Assembly (NCBI RefSeq): GCF_006351965.1 | Contig: NZ_CP040932.1 | Span: 2,480,001-2,544,000 of the forward strand | Direction: 5' to 3' | Length of the DNA: 64,000 nt | Origin: Oceanicola sp. D3 | Lineage (GTDB): Bacteria; Pseudomonadota; Alphaproteobacteria; Rhodobacterales; Rhodobacteraceae | Shown: in pieces, positions 1-64,000 of the stretch | How positions within the stretch are numbered: the stretch's first letter is position 1 | Layout: every line of letters starts with the position of its first letter | Notes under the pieces: generated by a model | Seen by the model: only the letters and a program-made list of their open reading frames with translations | What the model was told of the DNA's origin: nothing | The model's database searches: none | Position numbers and translations under genes: made by a program

Positions 1-499
1 TCTGCGCGGCGATCTCGCGCGTGCGCTTGCCATGCTCGATCCAGAAATCGCGAATGCCCTTGTCCGGGTGCGCGAGGGTCAGGTTGTCGTCGGCCTTTTC
101 GTGGGCAAAGAAGGTTGGGTTGAAGTCCAGCCCGATGCCCTGCGCCTTCGCCCAATCAACCCAAGGCGCGAAGTGCTTGTATTCGATCTCGTCGCGGTCG
201 GGCGTTTCATCGCTGTCGAGATACATCGCATGCAGGTTCAGCCGATGCGATCCGGGGATCATCGAATAGGCAAACTCCAGATCGGCGCGCAGCTCATCAG
301 GCGTGCGGGCGCGGCCGGGGTAGTTGCCGGTGGCCTGAATGCCGCCGCCGGAGGTTGCGGAGCGGTTCTCAAACCCCACCACGTCATCGCCCTGCCAGCA
401 ATGCATCGAGATCGGGATGGTCTTGAGCCGTTCAAGCGCGGCCTCGGTGTCGATGCCCCAATCGGAAAACTGCGCCTTGGCGCTTTCATAGATGCTCAT
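1..499 (-). CDS. rhaA: L-rhamnose isomerase (partial, C-terminus off window)
   Basis: Isomerises L-rhamnose to L-rhamnulose, the first committed step of rhamnose catabolism in the cytoplasm. Reading leftward from the ATG at 499, the frame stays open to the window edge and gives the first ~166 residues. The protein opens [16 protein letters not shown] and contains [14 protein letters not shown], then [14 protein letters not shown], then a [14 protein letters not shown] stretch. These are hallmarks of the E. coli RhaA family rather than of the Pseudomonas stutzeri-type isomerase usual in rhizobial rha loci. A GGGAGG ribosome-binding site precedes the start, and the gene follows rhaD by 23 bp, so both are probably on one transcript. 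The C-terminal metal-binding half lies outside the window. Confidence 0.93.
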
Positions 500-522
500 T
501 GTCTTTCCTCCCTGTCCCGCGC

Positions 523-2625
523 TCAGCGCGTGAACGCCTGAACATTGCCCGCATCCACGTTGAGGATGTTGCCGGTGGATTTTGCCGAGAGGTCAGACGC
601 CAGAAAATAGGCCGCCTCTGCAATGTCCTCGGGCAGAACCGAACGCTTTAGCATCGAGCGCTGGCGATACATCTCCTCCAGCCCTTCCTTGTCGGTGCCA
701 TAGGTTCCGGCGCGCTGTTCCAGCCACTCGCCTTCCCAGATTTTCGAGCCGCGCAGCACGGCATCCGGGTTGACGACATTGACCCGAATGCCAGCTTCTG
801 CCCCTTCCAGCGCCAAGCAACGGGCAAGGTGAATTTCGCTCGCCTTGGCGGTGCAATAGGCCGAGGCATTGGGCGATGCGGCGAGGCCGTTTTTGGAAGC
901 GACAAAGACAATCGCGCCGCCCATGTCTTGCACCCGCATCACCTTGAAGGCCTCGCGGCTAACGAGGAAATACCCGGTGCTGAGGATATCCATGTTCTTG
1001 TTCCACAGCGCCAGCGTGGTTCCTTCCACCGGAGCAGACGAGGCGATGCCGGCGTTGGAGACCAGAATATCAATGCCGCCGAACTCCACCGCGCATTCGG
1101 CATAGGCGGCGGCCACAGCGCTCTCGTCGGTGACGTTCATGTTGACGGTGCGCACCACGTCTTTGCCAAAGCGCGAGGCCAGGCCTTCCTGCGTCGCCGC
1201 AAGCGCCTCGTCGTTGATGTCCGCCAGCATGACGCAGGCCCCCTCGCGCAGATAACGCTCGGCGGTTGCCGCGCCAATGCCCCCTGCCCCGCCGGTCACC
1301 AGCGCCACGCGCCCGGCCAGCGATTTTGGCTTGGGCATGCGTTGCAGCTTGGCCTCTTCCAGCAACCAGTATTCGATGTCGAAAGCCTCCTGTTCGGGCA
1401 GGCCAACGTATTCGGAGACCGAGGACGCGCCGCGCATCACGTTGATTGCGTTGACGTAGAACTCACCGGAAATGCGCGCTGTCGCCTTGTCCTTGGCGAA
1501 GGTGATCATGCCGACGCCGGGCACGAGGTAGACCACCGCATTTGGGTCGCGCAGCGCGGGGCTGTCATCACGTTTGCAGCGCTCGTAGTAGGCTTTGTAG
1601 TCTTCGCGGTAGGCCGCGATCTGCTCGGGCAGCCCCTCGAGCACCTCGTCGAGATTGCCCTTGGCCGGGTCGAAGTTGACCACCAGCGGGCGGATCTTGG
1701 TGCGCAGGAAGTGATCTGGGCAGGATGTGCCGAGCGCGGCCAGCGGCTCCATGTTTTGCGCGTTGACGAATTCCAGCACCGCGGCGCTGTCGTTGAAGTG
1801 GCCCACCATATGCTGGTTGCCAGACACGAAGCCACGGATCGCGGGCATCAGCCGCGCGGCCGTGGCGCGGCGCTCGGCTTCGGGCAGGCTCTGGTGCTTT
1901 GCCCCGCCAAAGGGCGCCACGCCCTCGGTCTTTTTCGCCAGCCACTCGGTAGCGACATTGATGATTTCAATCGTCTTGTCGTAGCAGGACTTCGCGGTAT
2001 CGCCCCAGGTGAACAGCCCGTGGCTTTCGAGCACAACGCCATCGGCCTCGGGGTTCTCCTCGCAGAACTTGCCCAGCCAGAGCCCCAGCTCGTAGCCCGG
2101 CTTCTTCCACGGCAGCCAGCCGATCTTGTCGCCAAAGATCTCTTGCGTCAGTTCCTTGGAGTTTTTCGAGGCCGCGATGGCAATGATCGCATCGGCGTGC
2201 ACGTGATCAACATGTTTGCGCGGCACATAGGCGTGCAGCGGCGTGTCGATCGAGGCGGCCCGCGGGTTTAGCCGGAAGGTGCAATGCGGCAGGTAGCCAA
2301 CCATCTCGTCTTCATGCTCGACGCCGCGATAAAGCCCCTTCAGCGCCTCCAGCTTTTCCATGTAGAGCGTGGCAAAGCCGTCCATCTTGATCGAGCCGAT
2401 ATCACCGCCGGAGCCCTTGACCCAGAGCACCTCCACCTGCTCGCCGGTGAGCGGATCGGTCTCCATCACCTTGGCTGAGGTATTGCCGCCGCCATAGTTG
2501 GTCACGCGCTTGTCGGCGCCGAGCGTATTGGAGCGATAGAGCAGCAGTTCCGACTCGCTCATCCCCGCTGCCTCGCTCTCATCCCAGCGGTTTTCAAGTA
2601 GCTGATTCTCAACGGTTTTCAGCAT
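523..2625 (-). CDS. rhaD: Bifunctional rhamnulose-1-phosphate aldolase / short-chain dehydrogenase
   Basis: A 700-residue fusion. The N-terminal ~420 residues are a class II aldolase domain with the zinc ligand pair in [11 protein letters not shown] and an ESHGLFTWG motif. It should split L-rhamnulose-1-phosphate into dihydroxyacetone phosphate and L-lactaldehyde. The C-terminal ~270 residues are an SDR domain with the nucleotide motif TGGAGGIG and catalytic YCTAK, expected to oxidise the lactaldehyde. This fusion is the usual form in rhizobia and Bacillus (RhaD/RhaE-W type). The ATG at 2625 follows a GGGAGGAT ribosome-binding site. It is the first gene of the leftward rhaD-rhaA unit and diverges from rhaR. 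Full length, no defects seen. Confidence 0.95.
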
Positions 2626-2699
2626 GACATCCTCCCATGCGGCGCGCCGCGCCCTGCCTGATCACTTGCGCCGGAGACTGATCTTGGTGCGCCAAGTTG

Positions 2700-2768
2700 T
2701 CAATCATAAACGATCATTTCCAATCATATTGCACTGCAGCATGATTACTTATGATCATTCATGATTGA
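2700..2768. promoter_or_regulatory. Nested dyad in the rhaD-rhaR divergent promoter region
   Basis: The outer arms at 2700-2717 and 2751-2768 are reverse complements at 16 of 18 positions. The left arm reads TCAATCATAAACGATCAT. An inner pair, AATCAT at 2722-2727 and ATGATT at 2741-2746, has the same centre near 2734. The block is AT-rich against a GC-rich background and sits between the divergent rhaD and rhaR starts. It is a natural candidate for the RhaR (DeoR-family) operator controlling both directions. The arrangement is seen directly; binding is inferred. Confidence 0.7.
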
Positions 2769-2815
2769 CAGCGATTGTGATTCTGGACAATGTTCACTCG
2801 CCAAGGGAGGACCGG

Positions 2816-3622
2816 ATGCACGAAACCGAGCGCCACAGGATCATTTTGTCAGCGGTTCAGGACCGGCCCATGGTGACCGTGGTGGACCTGTGCAATCTGA
2901 CCGAGGCTTCCGAGGCCACGATCCGCCGCGATATCGCTGCGCTGCATATGCAGAAGAAGCTGCGGCGGGTGCGTGGCGGGGCCGAGGCGATCACGCCGCC
3001 GCAGTTCGTGGGGCTTGCCGGACGTCCGTTTTCCGTCAACCAGACGATGCAGGGCCGCCAGAAGCAGGCGATCGCGCGGGCGGCGGTTGATCTGTGCGAG
3101 GATGGCGACTCGATCATCATCAACGGCGGCACGACCACCTTTCAGATGGTGCACCCGCTCGCCTCGCGCCGCTGCCAGGTGTTCACCAACAGCTTTCCCA
3201 TTGCTGAGCACCTGCTGAAGCACTCCAAGAACACCATCATGCTTTCGGGCGGGGCGATCTACCGCGAGCAGAACATCATCCTCAGCCCCTTCGACAATGA
3301 CGTGACCCGCAATTTCTATGCGCGGCGGATGTTCATGGGGGCGCAGGGCCTTGGCCCCATTGGACTGATGGAGGCCGACCCGCTGCTGGTTCAGGCCGAG
3401 CAAAAGCTGATTGGCCAGGCCGATGAGCTGGTGGTTCTGGTCGACAGCACGAAATTCGAGAACCGATCCAGCCTCGTGCTTTGCCCGCTGGCCCGGATCG
3501 ACACGGTGATCACCGACGAGGGCATCACCGACAAGGCCGCCGCCATGTTGGAGGCCGCCGATGTGAAACTGATCGTCGCGCAATCGGGCGCGGCGCAGGA
3601 GGAGGACGAAGCGGCCTCTTAG
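2816..3622 (+). CDS. rhaR: DeoR-family transcriptional repressor of the rhamnose locus
   Basis: A 268-residue protein. It has an N-terminal DeoR winged helix (EASEATIRRDIAALHMQ is the recognition region) and a C-terminal sugar-phosphate-sensing DeoR domain containing INGGTTTFQMV, MLSGGAIYRE and FMGAQGLGP. By analogy with the Rhizobium leguminosarum rha locus it should repress the divergent rha units and be released by a rhamnose intermediate. The frame is open upstream to 2765, but that start lies inside the operator dyad. The ATG at 2816 follows a good AAGGGAGG site at 2803-2810 and fits the family N-terminus, so it is preferred. Confidence 0.92.
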   Translation: MHETERHRIILSAVQDRPMVTVVDLCNLTEASEATIRRDIAALHMQKKLRRVRGGAEAITPPQFVGLAGRPFSVNQTMQGRQKQAIARAAVDLCEDGDSIIINGGTTTFQMVHPLASRRCQVFTNSFPIAEHLLKHSKNTIMLSGGAIYREQNIILSPFDNDVTRNFYARRMFMGAQGLGPIGLMEADPLLVQAEQKLIGQADELVVLVDSTKFENRSSLVLCPLARIDTVITDEGITDKAAAMLEAADVKLIVAQSGAAQEEDEAAS

Positions 3623-3659
3623 ACCCGCCTCAACACGTGATTCCAGGGAGGATATCATT

Positions 3660-4661
3660 ATGAAAAGACGCAGCTTTACCAAACTCGCCCTCGGCCTCAG
3701 CCTTGGCGCATCGCTCATGGGCACCTCGGCCATGGCCCAGGACAACATGCGCATCGCGCTGGTGGTCAAGGCGCTCGGCATCGGCTTTTTCGAGGCGGCG
3801 CACAAGGGGGCCGAAGAGGCCGCTGGCGAACTCGGAAACGTGGAAATCATCTACACCGGCCCGACCGACACCACCGCCGAGGGCCAGATCGAGGTGATCA
3901 ACTCGCTGATCGCGCAAGGCGTTGACGCGATTGCCGTTTCGGCCAATGACACCGATGCGCTTGTGCCCACGCTGAAGAAGGCGCAGCAGCGCGGCATCAC
4001 CGTTATCTCGTGGGACTCGGGCGTGGCCGAAGAGGGCCGCCAGATGCACCTCAACCCCTCGTCAAACGCGCTGATCGGCAACATGATCATCAAGCTCGCC
4101 GCCGATGAGCTGCCTGATGGTGGGCAGGTTGCCCTGCTGTCTGCCACCACCACCTCGACCAACCAGAACATCTGGATCGAGGAGATGACCAAGGTGATGG
4201 GCAACTACCCCGGCATCGAGGTGGTCTCGACCGTCTATGGCGACGATCTGGCCGATAAATCCTACCGCGAAGCGCAGGGCCTCATGCAGTCTTACCCTGA
4301 TCTGGATGCGATCATCGCGCCGACCTCGGTTGGCATCGTGGCTGCCGCTCAGGCAGTGGAAGATGCTGGCAAGATTGGCGAGGTCAATGTGACCGGCCTT
4401 GGCCTGCCCTCCGAAATGGCCGGTGCCATCGAGAGCGGTGCCTCCAAGAGCTTTGCCATCTGGAACCCGATCGACCTTGGATATTCGGCGGCAATGATCG
4501 CGCATGCGCTGGCCTCCGGCGAAGCCACGGCAGAGCCCGGCGCGGAAATCTCCATCGGCCGCATGGGCACCATCACGCTGGACGACACCAACTCTGCCGC
4601 AATGGCTGATCCGTTCGTTTACGACAGCTCGAACATCGACGAGTTCAAGTCGATCTTCTGA
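3660..4661 (+). CDS. rhaS: Rhamnose ABC transporter, periplasmic substrate-binding protein
   Basis: A 333-residue periplasmic binding protein of the ribose/rhamnose (Peripla_BP_4) family. It begins with a signal peptide MKRRSFTKLALGLSLG ending near AMAQ. The mature part shows the typical start MRIALVVKALGIGFFEAAHKG and ligand-region motifs such as ISWDSG and ATTTSTNQN. It should capture L-rhamnose and deliver it to RhaPQ-RhaT. It starts 37 bp after rhaR behind a GGGAGG site, so it is probably cotranscribed. A GC-rich hairpin follows, a common way to keep binding-protein mRNA abundant relative to the downstream transporter genes. Confidence 0.95.
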   Translation: MKRRSFTKLALGLSLGASLMGTSAMAQDNMRIALVVKALGIGFFEAAHKGAEEAAGELGNVEIIYTGPTDTTAEGQIEVINSLIAQGVDAIAVSANDTDALVPTLKKAQQRGITVISWDSGVAEEGRQMHLNPSSNALIGNMIIKLAADELPDGGQVALLSATTTSTNQNIWIEEMTKVMGNYPGIEVVSTVYGDDLADKSYREAQGLMQSYPDLDAIIAPTSVGIVAAAQAVEDAGKIGEVNVTGLGLPSEMAGAIESGASKSFAIWNPIDLGYSAAMIAHALASGEATAEPGAEISIGRMGTITLDDTNSAAMADPFVYDSSNIDEFKSIF

Positions 4662-4688
4662 TCTCGCTGCGCCTTGGCGCGACGATGC

Positions 4689-4713
4689 GCCGGGGGGGCA
4701 CTGCCCTCCCGGC
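4689..4713 (+). promoter_or_regulatory. Intercistronic hairpin between rhaS and rhaT
   Basis: The left arm at 4689-4700 (GCCGGGGGGGCA) can pair with TGCCCTCCCGGC at 4702-4713 except for one G-T wobble, leaving a three-base loop. No U-run follows, so it looks like an mRNA-stabilising or attenuating stem rather than a full terminator. Confidence 0.6.
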
Positions 4714-4754
4714 CCTTCACCACACTTTCCTGAAACCGCAAAGGGGCTGTTCAC

Positions 4755-6281
4755 ATGCTGGTGCAGACTGAACCCGTTTCTCCCGCCCCAACGGCGGCGA
4801 GCCCGGCTTTGGCCCTCGACGGGATCACCAAGACCTTTCCGGGCGTCAAGGCGCTCGATGGCGTGTCACTCCGGCTTTACCCCGGGCAGGTCACAGCACT
4901 CGTGGGCGAGAACGGCGCAGGCAAGTCCACCGTCGTCAAAACGCTCACGGGAATCTACCAACCCGACGGCGGCCAGATCCTTGTGGATGGCGTGCCCACC
5001 CGCTTCCCCACGGCACAGGACGCCGCAAAGGCCGGGATCACCGCGATCCACCAGGAAACGGTGCTGTTTGACGAGCTTTCCGTTGCCGAAAACATCTTTA
5101 TCGGCCACGCCCCGCGCGGGCGGTTCGGCCTGATCGACTGGGCCACGATGGAGGCCCGCTCCAGCGAAATTCTGCGCGGGATCGGCGCCGAGATCGACCC
5201 CGCCCACAAGCTGCGCGACCTTGGGATTGCCAACAAGCACCTTGTGGCCATTGCCCGCGCGCTCTCTATCGACGCCCGCGTCGTCATCATGGACGAGCCG
5301 ACCGCTGCGCTCTCGCACAAGGAAATTCAGGAGCTTTACGATCTGGTCGAAAAGCTGAAGGCGCAGGGCAAGGCGATCCTGTTCATCAGCCACAAGTTCG
5401 ATGAGATCTTCCGCATCGCCGACCGCTTCACCGTGTTCCGCGACGGGCAGTTCATTGGTGATGGGCTGATCTCCGATATCGACGAGGCGGCGCTGGTGAA
5501 GATGATGGTGGGCCGTGACGTGAGCCAGGTTTTCCCCGACCGGCAGAGTGCGCCGGGCGAAGAGGTGCTTCAGGTGGTAGGCTACAGCCACCCCACCGAG
5601 TTCGACGAAATCCGCTTTTCCCTGAAGCGCGGCGAGATCCTTGGCTTCTACGGGCTGGTGGGTGCGGGACGCTCCGAGTTCATGCAGGCCCTCTTTGGCA
5701 TCACCCGCCCCTCCAAGGGGGTGACGAAGGTTGATGGCAAGCTTGCCGTCATCCGCTCCCCTGCCGAGGCCATTGCGCAGGGCATTGTTTACGTGCCTGA
5801 AGATCGCGGCAAGCAGGGCGCGATTACGGCCATGCCGATCTTTCAGAACGTCACCCTGCCCTCCCTCGGGCGCACCTCGCGCCGGGGCTTCCTGAAACTT
5901 GCCGAAGAGTTCAGGCTGGCCCGCGAATACACCGACCGGCTCGATCTGCGTGCCGCCTCGCTTGATACCGATGTTGGCAACCTCTCGGGCGGCAACCAGC
6001 AGAAGGTGGTGATCGCCAAATGGCTGGCAACGCAGCCCAAGGTCATCATCCTCGACGAGCCGACCAAGGGCATCGACATCGGCTCCAAGGCCGCGGTGCA
6101 CGAGTTCATGGCCGAGCTGGCCGCAGAGGGGCTGGCGGTGATCATGGTCAGCTCCGAGATCCCGGAAATCCTCGGCATGTCTGACAGGGTCATCGTGATG
6201 CGCGAGGGGCGCATGGTGGCCGAACTGGCCGGTGATGAGCTGACCCCCGAAACGCTTGTCCGCCACGCGGCGGGGATATGA
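4755..6281 (+). CDS. rhaT: Rhamnose ABC transporter, duplicated ATP-binding subunit
   Basis: A 508-residue sugar ABC ATPase (RbsA/MglA type) with two nucleotide-binding halves. The first half has Walker A GENGAGKST and Walker B VVIMDEPTAAL. The second has the degenerate P-loop GLVGAGRSEFM, a good signature LSGGNQQKV and Walker B VIILDEPTKGID, as is normal in this family. It should energise uptake through RhaP and RhaQ. It lies 93 bp after rhaS and ends 7 bp before rhaP. The gene name follows the rhizobial scheme; it is unrelated to the E. coli RhaT symporter. Confidence 0.95.
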   Translation: MLVQTEPVSPAPTAASPALALDGITKTFPGVKALDGVSLRLYPGQVTALVGENGAGKSTVVKTLTGIYQPDGGQILVDGVPTRFPTAQDAAKAGITAIHQETVLFDELSVAENIFIGHAPRGRFGLIDWATMEARSSEILRGIGAEIDPAHKLRDLGIANKHLVAIARALSIDARVVIMDEPTAALSHKEIQELYDLVEKLKAQGKAILFISHKFDEIFRIADRFTVFRDGQFIGDGLISDIDEAALVKMMVGRDVSQVFPDRQSAPGEEVLQVVGYSHPTEFDEIRFSLKRGEILGFYGLVGAGRSEFMQALFGITRPSKGVTKVDGKLAVIRSPAEAIAQGIVYVPEDRGKQGAITAMPIFQNVTLPSLGRTSRRGFLKLAEEFRLAREYTDRLDLRAASLDTDVGNLSGGNQQKVVIAKWLATQPKVIILDEPTKGIDIGSKAAVHEFMAELAAEGLAVIMVSSEIPEILGMSDRVIVMREGRMVAELAGDELTPETLVRHAAGI

Positions 6282-6288
6282 GGGCACC

Positions 6289-7272
6289 ATGCTGCAACGA
6301 TTGATCACCTCGCGCGAGGCGCTCTTGCTCGGAGCCATCGCCGTGCTTCTGGCGCTGATCGCCACTCGCTTTCCGGGCTTTGTTGCGCCCTCAAACCTTG
6401 CCGATGTGTTCAACGACACCTCGCCGCTGATCCTGCTGGCCATCGGCCAGATGATCGTGATCCTGACCAAATGCATCGACCTCTCGGTCGCCGCCAATCT
6501 GGCGCTGACCGGCATGGTCGTCTCCATGCTCAACCTCGCCTTCCCCGGCCTGCCGGTGGCGGTGATCCTCGTGGTGGCGGTGGCGCTTGGCGCGGTGATG
6601 GGCATGTTCAACGGTATATTGGTCTGGAAACTCGACATTCCGCCGATCGTGGTGACGCTGGGCACGATGACCATATACCGGGGCATCATCTTTCTGATTT
6701 CCGACGGAAAATGGGTGAACAGCCACGAGATGAGCGCCGCCTTCAAGGCCTTCCCGCGCTTCGAACTGCTCGGCCTGCCGATGCTGAGCTGGACGGCGAT
6801 CCTCGCGGTGCTGGTCTTTACCATCGTCATGTCGCGCACCACGCTGGGCCGGGCGGCCTATGCTGTGGGCGGCAACCCGCACGCGGCGACCTATACCGGC
6901 ATCGACGTGGGGCGCACGCAGTTCTGGGCCTTCACCATCTCCGGCGCGTTGGCGGGCCTGACCGGCTATCTTTGGGTGTCGCGCTACGCGGTGGCCTATG
7001 TCGACATTGCCGGAGGGTTTGAGCTGGATGTCGTGGCGGCCTGCGTCATCGGCGGCATCTCGATTGCCGGCGGCATCGGCTCGGTCGGCGGGGCGCTGCT
7101 GGGGGCGCTGTTCCTTGGCGTGATCAAGAACGCCCTGCCGGTGATCAACGTTTCGCCCTTCTGGCAGCTGGCCATTTCGGGCGGCGCCATCATCATCGCC
7201 GTTGCCGTCAATGCCCGGGCCTCGCGCACCAAGGGCCGGATCATCCTCAAATCAGCGGAGCACGCGGCGTGA
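6289..7272 (+). CDS. rhaP: Rhamnose ABC transporter permease 1
   Basis: A 327-residue inner-membrane permease of the RbsC/AraH family with about nine hydrophobic segments and the family motifs [10 protein letters not shown] and [13 protein letters not shown]. The frame extends upstream to 6256, inside rhaT. The ATG at 6289 ([15 protein letters not shown]) has GAGGG five bases before it and matches the family start. Its TGA overlaps the GTG of rhaQ in a GTGA arrangement, implying coupled translation. It should pair with RhaQ as a heterodimeric channel. Confidence 0.94.
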
Positions 7273-8255
7273 CCGATACAACCCGTTTCATCCCCGACCG
7301 CCTGCAATCGCCGCTGCAGAAACGCCTGAAAAGCTGGGAGTCGCTGCTGCTGCTCGTGGCCATCGCCATTTTCATCGCCAACAGCTTTGCCTCGCCCTAC
7401 TTTCTGAACGCATGGAACCTTTCGGACGCCACCTTCAACTTCACCGAAAAGGCGATGATCGCCTTCGCCATGGCGCTGCTGATCATCTCCGGCGAGATCG
7501 ACCTGAGCGTGGCCGCCATCATTGCGCTGGCCTCCACGGCGATGGGCGCAGCGGTGCAAATGGGGGCCGGGACGCCGGTGCTGATCCTCGTGGGGCTTGG
7601 CACCGGGCTGCTCTGCGGGGCCTTCAATGGCGTGCTGGTGACGCGGCTGGGATTGCCCTCCATCGTGGTCACCATCGGCACCATGAGCCTGTTTCGCGGG
7701 ATCAGCTACATCGTGCTGGGCGATCAGGCGTTTCGCGGCTACCCGGCGGATTTTGCCTTTTTCGGGCAGGGCTACGTGTTTTGGGTCATCACCTTCGAGC
7801 TGGTGCTCTTTGCGGTGCTGGCGGTGATCTACGGCGTTGTGCTGCACATGACCAACTTCGGCCGCGCGGTTTATGCCATTGGCAACAACCCCACCGGGGC
7901 GCTGTTTTCCGGCATCCGGGTGGCGCGGGTGAAGTTCATTCTCTTTCTGCTGACCGGGCTGATGTCGGGCGTTGCGGCGATCTGCCTGACCTCGCGGCTT
8001 GGCTCCACCCGCCCCTCCATCGCCACCGGCTGGGAGCTGGAAGTAGTGACGATGGTGGTGCTGGGCGGCGTGAACATCCTTGGTGGCTCGGGCACCATTC
8101 CCGGCGTGGTCATCGCCGCCTTTGTCATGGGGTTGGTGACATTCGGGCTGGGGCTTCTCAACGTGCCGGGGATCGTGATGTCCATCGTGATCGGCGGCCT
8201 GCTGATCGGGGTCATCGCCCTGCCCCGGCTCTGGAAGATGTGGCAGGCGAAGTGA
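7269..8255 (+). CDS. rhaQ: Rhamnose ABC transporter permease 2
   Basis: A 328-residue RbsC-type permease and paralogue of RhaP. Characteristic stretches are [29 protein letters not shown] and [16 protein letters not shown]. The start is GTG at 7269, overlapping the rhaP stop by four bases. Its own stop overlaps the rhaU ATG by one base (TGATG). The tight packing from rhaP to rhaK shows a single translationally coupled unit. Confidence 0.94.
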
Positions 8256-8569
8256 TGGAGAAATATGCTTTCAAGATGCAGCTCAACCCGGGCTGCGAAG
8301 CAGAGTATCGCAAGCGTCATGATGAGATCTGGCCGGAGCTTGTGACGCTGTTGAAAGAGGCCGGGGTGTCTGATTACTCGATCCACCTCGACCGGGAAAC
8401 CGGCGTGCTTTTCGGCGTGCTATGGCGGCGCGACAATCACGGGATGGACGCCCTGCCTGCAACTGCGGTCATGCAAAAGTGGTGGGCCCATATGGCCGAC
8501 ATCATGGAAACCCACCCCGATAACGAGCCCGTGGCGGTGCCGCTCGAAACCGTCTTTTACATGCCATGA
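8255..8569 (+). CDS. rhaU: L-rhamnose mutarotase
   Basis: A 104-residue protein of the RhaM/RhaU family (ferredoxin-like fold). It interconverts the anomers of L-rhamnose so that the isomerase receives its preferred form. The sequence opens [18 protein letters not shown] and has the family histidine region [10 protein letters not shown] and the WWAHMADIM stretch. Length is standard for the family. It starts within the rhaQ stop and ends overlapping the rhaK ATG (ATGA). Confidence 0.94.
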
Positions 8570-9936
8570 GCCATGTCGCCGTGATCGACATCGGCAAGAC
8601 CAATGCCAAGCTGGCGCTGGTCGACCTTGCCGAACTGTCGGAAATCGCCGTGATCACCCGGCCCAACACGGTGCGCCCCGGCCCGCCCTATCCGCATTTC
8701 GATGTGGAGGGGCATTGGCACTTTCTGCTGGAGGGGCTGGCCCGGTTTCATGCCGCGCACGGGATCGACGCGATCTCTGTGACTACCCACGGGGCCTGCG
8801 CCGCGCTTCTTGATGCCGAGGGGGGCCTTGCCGCCCCGATCCTCGACTACGAGTTCAACGGTCCGGACGAGCGCGCAACGGAGTATGACGCCATTCGCCC
8901 GCCCTTCGATGAAACCGGCTCACCACGGCTGTCCGGCGGGCTGAACATCGGGGCGCAGCTCCATTGGCAGTTTACAACTGACCCGGGGCTGAAGGCACGC
9001 ACGCACACCATCGTCACCTACCCGCAATACTGGGGCCACCGGCTCACCGGCGTCGCCGCAACAGACGTGACCTCGCTTGGCTGCCACACCGACCTGTGGA
9101 ACCCGCAGGAGGGGCGCTTTTCTACCTTGGTGGAGCGTCTGGAGATCGCGGGCAAGATCGCCCCGGCGCGGCGCTCGGCTGATGTCCTCGGGCCGATCCT
9201 GCCGGAGATCGCCGAGCAAACCGGGCTTCCCGCAAACACACTGGTGACTTGCGGCATCCACGACAGCAACGCCTCGCTCTTTCCGCATCTTCTGGCGCAG
9301 GAGCCGCCGTTTTCGGTGGTGTCCAGCGGCACGTGGACAATCGCAATGTCCATCGGCGGGCGGCCTGTGGCACCTGATCCGGAAAGGGATGTGCTGATCA
9401 ACGTCAACGCCTTCGGTGCGGCGGTGCCGTCGGCGCGGTTCATGGGCGGGCGCGAGCATGATCTGGCCACCGGCGGCCCCTACCCCGAGGCGAGCGATGC
9501 GGCGCTGTCTGAGGTGCTCGACCGGCACATCATGCTGCTGCCCGCAATGGTGCCAGAGACCGGCCCCTTCCGTGGCCGCGCCCACCGCTGGACGGGCCCC
9601 GAGCCCCAGCCCGGCAGTGCCGAGCGCGGGGTGGCCGTGGCCTTCTATCTCGCTCTGGTTACCCGCCGCTGTCTCGACCTGATCGGCCACCGTGGCAATA
9701 TCATCGTGGAAGGCCCCTTTGCCAGAAACCGCCCCTACCTACAGATGCTCAGTGCCGCTACGGGCTGCGAGGTTTTGCCCATGGGCAGCGCCACCGGCAC
9801 AGGCCAAGGCGCGGCGCTCTTGGTCAACGACGCAGGCGACAGGCCCCTTGCAGCCGCGCCGCAGCCTTCCGTTGTGATCCCGAGTGACAGACGATTTGGG
9901 GCATATGCCGCGCTTTGGGCTGACGCCTGCGGCTGA
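8566..9936 (+). CDS. rhaK: Rhamnulokinase-like FGGY-family carbohydrate kinase
   Basis: A 456-residue FGGY kinase. The N-terminal phosphate-binding region is [18 protein letters not shown] sugar-binding region lies around [13 protein letters not shown], followed by [10 protein letters not shown], the second phosphate loop. The C-terminal glycine-rich stretch is [14 protein letters not shown]. In this context it should phosphorylate L-rhamnulose. It is the last gene of the rightward rha unit and overlaps rhaU by four bases. In R. leguminosarum RhaK is also needed for activity of the ABC importer, which may hold here but cannot be read from sequence. Confidence 0.92.
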
Positions 9937-10022
9937 AGTTTGCTGCGGTGTTTCGGGCCAACCTGTGCGCGGCATTGCCCCGAACACCACTCAGGCCTTA
10001 ACCCAGCCTTTCCCTCCGGCTC

Positions 10023-10379
10023 TCAGCCCGAACGCGCAGGAAGAAGGCGTTTTTTGTAGGGGGTCGGGTCCATATCTCGCAGGTCTATGCTGATGCTCTC
10101 CACCTCTGGGAATCGCTCGGCCAAGGCGTCTCTCAGCGCTATGGCCAGTGCGATTTTCTGCTCAGGTTCCCGCCCCGCAAGCATGCTCACCGTGAGGTGC
10201 AAAAAGCTGCCCGTGCCGTCGAGATGCAAAAACTCCACGGCTTCGTAGATGCGCAGCTTGATATCCTCGCGCGCGATAAAGCCACAGCCAGCCCCGACCT
10301 CACCCACAAGCTGCAACGCAGCCTGACGGGTCGCGGGGCTGTTCAGCGCGTTGCCGTGCTCGATGACGAAATGCGGCAT
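10023..10379 (-). CDS. 5-carboxymethyl-2-hydroxymuconate isomerase (CHMI/HpaF) family protein
   Basis: A 118-residue tautomerase-superfamily protein. It opens MPHFVIEHGNAL, giving the catalytic Pro right after the initiator Met, as in HpaF of the homoprotocatechuate pathway. Later motifs EFLHLDGTGSFLHLTVSML and ESISIDLRDMDPTPYKK fit the CHMI family. Its ATG overlaps the stop of the glutamine-synthetase-like gene (ATGA), and it is the last gene of the leftward operon. Here it may isomerise a ring-cleavage product of the Rieske pathway, but no extradiol dioxygenase lies in this operon, so the substrate is unknown. A longer reading upstream overlaps the neighbour and is rejected. Confidence 0.85.
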   Translation of the reverse strand: MPHFVIEHGNALNSPATRQAALQLVGEVGAGCGFIAREDIKLRIYEAVEFLHLDGTGSFLHLTVSMLAGREPEQKIALAIALRDALAERFPEVESISIDLRDMDPTPYKKRLLPARSG

Positions 10380-11836
10380 CAGAACAGCCCGAAATACTCG
10401 GCCTGCTCCCACTCGGAAACGGTCAGGTGATAGCGTTCCCACTCCGAGCGGCGCAGCGTTGCGATGTAATCCACGAAGGTATCGCCGAGCGCGGCGCGAT
10501 AGAAATCCGAGGCCTCGAAGTGCTGGATCGCGCTCAGCAGGCTGTTCGGCAAAGCGGGGGCGTCGCTGTCGTAGGGGGTTTCCACCGGTTCGGGCGCGCG
10601 CAACCCGCGCTCTATCCCATCCAGCCCGCAGAGGATCTGGCTGGCAAAGTAGTAATAGGGGTTGGCCGTTGTCTCGGCGACGCGGTTCTCGACCCGCGAG
10701 GCCGGATCGCCCGGGGCCATCATGGCGCGGATCATCGCCCCCCTGTTGTCGCGCCCCCACTGGATGCGGTCGGGGGCAAGCTGGTGCGGGCGGTAGCGCT
10801 TGTAGCCGTTCACCGTGGGCGTGGTCAGCAGGCAGGTTTGGGCGGCATGCTCCAGCAGGCCAGCGATCCAGGCGCTGGCGGTGTCGCTCAGCTCCGCCTC
10901 GGCGGGCGGGATCATCAGGTTTTCGCCGGTTGCGGTGTCGACAAGTGACTGGTGCAGGTGCCAGCCACTCGCGGCGGAATTGGCCACGGCGGGTTTACAC
11001 ATGAAGGTCGCATGCAGGCCTTTGCGCGCGCAGCTTTCCTTCACCATCGCACGAAACATCATCATGTTGTCGGCATGGGTGAGCGGGTCTGCCGGATCGA
11101 AGGTGAACTCGAACTGGCTTGGCCCCATCTCTACCTCGGTCGAGCGCACCGGCAGGCCCAAGGCCTGACAGTTGCGGCGCAGGTCATCCATCACCGGCTC
11201 CAGCCGGTCATAATCCGCGCCGCTCAGAAACTGATAGCCGCGGGAGAGGTTGCGGGTGGTGACAGCCGTGGCGGGCATGGTGGCATCGCTGTGCGCCATC
11301 TTGTCGTCGAGCAGCTCGAAGACGTGAAATTCCACCTCCAGCCCGGCCTGCATGGCAAGGCCGTGCTTGGCGAGGCGATCCATAGCCACCTTCAGGATAC
11401 CGCGCGGCGAGAAGGCGATTGGCGCGCCCGATTTGAAGTAGGGGTCGCAGAAGATCCATGCCGAATGCGGCGACCACGGCAGAACACGAAAGGTTGCCGG
11501 GTCTGGCACCATCAGCAGGTCACGCCCCCCTGCCAGCTCCCCTTCGATCCCGTTGTTCTCGGCCCAGATCGGAAAGGCAGTGCGGTTGGAGGTGTCTTTC
11601 AGGATCAGGGTGCTTGGCGCGGCGAGGCCGGAGCAGAAGACGCTCTCAAGCGCCGAGGCCACCACGGTTTTGCCGCGCAGGATGCCGTTTTGATCGGCAA
11701 AGAGCACGCGAACGGTTTCGGTCTCGCCGCCGGAGAGGCGCTCGACCAGCTCGGATGCCGCTTGAACCGCCTCCGGGCTCAAAAGCCCTTCCTGCGCGAG
11801 GCGGCCATTGGCGATCTTGTCCAACCTGTCCTTCAT
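10379..11836 (-). CDS. Glutamine-synthetase-like ATP-dependent ligase (gamma-glutamyl amide synthetase type)
   Basis: A 485-residue member of the glutamine synthetase family. Metal and active-site elements are visible: E168 and E170 in GLEVEFHVF, E243 in GPSQFEFTF, the WHLHQSL loop at 292-298 and the arginine-rich RVENRVAET near 381. The sequence resembles the GlnA-like gamma-glutamyl-polyamine/anilide synthetases rather than housekeeping GlnA. Such enzymes join glutamate to an amine so that the adduct can be oxidised (PuuA for putrescine, AtdA1 for aniline, IpuC for isopropylamine). It lies directly after the Rieske oxygenase gene and overlaps the CHMI gene, which supports a catabolic role. 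The start chosen is the ATG at 11836 (MKDRLDKIANG); the open frame upstream lacks family similarity. Confidence 0.85.
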   Translation of the reverse strand: MKDRLDKIANGRLAQEGLLSPEAVQAASELVERLSGGETETVRVLFADQNGILRGKTVVASALESVFCSGLAAPSTLILKDTSNRTAFPIWAENNGIEGELAGGRDLLMVPDPATFRVLPWSPHSAWIFCDPYFKSGAPIAFSPRGILKVAMDRLAKHGLAMQAGLEVEFHVFELLDDKMAHSDATMPATAVTTRNLSRGYQFLSGADYDRLEPVMDDLRRNCQALGLPVRSTEVEMGPSQFEFTFDPADPLTHADNMMMFRAMVKESCARKGLHATFMCKPAVANSAASGWHLHQSLVDTATGENLMIPPAEAELSDTASAWIAGLLEHAAQTCLLTTPTVNGYKRYRPHQLAPDRIQWGRDNRGAMIRAMMAPGDPASRVENRVAETTANPYYYFASQILCGLDGIERGLRAPEPVETPYDSDAPALPNSLLSAIQHFEASDFYRAALGDTFVDYIATLRRSEWERYHLTVSEWEQAEYFGLF

Positions 11837-11882
11837 ATCCGATCCATCCCTGCCAAAGCTGCCGGTGCCGCGCCAAGCCGCC

Positions 11883-13202
11883 TCACACCTTGGCATCCCA
11901 GTCGGCACAGGCCGCGCGGCGCTCGGCGTCACTGGCGGTGAAGGCCTCTTTCCAGTTCTCGCGATCCCCGATCGTGTCGTTGGAGATCGGACCGAACACC
12001 TGTGCCGGATCGACAGAGCCATGCATCGGAAGCTCATCAACCTTACCCTCCGCCATCGCGGCAATGGCCGCCCGCATCATGCGGCGATACTTGATGATCG
12101 CCACGTCGGTTTTGCCAAGGTGCTCCTTGGTGCGGTCGAAGATCGGGCCGGGGCTTTCCACCGCCCATTGGTCATGGACGTTGATGTCGAGCCCCATGCC
12201 GGTATAGGTCTCGCGGCTCTGCTCTTCGGGGTCATAGCCGTAATTGTTGCGCTTGTTCTTGAGCGGCGCATAGTCCGGCAGGCGGTGTTCCTTGAGGCGC
12301 TGCTCGCGCATCAGCTCCTTGTCGACGGGTTTGTCGAAGCTGGTGAACATCGAGTACCAGTAGCAATGCTCGTCGTCGATCGGCACGTGCCATTGGGTGA
12401 TGATCATCTCGCGGCTCATCGGGATCGAGATCGCCTCGGGGAAGATCTGGTTGGTGATCCGCACGTGGGTCTTGCCGTTGTCGAGGTGGCGCAGGGCGAC
12501 AATGCGCATGCCGTAGTCGGTTTCTTCCACCGAGATCTCCGGGCGCGGGTAGTCGCGCAGCAGCTTGGTCATCGGGATGTCGGTATCGGCGGCCTTGTCG
12601 CGGAACTGCTTGCCATAGGCGTCTGCCGGGTCTTCATCTTGGAGGAAGCGGTGGAGGAAGGAGGCGTGGACAGGGTCGATCCCCACTTCCATCGCCTGAA
12701 GCCAGTTGCACTCCCACAGCCCCTTGAAGGCAAAGACGTGGCTCTCGGGCGCGCGGAAGCAGTCGAAGTTCGGAAACTCCGGCGGCTCTCCCGGCCCCAT
12801 GTAGGCAAAGATGATCCCGTTCTTCTCGACCACCGGATAGGAGGTGGTTTTGATGTTTTCCTTCATCCGCGAGGTCTCCGGCTCGCCGGGCTGCTCGACG
12901 CATTGGCCCGTCCGGTCGAAGTGCCAGCCGTGGAACGGGCAGCGCAGCCCGTTGTCTTCCAGCCGCCCGTAGCAGAGATCGGCGCCGCGGTGCGGACAGC
13001 CCCGCGCGATCAGCCCCAGCTCGCCCTCGCTGTCACGAAACAGCACAAGGTCTTCACCCAGCAGCTTGACCGGCACCACCGGCCGGTTCTTGGCCAACTC
13101 GTCGCTCAGCGCGGCGGGCTGCCAGTATTGGCGCATCACTGCCCCGGCATCGGTGCCCGGGCCGGTGCGGGTGAGTTGGTCGTTGAGTTGCTGGCTGATC
13201 AT
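11883..13202 (-). CDS. Rieske non-haem iron oxygenase, alpha subunit
   Basis: A 439-residue ring-hydroxylating or O-demethylating oxygenase. The Rieske ligands are C69-P-H71 and C88-PF-H91 in CPHRGADLC and RCPFHGW. The mononuclear iron site is D176, H179 and H184 in GIDPVHASFLH. The sequence resembles the phthalate 4,5-dioxygenase/LigXa/phenoxybenzoate group, which work as alpha-only trimers; no beta subunit is nearby. A [2Fe-2S] ferredoxin gene lies upstream but no flavin reductase is encoded in the window. Its neighbour, a glutamine-synthetase-like ligase, suggests that the real substrate may be an amine adduct. Confidence 0.93.
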   Translation of the reverse strand: MISQQLNDQLTRTGPGTDAGAVMRQYWQPAALSDELAKNRPVVPVKLLGEDLVLFRDSEGELGLIARGCPHRGADLCYGRLEDNGLRCPFHGWHFDRTGQCVEQPGEPETSRMKENIKTTSYPVVEKNGIIFAYMGPGEPPEFPNFDCFRAPESHVFAFKGLWECNWLQAMEVGIDPVHASFLHRFLQDEDPADAYGKQFRDKAADTDIPMTKLLRDYPRPEISVEETDYGMRIVALRHLDNGKTHVRITNQIFPEAISIPMSREMIITQWHVPIDDEHCYWYSMFTSFDKPVDKELMREQRLKEHRLPDYAPLKNKRNNYGYDPEEQSRETYTGMGLDINVHDQWAVESPGPIFDRTKEHLGKTDVAIIKYRRMMRAAIAAMAEGKVDELPMHGSVDPAQVFGPISNDTIGDRENWKEAFTASDAERRAACADWDAKV

Positions 13203-13385
13203 GGCGTCTCTCCTGTCTGTCTCGCCTCGGCGGGCGCTTGGGCCGCGCGGGCGTTTCTTGTGTGATGTCGCATCGCGGCGCGTTGCGGGCCGGAGCTTTG
13301 CGCCGAGTAGGCGGCGTCTGTGATATCGCGGTCAAGATCTGCGCCCCCTTTGTTGGGGGCGCCGGTCCGTTTTTTCGGTCGACTG

Positions 13386-13703
13386 TTACATTGGCTGCGG
13401 AACCTGGAAGACGTGGCCATCCATCTCGGGGCTTACCGTGATCTGGCATGAGAGGCGGCTGTCGTCGCTGCGCTCGGCTTCGGTCATGTCCAGCATCGCA
13501 TCTTCGCTGTCGCTCGGGCCGCCGGGCAAATCGCCCGCCCGCACATGGCAGGTGGCGCATGAGAGCGAACCGCCACATTCGGCCTCGACATGGGGCACGT
13601 TGGCCAGCACCGCGGCCTGCATGACCGAATGGCCGACCGTGGCCTCAACCTGCTTTTGCGCCCCATCGGGCAACTCGAATATCAGTGTGATTTTCTCTGA
13701 CAT
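13386..13703 (-). CDS. [2Fe-2S] ferredoxin
   Basis: A 105-residue plant/adrenodoxin-type ferredoxin. Cluster cysteines are C43, C49, C52 and C86 (ECGGSLSCATC and LSC). The spacing is the one seen in oxygenase-partner ferredoxins. It probably passes electrons to the Rieske oxygenase encoded just downstream. The 183-bp gap between the two genes is the longest in this operon and shows no gene. The reductase must come from elsewhere. Confidence 0.92.
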   Translation of the reverse strand: MSEKITLIFELPDGAQKQVEATVGHSVMQAAVLANVPHVEAECGGSLSCATCHVRAGDLPGGPSDSEDAMLDMTEAERSDDSRLSCQITVSPEMDGHVFQVPQPM

Positions 13704-13727
13704 GATGTGCTCCTTTGTGGCGGGCGA

Positions 13728-15203
13728 TCAGTTGATGAAAACCGGGCTGGACCAAGCCATTTGCCCGTTCTTTTGCGTGACGCGGAGATAGGCGAAGGAC
13801 GGCCCCTCGGGGATTGGCACCGCCAGCCTGCCGGTGACGCGTGAAAGTTCTGGCGGCACGATCCGGTGCATCTGAAAGCTCTCCGAAGGATACCCCCCGG
13901 TATGGACCTCGGCGGAGCCGGCCATGAGATCGGCCAGCTTGAATTCGCGCACCATATCGACGGGCGCGGACATGCGCACCGTGACGGAGGCATCGGGTGC
14001 AATCTCTTGCAGCTCCATCACCACGGCCTGGTTCGGGTTGCCCATCGAGGGCTCTTGCCGGGAGCTGTAGGAGATGACGGAGAGCCCGTCGCCAACAGGT
14101 GTCAGCCGGTGACGGCGCGCCTCATCGAACGGCCCGGAGGTGAGGCAGGGAAAGTGCCGCTTGAGCGACGTGCCCTCAAACTCGATGTCAAAGGCCCAAT
14201 CCACGACACGGGATTTGTCGAGGTCGCCCCACGGGCCCCAGCCCCACTCCATCCGAAGCTGCGAGGCCCCCTGCCCTGTGGTTTCCGGCTCAGGGCCAAA
14301 GCTGCCAACGACTTCGTTGTTCAGCACCAGTTCGACGCGGTCGATCTGGTCTCGCCCCTGCACGTCAAATTCCACCTCGACCTGACCACTCGCGGTGATG
14401 TCGGCCCCCATCAAGGCGCCGTCGACGCTGAAGGCCACTTCGATCTTGTCGCCGGTCAGCGCGTAGGTGCGCCGGTTGCGGATGGCGTCGATCACCCCAT
14501 CGCGGCTGACATCCTCCACCAGCGCTGCCATCAGCCCTTCGCCATAGGCCCCGGGAAAGCCCCGGTGGCTGTCGGTCGAGGCGGTAAAGCCGAACCGCAG
14601 GCCCTGAGCGAGGTTGCGTTGGATGGTCTGGTCGGTTGAGCGTCCGCCGGGTGAGCCGATTTTCATCGGGAAAGGGCTGGTGTCGCTCTCCGAGCAGCCG
14701 TGCATCGAGAAAATCTCGATCACCGGCGAAAGCTCGGGGTCGTATTCGTCCCAGTTCAGCCCGCGCACGCCCTTGGGGTAGGCCACATGGTGCGGCAGGA
14801 TGAAGGCGTTGTGTTCGCGGCAAAAGTCGCGCAGCCCCTCGATGTCGGAGGCGTAGCACATCTCTTTGTGGTCCTCGGTAAAGATCACGCATTGGTCGCC
14901 GTAAAAGTTCGAGTGCCACTCGAAACCGAGGAAGGCGGCAAAGCCCTCGGCCTCGTTGGCCTCGGCAATCGCGGTTTGCACGCGCGGCCAGGTCTCTGCC
15001 AGCCGCGCGAAGCCCTTGCTGAAATGCTGAAACCGCTCGTCGGAGGCGACATCCAGATCGTGCCAGCTGCTGTGGCCGGTGAACGCGAAGAAATCGAGGT
15101 GTTCGCGGGCAATGTCGAGGCTGCGCTCGATGCTGCCCTTGCCGTAGCCGTGGCCGTTGTGGTTGTGGATGTCGCCAAAGGCGATGCGGTACTGCTGTGT
15201 CAT
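13728..15203 (-). CDS. PHP-like metal-dependent hydrolase (DUF3604-type)
   Basis: A 491-residue protein. The N-terminal ~230 residues carry a PHP-type metal site: H13 and H15 in GDIHNHNGHGYGKG, H44 in FTGHSSWHD, a FEWH motif near residue 95, HHVAYP near 138 and TDSH near 213. The C-terminal half looks like a beta-rich domain with no recognised catalytic motif. No signal peptide is seen. It sits between the ferredoxin and the ABC binding protein in the same operon, so it probably acts on the imported compound or a precursor ester, phosphoester or amide. The reaction is unknown. The family assignment is from motif recall. Confidence 0.7.
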   Translation of the reverse strand: MTQQYRIAFGDIHNHNGHGYGKGSIERSLDIAREHLDFFAFTGHSSWHDLDVASDERFQHFSKGFARLAETWPRVQTAIAEANEAEGFAAFLGFEWHSNFYGDQCVIFTEDHKEMCYASDIEGLRDFCREHNAFILPHHVAYPKGVRGLNWDEYDPELSPVIEIFSMHGCSESDTSPFPMKIGSPGGRSTDQTIQRNLAQGLRFGFTASTDSHRGFPGAYGEGLMAALVEDVSRDGVIDAIRNRRTYALTGDKIEVAFSVDGALMGADITASGQVEVEFDVQGRDQIDRVELVLNNEVVGSFGPEPETTGQGASQLRMEWGWGPWGDLDKSRVVDWAFDIEFEGTSLKRHFPCLTSGPFDEARRHRLTPVGDGLSVISYSSRQEPSMGNPNQAVVMELQEIAPDASVTVRMSAPVDMVREFKLADLMAGSAEVHTGGYPSESFQMHRIVPPELSRVTGRLAVPIPEGPSFAYLRVTQKNGQMAWSSPVFIN

Positions 15204-15244
15204 TTCACTAAGGTCTTTTCTGTTCAGCCCATCGGGCCTTGGGA

Positions 15245-16204
15245 TCAGTTGGACGGTGCCGAGTAGATGGCCTCGTCAAGGTCAATTGGGGCGTCGATCA
15301 GGCCGTATTTCACCAGCAGGCTCATGGTGGTTTCCACCGAGCCACGGTTGATCTCGGGGCTGTATTCCCACGGCACATCCATGATCGTGTCGATCACCTG
15401 CGGGTCCATCTTGGTGAAGCCGGTGACAACCTCGATGGCCGCGGGCGTGTCGTAGTTGGCATTGGTCCACTCGATCCCCTTCTCAAGCGCCCGGGTGAAG
15501 CCGGCGATGGTTTCGGGGTTCTCGGCGGCGAACTGCTCGGTCACGGCGTAGAAGGAGGTTGCGGTGCGCTTGCCCTCAAACCCGTAGGGCCAGCCCAGCA
15601 CCTCGGCGCCATCGTCCTGCATCAGGCGGCCAAGGAAAGGCTGGCTGACAAAGGCTGCATCGACCTGCCCGTTCAGGAGCGCATCGGGCATCTGCGGGAA
15701 GGGCACCTCGACAAAGGTCACCTTCTCGGAGTCGCCGCCGTTGGAATCGATCCAGTGGCGGGCGTAGAGCCAGATGATGTTGTTGCGGGTGTTCACGGCA
15801 ACGCGCTTGCCTTCCAGATCGGCCCCGGTCTTGATGCCAGAGCCTGCGCCCACCATCAGGCCCGCATTGTCAGGCTCCACCGCCATGGTTTGCTGCGCGG
15901 GGGCGATGATCTTGAGCGGCAGACCCTGTGCCTTGGCCTGAAGGATCGACACGATGTTGGTAAAGACGATCTGCACCGAGCCCGACATCACGGCAGGCAC
16001 ACCGCGCGCGCCGCCCTGCGATGGCGTGCCATCCAGCGTCAGCCCCTCTTCGGCGAAATAGCCCTCGGCCTGAGCGGCGTGGAAGGGGATGGTATCGAAG
16101 ATCGGCACGAGGGTGATCCGAAGGTCCGACGTTTCCTGAGCAGACACAGGAAGGGCGGTCGCTGCGGCCAGGACGCCAGCGCTAATGGCATTTCTGATTG
16201 TCAT
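15245..16204 (-). CDS. ABC transporter substrate-binding protein (NitT/TauT, NMT1-like)
   Basis: A 319-residue periplasmic protein with signal peptide MTIRNAISAGVLAAATALPV ending near SAQ. The mature part has the NMT1/SsuA-like layout: LVPIFDTIPFHAAQAEGYF, then GLMVGAGSG and ATSFYAVTEQF. This class binds nitrate, taurine, sulfonates, thiamine precursors or aromatic acids. Cotranscription with the Rieske and glutamine-synthetase-like genes suggests that the ligand is the pathway substrate. The ATG at 16204 gives a clean signal peptide; the open frame upstream does not. Confidence 0.9.
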   Translation of the reverse strand: MTIRNAISAGVLAAATALPVSAQETSDLRITLVPIFDTIPFHAAQAEGYFAEEGLTLDGTPSQGGARGVPAVMSGSVQIVFTNIVSILQAKAQGLPLKIIAPAQQTMAVEPDNAGLMVGAGSGIKTGADLEGKRVAVNTRNNIIWLYARHWIDSNGGDSEKVTFVEVPFPQMPDALLNGQVDAAFVSQPFLGRLMQDDGAEVLGWPYGFEGKRTATSFYAVTEQFAAENPETIAGFTRALEKGIEWTNANYDTPAAIEVVTGFTKMDPQVIDTIMDVPWEYSPEINRGSVETTMSLLVKYGLIDAPIDLDEAIYSAPSN

Positions 16205-16244
16205 TGTGGTTCCTCTTTGAGCTACGTGAGTTGGCGAGAGTCTT

Positions 16245-17003
16245 TCACTGGCGCGACCGAACCCAGAAGGCGTAGCGCCTTTCGAACAGGCGGAAGACGG
16301 CCGTCTGTCCGATACCAAGGATCGAAACAACGATGATCCACGCGTACATTTCCGGCAGCTTGAACGAGCGCTGCATGTCGATGATCTGGGCGCCGAGCCC
16401 GCCGGATGAGGCGAGCATCTCGGCCAGCACGGCAAGCACCAGCGCCAGCCCCAGCCCCACCTTGGCCCCGGCAAGGATCATCGGGGCGGCGTTGGGCAGC
16501 ACGATGCGAAAGATCTGCTTGGTCCGCCCGATCTTGAAGGTTTGGGCGGTTTGCAGGAGCACCGGATCGGTGCTGCGCACGCCTTCGATGGTGTTGATCA
16601 GGATCGGGAAGAAGGCCGAAAGCCAGATCACGAATATCTTCATCTCTGCGCCAAAGCCCAGAAAGAGCATCAAGGGGGGCAGCAGCGCAGGCTTGGGAAT
16701 GGGCCGGAGCATCTCGACCAGCGGCTCGAAGAGGTAGAACAGCCGGTTGCTGACGCCCATCGCGAGGCCAAAGCCGATGCCCGACACCACCGCGAGCGCA
16801 AAGCCGCTCAGCAGGAGGTAGATCGTGTAGCCAAGCGGCGAAAGCACCTGCCCGTTGGCCACCATTTGAGCCAGCGCCGCCAGCACCACGGTTGGAGCAG
16901 GCACCATGAAGGGGCTGATGAGACCGCTGCGGCACGCAAGCTCCAGCGCCGCAAGAAGCGCGAGGATGAAGCCCGGCCCGAGGAGAAAATCGAACTTCTT
17001 CAC
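16245..17003 (-). CDS. ABC transporter permease (NitT/TauT type)
   Basis: A 252-residue inner-membrane protein with about six hydrophobic segments. It carries the BPD_transp_1 EAA-like loop near AGAKVGLGLALVLAVLAEM. Its ATG overlaps the stop of the ATPase gene by four bases. It is a paralogue of the permease at the start of the operon; the two probably form a heterodimeric channel. Confidence 0.92.
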   Translation of the reverse strand: MKKFDFLLGPGFILALLAALELACRSGLISPFMVPAPTVVLAALAQMVANGQVLSPLGYTIYLLLSGFALAVVSGIGFGLAMGVSNRLFYLFEPLVEMLRPIPKPALLPPLMLFLGFGAEMKIFVIWLSAFFPILINTIEGVRSTDPVLLQTAQTFKIGRTKQIFRIVLPNAAPMILAGAKVGLGLALVLAVLAEMLASSGGLGAQIIDMQRSFKLPEMYAWIIVVSILGIGQTAVFRLFERRYAFWVRSRQ

Positions 17004-17869
17004 CGGTGAAACTCCCGCCCGTCGAGCAGCTGCCCGAGGAGCTGCGCCCGCAGATCCTGAAACCGCTCGGAGGCTTGGGTTTTCACCGGGTCGCGCGGGC
17101 GCGGCAGCTCGGTTTCGATCAGGTCCGCCACGGTGGAGGGGCGCTTGCTGAGCACGGCGATCCTGTCGGAGAGATAAACCGCCTCTTCAACGTCATGGGT
17201 GACGAGCACGATGGTCAGCTCGCTTTCGGCCCAGAGGTCAAGGATGAGGTCATGCAGCTCAAGCCGGGTGAGCGCATCCACCGAAGAAAACGGCTCATCC
17301 AGCAGCAGGATTTCGGGCTGGGCAGCCAAGGCACGCGCGATGGCCACACGCTGCTGCATCCCGCCCGAAAGCTCTGCCGGATGCTTGTCGGCCACGTTCT
17401 CAAGGCCGACCTTGGCAAGATAGTCGATGCAGAGTGCCCGCTTGTCCGCCGCAGACATCTTGATCCGGTGTTCGAAGCCGAAGGCGACATTTTCGCCAAC
17501 CGTCAGCCACGGCAGGAGCGACTTTGAATACTGCTGAAAGAGATAGACAAGCTCGTCGGGCGGGCCGTCTACAGCGTGGCCATTGAGCGTGACCTCCCCC
17601 GCACTGGCCGGCAGCAGGCCAGCCAGGATTTTGAGCAAGGTCGACTTGCCGCACCCCGAGGGGCCGACGATGGAAAGAAACTCGCCGCGCCGCACCTCTA
17701 GGTCCACCGAGCCGATGGCCGGAACATCCTCTCTCACGCCGTAGGTCTTGCTCACGCCCCGCGCCGAGAGCATGGCCGCGCCACCGACGGTCTGGCCTGT
17801 TTTTGGGGTATCGCTGATCATGTCATCGGTCCGTTGCTGAGAGGTGTTTGGCTTGGCTTCGGAGGTCAT
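17000..17869 (-). CDS. ABC transporter ATP-binding protein (NitT/TauT type)
   Basis: A 289-residue ATPase with Walker A GPSGCGKST, Q-loop FQQYSKSLLPW, signature LSGGMQQR, Walker B ILLLDEPF and the switch histidine in LVTHDVEEAV. It has about 55 extra residues before the ATPase core. The chosen ATG at 17869 overlaps the stop of the upstream permease (ATGA), which fixes the start over the longer alternative at 17902. Confidence 0.93.
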   Translation of the reverse strand: MTSEAKPNTSQQRTDDMISDTPKTGQTVGGAAMLSARGVSKTYGVREDVPAIGSVDLEVRRGEFLSIVGPSGCGKSTLLKILAGLLPASAGEVTLNGHAVDGPPDELVYLFQQYSKSLLPWLTVGENVAFGFEHRIKMSAADKRALCIDYLAKVGLENVADKHPAELSGGMQQRVAIARALAAQPEILLLDEPFSSVDALTRLELHDLILDLWAESELTIVLVTHDVEEAVYLSDRIAVLSKRPSTVADLIETELPRPRDPVKTQASERFQDLRAQLLGQLLDGREFHR

Positions 17870-18621
17870 TTTCTCGACCAGGCAAGCGTGTTGCGTTCCC
17901 AAAGGCGGAACAGCTGGTTGAGCGTGTATCCAAGAAGAGAGAGCACGATGACGGCGGCGTACATATCGCCCGGGCGCATCGCGTATTGCATATTGATGAT
18001 GTAATAGCCGATGCCCCCCGAGCCCGCGATCATCTCGGCCACGACGGTGGTGATGAGCGCAATGGCGAGGCTCGTGCGCATGCCGGCAAAGACGTAGGGC
18101 ATCACCGCGGGCAGCACCACGCGCCGCACCGTGCGCAACCGGTTGACGCCAAAGGTTCGGGCAACGTCGAGGTAGGTGGTTTCCACGTTCAGCGTGCCCG
18201 ACAGGGTGTTGATGACGACCGGAAAGAACACCGCGAGGCTGACGACAAAAACCTTCAGCGCATCATCAATGCCGAGGATGAAGATCAGCGGCGGAATGAT
18301 CGCGGCAGCCGGAATCGGGCGCATGATCTCGACAAGGCTGCCCAGCATCTGGCGCAGCGGCGTGGAGAGGCCCATGGCGAGGCCGAGCACAACGCCGAGC
18401 GTGCTGCCGATGACAAAGCCACTCCCCATCCGGAACAGGCTGGAGCCGACAACATAGAGCAACTCGCCGCCAAGGAGGCCGGTGACAAGGCTCGACAGGA
18501 CGGTGGTGAACGGTGGCCATGTCGTGCTGCCCGGAACGATGAGGCGCGCGGAGACTTCCCACAGCACGAGGAGAGCTGCGACGAGCAGGTAGCCCCAAAT
18601 CCTGTGTCCGAGATTCTTCAT
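17866..18621 (-). CDS. ABC transporter permease (NitT/TauT type), first gene of operon
   Basis: A 251-residue permease with about six membrane segments, a typical GSTLGVVLGLAMGL stretch and the EAA-like region AGMRTSLAIALITTVVAEM. It is the promoter-proximal gene of the ten-gene leftward operon that ends at 10023. The 170-bp gap to the divergent IclR gene holds a perfect palindrome. Confidence 0.92.
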   Translation of the reverse strand: MKNLGHRIWGYLLVAALLVLWEVSARLIVPGSTTWPPFTTVLSSLVTGLLGGELLYVVGSSLFRMGSGFVIGSTLGVVLGLAMGLSTPLRQMLGSLVEIMRPIPAAAIIPPLIFILGIDDALKVFVVSLAVFFPVVINTLSGTLNVETTYLDVARTFGVNRLRTVRRVVLPAVMPYVFAGMRTSLAIALITTVVAEMIAGSGGIGYYIINMQYAMRPGDMYAAVIVLSLLGYTLNQLFRLWERNTLAWSRK

Positions 18622-18712
18622 CCGTCAGTCCTTTGCATGGCGCTGTGGCCGGGAGTAGCTGTTCTGAAAGTCAGGTTGTCGCCCAACTTGAAACCAAGCC
18701 ACAGTCTGCACC

Positions 18713-18737
18713 TACCTTTCCGCTCTGCGGAAAGGTA
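18713..18737. promoter_or_regulatory. Perfect 25-bp palindrome, likely IclR operator
   Basis: The arms TACCTTTCCGC (18713-18723) and GCGGAAAGGTA (18727-18737) are exact reverse complements around a TCT spacer. It lies 55 bp before the IclR start and 92 bp before the divergent permease start. Position and symmetry fit an IclR-family operator serving both promoters. Binding is inferred. Confidence 0.75.
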
Positions 18738-18791
18738 TTGTCGCTGGGGCTTTCCCTATCGCCCTCAAATCAAGCATTGGCAGGTCAGAAG

Positions 18792-19622
18792 ATGCCAGAA
18801 ACCATTCAATCCCTGTCACGCGGCCTCCGCGTCCTCACGTTGATCAATCAGCGCGGCGCCGTTTCGCTCGCCGATCTGCACCACGCCACCGGATTCTCTC
18901 GCCCCGCAATCCTGAGGCTTCTTGCAACCCTGGAGGCCGAAGGCTTCATCCGCCGCTGGCTTGATGACGGGCTTTACCGAGTGAACACGTTGAGCCCCGG
19001 GAACAACCGCAACATCGCCTGGCTCACGCTGGTTGCCGACACAATCGGCCCCAGCCTGAGCGACCTGACCGACCAGATCGGTTGGCCCGTCGACGTGGCT
19101 GTTCTTGACGGAGACAAGATGACCCTCTGCGAAACAACACGGCGGCAGTCGCAGTATCCCGTCGACCTGATCACCTCCGGCTATCAGGTGCATCTGCTCC
19201 AGTCCGCCGTCGGCCGCGCCTATCTGAGCTTTATCGGCAAGGATGACCGCACCGCTCTTCTGGGCCGCCTCTCCCGCTCAACGGACCCGTACGACGCCTT
19301 GGCACGAGATCGAGAGAAGGTTGAGGCCATCGTCGAGGAGGTCCGGAGCCTTGGATACGCCACACGGTCAGTCGGCTACAGCGCTCAGAACACCACCTAT
19401 GCAGGCAGCATGCGCGCGATTGCCGTGCCGGTCTACCAAGACGGCACCGTCGCCGCCTGCCTCAGCGTTGCCTGGACGGCCACCTATATGGATGCCGAAA
19501 CCTTTGCAGCCAAACACCTCGCCACGGTGCACGCCACCGCGCGCGAGGCGTCACACGTCATGGAATCGGCAAGGGCAAAAACCCTCTCTGAGGCGCACCA
19601 ACCCACATCGGGACCGAGCTGA
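18792..19622 (+). CDS. IclR-family transcriptional regulator
   Basis: A 276-residue regulator. It has an N-terminal winged helix (VSLADLHHATGFSRPAILR) and a C-terminal IclR effector domain containing CETTRRQSQYPVD and MRAIAVPVYQ. It is transcribed away from the ABC/Rieske operon and is probably its local regulator. The ATG at 18792 (MPETIQSLSRGL) fits the family start; the upstream in-frame extension to 18633 runs through the palindrome and is rejected. Confidence 0.9.
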   Translation: MPETIQSLSRGLRVLTLINQRGAVSLADLHHATGFSRPAILRLLATLEAEGFIRRWLDDGLYRVNTLSPGNNRNIAWLTLVADTIGPSLSDLTDQIGWPVDVAVLDGDKMTLCETTRRQSQYPVDLITSGYQVHLLQSAVGRAYLSFIGKDDRTALLGRLSRSTDPYDALARDREKVEAIVEEVRSLGYATRSVGYSAQNTTYAGSMRAIAVPVYQDGTVAACLSVAWTATYMDAETFAAKHLATVHATAREASHVMESARAKTLSEAHQPTSGPS

Positions 19623-19756
19623 CACTCGCCCGGCATTGATAGAGGCTGTGTGGAGGGTGAGCGGGAAGACGCGTGCCTCACTCGGCTTCGCACCCAAACC
19701 CACGCGGCTACGGCCGGATCGGGCGGGCGGTTTCGCGGGAGCAAAGGCCAGACACA

Positions 19757-21541
19757 TCAAGCGCAACGGGCAGGCGCCTTCCTTTGCGGCTCTACTTGCG
19801 GAAACTCGATGAAAAAGGTCGTGCCCGCGCCGGGGCTGCTTTCGTAGGTTATGTTGCCTGCCATTTTCGCAGCCAATTGCCTTGAGATGTGCAGCCCGAG
19901 ACCAGAGCCCTGCGTCATGCCGGGGCCCTTGCCGGGGACTTGGTCGAACCGGCCGAACACCTTGCTTTCAAGACCCGACGGGATGCCCCTGCCGTGATCC
20001 CTGATCGAAAGCCGCACTTGCCCATCTGCCGCTTCCAGACGGCCTTCCACAATGCCGCCCTGATGCGAGAACTTGATGGCGTTAGAAACAAGGTTGTCGA
20101 TTATCTGGCGAACGGCGAAGGCATCGCCTTTGATAAGCGTGGCCGTCTCGATACTGCCCTTCGAAAGCTGCACATCGCGCTCTTTTGCGAACATCGAGTT
20201 TTCTTGGAAACTCTCGTCGAGAAGGCTCTCAAGGTCGACCACATCCTCTTCCAGCGATAGCGCTCCGATCTCGAGCTTTTGCGCCAGAAGGATGTTGTCG
20301 ACAAGCCGCGCAAGACGGACACAGTTGCGGTGAGCGATGGTAAGCGGAGCCTTGAGAGGCGGGCTCAAGTCGCCGAGGTGACCGCTCAGCGCCAGCGTCA
20401 GCCCTCCTCTCAGTGAGGTGAGAGGCGTGCGCATCTCATGGCTCACGAAGGAGATAAACTCGTCCTTCGCCCGGTTGGCGTCATCTGCACGTTTCAGCGC
20501 TTGTTCCAGTGCCGAGTTGATCGCGAGGCGATCGGTGATGTCGACAAAGGTGATGCTCCAGCCGAGAACGTTGCCCAGCGGGTCTAGAGGATTTTCAATC
20601 TCCTGAATGCGCGGTTCGTAGACCCGCTGACCAATGGTGAGATGCGGCGAGCTTTCCCTGACCGGGTCCGATCCGTCTTTGGCACGCATGATGGCCTGTA
20701 CAGCGCTCTTCAGCTCGTTCATATCCCGGCGCTTTGCCTCCGAGTTCATGAGCACCACGGCCCCTCGGCGGTCGATCAGCGCGACCGGTTCGCTCATCTT
20801 GTCGAAGAGAACCGATTGGCCGACATTGGCCATGTCCATCGTCTTGCTGGTCATCAGCATCCAGGTGAAGACCAGAATGCCGAGGGTGAACATGAAGGCC
20901 GTCGGGTCCAGCCCGAACACGGTCAGCCCAAGGCCAACATAGGCCGCATTGGTCAGCAGAGGGGTTATGGTGACAAGCGCCAACACAGCGAGAAGCGGCC
21001 ACGCCGTTCGCCTCGCCCGGGTAAAGGCCCGCGCGATGCACACCAGCCCCGCCATCACGAACACATAAAGGCTGGCGATAATCGCAAAGAAGGCGGGCCC
21101 ATGGCTGTATCGTATGGTGTCCTGGCCAGCGGGAATGGCCGTCTCTTCGCCGTAAACCAGATGGTGCCAGGGGTTGGTGGCAGCCACGGCAAAGACCACA
21201 GCCGGCACCACGGCAATCAGGATGCGCAGGCGACTCTTGGCAAACCCACCAGCCTCATTGAGGTAGGCGAATACGAAGAAGCACCAAGCGACAGGTACCA
21301 GCGCATTTCCAAGCCAAGCGAGGGTTGCCCAGGTCATCTGGCAGGAAACGCCAGTCGATGCGGCCTCAAGGCCCACCATCGCAAGGGCCCAAGCGACGCC
21401 GACGAATGTGAGCGCCAAGAACGCCTGACCATTGAAGTGCGGCACCCTCAGCATGCGGATCATCGCAAGGAGTGCGATCAAACTGACCCCGCCTGTCCCC
21501 AGAAAGATCGGGTCCGCAAGCAGTCCTTCCAAACATGTCAT
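19757..21541 (-). CDS. Membrane histidine kinase (7TM-type sensor, PAS, HisKA, HATPase)
   Basis: A 594-residue kinase. About seven hydrophobic segments fill residues ~12-230, as in the histidine-kinase 7TM N-terminal family. A PAS-like region follows around 245-340. The phosphoacceptor is H368 in SFVSHEMRTPLTSLRG. The ATPase domain has N-box NLVSNAIKFS, G1 DHGRGIP and G2 GSGLGLHIS. There is no receiver domain, so it needs a separate regulator; the receiver protein at 21876-22841 is just upstream. The ATG at 21541 is preferred to a TTG at 21556. Confidence 0.92.
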   Translation of the reverse strand: MTCLEGLLADPIFLGTGGVSLIALLAMIRMLRVPHFNGQAFLALTFVGVAWALAMVGLEAASTGVSCQMTWATLAWLGNALVPVAWCFFVFAYLNEAGGFAKSRLRILIAVVPAVVFAVAATNPWHHLVYGEETAIPAGQDTIRYSHGPAFFAIIASLYVFVMAGLVCIARAFTRARRTAWPLLAVLALVTITPLLTNAAYVGLGLTVFGLDPTAFMFTLGILVFTWMLMTSKTMDMANVGQSVLFDKMSEPVALIDRRGAVVLMNSEAKRRDMNELKSAVQAIMRAKDGSDPVRESSPHLTIGQRVYEPRIQEIENPLDPLGNVLGWSITFVDITDRLAINSALEQALKRADDANRAKDEFISFVSHEMRTPLTSLRGGLTLALSGHLGDLSPPLKAPLTIAHRNCVRLARLVDNILLAQKLEIGALSLEEDVVDLESLLDESFQENSMFAKERDVQLSKGSIETATLIKGDAFAVRQIIDNLVSNAIKFSHQGGIVEGRLEAADGQVRLSIRDHGRGIPSGLESKVFGRFDQVPGKGPGMTQGSGLGLHISRQLAAKMAGNITYESSPGAGTTFFIEFPQVEPQRKAPARCA

Positions 21542-21875
21542 CCTGGCCCGCCCCAAACGAAAGTTGTCGTTACGTCAAACACTCGCATCAGGATGTGGTG
21601 AAAGTTCGGCGGTGGATTGTCTTTCTCACCATGTAGGTACCGGCGCTGGCGCTTTGTGCCCAAAATTTGGGTTGCGAAGATGCCGCAATGAGCGGGCGGG
21701 CGGGTTGCTCTGTGCTGGAACTCTGCCTTGCGCAGTTTACAGCTGTGCCCTGCGGATTAGGCGGTGCCCTTACCGGCGCGGCACCGCAGCGAGCGCCGCT
21801 CGGCCCCCGCAAAAACCGGGCCTCCAATGATGGTCCTGTCACACTGCTCTGGGCATCTCGCCAGCGGTAGTGCCG
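21542..21875. other. Intergenic, no gene seen
   Basis: About 330 bp between the response regulator stop and the kinase start, both leftward. It should hold the kinase promoter. I see no convincing coding frame, terminator or repeat. Confidence 0.5.
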
Positions 21876-22841
21876 CTAGGAGTTGACCACGCGAAACCGC
21901 TGTGGCTGAACGGAGCCGCGTTTTTTCTGCCCCCGGCTCTCAGCGCGGGCAATGGCGCGCTCGAAGGTGTGCTTCACGCGCTGGGTCCGGTGCAAACTTG
22001 GGCGGATTGGGTTGCCGATGGAGACATCTATATCAATCGGCTGGCCGTTGTCGTATTCAATCTGCCTCTCCTCAATCATGGCCTGAATCTCGGCTTCCAG
22101 CGGTATCGAGGATTCCATTTCGACCTTGTTGGACACCACTACGAAGGTTCCGTTGCCGGTATAGGCCATCAAGTGCCGGTCAGATGCGAAGGCTCTTGAG
22201 ATGGCATCGGCGACCTCGGAGAGAACGTAGAGAAATTCTTCTCGAGACGCTCTGCTGAAGATGCTCTCGATCGGCTCAACCTTGACGGCCACCACCTGCG
22301 ATCCGGCGATGCCCACGTGGGACAACTGGGTGAGGTAGTTTTGCAGCGCGGTGAAGGTGACGATATCCTCGACGCCGTCGATGGAAACTTCCCGCTCGAG
22401 ACTGACCTCTTCCGCGCCATCATCTTTTGTGTCGCGGGCCAAAGCCAAGGAGCGCTTCGGCAGCCCCTCGATCATCTCTTGCGCCTTCTGGAGCCGGTTG
22501 GCCAATTGCACAATGTCTAACGGCTTGTTCAAGTAGTCCGTAGCCTTGGCCCTGAACGAACGGTCGATGTACTCCTCGGCGGACCTGGCCGTGAGCATGA
22601 TGATCGGGATCTTGTGATAGGTCGGAATGGTTCGAATGAGCGCACAGAGCTCGATGCCGTCCAAGTCGGGCATGCTGATATCGAGCAATACACAGTCGAA
22701 GGTGCTTGGCGCGTTTGCTATGGTTTCCAACGCGCTCGCGCCGGATGACACGGTGGTGATGTCGGAGAACCCGACCTTCCGCACCATGACCGTCAGAAGA
22801 TCGAGAACCACTTGCTCATCATCGACTGCCAAAATTTTCAT
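21876..22841 (-). CDS. Response regulator: receiver plus degenerate GGDEF-like domain (paralogue 1)
   Basis: A 321-residue protein. The receiver has acidic D7/D8, phosphoacceptor D54 in VLLDISMPDLDG and K106 in NKPLD. After a linker, residues ~160-310 follow the order of a GGDEF domain: FTALQNYL, a VVAVKVEP strand, LSEVADAISRAF, then AYTGNGTFVVV where GGDEF should be, then DIDVSIGNPI and FERAIARAES. The signature is TGNGTF (228-233), so cyclase activity is unlikely. Two paralogues with the same layout lie at 25245 and 29199. It lies upstream of a kinase on the same strand. The domain call is by pattern comparison, not a profile search. Confidence 0.85.
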   Translation of the reverse strand: MKILAVDDEQVVLDLLTVMVRKVGFSDITTVSSGASALETIANAPSTFDCVLLDISMPDLDGIELCALIRTIPTYHKIPIIMLTARSAEEYIDRSFRAKATDYLNKPLDIVQLANRLQKAQEMIEGLPKRSLALARDTKDDGAEEVSLEREVSIDGVEDIVTFTALQNYLTQLSHVGIAGSQVVAVKVEPIESIFSRASREEFLYVLSEVADAISRAFASDRHLMAYTGNGTFVVVSNKVEMESSIPLEAEIQAMIEERQIEYDNGQPIDIDVSIGNPIRPSLHRTQRVKHTFERAIARAESRGQKKRGSVQPQRFRVVNS

Positions 22842-23087
22842 GCGCTGCTCTACCCTATTGCGGTCCCTGTTTTGCAGCTAGACTATTTGGGGAATGAGGC
22901 CACAGTAAATACAACTTGTGGCTGAGTTTAGGCATTCACCTTTTCCTAACTGGAAACACTCCAAGGGCCGGAGGGTAGCAGCACGGTTGGCCTCCGGAGG
23001 CGCCAAAAGCCGAGGTGCATGCCTCGGTCAAAAAGCGGCTCGCGAGCGCGGGCTGCTAAATGGAAACCCACACCGCATCGGCGAGAG

Positions 23088-24686
23088 CTACGCGTCGAGG
23101 TTTTCAGGAAAGTTCACTGTGAAAGTTGTCCCCACGCCGGGCGCAGTTTCGAAGGCGATGGTCGCGTCGTGGTGCTCAAGGATCATCCTTGCGATGCCAA
23201 GGCCGAGGCCGGAGCCGGAATGGCCGCTGGCGTAACTTTCCGGCGCTCGGGTGAATCTTTCATATAGGCGGGATTGCAGCTCTGCGGGTATGCCGGAGCC
23301 GTGGTCGCGCACCCAGAACCCGGGCTGCGTTTCGGTTAGACCGATTTCGACACGGCTCCCGTGCTCCGAGGCCTTGATCGCGTTTGACAACAGATTGTTG
23401 AGCACTTGAACCAACCGTATCTCGTCGCCTTGGATTTCGCACTGCCCGGCCGCGCCGGGCACCACGCTCACTTCCACGCCATATTGCGCCGCGAAGGGCT
23501 GAATATCGTCCCGCGCTTGTGCCAAGAGCGTCGTAAGGTCGACCAGGCGAAGGTTTGGTTTGCCCCGCCCGGTACTGAGGCGCTCGAAGTCCAGAATATC
23601 CCGCACGAGCCGTTCCACACGCTTCAGGTTCCGCGCGGCGATGTCGAGCGTGGGTTGCAGAGCGGGGGATAGATTGTGCTTTTCGGCCTGTAGCAATTGA
23701 ACAGCAGCTTGGGCCGAGGTGGTTGGCTGGCGCAGCTCGTGCGAGACAGTGGAAATAAGCTCTTCGCGCGCTGCCTCTACAGCCTTTTGCTGCGTTATAT
23801 CGCGGATGACACCCAGCACACCAAGCCGCTGACCACCCTCCTCATTGAGAGGGGCGATGAAGATCTCTGCGTTGAAATTCTCACCCGACTTGCGCCGGGC
23901 TATCATTTCGAGGCGGTCAGTGCCGGCGCGCCGCGCCTCGCGATAAATGGTTTCGCCCTGCTTCCTGTACGACTCCGGGTCAGTGTAGAGCATCGCAGTT
24001 GTTTGGCCGAGCATCTCTTCCCGCGAGCGGCCAAAGGTGCTTACGGCTGCGCGGTTGACCCGGGTGATGCGGCGCTCTTCGTCGACGGTCAGGATCGCGT
24101 CAGGCACGGTATCGACAATGGCATCGAGCACCATTGTCTTGTCGGCAAGTTCCCTCGCCCTGCGGTCCTTCAGCGCCTCCTGCCCCAGCCAGCGGCCAAG
24201 GAGATCGACGAACTCGGCCTCCTGCGGCGTAAAGGGTGACCGGGCATCGGGCCCAGAGAAGTTGAGCGTTCCAACCCGATCACCGCCTACTCGTATCGGC
24301 ACTCCAATGTAGCTTTCGAGTTCAAAGGAAATGTAACAGGGGTGCTCCGCGATCTCCGACTGACCGGCATGGTGGAAGTGACGCACGCCGTCGGACGAGA
24401 AGGTGTGAGAGCAGTAGGTCTCCGCCAGGCGAAATTCGGTGCCCGCTGTAGGCGCCCAGTCGGGGCCTCTCACTTGGTCGATCGTATAGGTATCGCCCTC
24501 GACCCGGCTGACGATTCCGAGTGGAAGCCCGAATGCCGCGCAGCCGATCCCCAGCAGCTTGAAGACCTTGGTTTCAAACTCGATGTCCGGATCGAGCGAC
24601 AGAAAGAACAGCTGACGAAGCGCAAGGTTGTGCCGCTCGATATCGCAGGCCCGATCTTCGGGTATTTTCTCAACTCGGTTCAGCAC
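23088..24686 (-). CDS. Soluble histidine kinase (GAF, PAS, HisKA, HATPase)
   Basis: A 532-residue cytoplasmic kinase with no membrane segments. A GAF domain occupies residues ~25-175 (with AETYCSHTF and SYIGVPIRV). A PAS domain follows at ~185-300 (VPDAILTVDEERRITRVN, then GVIRDITQQK). The phosphoacceptor is H316 in STVSHELRQPTTS; the usual RTP is RQP here. The ATPase domain has NLLSNAIKAS, DHGSGIP and GSGLGLGIA. It lies 211 bp after the HPt gene and 246 bp before the next response regulator, all on one strand. GAF proteins bind small ligands or chromophores; the ligand is unknown. Confidence 0.92.
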   Translation of the reverse strand: MLNRVEKIPEDRACDIERHNLALRQLFFLSLDPDIEFETKVFKLLGIGCAAFGLPLGIVSRVEGDTYTIDQVRGPDWAPTAGTEFRLAETYCSHTFSSDGVRHFHHAGQSEIAEHPCYISFELESYIGVPIRVGGDRVGTLNFSGPDARSPFTPQEAEFVDLLGRWLGQEALKDRRARELADKTMVLDAIVDTVPDAILTVDEERRITRVNRAAVSTFGRSREEMLGQTTAMLYTDPESYRKQGETIYREARRAGTDRLEMIARRKSGENFNAEIFIAPLNEEGGQRLGVLGVIRDITQQKAVEAAREELISTVSHELRQPTTSAQAAVQLLQAEKHNLSPALQPTLDIAARNLKRVERLVRDILDFERLSTGRGKPNLRLVDLTTLLAQARDDIQPFAAQYGVEVSVVPGAAGQCEIQGDEIRLVQVLNNLLSNAIKASEHGSRVEIGLTETQPGFWVRDHGSGIPAELQSRLYERFTRAPESYASGHSGSGLGLGIARMILEHHDATIAFETAPGVGTTFTVNFPENLDA

Positions 24687-24897
24687 AAAACCTCCTCCCC
24701 CTATACCATTGCAACAAGCTGCGGAATTCGGCGCGAACCTGTCAATAACTCTTTCATCTTACGGTTGAAATCACGGAGCCAGAGTGGTGCCAGCGTGACA
24801 GGCGAACTGCAAAATGCAGGGCTTTCAGAGCCAGTCGCGTATGCACCCGCACAAATGCCGCCCGGGCTGCCGCTTTATCTGAACGGACTTCGGATAG

Positions 24898-25245
24898 TCA
24901 GGAATTGAGGGCTTGATACATTTCCGACACGAGTTCGCCAGCAAGATGCGAAAGATCTGTGCCGGTGCTGTCATTTGATATCTCGACCTCAAGCTTCAGC
25001 GCTGTTTGCCCCAGTTTGGGAAAGCTGAGCGTTTCAGCAACACCGAAGATCCGGTGCGCGCGGCGTGCCAAGCCATCGGCAACCTCTAGCCGTGCCGCTT
25101 GGGCTTCGAGGGCGCAGTAATTCTCGAAGGCTTCGATATGCTCGGGCAGAGAGCTCAAGAAGGCCATCCGGACAGGCGCGAGCATTTGGGCGAAGTCGTT
25201 CTGGGCCGATTCTGACGGTCTGTGCGACCGGTACGTGCTGCTCAT
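24898..25245 (-). CDS. HPt-domain phosphotransfer protein
   Basis: A 115-residue, mostly helical protein. The segment ARRAHRIFGVAETLSFPKLG followed by QTALKLE matches the HPt active helix, with H64 as the phosphoacceptor. The canonical Lys after the His is replaced (HRIFG rather than HxLKG). Its ATG overlaps the stop of the response regulator gene at 25245 (ATGA), so receiver and HPt are translationally coupled. It could shuttle phosphate between the kinases and receivers of this island. Confidence 0.8.
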   Translation of the reverse strand: MSSTYRSHRPSESAQNDFAQMLAPVRMAFLSSLPEHIEAFENYCALEAQAARLEVADGLARRAHRIFGVAETLSFPKLGQTALKLEVEISNDSTGTDLSHLAGELVSEMYQALNS

Positions 25246-26189
25246 CAGGCGAACCTTTTTCTGGCGAATCCCTGCATGGCCGGACGGGCGCGCGCGGAAC
25301 TCAGGGTTTCCTCAATGCTCTCATCAATCGTCCGCCGGGAAAAGAAGGAACCGCGTGTGGGCTTGCCTACCCTTACGACGGGGGCGCAGTTGATGAGATA
25401 GGTTTCCTGGTAGGCCTCGAGCGCGGTGTTGATCTGGTTTTCCAGTTGCTCTTGCGAAGCAAGGTGGATTGCCGAGGTTACCGCCATGAACTCACCCGAG
25501 CCGGCATAGGCCACGAGCAGGTTTTGAGATTTCATCGTATCCACAATCACCTCAGCAACATCGGCCATGATGTCGAGGAACTCCTCATCATTTGTGCGCA
25601 CGTAAATGTTTGCGGCGTTCTCGACACTCAGGCCGATGCGCTGGCTGATCGAGTAACGCGGACGCCCGACGGCCTTCAGGTAGTTGCGCAACGCGGTGAA
25701 GGAGATCAGCCCTTTTACATCAGGCGGTGTTTCGGCGTCTTCGAAGTCGAGTTGGTGCTGGTGGGAGGTCACCTCTTCCAGCTGATCCTTGATCGCGGAA
25801 GCCCGAAGGCGGCTTTCGTGCACGCGCCGGATCGACGCGAGGCGAGTCTTGAATTCGAGGTTGTCGAGCGGCTTGGTAATGTAGTCCACCGCGCCCGCCA
25901 TGAAGGCATCGTCGATGTACTGGCGACCGGACATGCCGGTGACCATGACGATCTGGGAAAGGCCTTCCGGGTCCATCGCACGCAGAATCCCGGTGAGCTC
26001 AATACCGTTCATCTCGGGCATCTGGATGTCCACAAAGATGCAGTCGAAGGGTGCCGCCTGCTGGCTCACCAGCCTCAGGGCCTCCGGCCCCGATGCGGCC
26101 ATCGCGAAATCATCGATATTATTATGCTGGAGGACGGCCTCGAACGCCGCCCGGAAGATAGGATCGTCGTCTACTGCGAGGATTTTCAT
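25245..26189 (-). CDS. Response regulator: receiver plus degenerate GGDEF-like domain (paralogue 2)
   Basis: A 314-residue paralogue of the 21876 and 29199 proteins. The receiver has D7/D8, phosphoacceptor D54 in IFVDIQMPEMNG and K106 in TKPLD. The C-terminal domain has FTALRNYL and AYAGSGEFMAV, so the GGDEF position reads AGSGEF (229-234). The ATG at 26189 has GGAGAAG seven bases upstream and is preferred over an upstream in-frame start. It is followed without gap by the HPt gene and preceded by a kinase gene 132 bp away on the same strand. Confidence 0.86.
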   Translation of the reverse strand: MKILAVDDDPIFRAAFEAVLQHNNIDDFAMAASGPEALRLVSQQAAPFDCIFVDIQMPEMNGIELTGILRAMDPEGLSQIVMVTGMSGRQYIDDAFMAGAVDYITKPLDNLEFKTRLASIRRVHESRLRASAIKDQLEEVTSHQHQLDFEDAETPPDVKGLISFTALRNYLKAVGRPRYSISQRIGLSVENAANIYVRTNDEEFLDIMADVAEVIVDTMKSQNLLVAYAGSGEFMAVTSAIHLASQEQLENQINTALEAYQETYLINCAPVVRVGKPTRGSFFSRRTIDESIEETLSSARARPAMQGFARKRFA

Positions 26190-26321
26190 CAATCTTCTCC
26201 TTCTAATCAAGTGTACCCTAGGAGGCGATTGAGGCGAAATTTGGATCGCCCATAAGTTGCGAGCAGTTTTTTGAAGTTTTTCTCAAGACGTCTGGAGCTT
26301 GCCGCACGAGCGCAGGATTGG

Positions 26322-27842
26322 TCAGCTGGCGGCGACGCATTTCGTAACAAGGTCGTCGGCTTCTGCCGCTTCTGCCGAAGGGTCCAACCTTGCAGGCTTC
26401 CCCTCCTCATCGTCATCGGCGAGGTCCAGATCGAAGTAGAAGGTCGTACCGGCGCCTTCATTCTTTCGATAGTCGATGGAGCCGTTGTGAGCCTGCATTA
26501 TCTGCTTTGAAATGTTCATGCCGAGACCCGTGCCACCGATTTTGCGGGTGTCGGACGAGTCGACTTGGCTGAATTTGTCGAACACGCGCTCGCGGTCATG
26601 GTCGGCAAGGCCGGGGCCTACGTCGATCACCGACACCCGCGCCCGCCCCTCCTCGACCGTCAGACGCACGCGAACCTGGCTGCCCTCAGGAGAGAACTTG
26701 GCCGCGTTGGACACGATATTGGTAAGCACCTGCTCGATACGCGCCGAGTCTCCCACCACCGGCAGATGATCGGCTTCCGCCTCGCAGGTGAGCCGCACGC
26801 CCAAGCGTGCAGCAAAGGGAGCGTTGGCAGCAACGGACTGCTCCACCAAATCTCGCAGGTCGAACCGTTTCATATTGAAGGGCATGCGTCCCGCCTCGAT
26901 CTTCTGAAGGTCGAGAATTTCATCAATCAGCTCGATCAATCGGGTGCAGTTGCGCTTGGCGATGCCCATCACTTGTTCAGCCTTTTCGCTGATCGGGCCC
27001 AAGTGTCCGGCGTGGGTGAGGTCGATAGACCCCTTGATCGACGTCAGAGGCGTGCGAAGTTCGTGGCTCATCGTCGAGATGAACTCGCTCTTTGCCTCGT
27101 AGCCCTGCTGGGCTTTGTTGTTTTCGACCGTCAGAGCTTCCATCTGCTCAAGGCTGCGTTGGTAGAATGACAGGTAGATCCGCGAGCAATCGATCACGAA
27201 ATACAGCACGAAGAGGCTGGTGAAGAGATGCGCCCAAAGCTCCGACTGAATCGTCGCACCCGTGACCCAGATGTCATAGATCGGAATGAAGAGGAACGTC
27301 GCCCCGTACATGCCGATCCGGACAACGAGGATGGGCAGGATGTGGTGGTTGTTCATGGCCGCGAAGAGCGCTGCAGCGAACAGGAAGAACAGCGACATGA
27401 AGTGCGTTCCCGGCCCTTGCGCCAAGGCGATCGCGATAGAATAGAAGACTATGACCGAGGCGCTGAGCACCGTTCCAACATAAAGCTGGTTTAGGAGGCG
27501 TCGTGCCACGGCTGCGTCGCGCCCGTCCCACACGAGGATGCGCTTGAAGACCGTGAAGTCGTAGATCTCCGACAAAATGATAAGGGCGCCGGTCATCAGA
27601 GCGAGCGCGATGCTGTAGTAATAGCCTGCCAGTCCAAGGGCAGCCGCAAAAATTATCTGCCGCTGCCAAACGAGCTTTCGTCCGACCTCGGCATAATCCT
27701 TCATTTGCTTGGCCCGGACCACGTTCTTTCGCGCTCCGAGTCCCAGCCCTTCTCGTTTGGCTTCTTTCGTCAACCTGCCTCTCCGAACCTCGGCGCAGGG
27801 GTCATTACCTGCGCTTGAACGGTGCCTTTCCGACACACTCAT
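26322..27842 (-). CDS. Membrane histidine kinase (multi-TM sensor, HisKA, HATPase)
   Basis: About 506 residues with five or six hydrophobic segments between residues ~58 and ~225. The phosphoacceptor histidine (H260 from this start) lies in STMSHELRTPLTS. The ATPase domain has NIVSNAAKFS, DVGPGLAD and GGTGLGMNIS. There is no receiver domain. The sensor part is not one I recognise. The start is uncertain: 27842 is the longest ATG reading; a second ATG at 27704 (MKDYAEVGRK) just before the membrane region is equally plausible, and neither has a strong ribosome-binding site. Confidence 0.85.
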   Translation of the reverse strand: MSVSERHRSSAGNDPCAEVRRGRLTKEAKREGLGLGARKNVVRAKQMKDYAEVGRKLVWQRQIIFAAALGLAGYYYSIALALMTGALIILSEIYDFTVFKRILVWDGRDAAVARRLLNQLYVGTVLSASVIVFYSIAIALAQGPGTHFMSLFFLFAAALFAAMNNHHILPILVVRIGMYGATFLFIPIYDIWVTGATIQSELWAHLFTSLFVLYFVIDCSRIYLSFYQRSLEQMEALTVENNKAQQGYEAKSEFISTMSHELRTPLTSIKGSIDLTHAGHLGPISEKAEQVMGIAKRNCTRLIELIDEILDLQKIEAGRMPFNMKRFDLRDLVEQSVAANAPFAARLGVRLTCEAEADHLPVVGDSARIEQVLTNIVSNAAKFSPEGSQVRVRLTVEEGRARVSVIDVGPGLADHDRERVFDKFSQVDSSDTRKIGGTGLGMNISKQIMQAHNGSIDYRKNEGAGTTFYFDLDLADDDEEGKPARLDPSAEAAEADDLVTKCVAAS

Positions 27843-27970
27843 AGGCAGAGTACGGGGATGACGTGGCAAAAATATGGCGCCAGCATACAACAATACGAAT
27901 AGTGGTTCGTGGGCTGTCTACGAAATGCTGGGGAAAAAATGCATCATTCACACGGTCATGACCTGACCAA

Positions 27971-27994
27971 AGCTCAGAGGGTCTTCCCTGAGCT
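27971..27994. promoter_or_regulatory. Dyad upstream of the LuxI-type gene
   Basis: AGCTCAG (27971-27977) and CTGAGCT (27988-27994) are exact reverse complements with a 10-bp spacer. The dyad is 113 bp before the AHL synthase start, in the divergent region shared with the kinase gene. It differs from a canonical lux box. A regulatory role is inferred only. Confidence 0.4.
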
Positions 27995-28106
27995 CGTGAC
28001 ACCGGGAGTTGTGAAACATTTCGCGCTAGAGCGCACCGTAAAGCCGCAGCCGCGAGCGCAGAGCGGGCCGAGGTTGCCCTTGGCTGGCGGTCTTCAGGCT
28101 ACATCC

Positions 28107-28700
28107 ATGTCGGTCGAAACGATGCATCTGCATGGCAATCTGATCGTGAACTACCTCAAGGCACGGCGACAGGTCTTCATCGTGTCGAAGGGTTGGCAAC
28201 TCTCCGAAACCCGGGGCATGGAGTTTGATCAATACGACACCCCCGAGGCACGGTGGATCGCCGTTCACGAGGATGGCGAGGTACTGGCCGGCATACGCAT
28301 CGCTCCCACCACGGCACAGTGCGGGCTACATTCTTACATGATCCGCGATGCGCAACTGGGGCTGCTCAAGGGGCTCCCACTCGATCCGCTTTTCGAGGAG
28401 GCGCCAGTGTCAGACCAGATCTGGGAGGCCACTCGCCTGTTCCTGCTCGATACGGTGCCTGCGCAACGACGCGCCGAGGTGCAGCGCCTGCTCATGTTGA
28501 AGATGGCAGAGGCGGCCCGTGCGGAAGGTGCCCACAGCGTTATCGGAATCGTTCCGGCGGTCTTCCAGCGCTGGCTGAAGAGGATCGGCATGGAGGCCGT
28601 GCCCATGGGGCCACGCTTCGAGCTCGATGGTGATCGCTCGCAGGCCGCAATGTTCAACGTCAGCATGGCCCCGCCCCCCCATTCACCTGAGGTCAACTGA
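28107..28700 (+). CDS. LuxI-family acyl-homoserine-lactone synthase
   Basis: A 197-residue autoinducer synthase that should make an acyl-homoserine lactone from S-adenosylmethionine and an acyl-ACP or acyl-CoA. Nearly all invariant LuxI residues are visible: R20/R21 and F24 in LKARRQVFI, W30, D41 and D44 in EFDQYD, R64 in GIRIAPT, E107 and R110 in WEATRLFL. The ATG at 28107 gives the normal LuxI N-terminus; an upstream start at 27909 or 27939 would add unrelated residues. No LuxR-type AHL receptor is encoded next to it. Its neighbours are histidine kinases and response regulators. Confidence 0.9.
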   Translation: MSVETMHLHGNLIVNYLKARRQVFIVSKGWQLSETRGMEFDQYDTPEARWIAVHEDGEVLAGIRIAPTTAQCGLHSYMIRDAQLGLLKGLPLDPLFEEAPVSDQIWEATRLFLLDTVPAQRRAEVQRLLMLKMAEAARAEGAHSVIGIVPAVFQRWLKRIGMEAVPMGPRFELDGDRSQAAMFNVSMAPPPHSPEVN

Positions 28701-28793
28701 GCTTACCGCTCGGTCATATCTATGCTATCGTTCCACCAAAGGTTTAGTGTGTGACTAGGAAGGTGCTTCAAAAACTACGGAAATATTGACTGG

Positions 28794-29198
28794 ATGACTG
28801 ATCCTGCAACGGCCCGCCCGCGCGTACTTCATGTGGACGATGACGACGACATTCGCGCAATTACACAGATTGCTCTGGCAGTGGTGGGTGAACTCGAGGT
28901 TCTTCAATGTTCCAGTGGGCTAGAGGCTCTGGAAGTCGCGCAGGAATTTTCCCCCGATATCCTTCTGCTGGATGTCATGATGCCCGACATCACGGGAGAA
29001 GAAACTCTCGCCGGGTTGCGCCAACTCGACGGTCTCGCTGATGTCCCGGTCATCTTCATGACGGCGAAGGCACATTCTGACGACGTAGAGCACTTGATGC
29101 AACTCGGCACGCAGCGTGTCATTGCAAAGCCCTTCGACCCGCTCACGCTAGCGTCGGAAGTGGTCGAGATCTGGCAACAGAGCGCAAACGAGGCCTGA
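28794..29198 (+). CDS. Single-domain response regulator (CheY-like)
   Basis: A 134-residue stand-alone receiver. The acidic cluster is VDDDDD near residues 15-19, the phosphoacceptor D60 in LLLDVMMPD, the switch Thr in FMTAK, and Lys in IAKPFD. There is no output domain. It lies 93 bp after the AHL synthase on the same strand and may be cotranscribed. Its stop codon abuts the stop of the convergent response regulator gene with no spacer. It may serve as a phosphate sink or intermediate with the HPt protein. Confidence 0.92.
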   Translation: MTDPATARPRVLHVDDDDDIRAITQIALAVVGELEVLQCSSGLEALEVAQEFSPDILLLDVMMPDITGEETLAGLRQLDGLADVPVIFMTAKAHSDDVEHLMQLGTQRVIAKPFDPLTLASEVVEIWQQSANEA

Positions 29199-30257
29199 TC
29201 AGGCTTCGGGCGGCGTTGGCCTCGGGCGCCGGGTGCCCCCCAGGCGCGGTCGGCGTGGAACGATGATGCCATCGCGCCGCTTGGTCTGATCGATTTCCAG
29301 TTGCAGGCGACGCATCAGGCGCTCTTCGGTGGCGCGCGCAATGGCGGTGCGCAGGGTCTGCACGCATACCTTGCCCGGCTCCACCTTGGGCCGGCGCGTT
29401 CGGCTCATGGTCACGCGGATGTTCTGCGGCCCATTGCCGAAGACGTCGGTCTTCAGGTTCCAGAACTCCAGCCTGGTCACGTCGACCTCCAGATTGCGCC
29501 GGCCATTGCCCAGCACCACGCAGCCGAAAACACCGCTTCCGACGTAGGAGATGAAGTGCTGACTGGAGGCCAGTTTTGCGGAGATGTTGCCTGCAACTTC
29601 GGTCAGCAGCGCGTTGAACTGTTCGGCGGTGCTATTGCGATAGATGTCCTGAATACCCTCGATGCGCAGGGCGAAGACCTCGGTGGCGACAGTCGTCTTG
29701 GGCAAAAGCTCAAGCATTTGCTCAAGATCGCGATCGGGCATGCAGGCTGCCACGCCTTGGATGGTGAACCCCTCATCGAGCGACCTGCGCGCCAGCGTTT
29801 CCAGCCGGGACGCGAGCTGCGCGGCGGATCGCTCGAGGCCAACCGACCGTCGCATTTGCTCGGCCAGTAGACGGGCTGTGCGTATGCGGGCCCCCAGCTC
29901 GAGGCCGCGGATCGGCTTGGTCACATAGTCCGAGGCGCCCGCATCGAAAGCCCGTTCGATCGAAGCGTCATCAAGCTTGGCCGTGAGCATGAGGATCGGC
30001 GTTATGCGATAATCCGGCAGAGCCCGGACCTTGCCGCACAGCTCAATACCGTCGATACCGGGCATAGCGATATCGAGCAAAACGCAGTCGAAGGGCTGCT
30101 TGGCCTCTGTGATCTTTTGCATTGCGTCTTGCGCGTGGAGCGCAGTGTCCAGATCTTGATAGCCGGCTTCGGCGAGGACAGTCCGCAGCAGCTGCAAGAA
30201 GGTCTCGTCATCGTCGACTGCAAGTATCCGCAAATCTTGCTCCCTCATCTCGTCCAT
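29199..30257 (-). CDS. Response regulator: receiver plus degenerate GGDEF-like domain (paralogue 3)
   Basis: About 352 residues. The receiver has D62 in VLLDIAMPGIDG and K114 in TKPIRG. The C-terminal domain keeps FALRIEGIQDIY, LLTEVAGNISAKL and SYVGSGVFGCVV, so the GGDEF position is VGSGVF (239-244). It has a basic proline-rich tail (RRPRLGGTRRPRPTPPEA) absent from the other two paralogues. The ATG at 30257 follows GGGGATAAGG closely; ATG at 30248 is an alternative. It ends back-to-back with the CheY-like gene. Confidence 0.84.
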   Translation of the reverse strand: MDEMREQDLRILAVDDDETFLQLLRTVLAEAGYQDLDTALHAQDAMQKITEAKQPFDCVLLDIAMPGIDGIELCGKVRALPDYRITPILMLTAKLDDASIERAFDAGASDYVTKPIRGLELGARIRTARLLAEQMRRSVGLERSAAQLASRLETLARRSLDEGFTIQGVAACMPDRDLEQMLELLPKTTVATEVFALRIEGIQDIYRNSTAEQFNALLTEVAGNISAKLASSQHFISYVGSGVFGCVVLGNGRRNLEVDVTRLEFWNLKTDVFGNGPQNIRVTMSRTRRPKVEPGKVCVQTLRTAIARATEERLMRRLQLEIDQTKRRDGIIVPRRPRLGGTRRPRPTPPEA

Positions 30258-30865
30258 CCTTATCCCCAGCAAGCCCTCTGAAATGAAAAATCCCCCATTG
30301 CGCGTTGCGGCTGGGGTTCACTAACGCAAAAGTTGTATGAAGAATCTGTCATAAGTCTGGCTGGATTGAGCCCTTTCTCGGCGGGTTGCGTAGGGGAAGG
30401 CGGAGGTTGCGCACATCCAAGGCGCCAGCCCGAGCGATACACCCGTGGGGGCCCCCAGGTTTGGCACAGGATCAGGTCACCAGATTGGTGCGGTCATGAG
30501 GTCTTGAGACTACCGGCGCTCGGCCGTTCAGCAAAGCCGACGAAAAACGAGAAAATCCGGCCGCGACTGGATGGGGAGAAACGTTTCTCAAGGGGAAATG
30601 GCGGAGGATATGGGCCTGACGTCGAACCTTCTCTCGACCTTAAGCCGTCATTGTCGTTTGGGAGGGTCACGGTTCGACGCTCAGCCGATTGAAACGCGAC
30701 AGGTAGCGGAATTGATCAAGAGCGGCATCATCCCCATTTCGATTTTGCCTGCATTCGTGCCTCGGCCAGCGTCATGTATCTCGCATGCACGACACACCGA
30801 CAGCGCAAAGCCGCTAGCAGTGCCAAGAGTTAAACGCACGCTGCCAGGGCAATCATTTAGCGAAA
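30258..30865. other. Gene-poor stretch between signalling island and EPS cluster
   Basis: About 600 bp without a supportable gene. It holds the upstream region of the response regulator and the left copy of an ~87-bp repeat (30551-30636). The short frames here show no family similarity. Confidence 0.6.
30551..30636 (+). repeat. Direct repeat, left copy (tRNA-3'-end-like)
   Basis: The ~86-bp block starts GAAAATCCGGCCGC and ends near GTCGAACCTTCTC. It matches 44421-44509 in the same orientation over its full length by eye, with long identical runs GGATGGGGAGAA and TGGCGGAGG. Read on the minus strand, 30599-30628 has a T-loop-like TTCGA and ends CTCCGCCA as tRNA 3' ends do, but the T-stem does not pair. 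The two copies bracket the EPS cluster. Confidence 0.7.
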
Positions 30866-32128
30866 CTAAGCGCGGGCGTTGATGACTTCGCGTAGGTGCA
30901 CCCCGAGCAGCACGAGGCCCGGCCAAAGCATATAGGCTTCGATCTCGATGTTCTCGCCAAACGAGAGCAGCACCATCGTCATCAGGATACCAAGCGGCAG
31001 CCTCCCGCGCGGATGGCGCGCGGCGTCGATGAGCGCGAAACCCACGTGCCACGCAAGCGGCACCAGCAGCGCGAAGAACCCGACCAGCCCCTTCACGAAG
31101 AGCAGCCCGAACCACGTGTGGTGGCTGCCGATCGGCATGTATTCCACCGCGTGCGAGCCGGGATGCACGGTGCCGTGGCCAAACCAGGGAGCCTCGTTCT
31201 CCCAGCGTTCGCGGGCGATACGCTGGAGGGTTTCGCGCACCCGCGTGCTGTCGGCCCGCGCGCCTTTGAAGGCCGAGACGGCATCGGCCGCCAGCGTCAT
31301 CAGGGTGGTGCCGACGACTGCCAGCGAAGCGGTCAGCGCCGCCGTGACCTGCCACGCCCAGCCGCGCAGGATCAGTGGCAGCATCCGCGGGGCCACGGTG
31401 CAGGCCACCAGCCCCACCAGCCCCATGCGGGACTTGGAGGCGAGGATCATCAGCACCCCCGCCGCCACGCCCGCCGCCATCCACCGCCGGTCTTTCTCTT
31501 CGAGCGCGAAGAGCACCATGATAACCCCGAGCAGCGCTGCGAAGGGTGACCAAGGCGCATAGAACTGCCAACGCGGGGTCCAACTCGCCGGATCCCATGT
31601 GAAGAAGTACACGCTGAAATACTCCGGTCCCGGCCCGCCGATGGCCTTGAGCGGCGAGGTGAAGATGCGCTCGGGCAGGCCGATGTAGGGGGCGGCCAGC
31701 AGCACCGGCGCGAGCGCGAGGGTCCAGAGCCCGACCACGCATTGGCCCCGGATCAGAACCTCGCGGCGAATTTGCAGCACCGCCCCGGCCAGCGGAAACA
31801 GCGCCAGCAACGCCCAGCCTTTGGCCCAGCCGATGGAGCTCTTGATCGTTTGCTTCAGGCCGAGGCCCCAGTCGAGGTGGCCAATCCAGAGCGCCACCAG
31901 CATGACCGCCATGCCGGTGAACCACGCCCAGACAAGGGCGGGCACCGGCCCGGTCGGGCGCAAGTCGGCACGCATTGCCGGCCCGAGATAGAGCGCCAGC
32001 GCTGCCAGCCCGCCGAGCAGCCATGCCAGCACCGGCCCGACCACATAGAGCGCACCCACCGCGTAGAACGGCCAGGTCCAAACAAGCGTCTTGTAGACCA
32101 TCCGCTCGGGGCCGGTGAGCCCGGTCAT
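30866..32128 (-). CDS. O-antigen/EPS polymerase-like membrane protein (Wzy/WaaL family)
   Basis: A 420-residue inner-membrane protein with about ten hydrophobic segments. A large polar loop at roughly residues 280-330 contains WFGHGTVHPGSHAVEY and IGSHHTWFG, the pattern of Wzy_C/O-antigen ligase proteins. It should polymerise lipid-linked repeat units on the periplasmic side. Its ATG overlaps the stop of the co-polymerase gene by four bases, so polymerase and length regulator are coupled. Confidence 0.82.
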   Translation of the reverse strand: MTGLTGPERMVYKTLVWTWPFYAVGALYVVGPVLAWLLGGLAALALYLGPAMRADLRPTGPVPALVWAWFTGMAVMLVALWIGHLDWGLGLKQTIKSSIGWAKGWALLALFPLAGAVLQIRREVLIRGQCVVGLWTLALAPVLLAAPYIGLPERIFTSPLKAIGGPGPEYFSVYFFTWDPASWTPRWQFYAPWSPFAALLGVIMVLFALEEKDRRWMAAGVAAGVLMILASKSRMGLVGLVACTVAPRMLPLILRGWAWQVTAALTASLAVVGTTLMTLAADAVSAFKGARADSTRVRETLQRIARERWENEAPWFGHGTVHPGSHAVEYMPIGSHHTWFGLLFVKGLVGFFALLVPLAWHVGFALIDAARHPRGRLPLGILMTMVLLSFGENIEIEAYMLWPGLVLLGVHLREVINARA

Positions 32129-33576
32129 GCGCGCGCATCCGGGCCGGGTTCGGGCCGCGCCAGCAGGCGGCCGATCAGGGCCCCGCGCATCCAGCCCAGC
32201 AGCAGGCCCAGCAGCATCATGAAGGTCGCCGCCACCCCTGCGGCCAGAGCCAGCTTGCGGTTGGGGGATGAGGGGGTCTCGGGCAGCGAAGGGTTCTCCA
32301 GCACCTGCACCAGCGGGTAGGAGGCATAAACGTCAGACTTGGTCGACTGAGCCTTGGCGATGGCGCTTGCAAAGACCGCCTCGGCCACGGTGAAGTCGCG
32401 CTGCAGGTCCTGCAACCGGGCTGCGGGGGCGGCCAGCCGCTTCTGCTCGGCCAGCTCGCCCTCGAGCCGGGCCGAGAGCGTCTCGTGCTGCCGGGCCACG
32501 CCCGCGCGCTCCGCCTCCATCCGCACCAGCTGAGCCAGCAGCTCGGCGCGGGCGCCGTCGGGCGCGAGGTCGAGAGCGGCCAGATCGGCCTCGCCCAGCT
32601 CGGTCACAGTAATCGCACGGGCAAGAATCGCTCCCCGCGCCGAGGCATGGGCCGCACGGGCCACTTGCACCTTGGGGTGACCCTCGCCGTAGGCCGAGCG
32701 TGCCTCGGCCAGCGCCGCTGCATGGGTGGCGGCCTCTTCGGTGAGCGCGGTGAACTCGGCATCGGCGTAGAGCTTCAGCGTTGCCGCGGCGGCGCTTGCG
32801 GGCACACCCAGCGTGGCTTCGAGCGCGGTCACGCTCTGGATCTTCTCGCTCAACGTGGCCTCCACGTCACGCACCCGGCTCTGCAATTGGCGGGTTTCCT
32901 CTACCATCGCGTCATATTGGCCGGGCGAAATCAGACCGGTTTCGTCTTGCAGCGCGGCGATGTCCTCCCGGGTCGCGGCCACCGAGCTTCGATATTCGGA
33001 GATCGCGGCAAGGCCGCTGTCTTCGCGCGTGGCCATCTCGTCGGCGCGCAGCGCGTCGATCTCAGCGAAGAAGGCTGCGATCAGCGCATCGCCGCGCGCC
33101 TGCGCTGTTTCCGGGCTGCCGCCGGCCATCTCGACGTGGATCAGGCTGGTCTGGTCAACGAGGTTGATCCGCGGGGCGCCGAACTCGCGGCGGTTCATCC
33201 CCATCGCGCCCGCGGCGGCATCCACGATCCGGTCGGCCCCGATCAGGCGCTTGTAGGTCTCGGTCGGGCTGACCGCGTTGCTGGCGAAGGCGGAGTTGGC
33301 ATAAGAGGAGGCCTGCCCGATCCCGTTGAGGTTCATGGAGGCCGAGGCACCCGAGCCGGGGAGGATCAGCGAGGCCGTGGATTTGAAGGTGAGCGGCGCG
33401 GTCTTCAAATAGCCCGTGATCGGCGCCCAAATCAGCGCCCCACCCATCAGGGCGAAGGCAAGATAGCGCGGAAACCGCCCGAGATCTCCGATCCGCCCAC
33501 CCAAGAGAATGCGCTTGCCGGTAAGGCGGCGCTTGCGGGCCGGTCTGGTGGCGTGAAACGTGTCTTGCAGGGTCAT
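32125..33576 (-). CDS. Polysaccharide co-polymerase (Wzz/ExoP-type, no kinase domain)
   Basis: A 483-residue chain-length/export protein. It has an N-terminal membrane segment near residues 38-58, a long periplasmic region with coiled-coil character (residues ~150-420) and a C-terminal membrane segment (LALAAGVAATFMMLLGLLLG) after a proline-containing PSLPETPSSPNRK. It stops ~27 residues later, so the cytoplasmic tyrosine-kinase domain of Wzc/ExoP is missing. No separate kinase or Wzb phosphatase lies in the window. It is the first gene of a two-gene unit with the polymerase. A TATCC/GGRTA dyad lies ~94 bp upstream. Confidence 0.88.
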   Translation of the reverse strand: MTLQDTFHATRPARKRRLTGKRILLGGRIGDLGRFPRYLAFALMGGALIWAPITGYLKTAPLTFKSTASLILPGSGASASMNLNGIGQASSYANSAFASNAVSPTETYKRLIGADRIVDAAAGAMGMNRREFGAPRINLVDQTSLIHVEMAGGSPETAQARGDALIAAFFAEIDALRADEMATREDSGLAAISEYRSSVAATREDIAALQDETGLISPGQYDAMVEETRQLQSRVRDVEATLSEKIQSVTALEATLGVPASAAAATLKLYADAEFTALTEEAATHAAALAEARSAYGEGHPKVQVARAAHASARGAILARAITVTELGEADLAALDLAPDGARAELLAQLVRMEAERAGVARQHETLSARLEGELAEQKRLAAPAARLQDLQRDFTVAEAVFASAIAKAQSTKSDVYASYPLVQVLENPSLPETPSSPNRKLALAAGVAATFMMLLGLLLGWMRGALIGRLLARPEPGPDARA

Positions 33577-33669
33577 CAGGCTTCTCCTTCACGGCGGACC
33601 ATAGAGGGAGGGGCCGGGCACCGCCGCTGCGCGGGTGGGGAGGCCCGTGGGGTATCAGGGGGTGGAGGC

Positions 33670-33683
33670 TATCCGATGGGGTA
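33670..33683. promoter_or_regulatory. EPS dyad A (TATCC-N4-GGRTA)
   Basis: Reads TATCCGATGGGGTA, ~94 bp before the co-polymerase start. It matches 12 of 14 positions of the element at 39316 and resembles the one at 34937. It is a candidate shared operator of the EPS genes. Confidence 0.5.
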
Positions 33684-33734
33684 GGTTGCGGGGCCGTGCC
33701 TGCGGTCTGGGTGAGCGCGCCGCCGGATCAAGGT

Positions 33735-34154
33735 TCAACCGGGGAGCCCGTCGATCTTCTCGAGGGCGGCAAGGTCGTCGTCCCAATCCGCGCGATCGGC
33801 GAAGCAGATGTGCGCGTTGGGCTTCATTCCGATCAGGCCATCGAGTGACCCTGCCGGCACAACAACCATGCCATCGTCTGCATCTTCAAAGGGCAGCGCG
33901 GACCCGCACCTGGTGCAGAAGCATTTTGCGTGTCGCGACCCGGAAAGCCGGAAGCTCCTGACATTTGCCTCGCCCGACAGCCAGGTGATCCTGGCCGTCG
34001 AGAAGAACAGGTTTGCCGAATGGGCTGACCCGGTATCCTTGCGGCAGCGCGAGCAATGGCAAAGAAAGAAGGCTTCGAAAGCGCCGGATATGGAGAACGT
34101 CACATCGCCACACAGGCACTGCCCAATTGCGGGGTCGGTCATCGGGATATCCAT
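33735..34154 (-). CDS. GFA/CENP-V-family zinc protein
   Basis: About 139 residues with the GFA-type zinc cysteines: GQCLCGDV, CHCSRCRK and CFCTRCGS. This family includes glutathione-dependent formaldehyde-activating enzyme, but most members have unknown function. It is flanked by EPS genes and a response regulator and shows no obvious link to either. The start is ATG at 34154, or 34142 twelve bases later. Confidence 0.85.
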   Translation of the reverse strand: MDIPMTDPAIGQCLCGDVTFSISGAFEAFFLCHCSRCRKDTGSAHSANLFFSTARITWLSGEANVRSFRLSGSRHAKCFCTRCGSALPFEDADDGMVVVPAGSLDGLIGMKPNAHICFADRADWDDDLAALEKIDGLPG

Positions 34155-34228
34155 CAAAACTCAACCATCAAGCCGCCCGTAAGATATGGATTGACGGGCG
34201 GCCTGCCCGCGCATCCCCCACGGCCCCA

Positions 34229-34846
34229 TCAAAACAGCCCCGCCTCCCGCGCCATCAGCGCCGCCTGCGTGCGGTTGGAGGCCCCCAACTTTCTGTAGAG
34301 CGTTTTCATATGCAGCTTGATCGTGGGTTCGGTGATGTCGAGGTCGCGGGCGATTTCCTTGTTGGATTTGCCCTCGGTCAGCCCCTTCAGCACCTGCATC
34401 TCGCGCGGGGTGAGCTTTTCGGCCATCGGATGCGTAGAGGCGTCGTCGGCGGCGGTCATGAAGTCGATGGGGGCGTATTGTTCTCCCATCGCCATGAACT
34501 TGACGGCGTTGATCATCGACTTGGCCGGCAGGGTCTTGGGCACAAAGCCCGCCGCCCCCGCCTCAAGCGCCTTTTCGGCGATTTCCTTGGTGGCCTCGCC
34601 CGAAAGCAGCGCCACCCGCTGACCTGAACCGACCGCTAGCGTCGCCTTCAGCCCGTCGAGCCCGTTCATCCCCGGCATGTTCAGATCGAGCAGCACCAGG
34701 TCGAAGGGCGTGTCGGCCCCCTCGATCAGCTTGTGGGCAGCGGGCAGGTCCGGCGCGGTTTCGGTTTCGATGTCGCCCTGGCTCTGCAAGAACATCACAA
34801 GGGTATCGCGCAGAAGATCATGGTCATCGGCAATCAGAACGCGCAT
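34229..34846 (-). CDS. LuxR/FixJ-type response regulator in EPS cluster
   Basis: A 205-residue regulator. The receiver has D8/D9, phosphoacceptor D54 in VLLDLNMPGMNG and a lysine in FVPKTLP. The C-terminal GerE helix-turn-helix contains LTPREMQVLKGL and SNKEIARDLDITEPTIKLH. The ATG at 34846 follows GGGAGCC. There is no adjacent kinase; its partner could be encoded in the 19.7-30 kb island or elsewhere. It diverges from the glycosyltransferase fusion gene across a region containing dyad B, and it is the likely local controller of EPS synthesis. Confidence 0.92.
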   Translation of the reverse strand: MRVLIADDHDLLRDTLVMFLQSQGDIETETAPDLPAAHKLIEGADTPFDLVLLDLNMPGMNGLDGLKATLAVGSGQRVALLSGEATKEIAEKALEAGAAGFVPKTLPAKSMINAVKFMAMGEQYAPIDFMTAADDASTHPMAEKLTPREMQVLKGLTEGKSNKEIARDLDITEPTIKLHMKTLYRKLGASNRTQAALMAREAGLF

Positions 34847-34936
34847 CAAAGGCTCCCGGATTCCGCACTGGCAGAACGCTTTCACTCCTATCTAACCAGC
34901 TGGCGGACCGAAAGGCACGGAGAATTCGGCCAGCCG

Positions 34937-34953
34937 CTATCTCCTTCGGATAG
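34937..34953. promoter_or_regulatory. EPS dyad B
   Basis: CTATC and GATAG arms enclose TCCTTCG, containing TATC...GGATA. It lies ~92 bp before the LuxR-type regulator and ~127 bp before the divergent glycosyltransferase fusion. It is related to dyads A (33670) and C (39316) but has a shifted spacer. Confidence 0.4.
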
Positions 34954-35078
34954 GTTTCCGCGCCGCTGGTAGTGATCGGTTAACCAACGCGCCTCGCACC
35001 TCTCCTCCCGCTCCGTTGAGGCGTGTCGGGGCCAGCGGGCATGAAAGGGCAAGTTCCTGAACCAGAAGGGTTTGCCCC

Positions 35079-36458
35079 ATGAAAGCCGCCACGTTCGATA
35101 CCAACTTCACCGCCGTCACCCCGGCCCTGCCCACCACCCGCCTGCCCGCCCTCGGCCTCGATCTTGTCGATGCCACCGCCGCGCAGACGATCGCCACTCT
35201 GCTCGCCCCGGGCCGCCGCCGCGCCTTCTTCATGAACGCGCATTGCTGCAATCTGCACCGCCGTGACCGTGGCTACCGCGAGGCCGTGGCCTGCGCCGAC
35301 GTGCTTCTGCCCGACGGCATCGGGGTGGAGCTTGCTGGCCGGATGACCGGTCAGCGCCTGACCGCCAACCTCAACGGCACAGACCTCGTCCCCACGCTGC
35401 TCGAAAAGGCCGCCGCGCAGGGCAAGTCGGTTTATCTCTTCGGTGGCAAACCGGGCACCGCCGAGGCCGCCGCCGCCGCGCTGCAGGCCAAGATCCCCGC
35501 GCTCCGGGTTGCCGGTACGCGTGATGGCTACGATGGCGCGGCAGATGCCGAAGCCGTTATCGACGATGTCAACGCCTCTGGCGCCGATATTCTGCTTGTG
35601 GCGCTCGGCGTGCCGATGCAGGAAATCTGGCTGCACCGTCACGCGATGAGGCTTGATACGGCCCTCACCCTCGGTGTTGGTGCGCTCTTCGACTTTCTTG
35701 CTGGCAACGTGAGCCGCGCGCCGGGATGGGTGCGCAGAGCGAAGGCCGAATGGGTCTGGCGTCTGGCGCAGGAGCCGCGTCGCCTGGCCAAGCGCTACCT
35801 TGCGGGCAATGTCAGCTTTCTCGCCAATGCTGCCCTGCGGGCCTGGGGACCGGAGAGCGCTGCCGCCGCCCAACGCCGCTTCCTTGACGTGACCCTATCG
35901 CTCACCGCGCTGGTTCTGCTCGCCCCCCTGCTGGCAATCACTGCCTTCGCGATCAAAGCCGACAGCAAGGGGCCTGTCCTGTTTCGGCAAACCCGCGTGG
36001 GTCGGAACGGGCGCGAGTTTACCATGCTGAAGTTCCGCTCCATGAGCGTGGATGCCGAGGCCCGCCGCGATGCTCTGCTCGCCACCTCCGACCGTGAGGG
36101 CGTGTGTTTCAAGTCCAAGTCCGATCCGCGCATCACCCGCGTCGGCCGCTTCATCCGCCGGTTTTCCATCGACGAGCTGCCGCAAATCCTCAACGTGCTG
36201 AAGGGCGAGATGGCCATCGTTGGCCCGCGCCCTGCCCTGCCGACCGAAGTGGCCGCCTACCCGCCGCGCGCGCTGGGCCGCCTCGCCGTCAAGCCAGGCC
36301 TCACCGGTGTCTGGCAAGTCTCGGGCCGTGCCTCCGTCGGCTTCGACAAGATGGTCGAGATGGATCTCTCCTACGCCGCCTCGCGCACCCTGCTGCTCGA
36401 CCTCTCCCTCATCGCCCGCACCTTCGGCGCCGTGCTCGGCGGCCGGGGCGCCTACTGA
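35079..36458 (+). CDS. WecG/TagA/CpsF glycosyltransferase fused to a bacterial sugar (phosphoglycosyl) transferase
   Basis: A 459-residue two-enzyme protein. Residues ~20-245 are a GT26 (WecG/TagA/CpsF) domain with LLPDGIGVELAGR, NGTDL and FGGKPGTAEAAA. Residues ~265-459 are a WcaJ/ExoY-type phosphoglycosyl transferase: one hydrophobic segment (271-293), then GPVLFRQTRVG, TMLKFRSM, catalytic D365-E366 in SIDELPQILNVL, and VGPRPALP. The second half would load the first sugar phosphate onto undecaprenyl phosphate; the first half would add the next sugar. It starts ~230 bp from the divergent regulator and is followed by galU. Confidence 0.92.
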   Translation: MKAATFDTNFTAVTPALPTTRLPALGLDLVDATAAQTIATLLAPGRRRAFFMNAHCCNLHRRDRGYREAVACADVLLPDGIGVELAGRMTGQRLTANLNGTDLVPTLLEKAAAQGKSVYLFGGKPGTAEAAAAALQAKIPALRVAGTRDGYDGAADAEAVIDDVNASGADILLVALGVPMQEIWLHRHAMRLDTALTLGVGALFDFLAGNVSRAPGWVRRAKAEWVWRLAQEPRRLAKRYLAGNVSFLANAALRAWGPESAAAAQRRFLDVTLSLTALVLLAPLLAITAFAIKADSKGPVLFRQTRVGRNGREFTMLKFRSMSVDAEARRDALLATSDREGVCFKSKSDPRITRVGRFIRRFSIDELPQILNVLKGEMAIVGPRPALPTEVAAYPPRALGRLAVKPGLTGVWQVSGRASVGFDKMVEMDLSYAASRTLLLDLSLIARTFGAVLGGRGAY

Positions 36459-36512
36459 CCCCACCCCAGCCACCTCACACCACCCCATCTGCTCAATCAA
36501 AGGACCCCTGCC

Positions 36513-37400
36513 ATGACCCACGTTCGCAAAGCCGTCTTCCCCGTCGCCGGAATGGGCACCCGCTTCCTGCCCGCCACCAAATCGATTCCCAAGGAGATGC
36601 TCCCGCTAATCGACCGCCCGCTAATTCAATACGCGGTGGACGAGGCCCGCGAGGCCGGGATCGAGGAATTCATCTTTGTCACCGCCGCTGGCAAGGGAGC
36701 GCTGGAGGATTACTTCGATACCGCCGCCGCCCTGGAGCAGCGTCTCGAGGCCGCCGGCAAGGCCGATGCCCTCGCCGCGCTGGAGCGCACACGGATGCCC
36801 GAAGGCGCGCTCAGCTTCCTCCGCCAGCCCAACCCGCGCGGCCTCGGCCACGCCGTCCGGCTGGCCCGCAAGCTGGTGGGCGACGAGCCCTTCGCCGTGT
36901 TGCTCCCCGATGACGTGATCCGCGCCCGCCGCGGCGCGCTGGCCCAGATGGTCGAGGCTCATAGCCGCACCGGAGGCCACATGGTCGCCACCATGGATGT
37001 CCCGCGCACCAAGGTCTCGGCCTATGGTGTACTCGACGTTGCCGAGCGGCAAGGCCGGGTCGCGGTGGCCCGTGGCATGGTCGAGAAGCCCCGCGCCGAC
37101 GTGGCCCCCTCCACCAGCGCCGTGATCGGCCGCTACATCCTCGAGCCGTCGATCTTCGAAAAGCTCGACACCCTCGGCCCGGGTGCTGGTGGCGAGTTGC
37201 AGCTGACCGATGCGATTAACGCCGATCTGGCTCGCGCTGGCGTCTACGGCTACGCCTTTGAGGGCGAGCGGTTTGACTGCGGCTCGATCCAGGGCTTTGT
37301 GCAGGCCACCGCCGCTTTCGCGCTGGACCGCGCCGAACTGGCGGGCGAGCTTCGCGACTTTCTCGCCGAGCGCAGCACCCCCCTGCGCCAAGTCGCCTGA
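36513..37400 (+). CDS. galU: UTP-glucose-1-phosphate uridylyltransferase
   Basis: A 295-residue GalU. The N-terminal nucleotidyltransferase motif is FPVAGMGTRFLPATKSIPKE, followed by IDRPLIQYAVDEA, the PRGLGHAVRLA stretch, LLPDDVI with the metal aspartates, and YAFEGERFDCGS. It makes UDP-glucose for the EPS glycosyltransferases. It lies 54 bp after the fusion gene on the same strand. Confidence 0.96.
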   Translation: MTHVRKAVFPVAGMGTRFLPATKSIPKEMLPLIDRPLIQYAVDEAREAGIEEFIFVTAAGKGALEDYFDTAAALEQRLEAAGKADALAALERTRMPEGALSFLRQPNPRGLGHAVRLARKLVGDEPFAVLLPDDVIRARRGALAQMVEAHSRTGGHMVATMDVPRTKVSAYGVLDVAERQGRVAVARGMVEKPRADVAPSTSAVIGRYILEPSIFEKLDTLGPGAGGELQLTDAINADLARAGVYGYAFEGERFDCGSIQGFVQATAAFALDRAELAGELRDFLAERSTPLRQVA

Positions 37401-37473
37401 ACCCACCCTGCTCCAAAGGACAGATCCCTATCCGCCTGACCCTTTGGGTCGAGCGGGTAATCCGTGAGAAAGA

Positions 37474-38022
37474 GTGCCACAGGAAGGCCCCTGCGCCCGC
37501 GTGCTGGTCATCGCGCTCACCGCAAACGCGGTGGCCGAAGAGCGGCACGCGTTTCTCGCGGGCGGGATGGACGACATCGTAACCAAGCCGCTTTCCCGCG
37601 CGGCGCTGGAGCGGGTGATTGCGGATCACGCCGGTACGGGCGCGCCGGGACGTGGGCAGGCCCCCCCCGCAGTGGCGGGCAGCTACATCGACGGGTTGTG
37701 CGACACGCTGGGAGTGGAGGCGCTGAGCGGGCTGCTGGACCGCTTCGGTGAGGAAGTCGAGACGCTCGTCGGCTTTCTCGAACGCTCGGCCGAGGAAGAT
37801 TTGGCAGAGACCGCCGCCCGCACTCACAAGATCGCCGGCAGCGCAGCCACGCTCGGCGCGGTCGCCCTGCGATCGGCGCTCGTGACAATCGAGGAGGCCG
37901 CGAAAGCGGGTGATGGCACCGCCCTGCGCGACAGCATCGCCGCCCTGCCCCGGGTCTGGTCCGAGACGCGCCCTGCCCTCGTGGCCGAGCGGCGCAAGGC
38001 CCCCCGCCCGTCCGCAAGCTAG
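37474..38022 (+). pseudogene. Truncated hybrid-kinase tail: half receiver plus HPt domain
   Basis: The frame encodes ~182 residues. The first ~50 match only the C-terminal half of a receiver domain (VLVIALTANAVAEERHAFL, then MDDIVTKPL with the conserved Lys); the half holding the phosphoacceptor Asp is missing. The rest is an HPt domain with phosphoacceptor His in ARTHKIAGSAATLG. No kinase domain precedes it: galU ends only 73 bp upstream. The start would be a GTG at 37474. I read it as the remnant of a hybrid histidine kinase; the HPt part could still be functional if translated. Confidence 0.75.
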
Positions 38023-38029
38023 CCCGGGC

Positions 38030-39229
38030 TCAGGGCCGCAGGATTCCCAGCACCCGCCCGATCTCGGCCACGTTCGTCACCGTGCTGTCGTAACAGGCGA
38101 TGGAATCGCCGGGCAGCAGGAAGGGGTCGTAGTCGTCACGGTCGGCGCGGCGCAGCAGGTTCTCGATATCTCGCTCGATGACCACGGAGACCTTGGTGAT
38201 CGGGTTGCGCGAGAACAGCACCGACGAGCGGTTGGCGCTGGTCGCCCGTGCTCCACCAACGCAGTTGGTGTTCACCACCGCCTGCAGGTAGCGGGTGCCA
38301 TAGGGCACCTCGCGGGTCTCGCGCCCGATGGCCGAGGGCGCGTTGCCGGTGGCGGGCTGGGTGAGGTTGGACAGGAACAGCGAAATCCCCGGCGGGCTGA
38401 TCGGGCTGGGGCGCATCAGGTCTTCCTGAAAGCAGCCCCGGCTCGGCACGTTCACCTCGTCGCCGGTGAGCAGCATGATATCCACCGCGTTCTGCCCCTC
38501 GAAAACGCCGCGCATGTCGAGCGTGTAGAGCGTGCCGCCGCGGCGCACCTCGACGGCGGAAATGTCGGCATCGGGCCGCACGCCGCCCGCCGCCCGGAGC
38601 GCCGCTGACAGGTTGCGCCCCTCGGTCGAGGCGCCCAGCGCCTGCTGGCGACGACCATCTACCTGATCGCCGGGCACGCCGCCGATTTCCACCGCACGCG
38701 GCTCGAAGACGGCCCCCGAGACGCCCACGGTCACGGAGGCAAAGTCGGCCACGCGCACCGAGATGCGCGGGGTGTCGGCAAAGAAATCTCCGGCAAGGAG
38801 CAGGCGGGCAATATCGGCCTCGACCTGCGAGGTCAGCCTCCCCTGCGCCCGGATCGGCGCAAGGAAGGGCAGCTTCAGCGTGCCGTCGCGGGAGACCACG
38901 TAATCGCCATTGAAGGTTTCATCATCGCCCACGCGAATATTTACGAGGTCGTTGCGGGTGAGCCGCTCGCCTCGCAGCGCCGAAGCCGCCGCCACGCCGC
39001 TGCCCTTGCCGCCTGCACCGCCGCGCGGGGCGCGGCACTTTTGGGCGTTGATGGTGGCCGAACGGAGAAACTGCGCCTCATCCCGGCTGACGTCGGGCTG
39101 GCGATACTGCGCCTGATAGGCATCGCCCTCGGCAACCGGTTCGAGGTTGTCGGGCGCATCGAGCGCGGCGCAGCCCGCAAGGGCCAGCGCGGCAACGAGC
39201 GCCGTGGAAGACTTGAATACCTGCACCAT
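38030..39229 (-). CDS. Polysaccharide export outer-membrane lipoprotein (Wza/OPX family)
   Basis: A 399-residue lipoprotein. The signal sequence MVQVFKSSTALVAALALAGC ends in lipobox LAGC. The Poly_export domain includes VNIRVGDDETFNG, VSRDGTLKLPFLAPI and ISVRVADF, followed by SLBB-like repeats. It should form the outer-membrane channel for the polymer. The start is the ATG at 39229; a much longer reading through 41485 is antisense to glycosyltransferase genes and is rejected. It diverges from the flippase gene, with dyad C between. Confidence 0.9.
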   Translation of the reverse strand: MVQVFKSSTALVAALALAGCAALDAPDNLEPVAEGDAYQAQYRQPDVSRDEAQFLRSATINAQKCRAPRGGAGGKGSGVAAASALRGERLTRNDLVNIRVGDDETFNGDYVVSRDGTLKLPFLAPIRAQGRLTSQVEADIARLLLAGDFFADTPRISVRVADFASVTVGVSGAVFEPRAVEIGGVPGDQVDGRRQQALGASTEGRNLSAALRAAGGVRPDADISAVEVRRGGTLYTLDMRGVFEGQNAVDIMLLTGDEVNVPSRGCFQEDLMRPSPISPPGISLFLSNLTQPATGNAPSAIGRETREVPYGTRYLQAVVNTNCVGGARATSANRSSVLFSRNPITKVSVVIERDIENLLRRADRDDYDPFLLPGDSIACYDSTVTNVAEIGRVLGILRP

Positions 39230-39315
39230 CACTGCTTTCGCCTTGTCGCCTGCGGTTGAGTGATTGTTAAATCCTTCCCTCGCCCCGGTCGAGAGAGCGT
39301 CGGGCGCGTGCACCC

Positions 39316-39329
39316 TATCCGTTGGGATA
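39316..39329. promoter_or_regulatory. EPS dyad C (TATCC-N4-GGRTA)
   Basis: Reads TATCCGTTGGGATA, ~87 bp before the OPX lipoprotein start and ~102 bp before the divergent flippase start. It shares 12 of 14 positions with dyad A. Confidence 0.5.
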
Positions 39330-39430
39330 TGATGCACAACTGTTGCGCCTTTCACCTCTCCTTGGGCGCGCAAGACGGCGCGGTGAGACTGGCATAGACC
39401 TTGGTTACCAACCGTCAAGGGACCAGACAG

Positions 39431-40669
39431 ATGCTTACCACTCACGGAACATCTCGTATCGTGCACAACCTCCTCGCCTACGGGGCGTCGGAGGTTGCGG
39501 CCAAGGTCTCGCGGCTGTTGGTGGTCGTCGCCGTCGCCCGAACGCTCGATCTCGAGCAGATCGGTGTGGCGGCGGCGGCTCTTGCTGCTGCAGACATCCT
39601 GAAATCGCTCACCGAGAACGGCGTTGGCCAGCGCATCATCGCCGCGCCCGACGACGAGTTGAAGGCCACCTGCGCCACCGCCCACCGAATTTTCTGGGCG
39701 TGGTGCCTCGGCCTCTTCGTGCTGCAATCGGCGGTGGGCTTTGCACTCTATGCCGCTGGCGGCAGCCTCACCCTTCTGCTTCTGATCCTCCTGTTGGCGG
39801 GCGAATACCTCTTCATGCCGGGCGGTCTGGTGCAGACGGCGCTGGCCATGCGCGCCGGCAAGCTGCGCCAAACGGCGGCCATCTCCGGGGGCCAGATCGT
39901 GGCGGCCAACCTCATGTCGGCGGCGTTGGCGCTGGCCTGGCCCTCGGCGCTGGCGCTGATCTTGCCGCGCCTGCTCACCGCGCCCTTCTGGCTCGTCGCC
40001 ATGCGCCGCCTGCACCCCTGGTCTCCCGACCCGTCCGGCCCCCGGGCCCCGCTCGCGCCTTTCGCTCGTTTCGGCGCAGCGGTGCTCGGGGTAGAGCTGG
40101 TCAAGGCGCTTCGCATGCAGGCCGACAAGCTGATCGTCGGCACGCTCATGGGCGCCGAGGCACTGGGCCTTTACTTCATGGCCTTCAACGCCGGCCTCAG
40201 CCTGGCCACCTCCTTTTCCACCGCCTTCTCGACCGTGCTCTTTCCGCACCTCTGCACCAGCACCGACCGGGCGCAGGCACTGCGGCAGGCGATGGTGCTG
40301 GCCCTCGGCCTTATCACCCCCGCCGTGCTGGCGCAGGCGCTGCTGGCCCCGGTCTACGTGCCGCTGCTGCTCGGCGCCGGCTGGGAGGAGCTGCCCCAGA
40401 TCGTCTCGATCCTCTGCCTCGTCGCCATCCCCACCACCCTCTGGGCCGCCGCCGCCGGTTGGATGCGAGCGCAGGGCCGCGCAGGGGCCGAGTTCCGCGT
40501 GACCGCGCTGATGACCGCCGCGCTCATGCTCAACACCGCCGCCCTCGCGCCCTTCGGCCTGCTGCCCGTCGCCACCGGCTACGCCCTCACCGCCACGGTG
40601 GTGATGGTGCTGGCCTCGCTTCCCGCCCTCCACGCGGCCTTCGCCCGCCCCCACCTCGCAAAGGTCTGA
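39431..40669 (+). CDS. Wzx-type polysaccharide flippase (MATE/MOP superfamily)
   Basis: A 412-residue inner-membrane protein with about 11-12 hydrophobic segments. Typical elements are LLAYGASEVAAKVSRLLVVV at the start and FGAAVLGVELVKALRMQADK then LIVGTLMGAEALGLYFMAF in the middle. It should flip undecaprenyl-linked repeat units. The ATG at 39431 is preferred to a start at 39401. It is followed 3 bp later by a glycosyltransferase gene. Confidence 0.88.
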   Translation: MLTTHGTSRIVHNLLAYGASEVAAKVSRLLVVVAVARTLDLEQIGVAAAALAAADILKSLTENGVGQRIIAAPDDELKATCATAHRIFWAWCLGLFVLQSAVGFALYAAGGSLTLLLLILLLAGEYLFMPGGLVQTALAMRAGKLRQTAAISGGQIVAANLMSAALALAWPSALALILPRLLTAPFWLVAMRRLHPWSPDPSGPRAPLAPFARFGAAVLGVELVKALRMQADKLIVGTLMGAEALGLYFMAFNAGLSLATSFSTAFSTVLFPHLCTSTDRAQALRQAMVLALGLITPAVLAQALLAPVYVPLLLGAGWEELPQIVSILCLVAIPTTLWAAAAGWMRAQGRAGAEFRVTALMTAALMLNTAALAPFGLLPVATGYALTATVVMVLASLPALHAAFARPHLAKV

Positions 40670-40672
40670 CCC

Positions 40673-41593
40673 ATGCCTGCCATCTCCATCGTCATCCCCT
40701 GCTACAACGCCGAGGCGACCATACTCGCGACGCTCGAAAGCCTGCTGTGCCAGAGCTTTGCCGACTGGGAGGCCATCTGCATCGACGACGGTTCGACCGA
40801 TGCCACCATGACCCTCGTGCGCTCCGCCGCATGGCAAGATCCGCGCATCCGCCAAGTCGCCAACCTCGGAAAAGGCCCCAGCGTGGCCCGCAACGCCGGT
40901 GTTCTCCGCCACGCCACCGCGCCGCTGGTGGCCTTCTGCGATGCCGATGACCTCTGGCACCCGGAGAAACTGGCGCAGATCGTGGAGGCCTTCGACGACG
41001 AAGCAATCGACGCGGTCTACGGCCAGATCGAGTTTTTCCGCCACGCCCCCGGCGACAGCCGCGTGCGCTCCACCGTGCCCGCCGGGCCGTTGACCATCCC
41101 GATGCTGCTGGGCGAAAACCCGGTTTGCACCATGTCCAACCTCTCGGTCCGGCGCGCGACCTTCGCCGCCACAGGCGGGTTTGACAGCGCGATGGTCCAT
41201 AACGAAGACCTCGAGTGGCTGATCCGGCTGGTGGGTGACGGCGCCCGAGTCATCGGCCTGCCCGCGCTTCACACCTTCTACCGCACCAGCACCGGCGGGC
41301 TCTCCACCGACCTCGACGCCATGGCCGCAGGCCGTGCCACGGCACTGGAGACCGCCGCACGCTACGGCTTTGAACCGGATGAGGAGAGCCACGCCATCCA
41401 CGCCCGCTATCTCGCCCGCCGCGCCCTGCGGCTTGGGGGTGATCCGCGCGAGGCCCTGCGCCACGCCTTGGCCGGCCTGCGCCACAGCCCCGCAGGCTTC
41501 TTCTCGCCCGCCCGCCGCGGCCTGCTCACGCTCGCGGGGGCCGGCCTCGCGCCCGTCCTGCCGCGCCCCCTGCGCCGCGCACTCTTCTCCTGA
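40673..41593 (+). CDS. Family 2 glycosyltransferase (1)
   Basis: A 306-residue GT-A enzyme. The N-terminus ISIVIPCYNAEATILATLES is followed by CIDDGSTDATM and the metal-binding FCDADDLWHPEKL. It probably adds one sugar of the EPS repeat unit. It is a paralogue of the next gene: both share the DADDLWHPEKLA segment and overall length. No membrane segments. Confidence 0.93.
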   Translation: MPAISIVIPCYNAEATILATLESLLCQSFADWEAICIDDGSTDATMTLVRSAAWQDPRIRQVANLGKGPSVARNAGVLRHATAPLVAFCDADDLWHPEKLAQIVEAFDDEAIDAVYGQIEFFRHAPGDSRVRSTVPAGPLTIPMLLGENPVCTMSNLSVRRATFAATGGFDSAMVHNEDLEWLIRLVGDGARVIGLPALHTFYRTSTGGLSTDLDAMAAGRATALETAARYGFEPDEESHAIHARYLARRALRLGGDPREALRHALAGLRHSPAGFFSPARRGLLTLAGAGLAPVLPRPLRRALFS

Positions 41594-41616
41594 TCGCCCG
41601 CCAGAAAGGCCCTCCC

Positions 41617-42594
41617 ATGACCCTCGCCTCCATCATCGTTCCCGCCTTCAACGTCGAAGCCACCCTGGCCGAGACGCTGACCGCGCTGCTCGCCCAGACC
41701 CACCCGGACTTCGAGATCATCGTGGTCGACGACGGCTCGACCGACCGCACCCCGATGATCGCCCGCCGCTTTGCCCGCGATGCCCGTGTGCGCATTGTCC
41801 GCCAAGCCAACCGAGGCCTCGCCGGGGCGCGCAATTCGGGCATCGCCGCCGCGCGGGGCGAGGTGATCGGCTTCTGTGACGCCGATGACCTCTGGCACCC
41901 CGAAAAACTGGCCCGGCACGCGGCCCACCTGGCCGCCAATCCGCAGGTCGGCGTCAGCTACTCCGGCTCCGCACTGATCGACGAGGCCTCCCGCCCCCTC
42001 CGCACCGCCCAGCGTCCGCGCCTCACCGGGGTAGATGCCAGCACCATCTTCAAGCGCAACCCCATCGGCAACGGCTCCGCCCCGGTCATCCGCCGCGCCG
42101 TCTTCGACGAGATCGGCTACGCGCCTCGCCAAGAGCCCGGTCGTACATGGTTTTTCGACGAAACCTTCCGCCAGTCGGAAGATATCGAATGCTGGCTCCG
42201 CATCGCCCTCTCCACCTCCTGGCGCTTCGAGGGCATCGAGGGGCTGCTCACCCGCTATCGCGTCAATTCCGGCGGCCTCTCCGCCAACACCGAGCGCCAG
42301 CTGGCCGCCTGGGAGCGGATGGTCACCAAGCTCGCACCCCTCAACCCGGCCTTCTTCGAGGTCAACACCCCCGCCGCCCGCGCCTACCAGCTGCGCTACC
42401 TCGCCCGCCGGGCCATCTCCGACCGGGACGGCGCGCGCGCCCAAAGGCTCATCCGCGACGCCCTCTCCAAATCCCGCCTGCCGCTGCTCGAAGAGCCGGG
42501 CAAGACCCTCACCACCCTCGCGGCGGCCCTCGTGCTGCGCCTGATCGGCTCCGGCCGGAAACCCGTCACGCTCAGCGCAGAGCCCGCCCGATGA
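41617..42594 (+). CDS. Family 2 glycosyltransferase (2)
   Basis: A 325-residue GT-A enzyme with IIVPAFNVEATLAETLTALL, VVDDGSTDRTP and FCDADDLWHPEKLARH. It is similar in layout to the preceding gene, suggesting duplication followed by change of specificity. Its stop overlaps the ATG of the following GT4 gene (ATGA). Confidence 0.93.
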   Translation: MTLASIIVPAFNVEATLAETLTALLAQTHPDFEIIVVDDGSTDRTPMIARRFARDARVRIVRQANRGLAGARNSGIAAARGEVIGFCDADDLWHPEKLARHAAHLAANPQVGVSYSGSALIDEASRPLRTAQRPRLTGVDASTIFKRNPIGNGSAPVIRRAVFDEIGYAPRQEPGRTWFFDETFRQSEDIECWLRIALSTSWRFEGIEGLLTRYRVNSGGLSANTERQLAAWERMVTKLAPLNPAFFEVNTPAARAYQLRYLARRAISDRDGARAQRLIRDALSKSRLPLLEEPGKTLTTLAAALVLRLIGSGRKPVTLSAEPAR

Positions 42595-43577
42595 CCCGCC
42601 CCCGCATCCTCCATCTCGTCGACGACGCAACCGCTGGCGGCGTCATGCGCGTGCTCGATTACCTCGTCACCTCGCCCGAGTTGGCTGAACAGGCCGATCA
42701 CACGCTGCGCCACGTGCCTCGTGGCGGCCTGCGCCTTGGCCGTCTCGATGCGGATATGATCGTCTCTCACCTTGCGGTAAGCTGGCGCTCGCTACCCATG
42801 CTGGCCCTGCTCCGACTTCGGAACCCTCACGCCCGGCTGGTCCATGTCGAGCACAGCTACACCGAGGGCTTCGTGAACCAATGCGTCCGCCGCAAGGGCC
42901 GTTTCGCCTTCCTCCTCCGCACCGCCTACCGCCTGTTCGACCGGGTGGTCGCGGTGAGCCGGGCACAGGGCAAATGGCTCATCCGGAGCGGTGCCGTCAC
43001 CCCGGGCCGCCTCGCCATCATCCCCTCCTGCGTCGACCTTTCGGCCTTCCGCGCCCTGCCCCGGCGCTCCGGCCCCATCCGCACTTTCGGCGCCATCGGC
43101 CGGCTCGACCCTCAAAAGGGCTTCGACACGCTGATTGCCGCCTTTCGCACGATCCCGGAGCCGAACCTCTCCCTGCACATCTACGGCGAGGGCCCCGAGG
43201 AGGCGCGGCTCCGCTCACTCGCTGCTGGTGATGGGCGCATCGTCTTCAAGGGCCGGGCCGTCAACCCTTGCGACGCCTTCGCCGCGGTCGATGCCGTCGC
43301 CATGCCCTCCCGCTGGGAAGCCTACGGCCTTGTCGCAATCGAAGCCCGCGCAGCAGGACGCGCCCTGCTGGTGCAAGGCGTAGACGGTCTGACCGACCAC
43401 CTGCCACTCGGAGCGCACGTGGCCGAGGAGCGCACAAGCTCCGCATGGGCCAATCTGATGCAAGCTGTTGCAGCAGGCACAGCGCAGCCTCCCGTGTCCG
43501 AACCCACGTCGGTCTTTCGGCTTGAAGAACGTTTCTTAAGCGAGTGGAACAGGCTCATCTCTGAATTCCGGCTTTAG
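42591..43577 (+). CDS. Family 4 glycosyltransferase
   Basis: A 328-residue GT-B enzyme. The N-terminus ILHLVDDATAGGVMRVLDYL is followed by a linker IIPSCVDLSAF, then FGAIGRLDPQKGFDTLIAAF, IYGEGPEEARL and the donor-site PSRWEAYGLVAIEARAAG. It is the last gene of the rightward EPS glycosyltransferase run. An open frame extends far upstream inside the previous gene; the ATG at 42591 is the supported start. Confidence 0.93.
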   Translation: MTRPRILHLVDDATAGGVMRVLDYLVTSPELAEQADHTLRHVPRGGLRLGRLDADMIVSHLAVSWRSLPMLALLRLRNPHARLVHVEHSYTEGFVNQCVRRKGRFAFLLRTAYRLFDRVVAVSRAQGKWLIRSGAVTPGRLAIIPSCVDLSAFRALPRRSGPIRTFGAIGRLDPQKGFDTLIAAFRTIPEPNLSLHIYGEGPEEARLRSLAAGDGRIVFKGRAVNPCDAFAAVDAVAMPSRWEAYGLVAIEARAAGRALLVQGVDGLTDHLPLGAHVAEERTSSAWANLMQAVAAGTAQPPVSEPTSVFRLEERFLSEWNRLISEFRL

Positions 43578-43684
43578 GGAACGCGAGCCGTCAATTCATT
43601 ACCCTATGACGAGACAAGCCCAACACGTGCATCGTTCCCACAAGCTAGCTAATGGCTGCGTCGTGCTTGCAACAAACCTGAAAC

Positions 43685-43900
43685 AGCGAGCCTCAGAACC
43701 AACCCCCTCACATTCGACACCTGCCACCGCCCCCGCCGCCGGGTGAGGATCCCACGGGCATTCAGCTCCGCCGCAATCACACGCAGCGACACACGTCCCT
43801 CCGCCCGGATTTGCGCGATTACCTCAGCCAGCCCCGCCGCGGACTGGTCTGCGTTCCACGTCACCGTCGCCCTGAGAGCCACACCGCCCTCCCCTGCCGG
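43685..43900 (-). pseudogene. Serine recombinase C-terminal fragment
   Basis: About 70 residues match the C-terminus of the intact recombinase at 58451-59155: AGEGGVALRATVTWNADQ, then GLAEVIAQIRAEGRVSL and ELNARGILTRRRGRWQVSNV. DNA similarity is also high by eye. The catalytic domain is absent: similarity stops abruptly at ~43900, where sequence from an unrelated gene begins. It is a dead remnant of an integrated element. Confidence 0.85.
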
Positions 43901-43913
43901 GAATGGCGAACGG

Positions 43914-44186
43914 ATCGATGTCGAGACGGCATTTAAGAACCCCAAGCACCCGTTCCGCATCGCAATCGTCTGTGCGATGTGGCTGACCGGCTCCGACGTG
44001 GAATGCCTGTCGACGCTCTATATTGACCAGCCGATGAAGGCCCACACACTGATGCAGGCCATAGCGCGCGCGAACAGGGCGTATCCTGGAAAGGATTGCG
44101 GCCTGATTGTCGACTACAATGGAATGCTAGCCAGCCTGCGAGCAGCGCTCGCGCAATACGCGCTCGGTGATGATGGCACAGGCGGC
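43914..44186 (+). pseudogene. Type I restriction HsdR fragment
   Basis: About 90 residues match the helicase core of HsdR-type restriction subunits: HPFRIAIVCAMWLTGSDV, CLSTLYIDQPMKAHTLMQA, IARANRAYPGKDCGLIVDY (motif VI region) and ALAQYALGDDGTGG. Everything upstream and downstream of this piece is missing, and it directly abuts the recombinase fragment on the opposite strand. Not functional. Confidence 0.82.
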
Positions 44187-44420
44187 CTAGGGCCGTTCGC
44201 TGATCGTTCGATCCGGGTTCCAGCGGCTTGGCGAGCGGAACTGCAAATCCCGCCCAGTGCGTCCCCACTCTAAGCCTAATGATTTCAGTAGCATGCCGCT
44301 CTGAACCGAACCGCGCACGGTTAACAGGTCAGGAGAATATTGGCCCTGAGAGACTGCTTCCGAGGCTCTTGGCACCGGGGCCGGTTAACTGCCCGTCCCG
44401 CACATTCCTCGAGAACAACT
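44187..44420. other. Degraded intergenic DNA
   Basis: No supportable gene. It lies between the hsdR fragment and the right repeat copy and is probably debris of an integrated element. Confidence 0.5.
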
Positions 44421-44509
44421 GAAAAATCCGGCCGCAGCCGGATGGGGAGAACGCTTTGGCGGGGGCAAGTGGCGGAGGGAACGGGACTGGTGTCGAACCT
44501 TCTCCTTCG
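44421..44509 (+). repeat. Direct repeat, right copy (tRNA-3'-end-like)
   Basis: Second copy of the block at 30551-30636, same orientation, beginning GAAAAATCCGGCCGC and containing GGATGGGGAGAA and TGGCGGAGGGA. On the minus strand, 44470-44499 again has TTCGA and ends CTCCGCCA. It sits beside the recombinase and hsdR fragments, which fits an attachment-site or element-end origin. Confidence 0.7.
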
Positions 44510-44659
44510 TTGGCGCCCGTAAATCCGTGCATGAACAGTCCAGTTCTCGTGCAAGCAAACTGCACACCGGACGGCCATCATTGGAAGGCGACAGATCTAC
44601 GTAGCGCTTCAAAAGCGGGACTCGGTATCCACTCCGTACGTACTTTGCCCTTCGGAACC

Positions 44660-45499
44660 TTAAGTCTTCTCTTCATATACGACGACACCACACCCCGTGA
44701 CGGCGGGAAATGTGTAATAAGAGTAGGCTTCCAGTACGTTTTTCGAGAGAGCGCCTCGCATCGCGAACCAGATCGCCAGTTCCGACGCCTCGGTGCCTCC
44801 AAACCGCATGAACTCTTCTTGCGGCGTGTCGATGAGCATCTGCGGATCATTTCCCAAATGGCGCAGGAACCACCTATCGAGCCCCTCGTTCGCGATTCCG
44901 AAGCGTGCTCCGCTGATCTGATGTGACATGCCACCGGTGCCCACCACAACCACCCTTTCATCGCCGGGCATGGCACGGATCGCCGCTCCGATCGCCCGGC
45001 CCAAGTCCCATAGCCGTTGGTTGGTCGGGATCGGGTGGCGCACCATGTTCACAGCCACGGGGCAAACCGGTACCTGCCAGGGCGCGTCGAACAGGTAGGG
45101 CAACCACGAGTAAATCCCGTGATCGACCGAGAGGTCCTGGCAGACAGTCAGGTCGAACCCGCCGCGCACGAGGCGTTCCGTCATGTGCAGCGACATGGCC
45201 GTATCGCCCAGAAGGTCGGGGTAAGGACGCGGGCCCCAACCCTCGTCCGCCTGCGGGTAGCGTTCTGAAACGCCGATGGCCAAGGTCGGACAGGCGGAAA
45301 AATCGAAATGGTTGAGATGATCGTTGTAGACGATCATCAGCCGGTCGGGCGCCACGCGCTCCAGCCAGTCCTTCACTGGCCGCGTGCCTTCGAACCACGG
45401 TTGCCACTGCGGTGCCCATGCGCCCGCCATACCCTTATCGAACTCCAGCCCCATCGAAGGCGTGTGCGAAATGCCGAAGCCACCGACGATGCGCGCCAT
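44660..45499 (-). CDS. ligB: Extradiol ring-cleavage dioxygenase, LigB-type catalytic subunit
   Basis: A 279-residue class III extradiol dioxygenase related to protocatechuate 4,5-dioxygenase beta. Iron ligands fit H12 in GGFGISHTPS and the His of YNDHLNHFDF; the catalytic His is in VGTGGMSHQISG. It should open a catechol-like ring next to the diol. Its ATG overlaps the stop of the LigA-type gene (ATGA), as expected for an alpha-beta pair. It is the last gene of the leftward operon. Substrate (protocatechuate, gallate or a methylated analogue) cannot be told from sequence. Confidence 0.9.
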   Translation of the reverse strand: MARIVGGFGISHTPSMGLEFDKGMAGAWAPQWQPWFEGTRPVKDWLERVAPDRLMIVYNDHLNHFDFSACPTLAIGVSERYPQADEGWGPRPYPDLLGDTAMSLHMTERLVRGGFDLTVCQDLSVDHGIYSWLPYLFDAPWQVPVCPVAVNMVRHPIPTNQRLWDLGRAIGAAIRAMPGDERVVVVGTGGMSHQISGARFGIANEGLDRWFLRHLGNDPQMLIDTPQEEFMRFGGTEASELAIWFAMRGALSKNVLEAYSYYTFPAVTGCGVVVYEEKT

Positions 45500-45876
45500 C
45501 AGCTCTCCTCCCCCGGCACAGCGCTGATCCGGCGCGGGCAGATCGCCATCAGCTCCTCCACGGTCATCCCGGCGTTATGCGCGCCGATATGCCAGAGGTT
45601 CTGCCCCACGGTCGCAGCCACCTTGAGCATGGACTGAAGATGCCCGCCTGCCGCAATCAGTGCGGTCCAGTCGCGGGCCAGAACATGTGCAATATCAGCA
45701 TCGCTCAGGCCGTGGCGGCGCATGTACCCCGCCTCGTCGGCGAGGAAGGCCTCGCGGTTCTGCGCCTGCCTCAGCGACAGACCGAAGGCGGTGAGCCGGT
45801 GCCCCTTCAGCGCCATCTCGGCGGTGTAGACAAAGGTGCCCGGCGGATCGAGTGTGAGCGCCATCGAATTGCTCAT
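45499..45876 (-). CDS. ligA: Extradiol dioxygenase, LigA-type small subunit
   Basis: A 125-residue helical protein of the LigA family. Typical segments are GTFVYTAEMALKGHRLTAFG, REAFLADEAGYMRRHGLSD and ALIAAGGHLQSMLKVAATVG. It caps the LigB active site in protocatechuate 4,5-dioxygenase. The true start is the ATG at 45876, which overlaps the stop of the hydrolase gene; the frame open to 46233 is otherwise antisense to the hydrolase. Confidence 0.92.
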   Translation of the reverse strand: MSNSMALTLDPPGTFVYTAEMALKGHRLTAFGLSLRQAQNREAFLADEAGYMRRHGLSDADIAHVLARDWTALIAAGGHLQSMLKVAATVGQNLWHIGAHNAGMTVEELMAICPRRISAVPGEES

Positions 45877-46676
45877 GTCTTGATCTCCTCCCTTCGGGTG
45901 CCATGGGCGGCGAGAAACAGCCCAAGTGCGGTATTGAAAGCCTCGGGAGCCTCGAGGTTCACCATGTGGCCCGCCGCAATTCGCTCGAGGCGCGCGCCGG
46001 GAATCTCTCCGGCAAGCGTGTCGGCAATGTCTCGGTAGCCCCGCACATCGCGGTCCCCCGAAACGACCAGCGTGGGCACGCAGAGCCCAGACAGCGCCCC
46101 GGCATCCGATATCCGCGCCCCTCGGCCGGGCGCACGCCAATGCCAGAGCGAGTAATCTGCCACCTGACGATGCACCGAGGCCCGCGCTTCGGGTGCATCG
46201 GTCAGTGAAGCAAAGATCGGATGGGCCAGCCAAAAAGCCCGCGCTGCCTCCGGCCCCTGCGCCTGCGCAACCCGCGAGACCTCCTCGGGAGGGCGCGGTG
46301 CGGTGCCCCAGTTGTGCCCCGCGAGACCACTGGAAGCCAAAACGAGTCCTGTCACGCGCTCCGGGTGAAGGGCGGCATAGGCGCGGGCCACATTGGCCCC
46401 TAGCGAGAGGCCGACAAGACCGAACCGGTCCAGATCGACGGACCTGCGCAGCACCTCCAGATCGGCCACATGATCATAGTCGCCCTCCGGCAGACTGCTT
46501 TGTCCAAATCCTCGCAGGTCGTAGGCGATGCAGCGGTATCTTTCGCTGAAAGCGGCCAACTGCGGTGCCCAGGACCGATGGTCGAGCGAGAATCCGTGCA
46601 GGAATACTACAGGCGCGCCTGCCCCCTGATCGGCGACGGAAAGCCAACCGCCCGGCACCTCGACCCGCCGCATCAT
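45873..46676 (-). CDS. Alpha/beta hydrolase
   Basis: A 267-residue alpha/beta-hydrolase. It has the oxyanion region VVFLHGFSLDHRSW, nucleophile S91 in GLSLGAN, acid D208 or D210 in VSGDRD and H237 in AAGHMVN. Length and layout fit enol-lactone hydrolases or meta-cleavage-product hydrolases. Lying between the dioxygenase and a SnoaL-like gene with overlapping ends, it may act on a ring-cleavage product. A second Met codon three bases later is an equal start. Confidence 0.9.
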   Translation of the reverse strand: MMRRVEVPGGWLSVADQGAGAPVVFLHGFSLDHRSWAPQLAAFSERYRCIAYDLRGFGQSSLPEGDYDHVADLEVLRRSVDLDRFGLVGLSLGANVARAYAALHPERVTGLVLASSGLAGHNWGTAPRPPEEVSRVAQAQGPEAARAFWLAHPIFASLTDAPEARASVHRQVADYSLWHWRAPGRGARISDAGALSGLCVPTLVVSGDRDVRGYRDIADTLAGEIPGARLERIAAGHMVNLEAPEAFNTALGLFLAAHGTRREEIKT

Positions 46677-47137
46677 GGCCTTCCCGCAATCTGGCCGACC
46701 GGTCCCGCGATCTCGGGATTGCGAAAGATCGGCGTGATCACCCTTCGGTTGATGCGCCAGCCCTCTGCGGTGCGCACACAGTCGTCCCCCACGTCCGCGA
46801 CGAGGAACGGCGTGCAGTTTGCGACCGGTACCGCCCCCGCACCCGCGAATGTGAGCCACGTGCTACGGGCGAGGGCCGCCTCCGACCCGTCAAAGGCAAT
46901 GTCGAGCCCACTCATCAGATGGCGTGTGACCCGCCCGGCCGCCGCCCGCACCTCGAAAAACTCGCGCAGAGCGGCATGCCCCTGAAGAACCCGCCCGCCA
47001 CTGCGATAGTCAACATCCTCGGTGAAGATCGCCAGGAACTGCTCCACTGTGCCGCCGTCGAGCGCGCCGGCGAATTGTCGGTTCATCGCCTCGATCTCCT
47101 GTCGATCAAGGATTTGCTGCAAAGCTTTCTCTGTCAT
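46673..47137 (-). CDS. SnoaL-like / NTF2-fold protein
   Basis: A 154-residue small alpha+beta-barrel protein of the SnoaL_4 type: LDRQEIEAMNRQFAGALDGG, then FTEDVDYRSGGRVLQGHAAL and TRHLMSGLDIAF. Such proteins act as isomerases, hydratases or dehydratases, or resemble dioxygenase small subunits. Its ends overlap both neighbours by four bases, showing coupled translation. Exact role unknown. Confidence 0.82.
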   Translation of the reverse strand: MTEKALQQILDRQEIEAMNRQFAGALDGGTVEQFLAIFTEDVDYRSGGRVLQGHAALREFFEVRAAAGRVTRHLMSGLDIAFDGSEAALARSTWLTFAGAGAVPVANCTPFLVADVGDDCVRTAEGWRINRRVITPIFRNPEIAGPVGQIAGRP

Positions 47138-47946
47138 CTGGTGCCTCCCTCAGTTTCGCAAGCGCGCCCCGCCTCCAGCGCCAGTGCTCGCAGGCGGCGC
47201 ACCAGTGGCAACGGGTCAGGCACAGCGCGGATGAAATGGGTGATGCCCAGCGTCGCCATCAACCGCCCGCCCGAGAGCACCGGCGCCGCGAGCGTCATGG
47301 TTTCAGGTTCCAGCGACGGATCGCGGCGGGCCACTCCATTGACCCGCGCCGAGGTGAGCACAGGCTCGATCTCCGCCGCCAAACGTGTAACCGGGCCGGG
47401 GTGCTCCCCTTCGTGCACCAGCGCAGTAAGAAGCTGCGCCCGCTCCGCCTCGTCGCACCACGCAAGCCACGCCCTGCCGTGGGCGCGGGTGAGCAGGCTC
47501 AGCCGGTGGTTGACAGTAGAGGGTTTGTGCGCGAGCGGACTGTTTGGAATGGTCGAATACCGCACCACCATCGCCGCACCCTCGGGCGTGCAGATCGAGG
47601 CGGGCCAGCGCAGCGCAGCGGTCAGCGCTTCGGCCGCTGTGCGTGCGGCTGGCAGGATCGCGGGCAGCCCTTGCAGCCCCTCGGCGAGCCGGCCAGCGCG
47701 TTCGGCGATGCAGTAGCCTGCCCGATGCGGAAGCCGTGCGGCGTAGTTCATCGCGCAAAGGGTTTCGAGCACCCGAACCACCGTGGGCGCGGGTATGGCT
47801 GTGGCCTGTGACAGTTCCCGTACGCGCCGTGCCGGATGACGGCTCAACTCCTCGAGGATCGCCATTGTCTTCTGCACCGACTTGAGCGGCGCATAGCACC
47901 CCGGCGCCGGTGCCGGTGCCTTAGCGGCGGGCGGGTGTTTCAACAT
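47134..47946 (-). CDS. IclR-family regulator, first gene of the ligAB operon
   Basis: A 270-residue regulator with winged helix (RRVRELSQATAIPAPTVVRVL) and IclR effector domain (MVVRYSTIPNSPLA and TRAHGRAWLAWCD). It precedes the SnoaL-hydrolase-ligA-ligB genes in one overlapping unit and diverges from the FAH-family gene. The ATG at 47946 lies inside a short dyad, suggesting autoregulation. The alternative start at 47982 would run through that dyad. Confidence 0.9.
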   Translation of the reverse strand: MLKHPPAAKAPAPAPGCYAPLKSVQKTMAILEELSRHPARRVRELSQATAIPAPTVVRVLETLCAMNYAARLPHRAGYCIAERAGRLAEGLQGLPAILPAARTAAEALTAALRWPASICTPEGAAMVVRYSTIPNSPLAHKPSTVNHRLSLLTRAHGRAWLAWCDEAERAQLLTALVHEGEHPGPVTRLAAEIEPVLTSARVNGVARRDPSLEPETMTLAAPVLSGGRLMATLGITHFIRAVPDPLPLVRRLRALALEAGRACETEGGTR

Positions 47947-47953
47947 GTGAAAC
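47937..47953. promoter_or_regulatory. Dyad over the IclR start codon
   Basis: GTTTCA (47937-47942) and TGAAAC (47948-47953) are exact reverse complements around ACATG, which contains the start codon. It is a candidate IclR operator controlling itself and the divergent FAH-family gene 74 bp away. Confidence 0.45.
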
Positions 47954-48026
47954 GTCCGCTTACGCCAGCCCGCCCAGCGCACGGCGCAGATACTCTGCCT
48001 GGCGACACCGCAGGGAGGAGACCCGA

Positions 48027-49004
48027 ATGAAACTTGCCACTGCCCATCTCGAAGGCCAGCCGAACCGCCTCTGGCGCGCCGCGGGCGAAGGCCGCGCGCT
48101 TGACGTCACCGCCGCGCTGCCCGATCTGCCGCTGCGCGATCTCGGCGACCTGCTCGACACAGCGCAGGACGACCCTGCCCTGCCTCAACGGGTGAACTCC
48201 CTTGCCGGTGCGACCGTTGCGCAATCTGCGCTCAGCTATGCGCCCCCGGTGCGTCGGCCCTCCAAAATCCTCGGCGTTGCCTTCAATAACCGCGAACTGA
48301 TGAAGACCGCGCACAACGACCCGGGCGTGCCCAACTTCTTTCTCAAGCCGCCGTCCTGCCTCATCGGCCACGGCGGCACCATCGAGGTCGCCCCCAACTG
48401 GGGGCCTACGATCCCCGAGCCCGAGATCTGCGCGATCATTGGCAAGCGCGCCTCGCGGATCACCGAGGCCGAGGCGCTCGATCACGTCTTCGGCTGGACC
48501 ATCCTGAACGACGTCACCTCGCACGGGCTGAAGTTTGGCAAAGACTCCATTGCCGTCACCTACGCGCCCGATCTTGCGCACCCCGAGTTCTACAAGTGGC
48601 GCAATCTGCAAGGCCCCGAAGATCGAGACGTGTTCTACGTCTACCACACCCGTTCCAAGGGCGCCGATACCTTCGGCCCGGTTGGCCCCTGGGTGACGCT
48701 TGCCGCCGAGGTGCCCGACCCCAATTCGCTCGCCGTGGTGGCCGACATCGACGGCGAGGTCTTTGCCCGCGACAACACCGGAAACTATCGATTCCGTGTC
48801 GAGACCTGCATTGCCGAGGCCAGCCGTTACTTCACACTGGAGCCGGGCGACATGATCTCCTTCGGCACCACCGGCAAGGGCGAGGGGCGCTTTCCGCGTG
48901 GCCACAAGAGCCTGCTGCTGAACCGGGTGACCGGGCGCATCGGCATCACGGTCGAGGGCCTCGGACGGCTGGAAAATGATGTTCGGCATATCGCGGCTCC
49001 CTGA
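48027..49004 (+). CDS. Fumarylacetoacetate hydrolase family protein
   Basis: A 325-residue FAH-family enzyme. The metal site is seen in EPEICAIIGKRASRI and TILNDVTSHGLKFGKDS; the C-terminal part has GDMISFGTTGKGEGRF. Family members hydrolyse or hydrate 2-oxo acids from aromatic ring cleavage, such as fumarylpyruvate or 2-hydroxypentadienoate-type compounds. It is divergent from the ligAB operon and probably handles a later step. It is followed by a strong terminator belonging to the convergent ferredoxin gene. Confidence 0.9.
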   Translation: MKLATAHLEGQPNRLWRAAGEGRALDVTAALPDLPLRDLGDLLDTAQDDPALPQRVNSLAGATVAQSALSYAPPVRRPSKILGVAFNNRELMKTAHNDPGVPNFFLKPPSCLIGHGGTIEVAPNWGPTIPEPEICAIIGKRASRITEAEALDHVFGWTILNDVTSHGLKFGKDSIAVTYAPDLAHPEFYKWRNLQGPEDRDVFYVYHTRSKGADTFGPVGPWVTLAAEVPDPNSLAVVADIDGEVFARDNTGNYRFRVETCIAEASRYFTLEPGDMISFGTTGKGEGRFPRGHKSLLLNRVTGRIGITVEGLGRLENDVRHIAAP

Positions 49005-49007
49005 TAG

Positions 49008-49044
49008 AAAAAACGCGGCGGGGCACTTCACGCGCCCCGCCGCG
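49008..49044 (-). terminator. Rho-independent terminator of the P450-ferredoxin unit
   Basis: A perfect 11-bp GC stem (49014-49024 with 49034-49044) and 9-base loop are followed, reading leftward, by six T residues at 49013-49008. It starts 4 bp after the ferredoxin stop and also lies 4 bp after the convergent FAH stop. Confidence 0.9.
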
Positions 49045-49047
49045 CTG

Positions 49048-49371
49048 TCACAGCTGGGTTTCGGGCAGCGTCACAACCGCCCCCTCCGGCAGGTCGGAAA
49101 CACGCACCTGGCAAGAAAGGCGGCTGGCGGGCGTGGCCTCCACCGCAGCAAACTCCAGCATCCCCGCCTCATGCTCGTCGGCAGGGTCCAGCGCGGCCTG
49201 CGCGGCCTCGTCAACGAAGACATGACAAGTGGCACAGGCCGCCGTGCCCCCGCATTCGGCCACGATGCCGTCGATACCCGCATCACGGATCGCCTCCATC
49301 AGCGAAGTCGATGGGTCTGCCTCCATAGGACGGCTCTCGCCTGTGGGGGTGATCACGGTGAGCTTGGTCAT
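49048..49371 (-). CDS. [2Fe-2S] ferredoxin, probable P450 partner
   Basis: A 107-residue putidaredoxin/adrenodoxin-like ferredoxin. Cluster cysteines are C40, C46, C49 and C87 (ECGGTAACATC and LSC). Its ATG at 49371 overlaps the P450 stop (ATGA), so the two are made together and it should deliver electrons to the P450. No ferredoxin reductase gene is near. It is distinct from the ferredoxin at 13386. Confidence 0.92.
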   Translation of the reverse strand: MTKLTVITPTGESRPMEADPSTSLMEAIRDAGIDGIVAECGGTAACATCHVFVDEAAQAALDPADEHEAGMLEFAAVEATPASRLSCQVRVSDLPEGAVVTLPETQL

Positions 49372-50549
49372 TTCGGGCTCCATCTGGCTGGCAGGAAAAG
49401 CGGGCCGCGAAAGACCCAGCCCCCCATGCGGGGCGAATTGTCGGGGTCGAGGCGCAGATCGGGCAGGCGTGCGAGCAGTGCAGGCACAGCCACGTCACCG
49501 ACCATCGAACGCGCCATCCATGTACCGAGGCAGAAATGCGGGCCGGAGCCGAAGGCGAGGTGCTGCGCCTTGGGGCGGTTCATGTCGAACCGTCCGGCGC
49601 TGTCACCAAAGTGGCTTTCGTCGCGGCAGGCGGACGCGGCGCTCAGGCCAATCGCCGTGCCTGCGGGCAGCACGGTGTCCGAAAGCACTGTCTCCTTCGC
49701 CACCCGGCGCGGATACATCCCGATCGGCGCCACCCAGCGCACCGCCTCCTCGAAGGCCTTGCGGCCCAGCGCCGGGTCGGCCTTGACCGCCTCCAGCTGC
49801 GCCGGATCCGAGAGCAGTCCCAGCAGCACGGTGCCGATGGAATCGCGTGGTTCGTTCAGCCCGCCGCCGATGATCACCTTGATGTCTGCCCGGATACGCT
49901 CGATCGGCCAGTCCGCCGCGACCATGGCAGACAGTGCCGAGGGGTTGGGAGCCTTAGCCCAGAGCGCGGCATGATGGTCAATCGCCGTGTCGATCCCCTC
50001 GCTCGCGCGGGCACAGCGCTCCCACGGCTCGGGCAGGTCGGCGTAGTTGCCGGTGGCGTCGATCAGCGCCTGGCTCCACCACAGCAGGTCTTGCCAATCT
50101 GTCTCGGGGATCCCGATAATCTGCGCCAACGCGCGGGCCGCCATCGGCGCAGCGAATTCGGTGAAGAGGTCGCCCTGCCCCTTTGGCGCGGTCTCGCCCA
50201 CCAGCTCCTCCGCGATCTCGCGAAACAGCGGCGACCAGTGGCTCTTCACCATCGGCGGGCTGAAGGACTTCACCAGCACCGCCCGCTCGGCCGCGTGCTC
50301 CGCGCCATCGCGACGCATCAGCGAATGGCCCATCGAGCGGATTTGCAAGCTGCGCGGGTCGTTGGCGGGGAAGGTCTCTTCATCGCGCTCGATTGCGATC
50401 ATGTCATCGAAGCGCGTGATCAGCGCGATGTTGGCGGGTGCAAGCCAAGCCACCGGCGCCTCTCGCCGCAGCCGCGCGTAAACCGGGTAGGGATCGTCGT
50501 ACATCTCGGCCAGCGACACGTCGTCGATCACAGGCATTGGCCTGGGCAT
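49368..50549 (-). CDS. Cytochrome P450 with atypical I-helix
   Basis: A 393-residue class I bacterial P450. The haem ligand is C340 in FGSGPHFCLG; ExxR is E268-R271 in EEAVR. The I-helix reads KVIIGGGLNEPRDSIG (224-239): the usual acid-Thr pair of AGxDTT is replaced by Asn-Glu-Pro. That variant recurs in some proteobacterial families acting on aromatic acids or ethers. It may hydroxylate or O-demethylate an aromatic compound feeding the dioxygenase. The ATG at 50549 follows GGGAGGAAACC; a longer upstream reading runs over the LysR gene and is rejected. Confidence 0.93.
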   Translation of the reverse strand: MPRPMPVIDDVSLAEMYDDPYPVYARLRREAPVAWLAPANIALITRFDDMIAIERDEETFPANDPRSLQIRSMGHSLMRRDGAEHAAERAVLVKSFSPPMVKSHWSPLFREIAEELVGETAPKGQGDLFTEFAAPMAARALAQIIGIPETDWQDLLWWSQALIDATGNYADLPEPWERCARASEGIDTAIDHHAALWAKAPNPSALSAMVAADWPIERIRADIKVIIGGGLNEPRDSIGTVLLGLLSDPAQLEAVKADPALGRKAFEEAVRWVAPIGMYPRRVAKETVLSDTVLPAGTAIGLSAASACRDESHFGDSAGRFDMNRPKAQHLAFGSGPHFCLGTWMARSMVGDVAVPALLARLPDLRLDPDNSPRMGGWVFRGPLFLPARWSPK

Positions 50550-50630
50550 GGTTTCCTCCCTGAAGTCTACCTTGCCTCCGGTCTGCACTGGCCTCATGTA
50601 TCGAGCAACACGAAGTAGGAGATAACCGAT

Positions 50631-51560
50631 ATGGATGATCTCGATATCATGGGACTCGATCTCAAGGCGCTCGGGTTGCTCTGCAAGATCCATGAGGCCA
50701 GGTCGCTGACGCTCGCCGCCGAGCGGGCAGGCATTGCCCAATCCACGGCCAGCTATACGTTGGAGCGCCTTCGCAGGGCATTCGGAGACAGCCTCTTCCA
50801 CCGCGCGGCACGGGGGGTGGTGCCCACCGTACGCTGCGATGCCATCGTGGCCGCGCTGCGCCCTGCGCTCGACGACCTGCGCGAGCTCGGCTCCGAAGAT
50901 AGCTTCGATATGGCCCGCGAAACCACACCCTATACCATCGCCGGCAACTTCTACGAGCGCAGCCTGCTGCTGCCACCTCTGCTCGCCCGGCTGCGCGCCG
51001 CCGCGCCGCATATGCCGGTTGCAATGGTTCCCGCCAGCAGCGCGCCCCACCGGATGTTGCAGGACGGTCAATGCGACGTGGCGATCTCGCCGGTCGCGCC
51101 GGGCGCGCACAAGCTCCGTGTCGAACGGCTGTTTCGCGAGCATTACACCTGTTTTGTCGATCCGGCCTCCGCCATCGCCACGGAGGGGCTCACTCTGGAA
51201 CGCTTTGCCACCGGTCAACACCTGACCATTGCCTATTCGGAAGGGTGGCGGCCGTTCTGGCAGGACGAGATGCTGCGCCTCGGTGTCCGGCTGACGCCCG
51301 CAGTCACCGTGCCCTCCTTCGGCGGGGTCGAGCGCATCCTTGCCGGCTCCGACCTGATCCTGACGGCACCCTCTGGTCTAGCCCGCCTGTTCACACCTGC
51401 GCTGACGGCAGTGCCTACCCCATTTGCATGCAGCTTCGACGTAAACATGATGTGGACCCCGCGCACCGACAACAGCGCGCGCCACCGACGCATCCGCGAG
51501 ATGATCCGCGCCGTAGCCAACGATCCACCGCGGCCCATGCCCGGACCGGACGCAGGCTGA
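50631..51560 (+). CDS. LysR-family regulator (1 of a convergent pair)
   Basis: A 309-residue LysR protein. The winged helix is SLTLAAERAGIAQSTASYTL and ERLRRAFGDSLFHR; a substrate-binding domain follows (YTIAGNFYERSLLLPPLLAR). It is divergent from the P450 gene, which it probably regulates. It is similar along its length to the convergent LysR next door (NFYERSLLLPPL against NFYERASLLPQL). Confidence 0.93.
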   Translation: MDDLDIMGLDLKALGLLCKIHEARSLTLAAERAGIAQSTASYTLERLRRAFGDSLFHRAARGVVPTVRCDAIVAALRPALDDLRELGSEDSFDMARETTPYTIAGNFYERSLLLPPLLARLRAAAPHMPVAMVPASSAPHRMLQDGQCDVAISPVAPGAHKLRVERLFREHYTCFVDPASAIATEGLTLERFATGQHLTIAYSEGWRPFWQDEMLRLGVRLTPAVTVPSFGGVERILAGSDLILTAPSGLARLFTPALTAVPTPFACSFDVNMMWTPRTDNSARHRRIREMIRAVANDPPRPMPGPDAG

Positions 51561-51561
51561 G

Positions 51562-52497
51562 TCAGCCCGCACCGACCGGGGCTCGGATCTCCGGTTCGGG
51601 CAGCTCGGCCGCGATTTCGCGCATGCGTTGGCGCAGCCAAAGGTGCGCAGGCGCCCGGTGCGTCCGCCCGGCCCAGGCCATATGCACCCGAAAAGGAGCG
51701 TCGAAGGGTGCGCGCACGGCAACCACCCGAGGCGCATAGATCCGGGCAAAGCCCTCTGTCGCCGTCAAGATCAGATCGGTCCCGTTCACGATCCGGTCAA
51801 TCTCGCCGAAGGACGAGACCTCGATATGCGGGCGGATTTCCACCCCGAGCCGCTGAAGCGTGGCAAGGTAGTAGGGCCGCCAATTCGGCGCTGGCCGCAC
51901 CATGATATGCCGCGCACCCGCATAAAGCGCGAGATCCAGCCCTTTCTCGGCCCAACGGCTCTGCGGACAGACGAAGCAGCCATAGCGCTCCGAGAGCAGC
52001 TCCTCCGAATAGAGCCCCGAGACCCGCGCAGGCACGGGAGATATGCAAAGATCGCAGTCGTTCCGCTCCAGCTGAGCCAACCCGTCGCCAACTGCCGAGA
52101 CGATGGAAAGCGTGACGCCGGGCGCCTCGACCGCCAACTGGCTCACGAGCTGGGGCAGCAAACTCGCACGTTCATAGAAGTTGCAGGAGATGGTAAAGCG
52201 ATCAGTCGCCTGGGCGGGGTCGAACCGGGTCGGAACCACCATTTCCTCGTAGTGCTGGATCAGCCGCCGCCCCTCCTCCGCCAGCCAATCGCATCGCTCG
52301 GTGGGCCGTATCCCCCGCCCGAGCCGCACGAAGAGCGGGTCGGAGAAAACGTCGCGGAGGCGCTCGATGGTATAGCTGACAGAGGATTGGCTCAGCCCGA
52401 GGCTATCGGCGCCCGCACTGATGGAGCCCTTTTCGTGCACTGTGATCAGCACGCGAAGGCTGTGGAAATCGGTCTTGAGATGTAGGTCGCTCGTCAT
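51562..52497 (-). CDS. LysR-family regulator (2 of a convergent pair)
   Basis: A 311-residue LysR protein with helix-turn-helix SISAGADSLGLSQSSVSYTI and ERLRDVFSDPLFVR. The effector domain includes NFYERASLLPQLVSQLAV and SPVPARVSGLYSEE. It is divergent from the aldehyde dehydrogenase operon and is the likely regulator of that unit and the TRAP genes. Its stop is one base from the stop of its paralogue. Confidence 0.93.
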   Translation of the reverse strand: MTSDLHLKTDFHSLRVLITVHEKGSISAGADSLGLSQSSVSYTIERLRDVFSDPLFVRLGRGIRPTERCDWLAEEGRRLIQHYEEMVVPTRFDPAQATDRFTISCNFYERASLLPQLVSQLAVEAPGVTLSIVSAVGDGLAQLERNDCDLCISPVPARVSGLYSEELLSERYGCFVCPQSRWAEKGLDLALYAGARHIMVRPAPNWRPYYLATLQRLGVEIRPHIEVSSFGEIDRIVNGTDLILTATEGFARIYAPRVVAVRAPFDAPFRVHMAWAGRTHRAPAHLWLRQRMREIAAELPEPEIRAPVGAG

Positions 52498-52679
52498 ATC
52501 ACAGCACAGGCTACTCGAAGGTTAAGGCGCCTTTCCATCGAAATTATCGATACCACAATTCGGAGCCGTCCCGTTGCTTACCGCCCCGTCCATCGCCCAG
52601 AACTGTCCCCACGGGGCGCATGCTGGAGGGCGTGCCCGCCTGCCCTCTGGGCCGGCCACCCCGCAAGGGAGGATACCAT

Positions 52680-54086
52680 ATGACCGACTACCCGATGATC
52701 ATCGGCGGCCAAAAACGCATGGCCGCCAGCAGCTTTGATGTAACAGACCCGGCCACCGGTGATGTCGCAGGGCAAGCCCCGAAAGGCACACTGGCCGATC
52801 TCGAAGACGCCGTTGCCGCCGCCAAGGCCGCCTTTCCAGCATACTCCGCGCTTTCCGACGAGACCCGCCGAGACTACTGCACACAAATCGCGGCAGCGAT
52901 CGAAGCCGAGACCGAAGCACTCGCCGAACTGATTACCCGGGAGACCGGCAAGCCGCTGCAGGGCCTTGGCTCGCGCTTCGAGGTTGGGGGCGCCTGCGGC
53001 TGGGCGGGATATGCGGCTTCGCTCTCCATGGCGCCTGAGATGATACAGGATGACAACGAGGGCCGGGTGTCCATGCACCGCAAGCCCGTCGGCGTTGTCG
53101 GCTCGATCACGCCGTGGAACTGGCCGATGCTCATTGCCATCTGGCACATCATCCCCGCCGTCCGCTCGGGCAACACAATCGTGGTGAAGCCCTCGCCGAT
53201 GGCCCCGCTCTCCACGCTGCGGCTGATCGAGATCATCAACGGCATCCTGCCCGCTGGCGTGGTCAACGTGGTAACCGGCCCCGACGAGATCGGCGCCGCC
53301 ATGTCGGCCCATCCCGATATCGCCAAGATGGTCTTTACCGGCTCCTCGGCCACAGGCGTCAAGGTGATGCGCTCCGCCGCCGACACGCTGAAGAAGCTCA
53401 CGCTCGAACTGGGCGGCAACGACGCGGGCATCGTCCTGCCCGATGTGGACCCGGCGGAGATTGCCGAGGGGCTCTTTTGGGGCGCCTTCATCAACACCGG
53501 CCAGACCTGCGGCGCGTTGAAGCGGCTTTACGTGCATGACGATGTCTACGATGCCGTATGCGAGGCGCTGACAAAGCTCGTCGCGGCCATGCCGATGGGC
53601 AGCGGTCTGGATGAGAACCACGTCCTCGGCCCGCTCCAGAACCGCATGCAGTTCGACAAGGTGGTGGCGCTGGTAGAAGACGCCAAGGCCAAAGGCGGCC
53701 GGGTGCTGACCGGCGGCGCGCCCTCCACCGGCCCGGGCAACTTCTACCCGATCACTCTGGTCGCCGATCTCGACAACGGCGTGCCGCTGGTCGACGAAGA
53801 GCAGTTCGGCCCCGCCCTTCCGATCATCCGCTACAGCGATGTCGACGAGGTGATCGCCCGCGCCAACGACAACCCCAACGGGCTCGGCGGTTCGATCTGG
53901 ACCCGCGATCTGGAGCAGGGGCGCGCCCTCGCACTCCGGCTCGAATGCGGCTCGGTCTGGATCAACGCCCACGGCGCGATCCGACCGGACGTTCCCTTTG
54001 GCGGCACCAAGCAATCCGGCCTCGGCGTCGAGTTCGGCCAGGCCGGTCTCGATGAATACTGCGACCGTCAGGTCGTTTTCGGCTGA
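52680..54086 (+). CDS. NAD(P)-dependent aldehyde dehydrogenase
   Basis: A 468-residue ALDH. Active-site residues are N147 in TPWNWPM, E243 in LELGGNDAG and C277 in NTGQTCGAL. It oxidises an aldehyde to the acid, perhaps a vanillin-like or pathway aldehyde. The ATG at 52680 follows AAGGGAGG. It heads a rightward unit with the CMD-family protein, the beta-hydroxyacid dehydrogenase and the TRAP genes. Confidence 0.94.
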   Translation: MTDYPMIIGGQKRMAASSFDVTDPATGDVAGQAPKGTLADLEDAVAAAKAAFPAYSALSDETRRDYCTQIAAAIEAETEALAELITRETGKPLQGLGSRFEVGGACGWAGYAASLSMAPEMIQDDNEGRVSMHRKPVGVVGSITPWNWPMLIAIWHIIPAVRSGNTIVVKPSPMAPLSTLRLIEIINGILPAGVVNVVTGPDEIGAAMSAHPDIAKMVFTGSSATGVKVMRSAADTLKKLTLELGGNDAGIVLPDVDPAEIAEGLFWGAFINTGQTCGALKRLYVHDDVYDAVCEALTKLVAAMPMGSGLDENHVLGPLQNRMQFDKVVALVEDAKAKGGRVLTGGAPSTGPGNFYPITLVADLDNGVPLVDEEQFGPALPIIRYSDVDEVIARANDNPNGLGGSIWTRDLEQGRALALRLECGSVWINAHGAIRPDVPFGGTKQSGLGVEFGQAGLDEYCDRQVVFG

Positions 54087-54159
54087 CCCGCCCCTCTCCC
54101 CCGCCGGGCGGCGGCGGCTTGGTCCGCCCCCGGCATCAATGCACACGAAGGACCCCGCG

Positions 54160-54543
54160 ATGAGCGAAAAATCCCCCGAAGAACTCGGCCTCGACCTGCG
54201 CCGCCAGATGTTTGGCGTCGAAGGCGCCGAAGGTCAGACCGAAACCTGCACCGATTTCATGCGCCCGCTGCAAGATATCGTCACCCGTATCTGCTTCGGC
54301 GAAGGCTGGCAGCGCGAGGCGCTCGACCTGAAGACCCGTTCGCTGGTCACTCTGGCCATGCTCGCCGCAATGGGGCGCACACACGAGATCAAGATCCACA
54401 CCCGCGGCGCCATCGCCAATGGCGTGACCCGCGCCGAGTTGCAGGACCTCTTCCTGCATTCCTATCTCTATTGCGGCATCCCGCTGATGGTCGACGCGAT
54501 GAAGGCCTGCGAAGAAATCCTCGACGAACTGGGGGTCGAATAA
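54160..54543 (+). CDS. Carboxymuconolactone decarboxylase family protein
   Basis: A 127-residue helical CMD-domain protein. The segments REALDLKTRSLVTLAMLAAM, THEIKIHTRGAIANGVTR and QDLFLHSYLYCGIPLMVDA match gamma-carboxymuconolactone decarboxylase (PcaC). There is no CxxC, so an AhpD-like peroxidase role is unlikely. PcaC belongs to the ortho pathway while the dioxygenase here is meta-type, so the true role is open. Its TAA overlaps the next ATG by one base. Confidence 0.88.
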   Translation: MSEKSPEELGLDLRRQMFGVEGAEGQTETCTDFMRPLQDIVTRICFGEGWQREALDLKTRSLVTLAMLAAMGRTHEIKIHTRGAIANGVTRAELQDLFLHSYLYCGIPLMVDAMKACEEILDELGVE

Positions 54544-55424
54544 TGGTGCGCGTAGGTTTCATCGGCCTCGGTAACATGGGCGCCCCGATGGCAAGCAACA
54601 TCGCCGCGAAGGGCTTTGAGCTCACCGTCTACGACACCGACACCGCCCGCACCGAGGCACTGGCCACCAAGATCGGCGCCAAGGCCGCCGCAAACCCGAA
54701 GGAGCTTGGCGAGGCCAGCGATGTGATCGTCTCGATGCTGCCGACTGGCGCTATCGTGCGTTCCGCTGTGCTGGAAGGCGGACTTGCCGAAGGCCTCTCC
54801 GAAGGCGCGGTGATTGTCGACATGACAAGCTCCGTCCCCGCCGTGACCTGCGAGCTGGTCGAAGCGCTGAAACCCAAGGGCATCGGCTTTATCGATGCGC
54901 CTGTCTCAGGCGCGGTGCCCCGCGCCACGGATGGCACGCTCTCGATCATGGTAGGCTGCGCCGATCCGGCCCATCTGGAAAAGGCGCGCCCGGTGCTCGA
55001 AGCGATGGGCAACCGCATCTTCGAAACCGGCGGCCCCGGGACCGGCGACGCGATGAAGGCACTCAACAACTACGTGGCCGCGGCGGGCTTTGCTGCCGCC
55101 TCCGAGGCCATCATCCTCGGCAAGAAGTACGGGCTCGACCCGGCCAAGATGGTGGAGATCTTCAACACCTCCACCGGGCGCAACTTCTCGACCGAGATGA
55201 CTATCCCCAACGAGGTGCTGCAGGGGCGCTTTGCCTCGGGCTTCCAGCTCGGGCTTCTGGCCAAGGACGTGCATATCGCCGCGACGCTCTCGACCGAGAG
55301 CGCGGCCAACCTGCCGCTTGTCGCCCAGACCGATGCCTGGTGGGACTCGGCCCTCTCTGCCACCGAAGGCACGCTCGATCACACCACCGCCTACCGCCAC
55401 TGGGAGGAAAAGGCGGGAAGCTGA
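54543..55424 (+). CDS. Beta-hydroxyacid dehydrogenase (3-hydroxyisobutyrate dehydrogenase family)
   Basis: A 293-residue NAD(P)-dependent dehydrogenase. The Rossmann motif is GFIGLGNMGAPMA, the substrate loop DAPVSGAVPRATDGTLSIMV and the catalytic Lys in GDAMKALNNY. Relatives use 3-hydroxyisobutyrate, tartronate semialdehyde or similar acids. In this unit it may reduce or oxidise a ring-cleavage product. A perfect hairpin follows before the TRAP genes. Confidence 0.92.
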   Translation: MVRVGFIGLGNMGAPMASNIAAKGFELTVYDTDTARTEALATKIGAKAAANPKELGEASDVIVSMLPTGAIVRSAVLEGGLAEGLSEGAVIVDMTSSVPAVTCELVEALKPKGIGFIDAPVSGAVPRATDGTLSIMVGCADPAHLEKARPVLEAMGNRIFETGGPGTGDAMKALNNYVAAAGFAAASEAIILGKKYGLDPAKMVEIFNTSTGRNFSTEMTIPNEVLQGRFASGFQLGLLAKDVHIAATLSTESAANLPLVAQTDAWWDSALSATEGTLDHTTAYRHWEEKAGS

Positions 55425-55433
55425 ACGCAAGAA

Positions 55434-55455
55434 CCGCCCGGCTCGCGCCGGGCGG
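55434..55455 (+). promoter_or_regulatory. Intercistronic hairpin before the TRAP genes
   Basis: A perfect 9-bp stem (CCGCCCGGC at 55434-55442 with GCCGGGCGG at 55447-55455) and a 4-base loop. No U-run follows, so read-through with mRNA protection or partial termination is likely. Confidence 0.6.
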
Positions 55456-55482
55456 CATCAAATCCAAGGGAGGAAACCTGCA

Positions 55483-56511
55483 ATGAAACTCATGAAATCG
55501 GGCCTCGCGGCCCTGCTGATCTCCGCCGCCGCCCTGCCGGCCACCGCCGAGACAAACCTGCTCGTCAACAGCTGGCTGCCGCCGACGCACTCGATGAACA
55601 CCGGCATCTTCGAGCCGTGGTTCGCGGCCATCGAAGAAGCCACAGGCGGCGAAGTGAAGGTGCGCTTCACCGATGCGTCGCTGGGCGCCCCGCCGCGCCA
55701 GTTCGACCTCGCCGTCGATGGCATCGTTGATATTTCCTTCGGCGTGACCGGCTACACCCCCGGCCGCTTCGCGCTGCCTGCCGTTTCTGAGCTGCCCCAG
55801 ATGGGCACCAGTGGCGAGGCCCTCAGCGTGGCGCTCTGGCGCACCCATCAGGAACACTTCGCCGAGGCCGGCGAGTTTGACGAGGTGGTGCTGCTCGGCT
55901 TCTTCTGCAACGGCACGGGGCATATCCTCTCGACCGAGGGCAAGGGCGCCGTCACCTCGATGGACGATTACCGCGGCACCAAGTTCCGCGTTGGCGGCGG
56001 CATGGTGCAAGAGATCAACACCACGCTGGGCGGCGTGAACGTGGCCGCCCCCGCAGGCGAGATCTACGAGATCCTCGAGCAGGGCGTGGCCGATGGCGTG
56101 CTTCTGGCGCCCGATGCCTACACCTCCTTCGCCCTGAAGGACGTGATCGCCCATGACACGACCATCCCCGGCGGCTTCTACACCTCGGCCTGGTTCGTCG
56201 TGATGAACCGCGCCAGCTGGGATGGCCTCTCGCCGGAGGTGCAGGAGCAGATCATGTCGGTCTCCGGCGAAGCGCTGGCCCGTATGGCAGGCGCCCAGCA
56301 AGACGCGGGCGATGCCGCCGCCGTCGAGCAGATGAAGGCCGATGGCGTCGAGATCATCGAGGCCGACGAGGCCTTCATGGCCGAGTTCCGCGAGACCACC
56401 GCGCCGCTGCACGAGGCCTGGATCGCCGCCGCTGGCGAGAAGGGCGTGGACGGGCAGGCCGCCCTCGACTTCTTCCGTGCCCAGTCAGCGGAGCTCGAGG
56501 CCGAGGAATGA
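55483..56511 (+). CDS. TRAP transporter substrate-binding protein (DctP family)
   Basis: A 342-residue periplasmic protein with signal peptide MKLMKSGLAALLISAAALPA. The mature protein shows SWLPPTHSMNTGIFEPWFAA and the conserved ligand-arginine region DYRGTKFRVGG. It binds an organic acid for sodium-driven uptake. Context suggests an aromatic or carboxylated substrate of the neighbouring enzymes. A GGGAGG site precedes the ATG. Confidence 0.93.
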   Translation: MKLMKSGLAALLISAAALPATAETNLLVNSWLPPTHSMNTGIFEPWFAAIEEATGGEVKVRFTDASLGAPPRQFDLAVDGIVDISFGVTGYTPGRFALPAVSELPQMGTSGEALSVALWRTHQEHFAEAGEFDEVVLLGFFCNGTGHILSTEGKGAVTSMDDYRGTKFRVGGGMVQEINTTLGGVNVAAPAGEIYEILEQGVADGVLLAPDAYTSFALKDVIAHDTTIPGGFYTSAWFVVMNRASWDGLSPEVQEQIMSVSGEALARMAGAQQDAGDAAAVEQMKADGVEIIEADEAFMAEFRETTAPLHEAWIAAAGEKGVDGQAALDFFRAQSAELEAEE

Positions 56512-57041
56512 GCCACGAGGATGAAAACACGCCGGCCCCGGAGCCCCTTCCGGGGCCGGCACACTGGCTCGACGTCGTAGCCGTGGCGGGTGCCGGGCTG
56601 GTGCTCTTCGCGATGATGTCGATGACCTTTCTCGACGTGCTCGGCCGCTACCTCTTTAACGCGCCGCTGGGCTTTGCCTTCGAGATGACAGAAGTGGGCA
56701 TGGCCGTGCTGGTCTTCGCCGCGCTGCCTTCCGTCACCCTACGCGGCGCACATGTGACCGTTGGGCTCTTCGAGTCGCTTTTCAAAGGGCGTCTGCGGCT
56801 GATCCGTGACCTCGCGTGGCACCTCGTCATCGCCGCCTGCTTCGCCGGGGCGGCATGGAAGCTCTCCACCCTCGCCGCGCGTTTTTTGCGCTACGGCGAC
56901 CGCACCTCGGTGCTGCACGTTCCAGTCGGCTGGATTGCATGGTTCGGGGTGATCTGCCTCGCACTGGCTGCCCTTGCCGCTCTCTTCCTCGCCGCCCTGC
57001 GCCTGCGCCGCGCCCATCACGCTGACAAGTCACCCAAATGA
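56508..57041 (+). CDS. TRAP transporter small membrane subunit (DctQ family)
   Basis: A 177-residue protein with four hydrophobic segments and the family stretch MTFLDVLGRYLFNAPLGFAF. Its ATG overlaps the binding-protein stop and its stop overlaps the large-subunit start, so the three subunits are coupled. Confidence 0.93.
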   Translation: MSHEDENTPAPEPLPGPAHWLDVVAVAGAGLVLFAMMSMTFLDVLGRYLFNAPLGFAFEMTEVGMAVLVFAALPSVTLRGAHVTVGLFESLFKGRLRLIRDLAWHLVIAACFAGAAWKLSTLAARFLRYGDRTSVLHVPVGWIAWFGVICLALAALAALFLAALRLRRAHHADKSPK

Positions 57042-58330
57042 TCGCAATCTACGGCTTCTTCGCCCTCTTCGTCCTGCTGTTCTTCGGCCTGCCGCTGGCC
57101 TTTTCGCTCAGCGTGGTCGGCTTCGTCGGCTTCGCCATGCTCACCTCGATCCAGCCGGCGGGGGCGGTCTCGGCCCAGATCCTTTGGGATACGCTCAGTT
57201 CCTACTCGCTCTCGGTGCTGCCGCTCTTCGTGCTGATGGGCAACCTGGTCAATCATGCCGGGCTGTCGCGCGACCTCTACCGCGCCTCCAACGCCGTGGT
57301 CGGGCGGTTCAAGGGCGGGCTGGCAATGGCCACCGTCTTCGCCTGCGGCGGGTTTGCCGCCGTATCGGGCTCCAGCCTTGCGACAGCGGCCACCATGTCC
57401 TCCATCGCGCTCCCCTCGATGAAGAAATACGGCTACTCCCCTGCCCTCTCCACCGGCTCCGTGGCAGCGGGCGGCACCCTTGGCATTCTCATTCCGCCCT
57501 CTGTGATCATGGTGATCTACGGCACGATGACACAAACGGGCGTGGGCCAGCTCTTCATCGCAGGCGTGCTGCCCGGCCTCCTCGGCATCCTGCTCTACGC
57601 ACTGGCGGTGCGCGCGGTGGTCTGGCGCAAGCCCGCCGCCGGCCCCGCGGGCGAGGCGCTGCCCTTCGGCCAGACCCTGCGTGAAATCGGGCGTGTCTGG
57701 CAGGTGCTGCTTCTGTTCGCGCTCGTGATCGGCGGCATCTACCTCGGCGTCTTCACCGCCACTGAGGCCGCCGGTGTCGGTGCGGCGGGCGCCTTCGTGA
57801 TCGCGCTGGCCAAACGCACTTTGGATGCTGCCGCGCTGTTCCGCATCTTCGCCGAAACCGTTCGCACCTCCGCCATGCTGATGGCGGTTCTGGTGGGGGC
57901 GTTGATCTTCTCCGGCTTCATCAACATGGCAGGCGCCCCGCGCATGATCACGGAGGCGATCCGCGCCACCGGCCTCGGCCCGACCGGCGTGCTGATGCTG
58001 CTGATCCTCTTCTACCTTATCCTTGGCTGTGTGTTCGACAGCCTTGCGATGATCCTGCTGACCGTGCCAGTGGTGTTTCCGCTGGTGCAGGAAATGGGCT
58101 ACGATCCGATCTGGTTCGGCATCCTGTTGGTGGTCGTGGTCGAAATCAGCCTGATCACCCCGCCGATCGGTATGAACATCTTCATCATCCGCTCGGTAAA
58201 CCCGGAGATCCCCACCACGACCATCTTCAAGGGCGTCCTGCCCTTCGTCGCCGCCGATGTCGTCCGACTCGCGCTCATTCTGCTGTTTCCGGCTATTGTC
58301 CTTTTCCTGCCCGAGCAAATGGCTAATTAG
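57038..58330 (+). CDS. TRAP transporter large permease (DctM family)
   Basis: A 430-residue protein with about 12 hydrophobic segments. Family motifs are FACGGFAAVSGSSLATAATM, SVAAGGTLGILIPPSVIMVI and VVVEISLITPPIGMNIFI. It is the channel subunit of the TRAP system and the last gene of the catabolic region; no clear terminator follows. Confidence 0.95.
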   Translation: MIAIYGFFALFVLLFFGLPLAFSLSVVGFVGFAMLTSIQPAGAVSAQILWDTLSSYSLSVLPLFVLMGNLVNHAGLSRDLYRASNAVVGRFKGGLAMATVFACGGFAAVSGSSLATAATMSSIALPSMKKYGYSPALSTGSVAAGGTLGILIPPSVIMVIYGTMTQTGVGQLFIAGVLPGLLGILLYALAVRAVVWRKPAAGPAGEALPFGQTLREIGRVWQVLLLFALVIGGIYLGVFTATEAAGVGAAGAFVIALAKRTLDAAALFRIFAETVRTSAMLMAVLVGALIFSGFINMAGAPRMITEAIRATGLGPTGVLMLLILFYLILGCVFDSLAMILLTVPVVFPLVQEMGYDPIWFGILLVVVVEISLITPPIGMNIFIIRSVNPEIPTTTIFKGVLPFVAADVVRLALILLFPAIVLFLPEQMAN

Positions 58331-58450
58331 ATTGGCTGCCAAACCCCCTCTACTGAGAAGACGCTATACAAAACCTCAAATTTACTTGGCGGTAATACGG
58401 CTGCGTGCCCTAAAGGAGAGATAATCTACAGCATCAGTCACTGGCGAGTT

Positions 58451-59155
58451 CTATGTGTCAGCGTCCAACCTGCCGACAAGTGCCCGTACATTCGACACCT
58501 GCCACCGCCCACCCCGCCGGGTGAGGATCCCGCGTGCGTTGAGCTCGCGCGCGATCGCCCTAAGCGACACATGCCCTTCCGCCCGGATAGCCTCGACCAC
58601 TTCCGCTAGCCCTGCGGCAAACTGATCCGCATTCCGGCTCACCGTCGCCCTGAGCGCCGCACCGCCCTCCCCTGCCCGCCTGAGCGCCGCTGCCCCATTC
58701 GGGTTGCCCAGCTTCGCCCCACGCGCCTTCGCGGCGGCTAGCGCCTCTTTCGTGCGTCTGGATATGGCCTCGCGCTCCTGCTGGGCGACGAGCGCCATGA
58801 TGCCGACGGTCAGGTCGTTGGCCTCGGGCATGTCGACCGCGAGGAACCGCACGCCGCTGTCGCGCAAAGTGAGCAGAAAGGCGGCCTTGCGTGAGAGGCA
58901 GTCGAGGTTGGCTATGACCAGGGTGGCACCGGTGAGCCGGGCGAGGTTTAGGGCCTGGTCCAGTTCCGGCCGGTCATTGCGCTTGCCGCTCTCGACCTCG
59001 GTGAAACGGGCGATGACCTGCGCTCCCCTTGATGCTGTGAAGCCGTCGATGGCTTTCCGCTGAGCTTCGAGCCCGAGGCCGGACCTCCCCTGCCGGGCGG
59101 TGGAGACCCGTTGGTAGGCGACGAACTTCGGTTTTGTGGCAGTTTCCCTGACCAT
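58451..59155 (-). CDS. Serine recombinase (resolvase family), altered active-site motif
   Basis: A 234-residue recombinase. The catalytic Ser is S18 in YQRVSTARQGRSGLG. The conserved LDRLSR motif reads LDCLSR: the first Arg is C86 (TGC codon) and R89 is kept. In gamma-delta resolvase the equivalent Arg68 is catalytic, so activity is doubtful. The long helix REAISRRTKEALAAAKARG and a C-terminal DNA-binding domain (ELNARGILTRRGGRWQVSNV) are intact. A fragment of a close relative lies at 43685. It borders the phage-like remnant, so it probably marks an element end. Confidence 0.9.
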   Translation of the reverse strand: MVRETATKPKFVAYQRVSTARQGRSGLGLEAQRKAIDGFTASRGAQVIARFTEVESGKRNDRPELDQALNLARLTGATLVIANLDCLSRKAAFLLTLRDSGVRFLAVDMPEANDLTVGIMALVAQQEREAISRRTKEALAAAKARGAKLGNPNGAAALRRAGEGGAALRATVSRNADQFAAGLAEVVEAIRAEGHVSLRAIARELNARGILTRRGGRWQVSNVRALVGRLDADT

Positions 59156-59228
59156 GTACAAACCTGCGCAACGTTGGTTAGGCAGGTGTGTACGGTGAGT
59201 TGGGGGCCCCAGTGTAGTCGGTTCAGGA

Positions 59229-59762
59229 CTAATCCTGCCACTTCACGCCGATGCGCTTGCTGTTCGAAGCGTTGTTGTTCGCGTCCGGATCCCACGTGCC
59301 GGCCGACCGCTCGACCCTCTTGCCGTTCTCATCGGTGTAGACGGTCACGAACTCGATCTTGGTGATCGGCTCCGGGCCAGTCGCGGTCTCGATCTCCACC
59401 CGCCGCCGCGCGACCGGGGTCAGCCCGAGCTCGCCCATGAACCGCGCCATCAGCTCCAGCTGTTTGTTCGCGATCGAGAGCCAGGGGGACTGCTGGGCAT
59501 AACCGCTCGGGGTCTTCAGCAGCATCGGTGTCTTCGACAGGTTCTGCTCTGCTTCGACCCAGCGGCTGTAAGCCTGGCAGTAAGCCGCGAGGACCGCCCG
59601 GTCTGCCAGCGTCAGCACACCGATCTCGTGCAACGGGGCCGCGAGCCGTCGCCACTCCCTTCGTGCCGTGTCCGACAGGTGCGGGGGGCAGCGGGGCAGC
59701 GCTGCGACCGCCATTGAGGCCGGAACTGCCTTGGGCAGGGGTTTGCGACCGCGCCGGGCCAT
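59229..59762 (-). CDS. Phage terminase small subunit, P27 type (copy 1)
   Basis: A 177-residue protein with a basic start ARRGRKPLPK and the P27-like segments LPRCPPHLSDTARREWRRLA and GVLTLADRAVLAAYCQAYSR. Its C-terminal part differs from the second copy. It starts inside the stop of copy 2 (ATGA). In intact prophages the terminase large subunit would follow; here a recombinase gene comes next, so packaging genes are missing. Confidence 0.85.
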   Translation of the reverse strand: MARRGRKPLPKAVPASMAVAALPRCPPHLSDTARREWRRLAAPLHEIGVLTLADRAVLAAYCQAYSRWVEAEQNLSKTPMLLKTPSGYAQQSPWLSIANKQLELMARFMGELGLTPVARRRVEIETATGPEPITKIEFVTVYTDENGKRVERSAGTWDPDANNNASNSKRIGVKWQD

Positions 59763-60247
59763 CACGCGAGGAACTCGTCGGCCGGGGACCAGCCCGCATC
59801 TGGTGAGAGCCCCTCCACGCGGGATCGCGCCGAAGGTGTCAGACCGAACTCCGCTGCGTAGCGCATCATGTCCGCCATGGCCTTATTGGCGGATCCCACC
59901 AGGGGGTTCTGGATCAGGTTGCCGCTCTTGGTCCGGATCATGAGGCCGTCCGTCGTCGCGTCGCGTTCCGCCATCCGCGCCAGTGCCTGTTCCGCCTGCC
60001 GCCACCTTCCGTAAGCCTGGCAATAGGCCGCGAGCGACCCGCGATCGAGGCGCGTCAAAATGCCGAGGGCGGAGAGCTCGTCGGCAATCCGCGCCCACTC
60101 GGCGCGTGCGTCCTCGTTGAGGTGGTCGGGTGGCTCCGGCACCTCCGGCATGGGCATGGGCTCCTGCGGATTGAGCCGGTGCGCCCGGGCTGTCCCAGTC
60201 ACCAGCTTGACCTGTGTTGGTATTGGCTTCGGGCCACGCGGGGCCAT
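59762..60247 (-). CDS. Phage terminase small subunit, P27 type (copy 2)
   Basis: A 161-residue paralogue of the next gene: basic MAPRGPKPIPTQVKLVTG, then PDHLNEDARAEWARIADELS and GILTRLDRGSLAAYCQAYGR. The P27 family binds DNA to start packaging. The ATG at 60247 has AGGAGA seven bases before it, better placed than for the ATG at 60253. Two small subunits in tandem are unusual. Confidence 0.85.
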   Translation of the reverse strand: MAPRGPKPIPTQVKLVTGTARAHRLNPQEPMPMPEVPEPPDHLNEDARAEWARIADELSALGILTRLDRGSLAAYCQAYGRWRQAEQALARMAERDATTDGLMIRTKSGNLIQNPLVGSANKAMADMMRYAAEFGLTPSARSRVEGLSPDAGWSPADEFLA

Positions 60248-60366
60248 TGGCATTCTCCTGTTCTACATCCGCCCCCCGGTCGCAATCATGGCCGTGCGCG
60301 CGCAAAGCCCCCCACGTCGGTCCGGGCCTCCCCAGCACCAGAGATTGACCCTCCCCCCCCCGGGGG

Positions 60367-60807
60367 TCAGGCGCCAGGCTCCTCTGCGGTGACGGGCTCT
60401 GGGAGCCGGTTCACGAGCCTAGGGCGAAAGCCATCCAGTTTGACCAGCGTCTCATCAAGGCGTCCCCATAGCTCATCGTCGCTCAGGGCTTCCAAGGGGC
60501 GCTCCTCCACGGAATGACGGAGCTCGGCCGTCTCGCGCCAGCCGGCCTGGGTTTTGAGATAGAAGATCGACGAGGTGGTGTCGCCGGACCTCGCCTTCTG
60601 CAGCAGCCCATTGGCAACATGGGCAATCGCCTTGGCCTTGCCCCTTTTATACCGTGCACCAACCTCTGCGTCCCGCTCGCAAATGGCGCGAAAGGTGTTG
60701 CGACAGATCCCGAAGTAGTCGGCGATCTGGTCCTGGTTCAGCAGGGCGGCGAGGGTCTCGACCTCCAGCGTCTGCGCCTCGCTGAGTGTGATCGGAGGGC
60801 GTCCCAT
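60367..60807 (-). CDS. Phage-type protein with helix-turn-helix-like N-terminus
   Basis: A 146-residue protein. Residues ~1-60 look like a helix-turn-helix (LLNQDQIADYFGICRNTFRA); the middle KGKAKAIAHVAN-like region and TTSSIFYLKTQAGWRETAEL recur in phage packaging-module proteins. It may be a DNA-recognition or terminase-associated protein. Exact function unknown. Its ATG overlaps the stop of the small membrane protein gene. Confidence 0.7.
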   Translation of the reverse strand: MGRPPITLSEAQTLEVETLAALLNQDQIADYFGICRNTFRAICERDAEVGARYKRGKAKAIAHVANGLLQKARSGDTTSSIFYLKTQAGWRETAELRHSVEERPLEALSDDELWGRLDETLVKLDGFRPRLVNRLPEPVTAEEPGA

Positions 60808-61016
60808 CAGCCAAACCTCACGAACAGGCGTCGTGGAGCATAACCCCGCAGGAAGGAGACCGAGGTGAAGGCGAGGCTGGCCCAGAGATGCTGCGCCGGG
60901 GTCACCTGGAGGCCAATTGCGGGGAAGACGGCCAGTTGCGTGGCCAGGGCAAGCATCCAGTCCACGACCACGTTGGCCGCCGCTTCCAAGGCCGAGAGGG
61001 ACCGGGACTGGCTCAT
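60807..61016 (-). CDS. Small phage membrane protein (DUF7220-like)
   Basis: A 69-residue protein with two hydrophobic segments (ANVVVDWMLALATQLAVFPA and LWASLAFTSVSFLRGYA). Small proteins of this form lie between methyltransferase and packaging genes in alphaproteobacterial prophages. Its start overlaps the methyltransferase stop (ATGA). Function unknown; the family name is from recall. Confidence 0.7.
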   Translation of the reverse strand: MSQSRSLSALEAAANVVVDWMLALATQLAVFPAIGLQVTPAQHLWASLAFTSVSFLRGYAPRRLFVRFG

Positions 61017-62272
61017 GCCGCCTCACTCTCGCGGCGCTCGGCCGCGATCTCGTCGAAGCTGCGACCGTCCCCGTCGAGGATAGCCTCCTGCCCCGTGAAC
61101 GCCTGCCAGCGCTGAACGGCCACGTCGACGTAACCGGGGTCCAGCTCCACCGCGTAGCAATGCCGCCCGGTGCTCTCCGCGGCGATTACCGTCGTTCCCG
61201 ATCCAGAAAAGGGTTCGTAGATGGCCTGTCCGGGGCTGGAGTTGTTCAGCATGGGGCGGCGCATGCACTCCACTGGCTTCTGCGTCCCATGCACCGTGGT
61301 CGCATCCTGGTCCTGGCTGGGGATGGACCAGAGGGTCGATTGCGTTCGGTCCCCAGACCAGTGGCCTTTGCCCTTCACGCAATACCACATCGGCTCGTGT
61401 TGCCAGTGGTAGTGTCCCCGGCTCAGCACGTGCCGCTCCTTCGCCCAGATGATCTGGCTGCGGATGTCGAAGCCGCAGGCGGTGAGGCTCTCGGCCACGG
61501 TCATGGCATGCAAGGCCCCGTGCCAGACATAGGCCACCTCGCCCGGAAACAGTGCCCAGGCCTCGCGCCAGTCGGCCCGGTGGTCGTTTAGCACCTTGCC
61601 GGTCCGCTTCGTCTCCGAAGCCCCTGCCCTGTTGCGCCAGTCCGGGTCGTAGTCGACGCCGTAAGGCGGATCGGTGACCATGAGATGGGGGCGCACATCC
61701 CCGAGCAGGCGCTTGACCGTCGCCCCGTCGGTAGCGTCGCCGCAGATCAGTCGGTGGTTCCCGAGCACCCAGAGGTCGCCCGGCCGGGAGGCTGGCACCT
61801 CGGGGACCGGCGGGGTGGCTTCCTCCTTCGGGTCTGCAGCGCCGTGATCAAGCAATGCATCGAGCTCCGCACCGTCGAAGCCGAGCGTGCCGAGATCCAC
61901 CTCCAGGTCAGCGAGCTCCCCCAGTTCCAGCGCCAGCAGGTCACGGTCCCAGCCCGCCTGCTCGGCCAGCCGGTTGTCCGCCAGAATGTAGGCCCGCTTC
62001 TGCGCTTCGGTGAGATGGGCAAGCTCGATCACCGGGACAGTCTGGAGCCCCAGTTTGCGCGCCGCCAAGACCCGGCCGTGCCCCGCGATGATGCCACTCT
62101 CGCCGTCCACCAGCACCGGGTTGTTGAACCCGAACTCCCGGATCGAGCCCGCGATTAGCGCCACCTGCGCCTCCGAATGCGTCCGCGCGTTGTTGGCGTA
62201 GGGGATCAGCGCTTCCACCGCCCGCTGCTCGATCGCCTGTGCCCCAATGGGTGCCGTCCTTGCCTTCGCCAT
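61013..62272 (-). CDS. ParB-like domain fused to N6-adenine/N4-cytosine DNA methyltransferase
   Basis: A 419-residue phage-type protein. Residues ~15-115 are a ParB/Srx-like nuclease domain (GFNNPVLVDGESGIIAGHGR). Residues ~160-405 are a beta-class methyltransferase: VTDPPYGVDYD comes before the SAM motif YEPFSGSGTTVIAAE. It likely methylates phage or host DNA, perhaps as self-protection. No cognate restriction enzyme is next to it. It is the first gene of the leftward phage-like unit; direct repeats lie 70-95 bp upstream. Confidence 0.93.
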   Translation of the reverse strand: MAKARTAPIGAQAIEQRAVEALIPYANNARTHSEAQVALIAGSIREFGFNNPVLVDGESGIIAGHGRVLAARKLGLQTVPVIELAHLTEAQKRAYILADNRLAEQAGWDRDLLALELGELADLEVDLGTLGFDGAELDALLDHGAADPKEEATPPVPEVPASRPGDLWVLGNHRLICGDATDGATVKRLLGDVRPHLMVTDPPYGVDYDPDWRNRAGASETKRTGKVLNDHRADWREAWALFPGEVAYVWHGALHAMTVAESLTACGFDIRSQIIWAKERHVLSRGHYHWQHEPMWYCVKGKGHWSGDRTQSTLWSIPSQDQDATTVHGTQKPVECMRRPMLNNSSPGQAIYEPFSGSGTTVIAAESTGRHCYAVELDPGYVDVAVQRWQAFTGQEAILDGDGRSFDEIAAERRESEAA

Positions 62273-62577
62273 ACCCCCGCCCCCGAATTGATCCGCGACT
62301 GGCTGCTTGCCTCAAGGGGAGTATAGCAAGGTTTCAAACCATTGTAATTATGACAATAATTGACAATGGGCGACAGGAGGCGACGATGATCCGGAAAGCC
62401 ATACGGCGGTTAGCGAATGCGGACGGTGGCCAGGCGTAAGAGTGACGCGCCTTGGCGCCGACAGCGACTGAATGGTCAATGGTCGTGAGAGCCACTTGTG
62501 ACTACTTGAACGTCGGCTGTGCGGGACCTTGCTGCCGTTCGTCCGAATGATCTGAATGGCCGCTTTGATCCAAGGCG
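62273..62577. other. Intergenic, AT-richer, no gene seen
   Basis: About 300 bp between the methyltransferase start and the LysR stop. It holds the promoter of the phage-like unit and the repeats at 62341-62367. No convincing coding frame. Confidence 0.5.
62341..62367. promoter_or_regulatory. Helically phased repeats upstream of the methyltransferase
   Basis: TGACAAT occurs at 62351-62357 and 62361-62367, exactly 10 bp apart, and an inverted ATTGT lies at 62341-62345. The spacing places protein contacts on one face of the helix. It is a candidate operator of the phage-like unit. Confidence 0.45.
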
Positions 62578-63456
62578 TCAGGTGTCTGACGCGGAGCGCG
62601 ACTTGAGCCACGTCAAGACGTTGGTCACCGACTGATTGTTTCTGGCGGTTCGCGGGATGAGGACATAGAAGTCACTTCTGTCCGCGTCCCAGGCTGGGCC
62701 AACCTCGATCAAACGGCCTGCTTCGAGGTCAGGGGTCACCAGAAACCGGCTTACCAGGGCCACACCTTGCCCGGCGATGGCTGCATCCACCGCAAGCGAC
62801 GTTTGGCTCAGACGAAGGTGCCGAGCAGATTGGTTCTTTACGCCCAGTTGCGCAAGATAGCTGGGCCATAGGTCATGGGTGTCATGGACCTTCGGCAGTT
62901 TGCTGAGCGCTTCTGGTTCAAGAGGGATATCGCCCTCGTCCGCAAACATTGGCGCTGCGACCGCGATAAGCGATTGCTTGAACAAAAGGGTTACGTCCAG
63001 TGACGCGCCGAACGGCGGCGATCCTTGGCGCACTGCAAGGTCTATCCCGTCACTATGGAAGCTGGAAACTTTCTCGGTCGCCATGATCCGCAAATCAATG
63101 TTCGGGTGTGCAGAGGTGAAGTCTGGTAGGTTGGGGATCAGCCATTTCGCAGCAAAGGTCGGAGTGACGCTGATAAGAACCTTGTTCGGCTCTGGCTTCA
63201 GCTCTGCCGTTGCGGATCGAAGGTCGGCAAAAATTCCCGCAATCCTGTTGTGGTAGCTTCGCCCGACCGATGTGAACCTCAGGCCTTTCGGCACCCGTTC
63301 AAACAAGACCACACCAAGTTGCGCTTCGAGTTGGCGCACATGTTGCGCAACGGCCCCCTGCGTGACGCCCAGTTCTTCCGCTGCTGAGCGGAAACTGAGG
63401 CGGCGGCCTGCGGCATCGAACGCACGCAAACTGTTGAGTGGGGGTAGTTCAGTCAC
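62578..63456 (-). CDS. LysR-family regulator (GcvA-like)
   Basis: A 292-residue LysR protein. The N-terminus LPPLNSLRAFDAAGRRLSF and helix-turn-helix AAEELGVTQGAVAQHVRQLE are of the GcvA/AmpR type; the effector domain has VTPTFAAKWLIPNLPDF. It is divergent from the SDR gene 98 bp away and probably controls it. Confidence 0.93.
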   Translation of the reverse strand: MTELPPLNSLRAFDAAGRRLSFRSAAEELGVTQGAVAQHVRQLEAQLGVVLFERVPKGLRFTSVGRSYHNRIAGIFADLRSATAELKPEPNKVLISVTPTFAAKWLIPNLPDFTSAHPNIDLRIMATEKVSSFHSDGIDLAVRQGSPPFGASLDVTLLFKQSLIAVAAPMFADEGDIPLEPEALSKLPKVHDTHDLWPSYLAQLGVKNQSARHLRLSQTSLAVDAAIAGQGVALVSRFLVTPDLEAGRLIEVGPAWDADRSDFYVLIPRTARNNQSVTNVLTWLKSRSASDT

Positions 63457-63554
63457 TCTGCAATAGTATTTCTACTGTCATGTAGCATCAATTCTCAATC
63501 GAACCTCCCAGAATGGGCCATTATATATGCCATAACCATGAAGGGATGCTCAGT

Positions 63555-64000
63555 ATGGCAGTAGAAAAAGTAGCTCTGATCACAGCTGGCGGCAGCGGCA
63601 TGGGGGCGGATGCAGCCCGTAAACTGGCAGAAGATGGGTTCAAAGTCGGCATCCTGTCCTCGTCCGGTAAGGGAGAGGCGCTCGGCGGCGAACTGGGCGG
63701 CTTTGGTGTGACGGGCTCCAACCTTGATGGTGGAGCGCTGAACGCTTTGATCGATGGTGCGAAGGATCGTTGGGGCCGTATCGATGTCTTGGTGAACTCT
63801 GCTGGCCACGGCCCCAAGGGACCGGTTCTCGAAATCAGCGACGTCGACTGGCATCAAGGCATGGAAGTCTACCTGATGAACGTCATCCGTCCGACACGGC
63901 TTGTCACCTCATTGATGCAGAAGCAGGGCGGTGGGGCAATCATCAACATTTCGACCTATGCCGCTTTCGAACCCGACCCTCTTTTTCCAACGTCGGGGGT
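63555..64000 (+). CDS. Short-chain dehydrogenase/reductase (partial, C-terminus off window)
   Basis: The first ~148 residues of an SDR. The nucleotide motif reads TAGGSGMGADAARKLA, with TAGGSGMG in place of TGxxxGxG. NSAGHG corresponds to the NNAG motif and NISTYAAF to the active-site Ser region; the catalytic YxxxK lies beyond the edge. The ATG at 63555 has AAGGG nine bases upstream; an in-frame ATG at 63546 is less likely. It is divergent from a LysR gene. Confidence 0.9.
   Translation, partial: MAVEKVALITAGGSGMGADAARKLAEDGFKVGILSSSGKGEALGGELGGFGVTGSNLDGGALNALIDGAKDRWGRIDVLVNSAGHGPKGPVLEISDVDWHQGMEVYLMNVIRPTRLVTSLMQKQGGGAIINISTYAAFEPDPLFPTSG

Follow-up and report, generated by a model that had tools for sequence, protein, structure and literature searches.

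The signals made by LuxI synthases are classically read by LuxR. What, then, reads the signal of a luxI gene that has no luxR in its island and lies among the genes of a putative phosphorelay? Such a gene is found at 19757-30257 of the window, i.e., the whole 64,000-nucleotide stretch of Oceanicola sp. D3 DNA analyzed here. As an overall explanation we propose, with reasonable confidence, that the core of this island is a synthase-receptor pair, LuxI and the membrane kinase HK3, which feeds a phosphorelay.

Gene content of the island

The island contains three histidine kinases, none with a receiver, as well as three REC-output paralogs, an HPt protein, a CheY-like protein, and LuxI. The preliminary description had given this same inventory, and the profile search bears it out: all nine genes are open frames with the stated domains. 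The features are as follows.

HK1, 19757..21556, minus strand: HisKA_7TM-HisKA-HATPase kinase without receiver (PF16927, E 7e-35); variable part of the island
RR1, 21876..22841, minus strand: REC (E 2.4e-26) and a weak degenerate GGDEF (E 1e-4); motif AYTGNGTF
HK2, 23088..24686, minus strand: soluble GAF-PAS-HisKA-HATPase kinase without receiver
HPt, 24898..25245, minus strand: stand-alone HPt protein (PF01627, E 9e-7); phospho-acceptor motif AHRIFG
RR2, 25245..26210, minus strand: REC (E 1.8e-24) and a degenerate GGDEF output; motif AYAGSGEF
HK3, 26322..27704, minus strand: membrane-HisKA-HATPase kinase with a 6TM sensor domain, without receiver; proposed acyl-signal receptor
Promoter element TGGCAAAAATATGGC, 27864..27878, plus strand: in the divergent promoter region of HK3 and luxI; GG-N10-GC spacing
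LuxI, 27939..28700, plus strand: AHL synthase (Autoind_synth, PF00765)
CheY-like protein, 28794..29198, plus strand: single-domain receiver (REC E 6e-24), downstream of luxI on the same strand
RR3, 29199..30257, minus strand: REC (E 2.6e-26) and a degenerate GGDEF; motif SYVGSGVF; open frame to 30272

Six consecutive leftward genes, transcribed in the order HK3-RR2-HPt-HK2-RR1-HK1, show the alternation of kinase, receiver, HPt, kinase, receiver, and kinase that had been described. The His, Asp, N-box, and G-box motifs can all be recognized in the predicted phosphorelay proteins, and the phospho-sites are intact. LuxI scores 52.2 bits against PF00765 (curated cut-off 24); R86, F90, W96, D107, D110, R130, E173, and R176 (alignment numbering) are invariant in its alignment, and it carries an N-terminal extension of ~50 residues with an FPELxP-like motif. 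LuxI probably starts at 27939 in a frame open from 27909, judged from the alignments with relatives. HK3 probably starts at 27704, though its open frame runs to 27893. The island was also said to have no LuxR, and indeed the three LuxRs of the genome are all elsewhere: two adjoin the other two LuxIs, and a solo one, the nearest, is ~216 kb off.

HK3 beside luxI in related genomes

Free separation of the kinases and LuxI among relatives, which the preliminary description had considered, is not what we found for HK3. Among the 62 named loci of this LuxI lineage with full flanks, HK3 lies at most 6.5 kb away in 58 (median 210 bp). The other parts do separate: HK1, HK2, HPt, and CheY vary from genome to genome, as does the RR count. 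This variation gives some support to an accidental cluster, in which duplicated two-component genes have gathered around a luxI and the nine genes share no pathway. The grouping is more than chance: the genome's only three full-length RR-family members all lie in the island, and other genomes of the family preserve the core, with HK3, LuxI, and RR genes together in dozens of genera and arranged in several ways. Set against these observations, an accidental cluster of the nine genes deserves hardly any credence, and for the HK3-LuxI-RR core such an origin is unlikely.

The six-gene island as a conserved unit was rejected: only Oceanicola sp. m2 (L097), with an HK2 ortholog 62% identical, keeps HK2-HPt-RR2-HK3-luxI-CheY-RR3, and the other relatives retain HK3-luxI with varied RRs. 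Searching plasmids at the nucleotide level with the island returned partial kinase matches only. The match in Roseovarius THAF9 is an ATP-binding kinase gene, with no synthase annotated nearby.

Beside luxI, HK3 and LuxR are mutually exclusive: LuxR adjoins luxI at 0/17 HK3-linked family loci versus 43/43 unlinked ones (Fisher p 2.6e-15). The two proteins also co-diverge, and they do so in the sensor. LuxI distances correlate with those of the HK3 TM domain (r 0.75; partial correlation 0.57 controlling for the kinase domain), whereas the partial correlation for the kinase domain is 0.12; the pattern is stable in half-samples. Strong HK3 copies number 51, of which 34 adjoin luxI and seven adjoin FeeM; the remaining ten have neither neighbor, some of them being at contig ends or second copies. 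One HK3 copy (L228) adjoins two LuxR-type genes.

The pairing with FeeM concerns divergent HK3 copies without LuxI, which adjoin this N-acyl amino acid synthase together with a methyltransferase, for example in the cassette beside an HK3 relative in Loktanella salsilacus. Seven of the eight strong FeeM matches among 395 family genomes have an HK3 no more than 2 kb away. FeeM and the methyltransferase would supply the activities needed for N-acylglycine or N-acylalanine methyl esters, the candidate products. The island itself has LuxI and not FeeM, unlike these cassettes. Because the kinase adjoins luxI where LuxR does not, and because its relatives adjoin a second kind of acyl-signal synthase, we regard HK3 as a probable acyl-signal receptor of a new type.

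It may be argued that a LuxR from another part of the genome (the solo one, or those of the two other luxIR pairs) reads the AHL and that HK3 is a neighbor with some other ligand. The genome has three LuxRs, and at least one occurs in all 26 HK3 genomes tested, so that a LuxR encoded far off could respond to the signal as well; moreover, distally encoded responders are suggested for orphan LuxI signals in the 2013 roseobacter survey (PMC3824088). However, mutual exclusivity beside luxI, co-divergence of the HK3 sensor domain with LuxI, and the FeeM pairing all speak against a distal reader, and we consider it unlikely.

The sensor domain of HK3 (residues 1-203, at 27096-27704) is conserved among relatives, and no Pfam family describes it. 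Its AlphaFold 2 model (pLDDT 91) shows six TM-length helices followed by a long exit helix. Foldseek gave no match below E 0.8, and the PDB holds no sequence match for the domain. The closest structures in the VIA comparison are 6TM cyclase anchors other than CqsS/LqsS (ImcA, Z 10.3; AC9, 10.2; Rv1625c, 7.5), a likeness that we take as suggestive only; a Z of ~10 for helical bundles can reflect a common arrangement. The domain is present in 52/395 Rhodobacteraceae genomes and, in a draw of 385 genomes from the class, in none of those outside the family.

We lean slightly toward a broader view, in which HK3 is the first member of a new membrane receptor family. The family would recognize N-acyl amino-type signals, with AHLs as the ligands when paired with LuxI, and in our samples it is confined to Rhodobacteraceae. 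AHL sensing in this LuxI lineage would then have passed from LuxR in the cytoplasm to a kinase in the membrane, with a LuxR re-acquired later, as the tree suggests. A single clade of HK3-linked luxI is mildly rejected (AU p 0.03), and the direction of the receptor swap is uncertain because the outgroup branches are long.

Promoter element, regulators, and the proposed relay

The kinases might conversely sense the environment, with the relay controlling luxI expression or LuxI activity, i.e., gating production of the signal and not sensing it. In favor of such gating are the other sensor domains in HK1 and HK2 and the conserved element upstream of luxI in the divergent promoter region: the TGGCAAAAATATGGC-type element is found on the luxI strand in 15/83 HK3-linked luxI upstream regions (~1.3 expected), on the reverse strand in one of the 83, and in 0/48 upstream regions of LuxR-linked luxI. 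On the other hand, the domain search recognized no DNA-binding domain in any island regulator, and the co-divergence with LuxI sits in the HK3 sensor and not in its kinase domain. Gating is therefore quite unlikely in our judgment.

What, then, do the regulators do? The pocket residues of the RR1 receiver (D7, D8, D54, T84, and K106) are invariant across 22 aligned RRs. In the AlphaFold 2 model of RR1 (pLDDT 90), the output has a GGDEF fold, which Foldseek matches to DosC/WspR (DosC, E 1.7e-7; TM 0.58-0.65). The GGDEF catalytic motif is replaced by GxGxF in RR1, RR2, and RR3; among 70 homologs, G90 and G92 are invariant and F94 occurs in at least 90%. Active c-di-GMP signaling by the island RRs was considered and rejected, as the loss of the catalytic residues in all three leaves them unable to make c-di-GMP. 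The pseudo-GGDEF regulators may exert their effect through bound partner proteins or a bound nucleotide, a mode of output that we put forward as rather doubtful. In a sample of 198 genomes, the RR family is present in all 25 HK3 genomes versus 26/173 others. The family thus also occurs without HK3.

In the synthase-receptor reading that we prefer, LuxI would produce an N-acyl-homoserine lactone, and the 6TM membrane kinase HK3 would detect it in place of LuxR; binding of the LuxI product by HK3 is likely, given linkage, exclusivity, and co-divergence. On signal, the kinase/phosphatase balance of HK3 would shift, and phosphate would go to the receivers encoded nearby. Since none of the kinases carries a receiver and CheY and HPt both occur as free proteins, the path may well run from HK3 to the CheY-like receiver, to HPt, and to the REC-pseudoGGDEF regulators, as in the Spo0 layout, with direct transfer from HK3 to the RRs as the alternative; we hold the order of transfer only tentatively. 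HK1 and HK2 would deliver other inputs to the same regulators. A dedicated HPt family recurs at related loci and CheY proteins of similar type occur in 19/62 of them; with CheY and HPt detected in only a minority of loci, a relay of four steps is not a constant feature. The preliminary description had suggested that quorum signal production may be tied to a branched phosphorelay and not to a LuxR loop. Replacement of LuxR by a kinase or phosphorelay agrees with our counts (58/62 linked; LuxR 0/17 versus 43/43). The branching is conjectural, and the evidence favors HK3 as the sensor of the signal over control of production by the relay.

Comparison with known systems

An orphan luxI beside a kinase is already known. 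In the 2013 survey by Cude and Buchan (PMC3824088), roseobacter orphan luxI genes of topologies H, I, and J (I-delta) lack a neighboring luxR and have a histidine kinase encoded upstream, and a LuxN-like two-component link was proposed there with no receptor assigned. Our island matches these topologies, with no LuxR and with HK3 divergent from luxI; R. nubinhibens ISM (topology I, L105) has orthologs 55% (LuxI) and 56% (HK3) identical, and Ruegeria TW15 (topology J, L170) 47% and 41%. To these topologies the island adds two kinases, three REC-pseudoGGDEF regulators, HPt, and CheY. The passages of the survey consulted report none of receptor exclusivity, a common 6TM domain, pseudo-GGDEF outputs, or FeeM pairing; in the literature searched we found no earlier report of exclusivity, FeeM pairing, or pseudo-GGDEF outputs, and nothing on kinase-linked orphan luxI beyond this survey. 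The HK3-luxI arrangement is found in many marine Rhodobacteraceae. A LuxI line with a membrane-kinase receptor, if true, alters how the AHL circuits of this abundant marine group are read.

The island shares with the Vibrio LuxM/LuxN-LuxU-LuxO system an acyl-HSL synthase adjoining a multi-TM receptor kinase (in HK3, a proposed receptor), and both include an HPt and a response regulator. However, its synthase belongs to the LuxI family (PF00765) and not to LuxM/AinS, HK1, HK2, and HK3 have no REC whereas LuxN is a hybrid kinase with its own receiver, and the RR outputs are degenerate GGDEF domains in place of a sigma-54 activator. HK3 as a LuxN ortholog was rejected because of the different synthase and the missing receiver. 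With Spo0 (Kin-Spo0F-Spo0B-Spo0A) the island shares receiver-less kinases, a free REC, a phosphotransfer protein that is likewise free, and REC-output regulators, but a canonical HPt stands in for Spo0B, no DNA-binding domain is recognized in the outputs, and the transfer order is a predicted one. As in CqsS/LqsS, a long helix connects a 6TM sensor domain with a histidine kinase; the HK3 fold resembles the 6TM cyclase anchors, and CqsS can substitute for that of Rv1625c (PMC4821796). The partner of HK3, however, is LuxI or FeeM and not CqsA/LqsA.

Gene content of the island

The preliminary description had pictured a LuxI homologue lying among several kinases, and ORF calling combined with Pfam bears this out, with nine genes at 19757-30272:

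HK1, leftward, 7TM kinase
RR1, leftward, response regulator between HK1 and HK2
HK2, leftward, GAF-PAS kinase
HPt, leftward, between HK2 and RR2
RR2, leftward, between HPt and HK3
HK3, leftward, membrane kinase
LuxI, rightward, after HK3
CheY-like receiver, rightward, after LuxI
RR3, leftward, after the CheY-like receiver, last gene of the island

As had been proposed, no receiver is found among the Pfam domains of the kinases (0/3). Kinase boxes and REC motifs are all present, as is the HPt histidine; in an alignment of 22 related RRs, the residues of the REC pocket do not vary. All three full-length members of the RR family in this genome are located inside the island. Just past RR3 (30866-33576) are polysaccharide genes, named from sequence as O-antigen-ligase-like and Wzz-like, with no match at related luxI loci.

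Pairing of HK3 with LuxI

In 198 family genomes, the closest LuxIs (about 50-57% identity) adjoin an HK3 orthologue and usually also an RR of the island family. Comparative genomics of the gene set had been proposed as a check; in it, HK3 is found within 6.5 kb of luxI in 58/62 loci of named genomes with full flanks (median distance 210 bp, several orientations), while HK1, HK2 and the extra RRs vary. A recognisable RR occurs in 41 of these 62 loci and a similar CheY in 19, and a dedicated free HPt family with the motif H(K/R)-x-x-G recurs at HK3-luxI loci. Among named genomes, the nearest relative is Oceanicola sp. m2 (L097), which retains HK2-HPt-RR2-HK3-luxI-CheY-RR3. Of all downstream parts, the RR is the one most constantly present: its family occurs in 25/25 HK3 genomes vs 26/173 others of the 198-genome sample.

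The window belongs to a single 4.05 Mb contig, on the whole of which we counted three LuxIs and three LuxRs. Both other LuxIs have an adjoining LuxR, the island LuxI indeed has none beside it, and the third LuxR stands alone, some 216 kb off. Sixty LuxI loci were fetched from family genomes: LuxR is near none of the 17 with HK3 nearby and near all 43 without (Fisher p 2.6e-15); at the named loci L151, L160 and L176, which lack HK3, LuxR adjoins instead, and in L175 the HK3-linked luxI is accompanied, some 8 kb away, by a distinct LuxR-LuxI pair. In the tree, LuxR-linked LuxIs form one clade amid the HK3-linked ones, and the AU test mildly rejects a tree in which the HK3-linked LuxIs all group together (p 0.03). 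Together, these results suggest a return from HK3 to LuxR in the LuxI lineage; the long outgroup branches are a caveat.

The 6TM domain comprises the first 203 residues of HK3, with the strongly conserved segment HFxPLFFLFAAALFAAMNNH; a Pfam search assigned it no family and a PDB sequence search gave no relative. Its AF2 model (pLDDT 91) has 6TM cyclase anchors as nearest folds (ImcA, Z 10.3; AC9, 10.2; Rv1625c, 7.5), a likeness which, given helical bundles, is suggestive only. The Rv1625c anchor has been replaced by the quorum receptor CqsS in earlier work (PMC4821796). Divergence of the TM domain follows that of LuxI (r 0.75); the partial correlation with LuxI is 0.57 for the TM domain and 0.12 for the kinase domain once the TM domain is fixed (half-sample means, 0.55 and 0.09). 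This is the pattern expected if ligand and receptor co-diverge, and shared history contributes too.

HK3-linked LuxIs carry an N-terminal extension before the core (median 57 residues, against 3 in LuxR-linked ones), possibly a docking segment, and 49 of 84 have an FP(E/D)LxP-like motif in it. In the window, the LuxI N-terminus (27939-28090) has this motif, conserved in HK3-linked LuxIs and absent from LuxR-linked ones. Upstream of luxI lies one further element:

27864-27878, TGGCAnAACTATGGC, GG-N10-GC spacing (TGGC-N7-TGGC)

It occurs upstream of luxI, strand-biased, at 15/83 HK3-linked loci (about 1.3 expected) and at 0/48 LuxR-linked loci. It resembles a -24/-12 promoter with an atypical -12 half; any sigma-54 role would be putative.

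FeeM as a possible second partner synthase

The 6TM domain was found in 52/395 family genomes and, among 385 genomes drawn from the class, in none outside the family. Of 51 strong HK3 copies, 34 have luxI within about 4 kb, seven have a FeeM-type N-acyl amino acid synthase within 2 kb (PF21926, E 1e-33 to 1e-41), and ten have neither nearby, some of these lying at contig ends or being second copies. Strong FeeM is rare (8/395 family genomes), so 7/8 strong FeeM adjoin HK3. A methyltransferase is in the same cluster at all seven HK3-FeeM loci:

L206, L208, L225: ICMT/PEMT-type methyltransferase between HK3 and feeM
L205, L207, L224: class I methyltransferase in the cluster
L223:3852-5441: methyltransferase-FeeM fusion in one frame, 529 aa (class I methyltransferase 78-268, FeeM 326-483), with an HK3-type kinase directly downstream of it

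Cassettes of HK3-type kinase, ICMT/PEMT-type methyltransferase and FeeM span L206:9897-12740, L208:7767-10741 and L225:5510-8404 and, in addition to the seven loci, L234:4745-7540 (Loktanella salsilacus plasmid). In these four cassettes the methyltransferase and FeeM genes overlap. In a separate plasmid collection, 12 records have the 6TM domain; five have feeM alongside (two Loktanella salsilacus, three Sulfitobacter), and the remaining seven are S. pontiacus or close Sulfitobacter, with a LuxI gene 175 bp from the 6TM kinase in both records opened. The simplest common thread would be that HK3 reads whichever N-acyl signal the neighbouring synthase makes.

HK3-type kinases with no synthase nearby were also seen. 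At L226 and L227 (genomes G590 and G622) they lie with RR and HPt, and may be eavesdropping receptors; the one in G622 is a second copy, with a luxI-linked HK3 in the same genome. At L228:2177-5045 the kinase adjoins a pair of LuxR-type genes that overlap; in one of them no DNA-binding domain was detected.

Output regulators and comparison with known systems

Orphan luxI genes adjoining kinases (topologies H, I and J) are described by Cude and Buchan (PMC3824088), who also suggest a LuxN-like role; among the strains named there, R. nubinhibens ISM (L105) and Ruegeria TW15 (L170) have loci in our set. In the literature searched, we found no mention of receptor exclusivity, of co-divergence with the sensor domain, of the pseudo-GGDEF regulators, of the HPt family or of the FeeM-methyltransferase pairing.

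In the RR C-terminal halves, Pfam barely detects GGDEF in RR1 (E 1e-4) and gives no PF00990 match in RR2 and RR3. An AlphaFold model built from 70 homologues (pLDDT 90) matches DosC and WspR in their GGDEF domains (E about 1e-7). The motif itself has turned into GxGxF, with two glycines invariant in the 70 sequences and Phe in at least 90%, which rules out normal diguanylate cyclases and makes the output domain of these response regulators a pseudo-GGDEF. Phosphate would pass from HK3, and also from HK1 and HK2, to CheY, then to HPt and on to the RR; direct HK to RR transfer is a possible alternative route. The island has kinases lacking receivers, one receiver and one HPt that are both free, and regulators that join REC to an output domain, a set of parts that matches a Spo0-type relay.

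Follow-up and report, generated by a model that had tools for sequence, protein, structure and literature searches.

Three response regulators of Oceanicola sp. D3 define a large, selected family that has a dead cyclase domain as its output and occurs in about one third of the genomes sampled from its order. We propose, with a probability of roughly 0.6, that the regulator with the dead GGDEF domain stands at the end of a split phosphorelay and, switched by phosphorylation, acts through contact with another protein. The GGDEF-type fold of these proteins would have been kept by selection for another job than catalysis. The family is real and conserved and appears to be undescribed so far, and some of its members, including those studied here, lie beside a luxI gene that has no luxR partner.

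The analysed DNA (the window) is a stretch of 64,000 nucleotides, positions 2,480,001–2,544,000 of the forward strand of NZ_CP040932.1 (assembly GCF_006351965.1); positions below are in window numbering unless given as genome positions. The three regulators are all on the minus strand: RR1 (21876..22841), with a receiver at residues 1–120 and a dead GGDEF-like output domain at about 160–310, RR2 (25245..26189, starting at the ATG at 26189 of an open reading frame that extends to 26210) and RR3 (29199..30257, starting at the ATG at 30257 of a frame that extends to 30272), both with the same two-part layout. As the preliminary description had claimed, they are paralogues with TGNGTF, AGSGEF and VGSGVF, respectively, at the GGDEF position, and their receivers keep the residues needed. 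PF00072 matches all three (E = 2.4e-26, 1.8e-24 and 2.6e-26 for RR1, RR2 and RR3), and the acidic pair, the phospho-Asp, the Thr and the Lys are each present in 109/109 aligned sequences. This alignment, which underlies all counts out of 109, combined RR1–RR3 with 106 sequences from 80 named loci, the best 80 matches listed in the family scan, after removal of fragments shorter than 250 residues and of duplicate entries for genes of the window itself. Pairwise alignments of RR1–RR3 (29–34% identity; E = 5e-49, 4e-52 and 1e-32) span most of their length, so we consider them paralogues and exclude chance resemblance. They were the only full-length family members found in the genome (4.05 Mb, one contig), with RR3 the most divergent.

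The preliminary description had also read the segments flanking the altered motif as following the GGDEF order, which a profile search against the PDB and structure models of RR1 and RR3 bear out. As single sequences, RR1 fell just below the Pfam GGDEF cut-off (E = 1.2e-4; 22.4 bits against 23.8), while RR2 and RR3 gave no match to this model. Across 71 output domains (the three from the window and relatives), PF00990 matched 19 and the GdpP-type GGDEF model matched nine (E up to 0.1). A profile built from these 71 domains matched the GGDEF domain of DosC (E = 2.2e-8), 5euh (1.7e-6) and WspR (1.8e-4), in each case with the hairpin aligned exactly or shifted by a single residue. RR1 was modelled with AlphaFold2 (pLDDT 92, pTM 0.88), and a Foldseek search with the full-length model placed WspR, DgcR and PleD at the top (E = 1e-16 to 1e-12), above every lone receiver or CheY match. 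With VIA-align, lone receivers made up most of the 50 rows listed for full-length RR1, so the RR3 output domain was modelled and searched by itself (pLDDT 87, pTM 0.79); all of the 50 matches listed were then GGDEF-containing chains (Z 12.4–14.6). Structure prediction thus returned a GGDEF-type palm fold and not an unrelated one, and chance resemblance to GGDEF is ruled out by the profile and structure matches. On these profile matches and models, we regard the predicted GGDEF-type fold of the RR1–RR3 output domain as settled.

What the fold has lost is as consistent as what it has kept. At the third GGDEF position, 108/109 sequences have Gly and the remaining one has Ala, with an acidic residue in none (0/109). 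The family signature is G-x-G-x-F, with the first Gly present in 106/109 and a Tyr or His two residues before it in 108/109. Absence of the metal-binding acid at the third position strongly indicates that cyclic di-GMP is not made, as had been supposed. The output domain is nevertheless not decaying: dN/dS was 0.02–0.22 in all 12 close pairs compared (0.01–0.11 for the receiver, with dS saturated in some pairs), indicating purifying selection and therefore a maintained domain.

Protein contact and nucleotide sensing had both been suggested as the function that remains. The second would have the degenerate pocket bind cyclic di-GMP, GTP or another nucleotide, with binding and phosphorylation together controlling a partner, as in PopA of Caulobacter. 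The fold is a nucleotide-binding palm domain, the G-x-G of the hairpin is almost invariant, and cyclic di-GMP is probably made in this genome, since it encodes three canonical GGDEF domains. However, the RxxD I-site for cyclic di-GMP is in register in 0/109 sequences (2/109 in any register within 12 residues), both beta-1 acids are kept in only 3/109, and the position of the phosphate ligand K442 (PleD numbering) is Glu or Asp in 70/109. Because the canonical I-site and the K442-like ligand are lost, which weighs against canonical nucleotide binding, the residue pattern makes protein contact the more likely function; we consider nucleotide sensing unlikely, with non-canonical binding as its residual possibility. 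Alternatively, the dead domain could pair with active GGDEF proteins and raise or lower their activity. GGDEF enzymes act as dimers, and canonical partners are available in the same genome, but their genes (genome positions 512331, 2703286 and 2708604) are not near the module at about 2.50–2.51 Mb, and we find this quite improbable. A diverged enzyme with a rebuilt active site, still making a cyclic or linear nucleotide, would account for the strongly conserved hairpin, yet is very hard to reconcile with a signature metal-binding acid found in 0/109 sequences and beta-1 acid positions that are not conserved. Decaying cyclase relics in which only the receiver is useful, as a phosphate sink, would explain the lost active site, but this can be dismissed almost entirely given the low output-domain dN/dS, the near-invariant hairpin, the wide distribution and the several old paralogues per genome.

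To describe this distribution, samples of two taxonomic ranks were searched. In the order sample, 64/195 genomes (by our count of the matches listed) matched below E = 1e-14 and 85/195 at E up to 1e-3, the weaker matches between these two values being probably ordinary GGDEF proteins. There were up to five copies of the dead-GGDEF family per genome. In the class sample of 340 genomes, four matched at E up to 1e-10, all of them among the six genomes from the window's own taxonomic family; outside it, 0/334 matched among the rows listed, with at most ten candidates scored per genome. The relatives among the matches listed are Rhodobacterales, as far as they are named. A literature search by title and start of abstract, with most subscription journals outside its coverage, returned no paper describing this family.

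The genes around the regulators point to phosphotransfer. The preliminary description was correct about the three odd proteins, but it stood without the Hpt gene, the luxI gene, the lone receiver and the three kinases; our data show such proteins to be a family-wide class associated with phosphorelay genes. The Hpt gene (24898..25245, minus strand), absent from the earlier listing, encodes 115 aa with His64 in AHRIFG, and its ATG shares bases with the stop codon of RR2 (TGATG). PF01627 matches it above the cut-off (E = 9e-7; 29.5 bits against 24.6). It also matches our purpose-built Hpt profile (E = 5.8e-23), of which it is itself one of the seeds, these having been picked by the pattern around the His. 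The stand-alone receiver REC1 (28794..29198, plus strand; PF00072, E = 6.1e-24) has the acidic pair, phospho-Asp, Thr and Lys all intact. The three kinases are on the minus strand and were assigned from domain matches: HK1 (19757..21556) is a 7TM histidine kinase, HK2 (23088..24686) a GAF-PAS histidine kinase and HK3 (26322..27893) a membrane histidine kinase with HisKA and HATPase_c and several hydrophobic peaks ahead of the H-box. Domain search found no receiver in any of them. Kinases without receivers, together with a REC1 that has all of its phosphotransfer residues, are what a split relay needs, and the window encodes all four components: a kinase, an intermediate receiver, an Hpt protein and a final receiver. 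The luxI-type acyl-homoserine-lactone (AHL) synthase gene lies between HK3 and REC1 (27909..28700, plus strand; PF00765, E = 7e-14).

Beyond these genes, reading of the open reading frames gave ABC-transporter-like genes (a binding protein, two permeases and an ATPase) followed by an IclR-like regulator at 15245–19622, and genes resembling an exopolysaccharide cluster (a ligase-like membrane protein, a chain-length-like protein, a sugar transferase and a nucleotidyltransferase) at 30681–37400. The latter stretch also holds a NarL-type regulator (34229–34885), whose label, unlike the others, does not come from such reading. A 182-aa frame at 37474–38022 (plus strand) matches the Hpt profile weakly (E = 3.6e-5) and may be a second Hpt or a chance match.

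Most of this gene order is shared with a congener. In a region from that congener (L155), HK2, Hpt, RR2, HK3, luxI, REC1 and RR3 follow one another as in the window, at 50–78% identity. No orthologue of RR1 or HK1 was found in L155, so these two look like an addition; the lower G+C of window positions 20001–28000 (0.58–0.59) would fit a later arrival. Recent tandem duplication was rejected as the origin of the three regulators. In a 147-row tree (a quick build, with support below 80% on 52/144 inner branches) they fall in three separate places: RR2 groups with one L155 gene and RR3 with another, both with full support, and RR1 sits in another well-supported set. As a separate compositional feature, GC skew is −0.176 at 40001–44000, far off the rest of the window.

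Clustering of open reading frames near 121 loci exposed a small gene directly 3′ of many family members, which is Hpt. It lies directly downstream of 53/159 family genes, in 52 cases within 75 bp (there were 55 pattern matches, of which two were dropped as not Hpt-like), and all four of the small downstream proteins tested score above the PF01627 cut-off. We then took one region of about 20 kb from each of 40 genomes and compared these with control regions 200 kb away (17 obtained of 20). The 40 regions were chosen manually, mostly around a later-listed gene of the genome, out of 63 further genomes that had a strong match. A kinase was found in 27 regions, a lone receiver in 18, Hpt in 18 and luxI in nine, against one, one, zero and zero of the controls, although the profiles for kinase, luxI and Hpt derive from sequences of these same loci, which favours the loci over the controls. 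Lone receiver and Hpt occur together: both were present in 16 regions, neither in 20 and only one in four (p = 3.8e-7), and among the best 80 named loci the corresponding numbers were 40, 28 and 12. In the 121 loci, no conserved target gene stood beside the family once kinase, receiver, Hpt and luxI genes were set aside; the other large clusters, judged by position and by the beginning of each representative sequence, looked mostly like antisense frames of these genes or parts of ABC transporters. Control by CtrA was considered and rejected, as the window has one TTAA-N7-TTAA-like site against 1.29 expected, and none near the module genes.

In the relay that we propose, a kinase without its own receiver would phosphorylate the stand-alone receiver REC1, Hpt would take the phosphate on from REC1 and pass it to the dead-GGDEF regulator, and the phosphorylated regulator would dimerise or change shape and bind a partner protein. 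This is the commonest complete layout. Direction, partner, signal and the protein-contact output are our interpretation. Many family members lie outside a local relay, because 13/40 regions have no kinase and 20/40 have neither REC1 nor Hpt, and within the window Hpt adjoins RR2 only. Some branches, including many members near RR1 with a kinase and no REC1 or Hpt, would be plain kinase-regulator pairs.

The input to the relay, in the window and in some relatives, may be an AHL, as the relay adjoins a luxI without luxR and an HK3-type membrane kinase. No autoinducer-binding luxR (PF03472) is present in the window, and in this genome such genes were found only at genome positions 493243, 1170563 and 2290617. 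Eight of the 40 regions have luxI with no PF03472 luxR in the same region; the ninth luxI, in L149, belongs to a luxR-luxI pair. Near that pair (L149 positions 1824–6036), kinase and regulator frames are in pieces, which may represent a copy of the module in decay. HK3-type kinases (profile score above 570) occur in all eight orphan-luxI regions and in one region without luxI, and among the best 80 named loci, luxI is found in 11, with an HK3-type kinase beside nine of these. HK3 is thus the kinase type found beside luxI without luxR and is a candidate AHL receptor. The excess of luxI over the control regions is weak (9/40 against 0/17, p = 0.046), while eight in 40 regions is far above an assumed density of 2 to 3 luxI per 4 Mb, taken from our reading of a genome table (p about 1e-8 to 2e-7). 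One of these loci, L058 from Roseovarius nubinhibens ISM, has both luxI and an HK3-type kinase; in print, this strain is assigned to topology I of the orphan-luxI strains, with adjoining kinases (PMC3824088), and we take the L058 luxI to be that gene. The same work states the receivers of orphan luxI signals as an open question (PMC3824088). We tentatively suggest that HK3, luxI, REC1, Hpt and the dead-GGDEF regulator could form a LuxR-independent AHL quorum-sensing phosphorelay of Rhodobacteraceae, in which the membrane kinase HK3 would sense the lactone and the dead cyclase would give the output by protein contact; we hold this to be possible rather than probable. If true, this would reveal the receiver addressed by orphan luxI genes in roseobacters, and a one-gene knockout would test both dead-GGDEF signalling and orphan-AHL sensing in these bacteria.

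Several known systems share parts of this arrangement. WspR, DgcR and PleD, the best structural matches to RR1, have the same receiver-then-output fold, whereas the family described here is without their catalytic signature, I-site and phosphate ligand. The sporulation relay Spo0F-Spo0B-Spo0A likewise uses a separate protein for each role: a kinase, a lone receiver, a phosphotransferase and a final regulator; in our system, the final output is not DNA-binding and Hpt is of the PF01627 type. The nearest known kind, going by its published description, is LqsR of Legionella and PhcX of Ralstonia, in which a receiver is joined to a PleD-like output with a degenerate GGDEF motif, no cyclase activity is seen in vitro and there is a link to quorum sensing (PMC10653808). 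Both come from other classes of Proteobacteria than the dead-GGDEF family, and LqsR has no entry among the profile and structure matches listed, which says nothing of kinship. To our knowledge, Lqs uses a signal other than an AHL, and we know of no Hpt or lone-receiver gene beside LqsR. Osp of Cereibacter sphaeroides is, like REC1, a single-domain receiver from the same bacterial order, and it is described as having neither the acidic pair nor the Lys and as working unphosphorylated (PMC9430884); REC1 keeps these residues, so we do not favour orthology. Finally, topologies H, I and J of roseobacter orphan luxI genes have luxI without luxR beside histidine kinases, for which a two-component phosphorelay has been suggested (Cude and Buchan, 2013; PMC3824088). 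The module here shares the orphan luxI and the adjoining kinases with them and differs in its dead-GGDEF regulators and Hpt, which the accessible part of that paper's text does not mention (GGDEF has zero occurrences). A receiver with a degenerate cyclase output is therefore already known as a kind, and what appears to be new is this family, with its proposed relay and its orphan-luxI setting.
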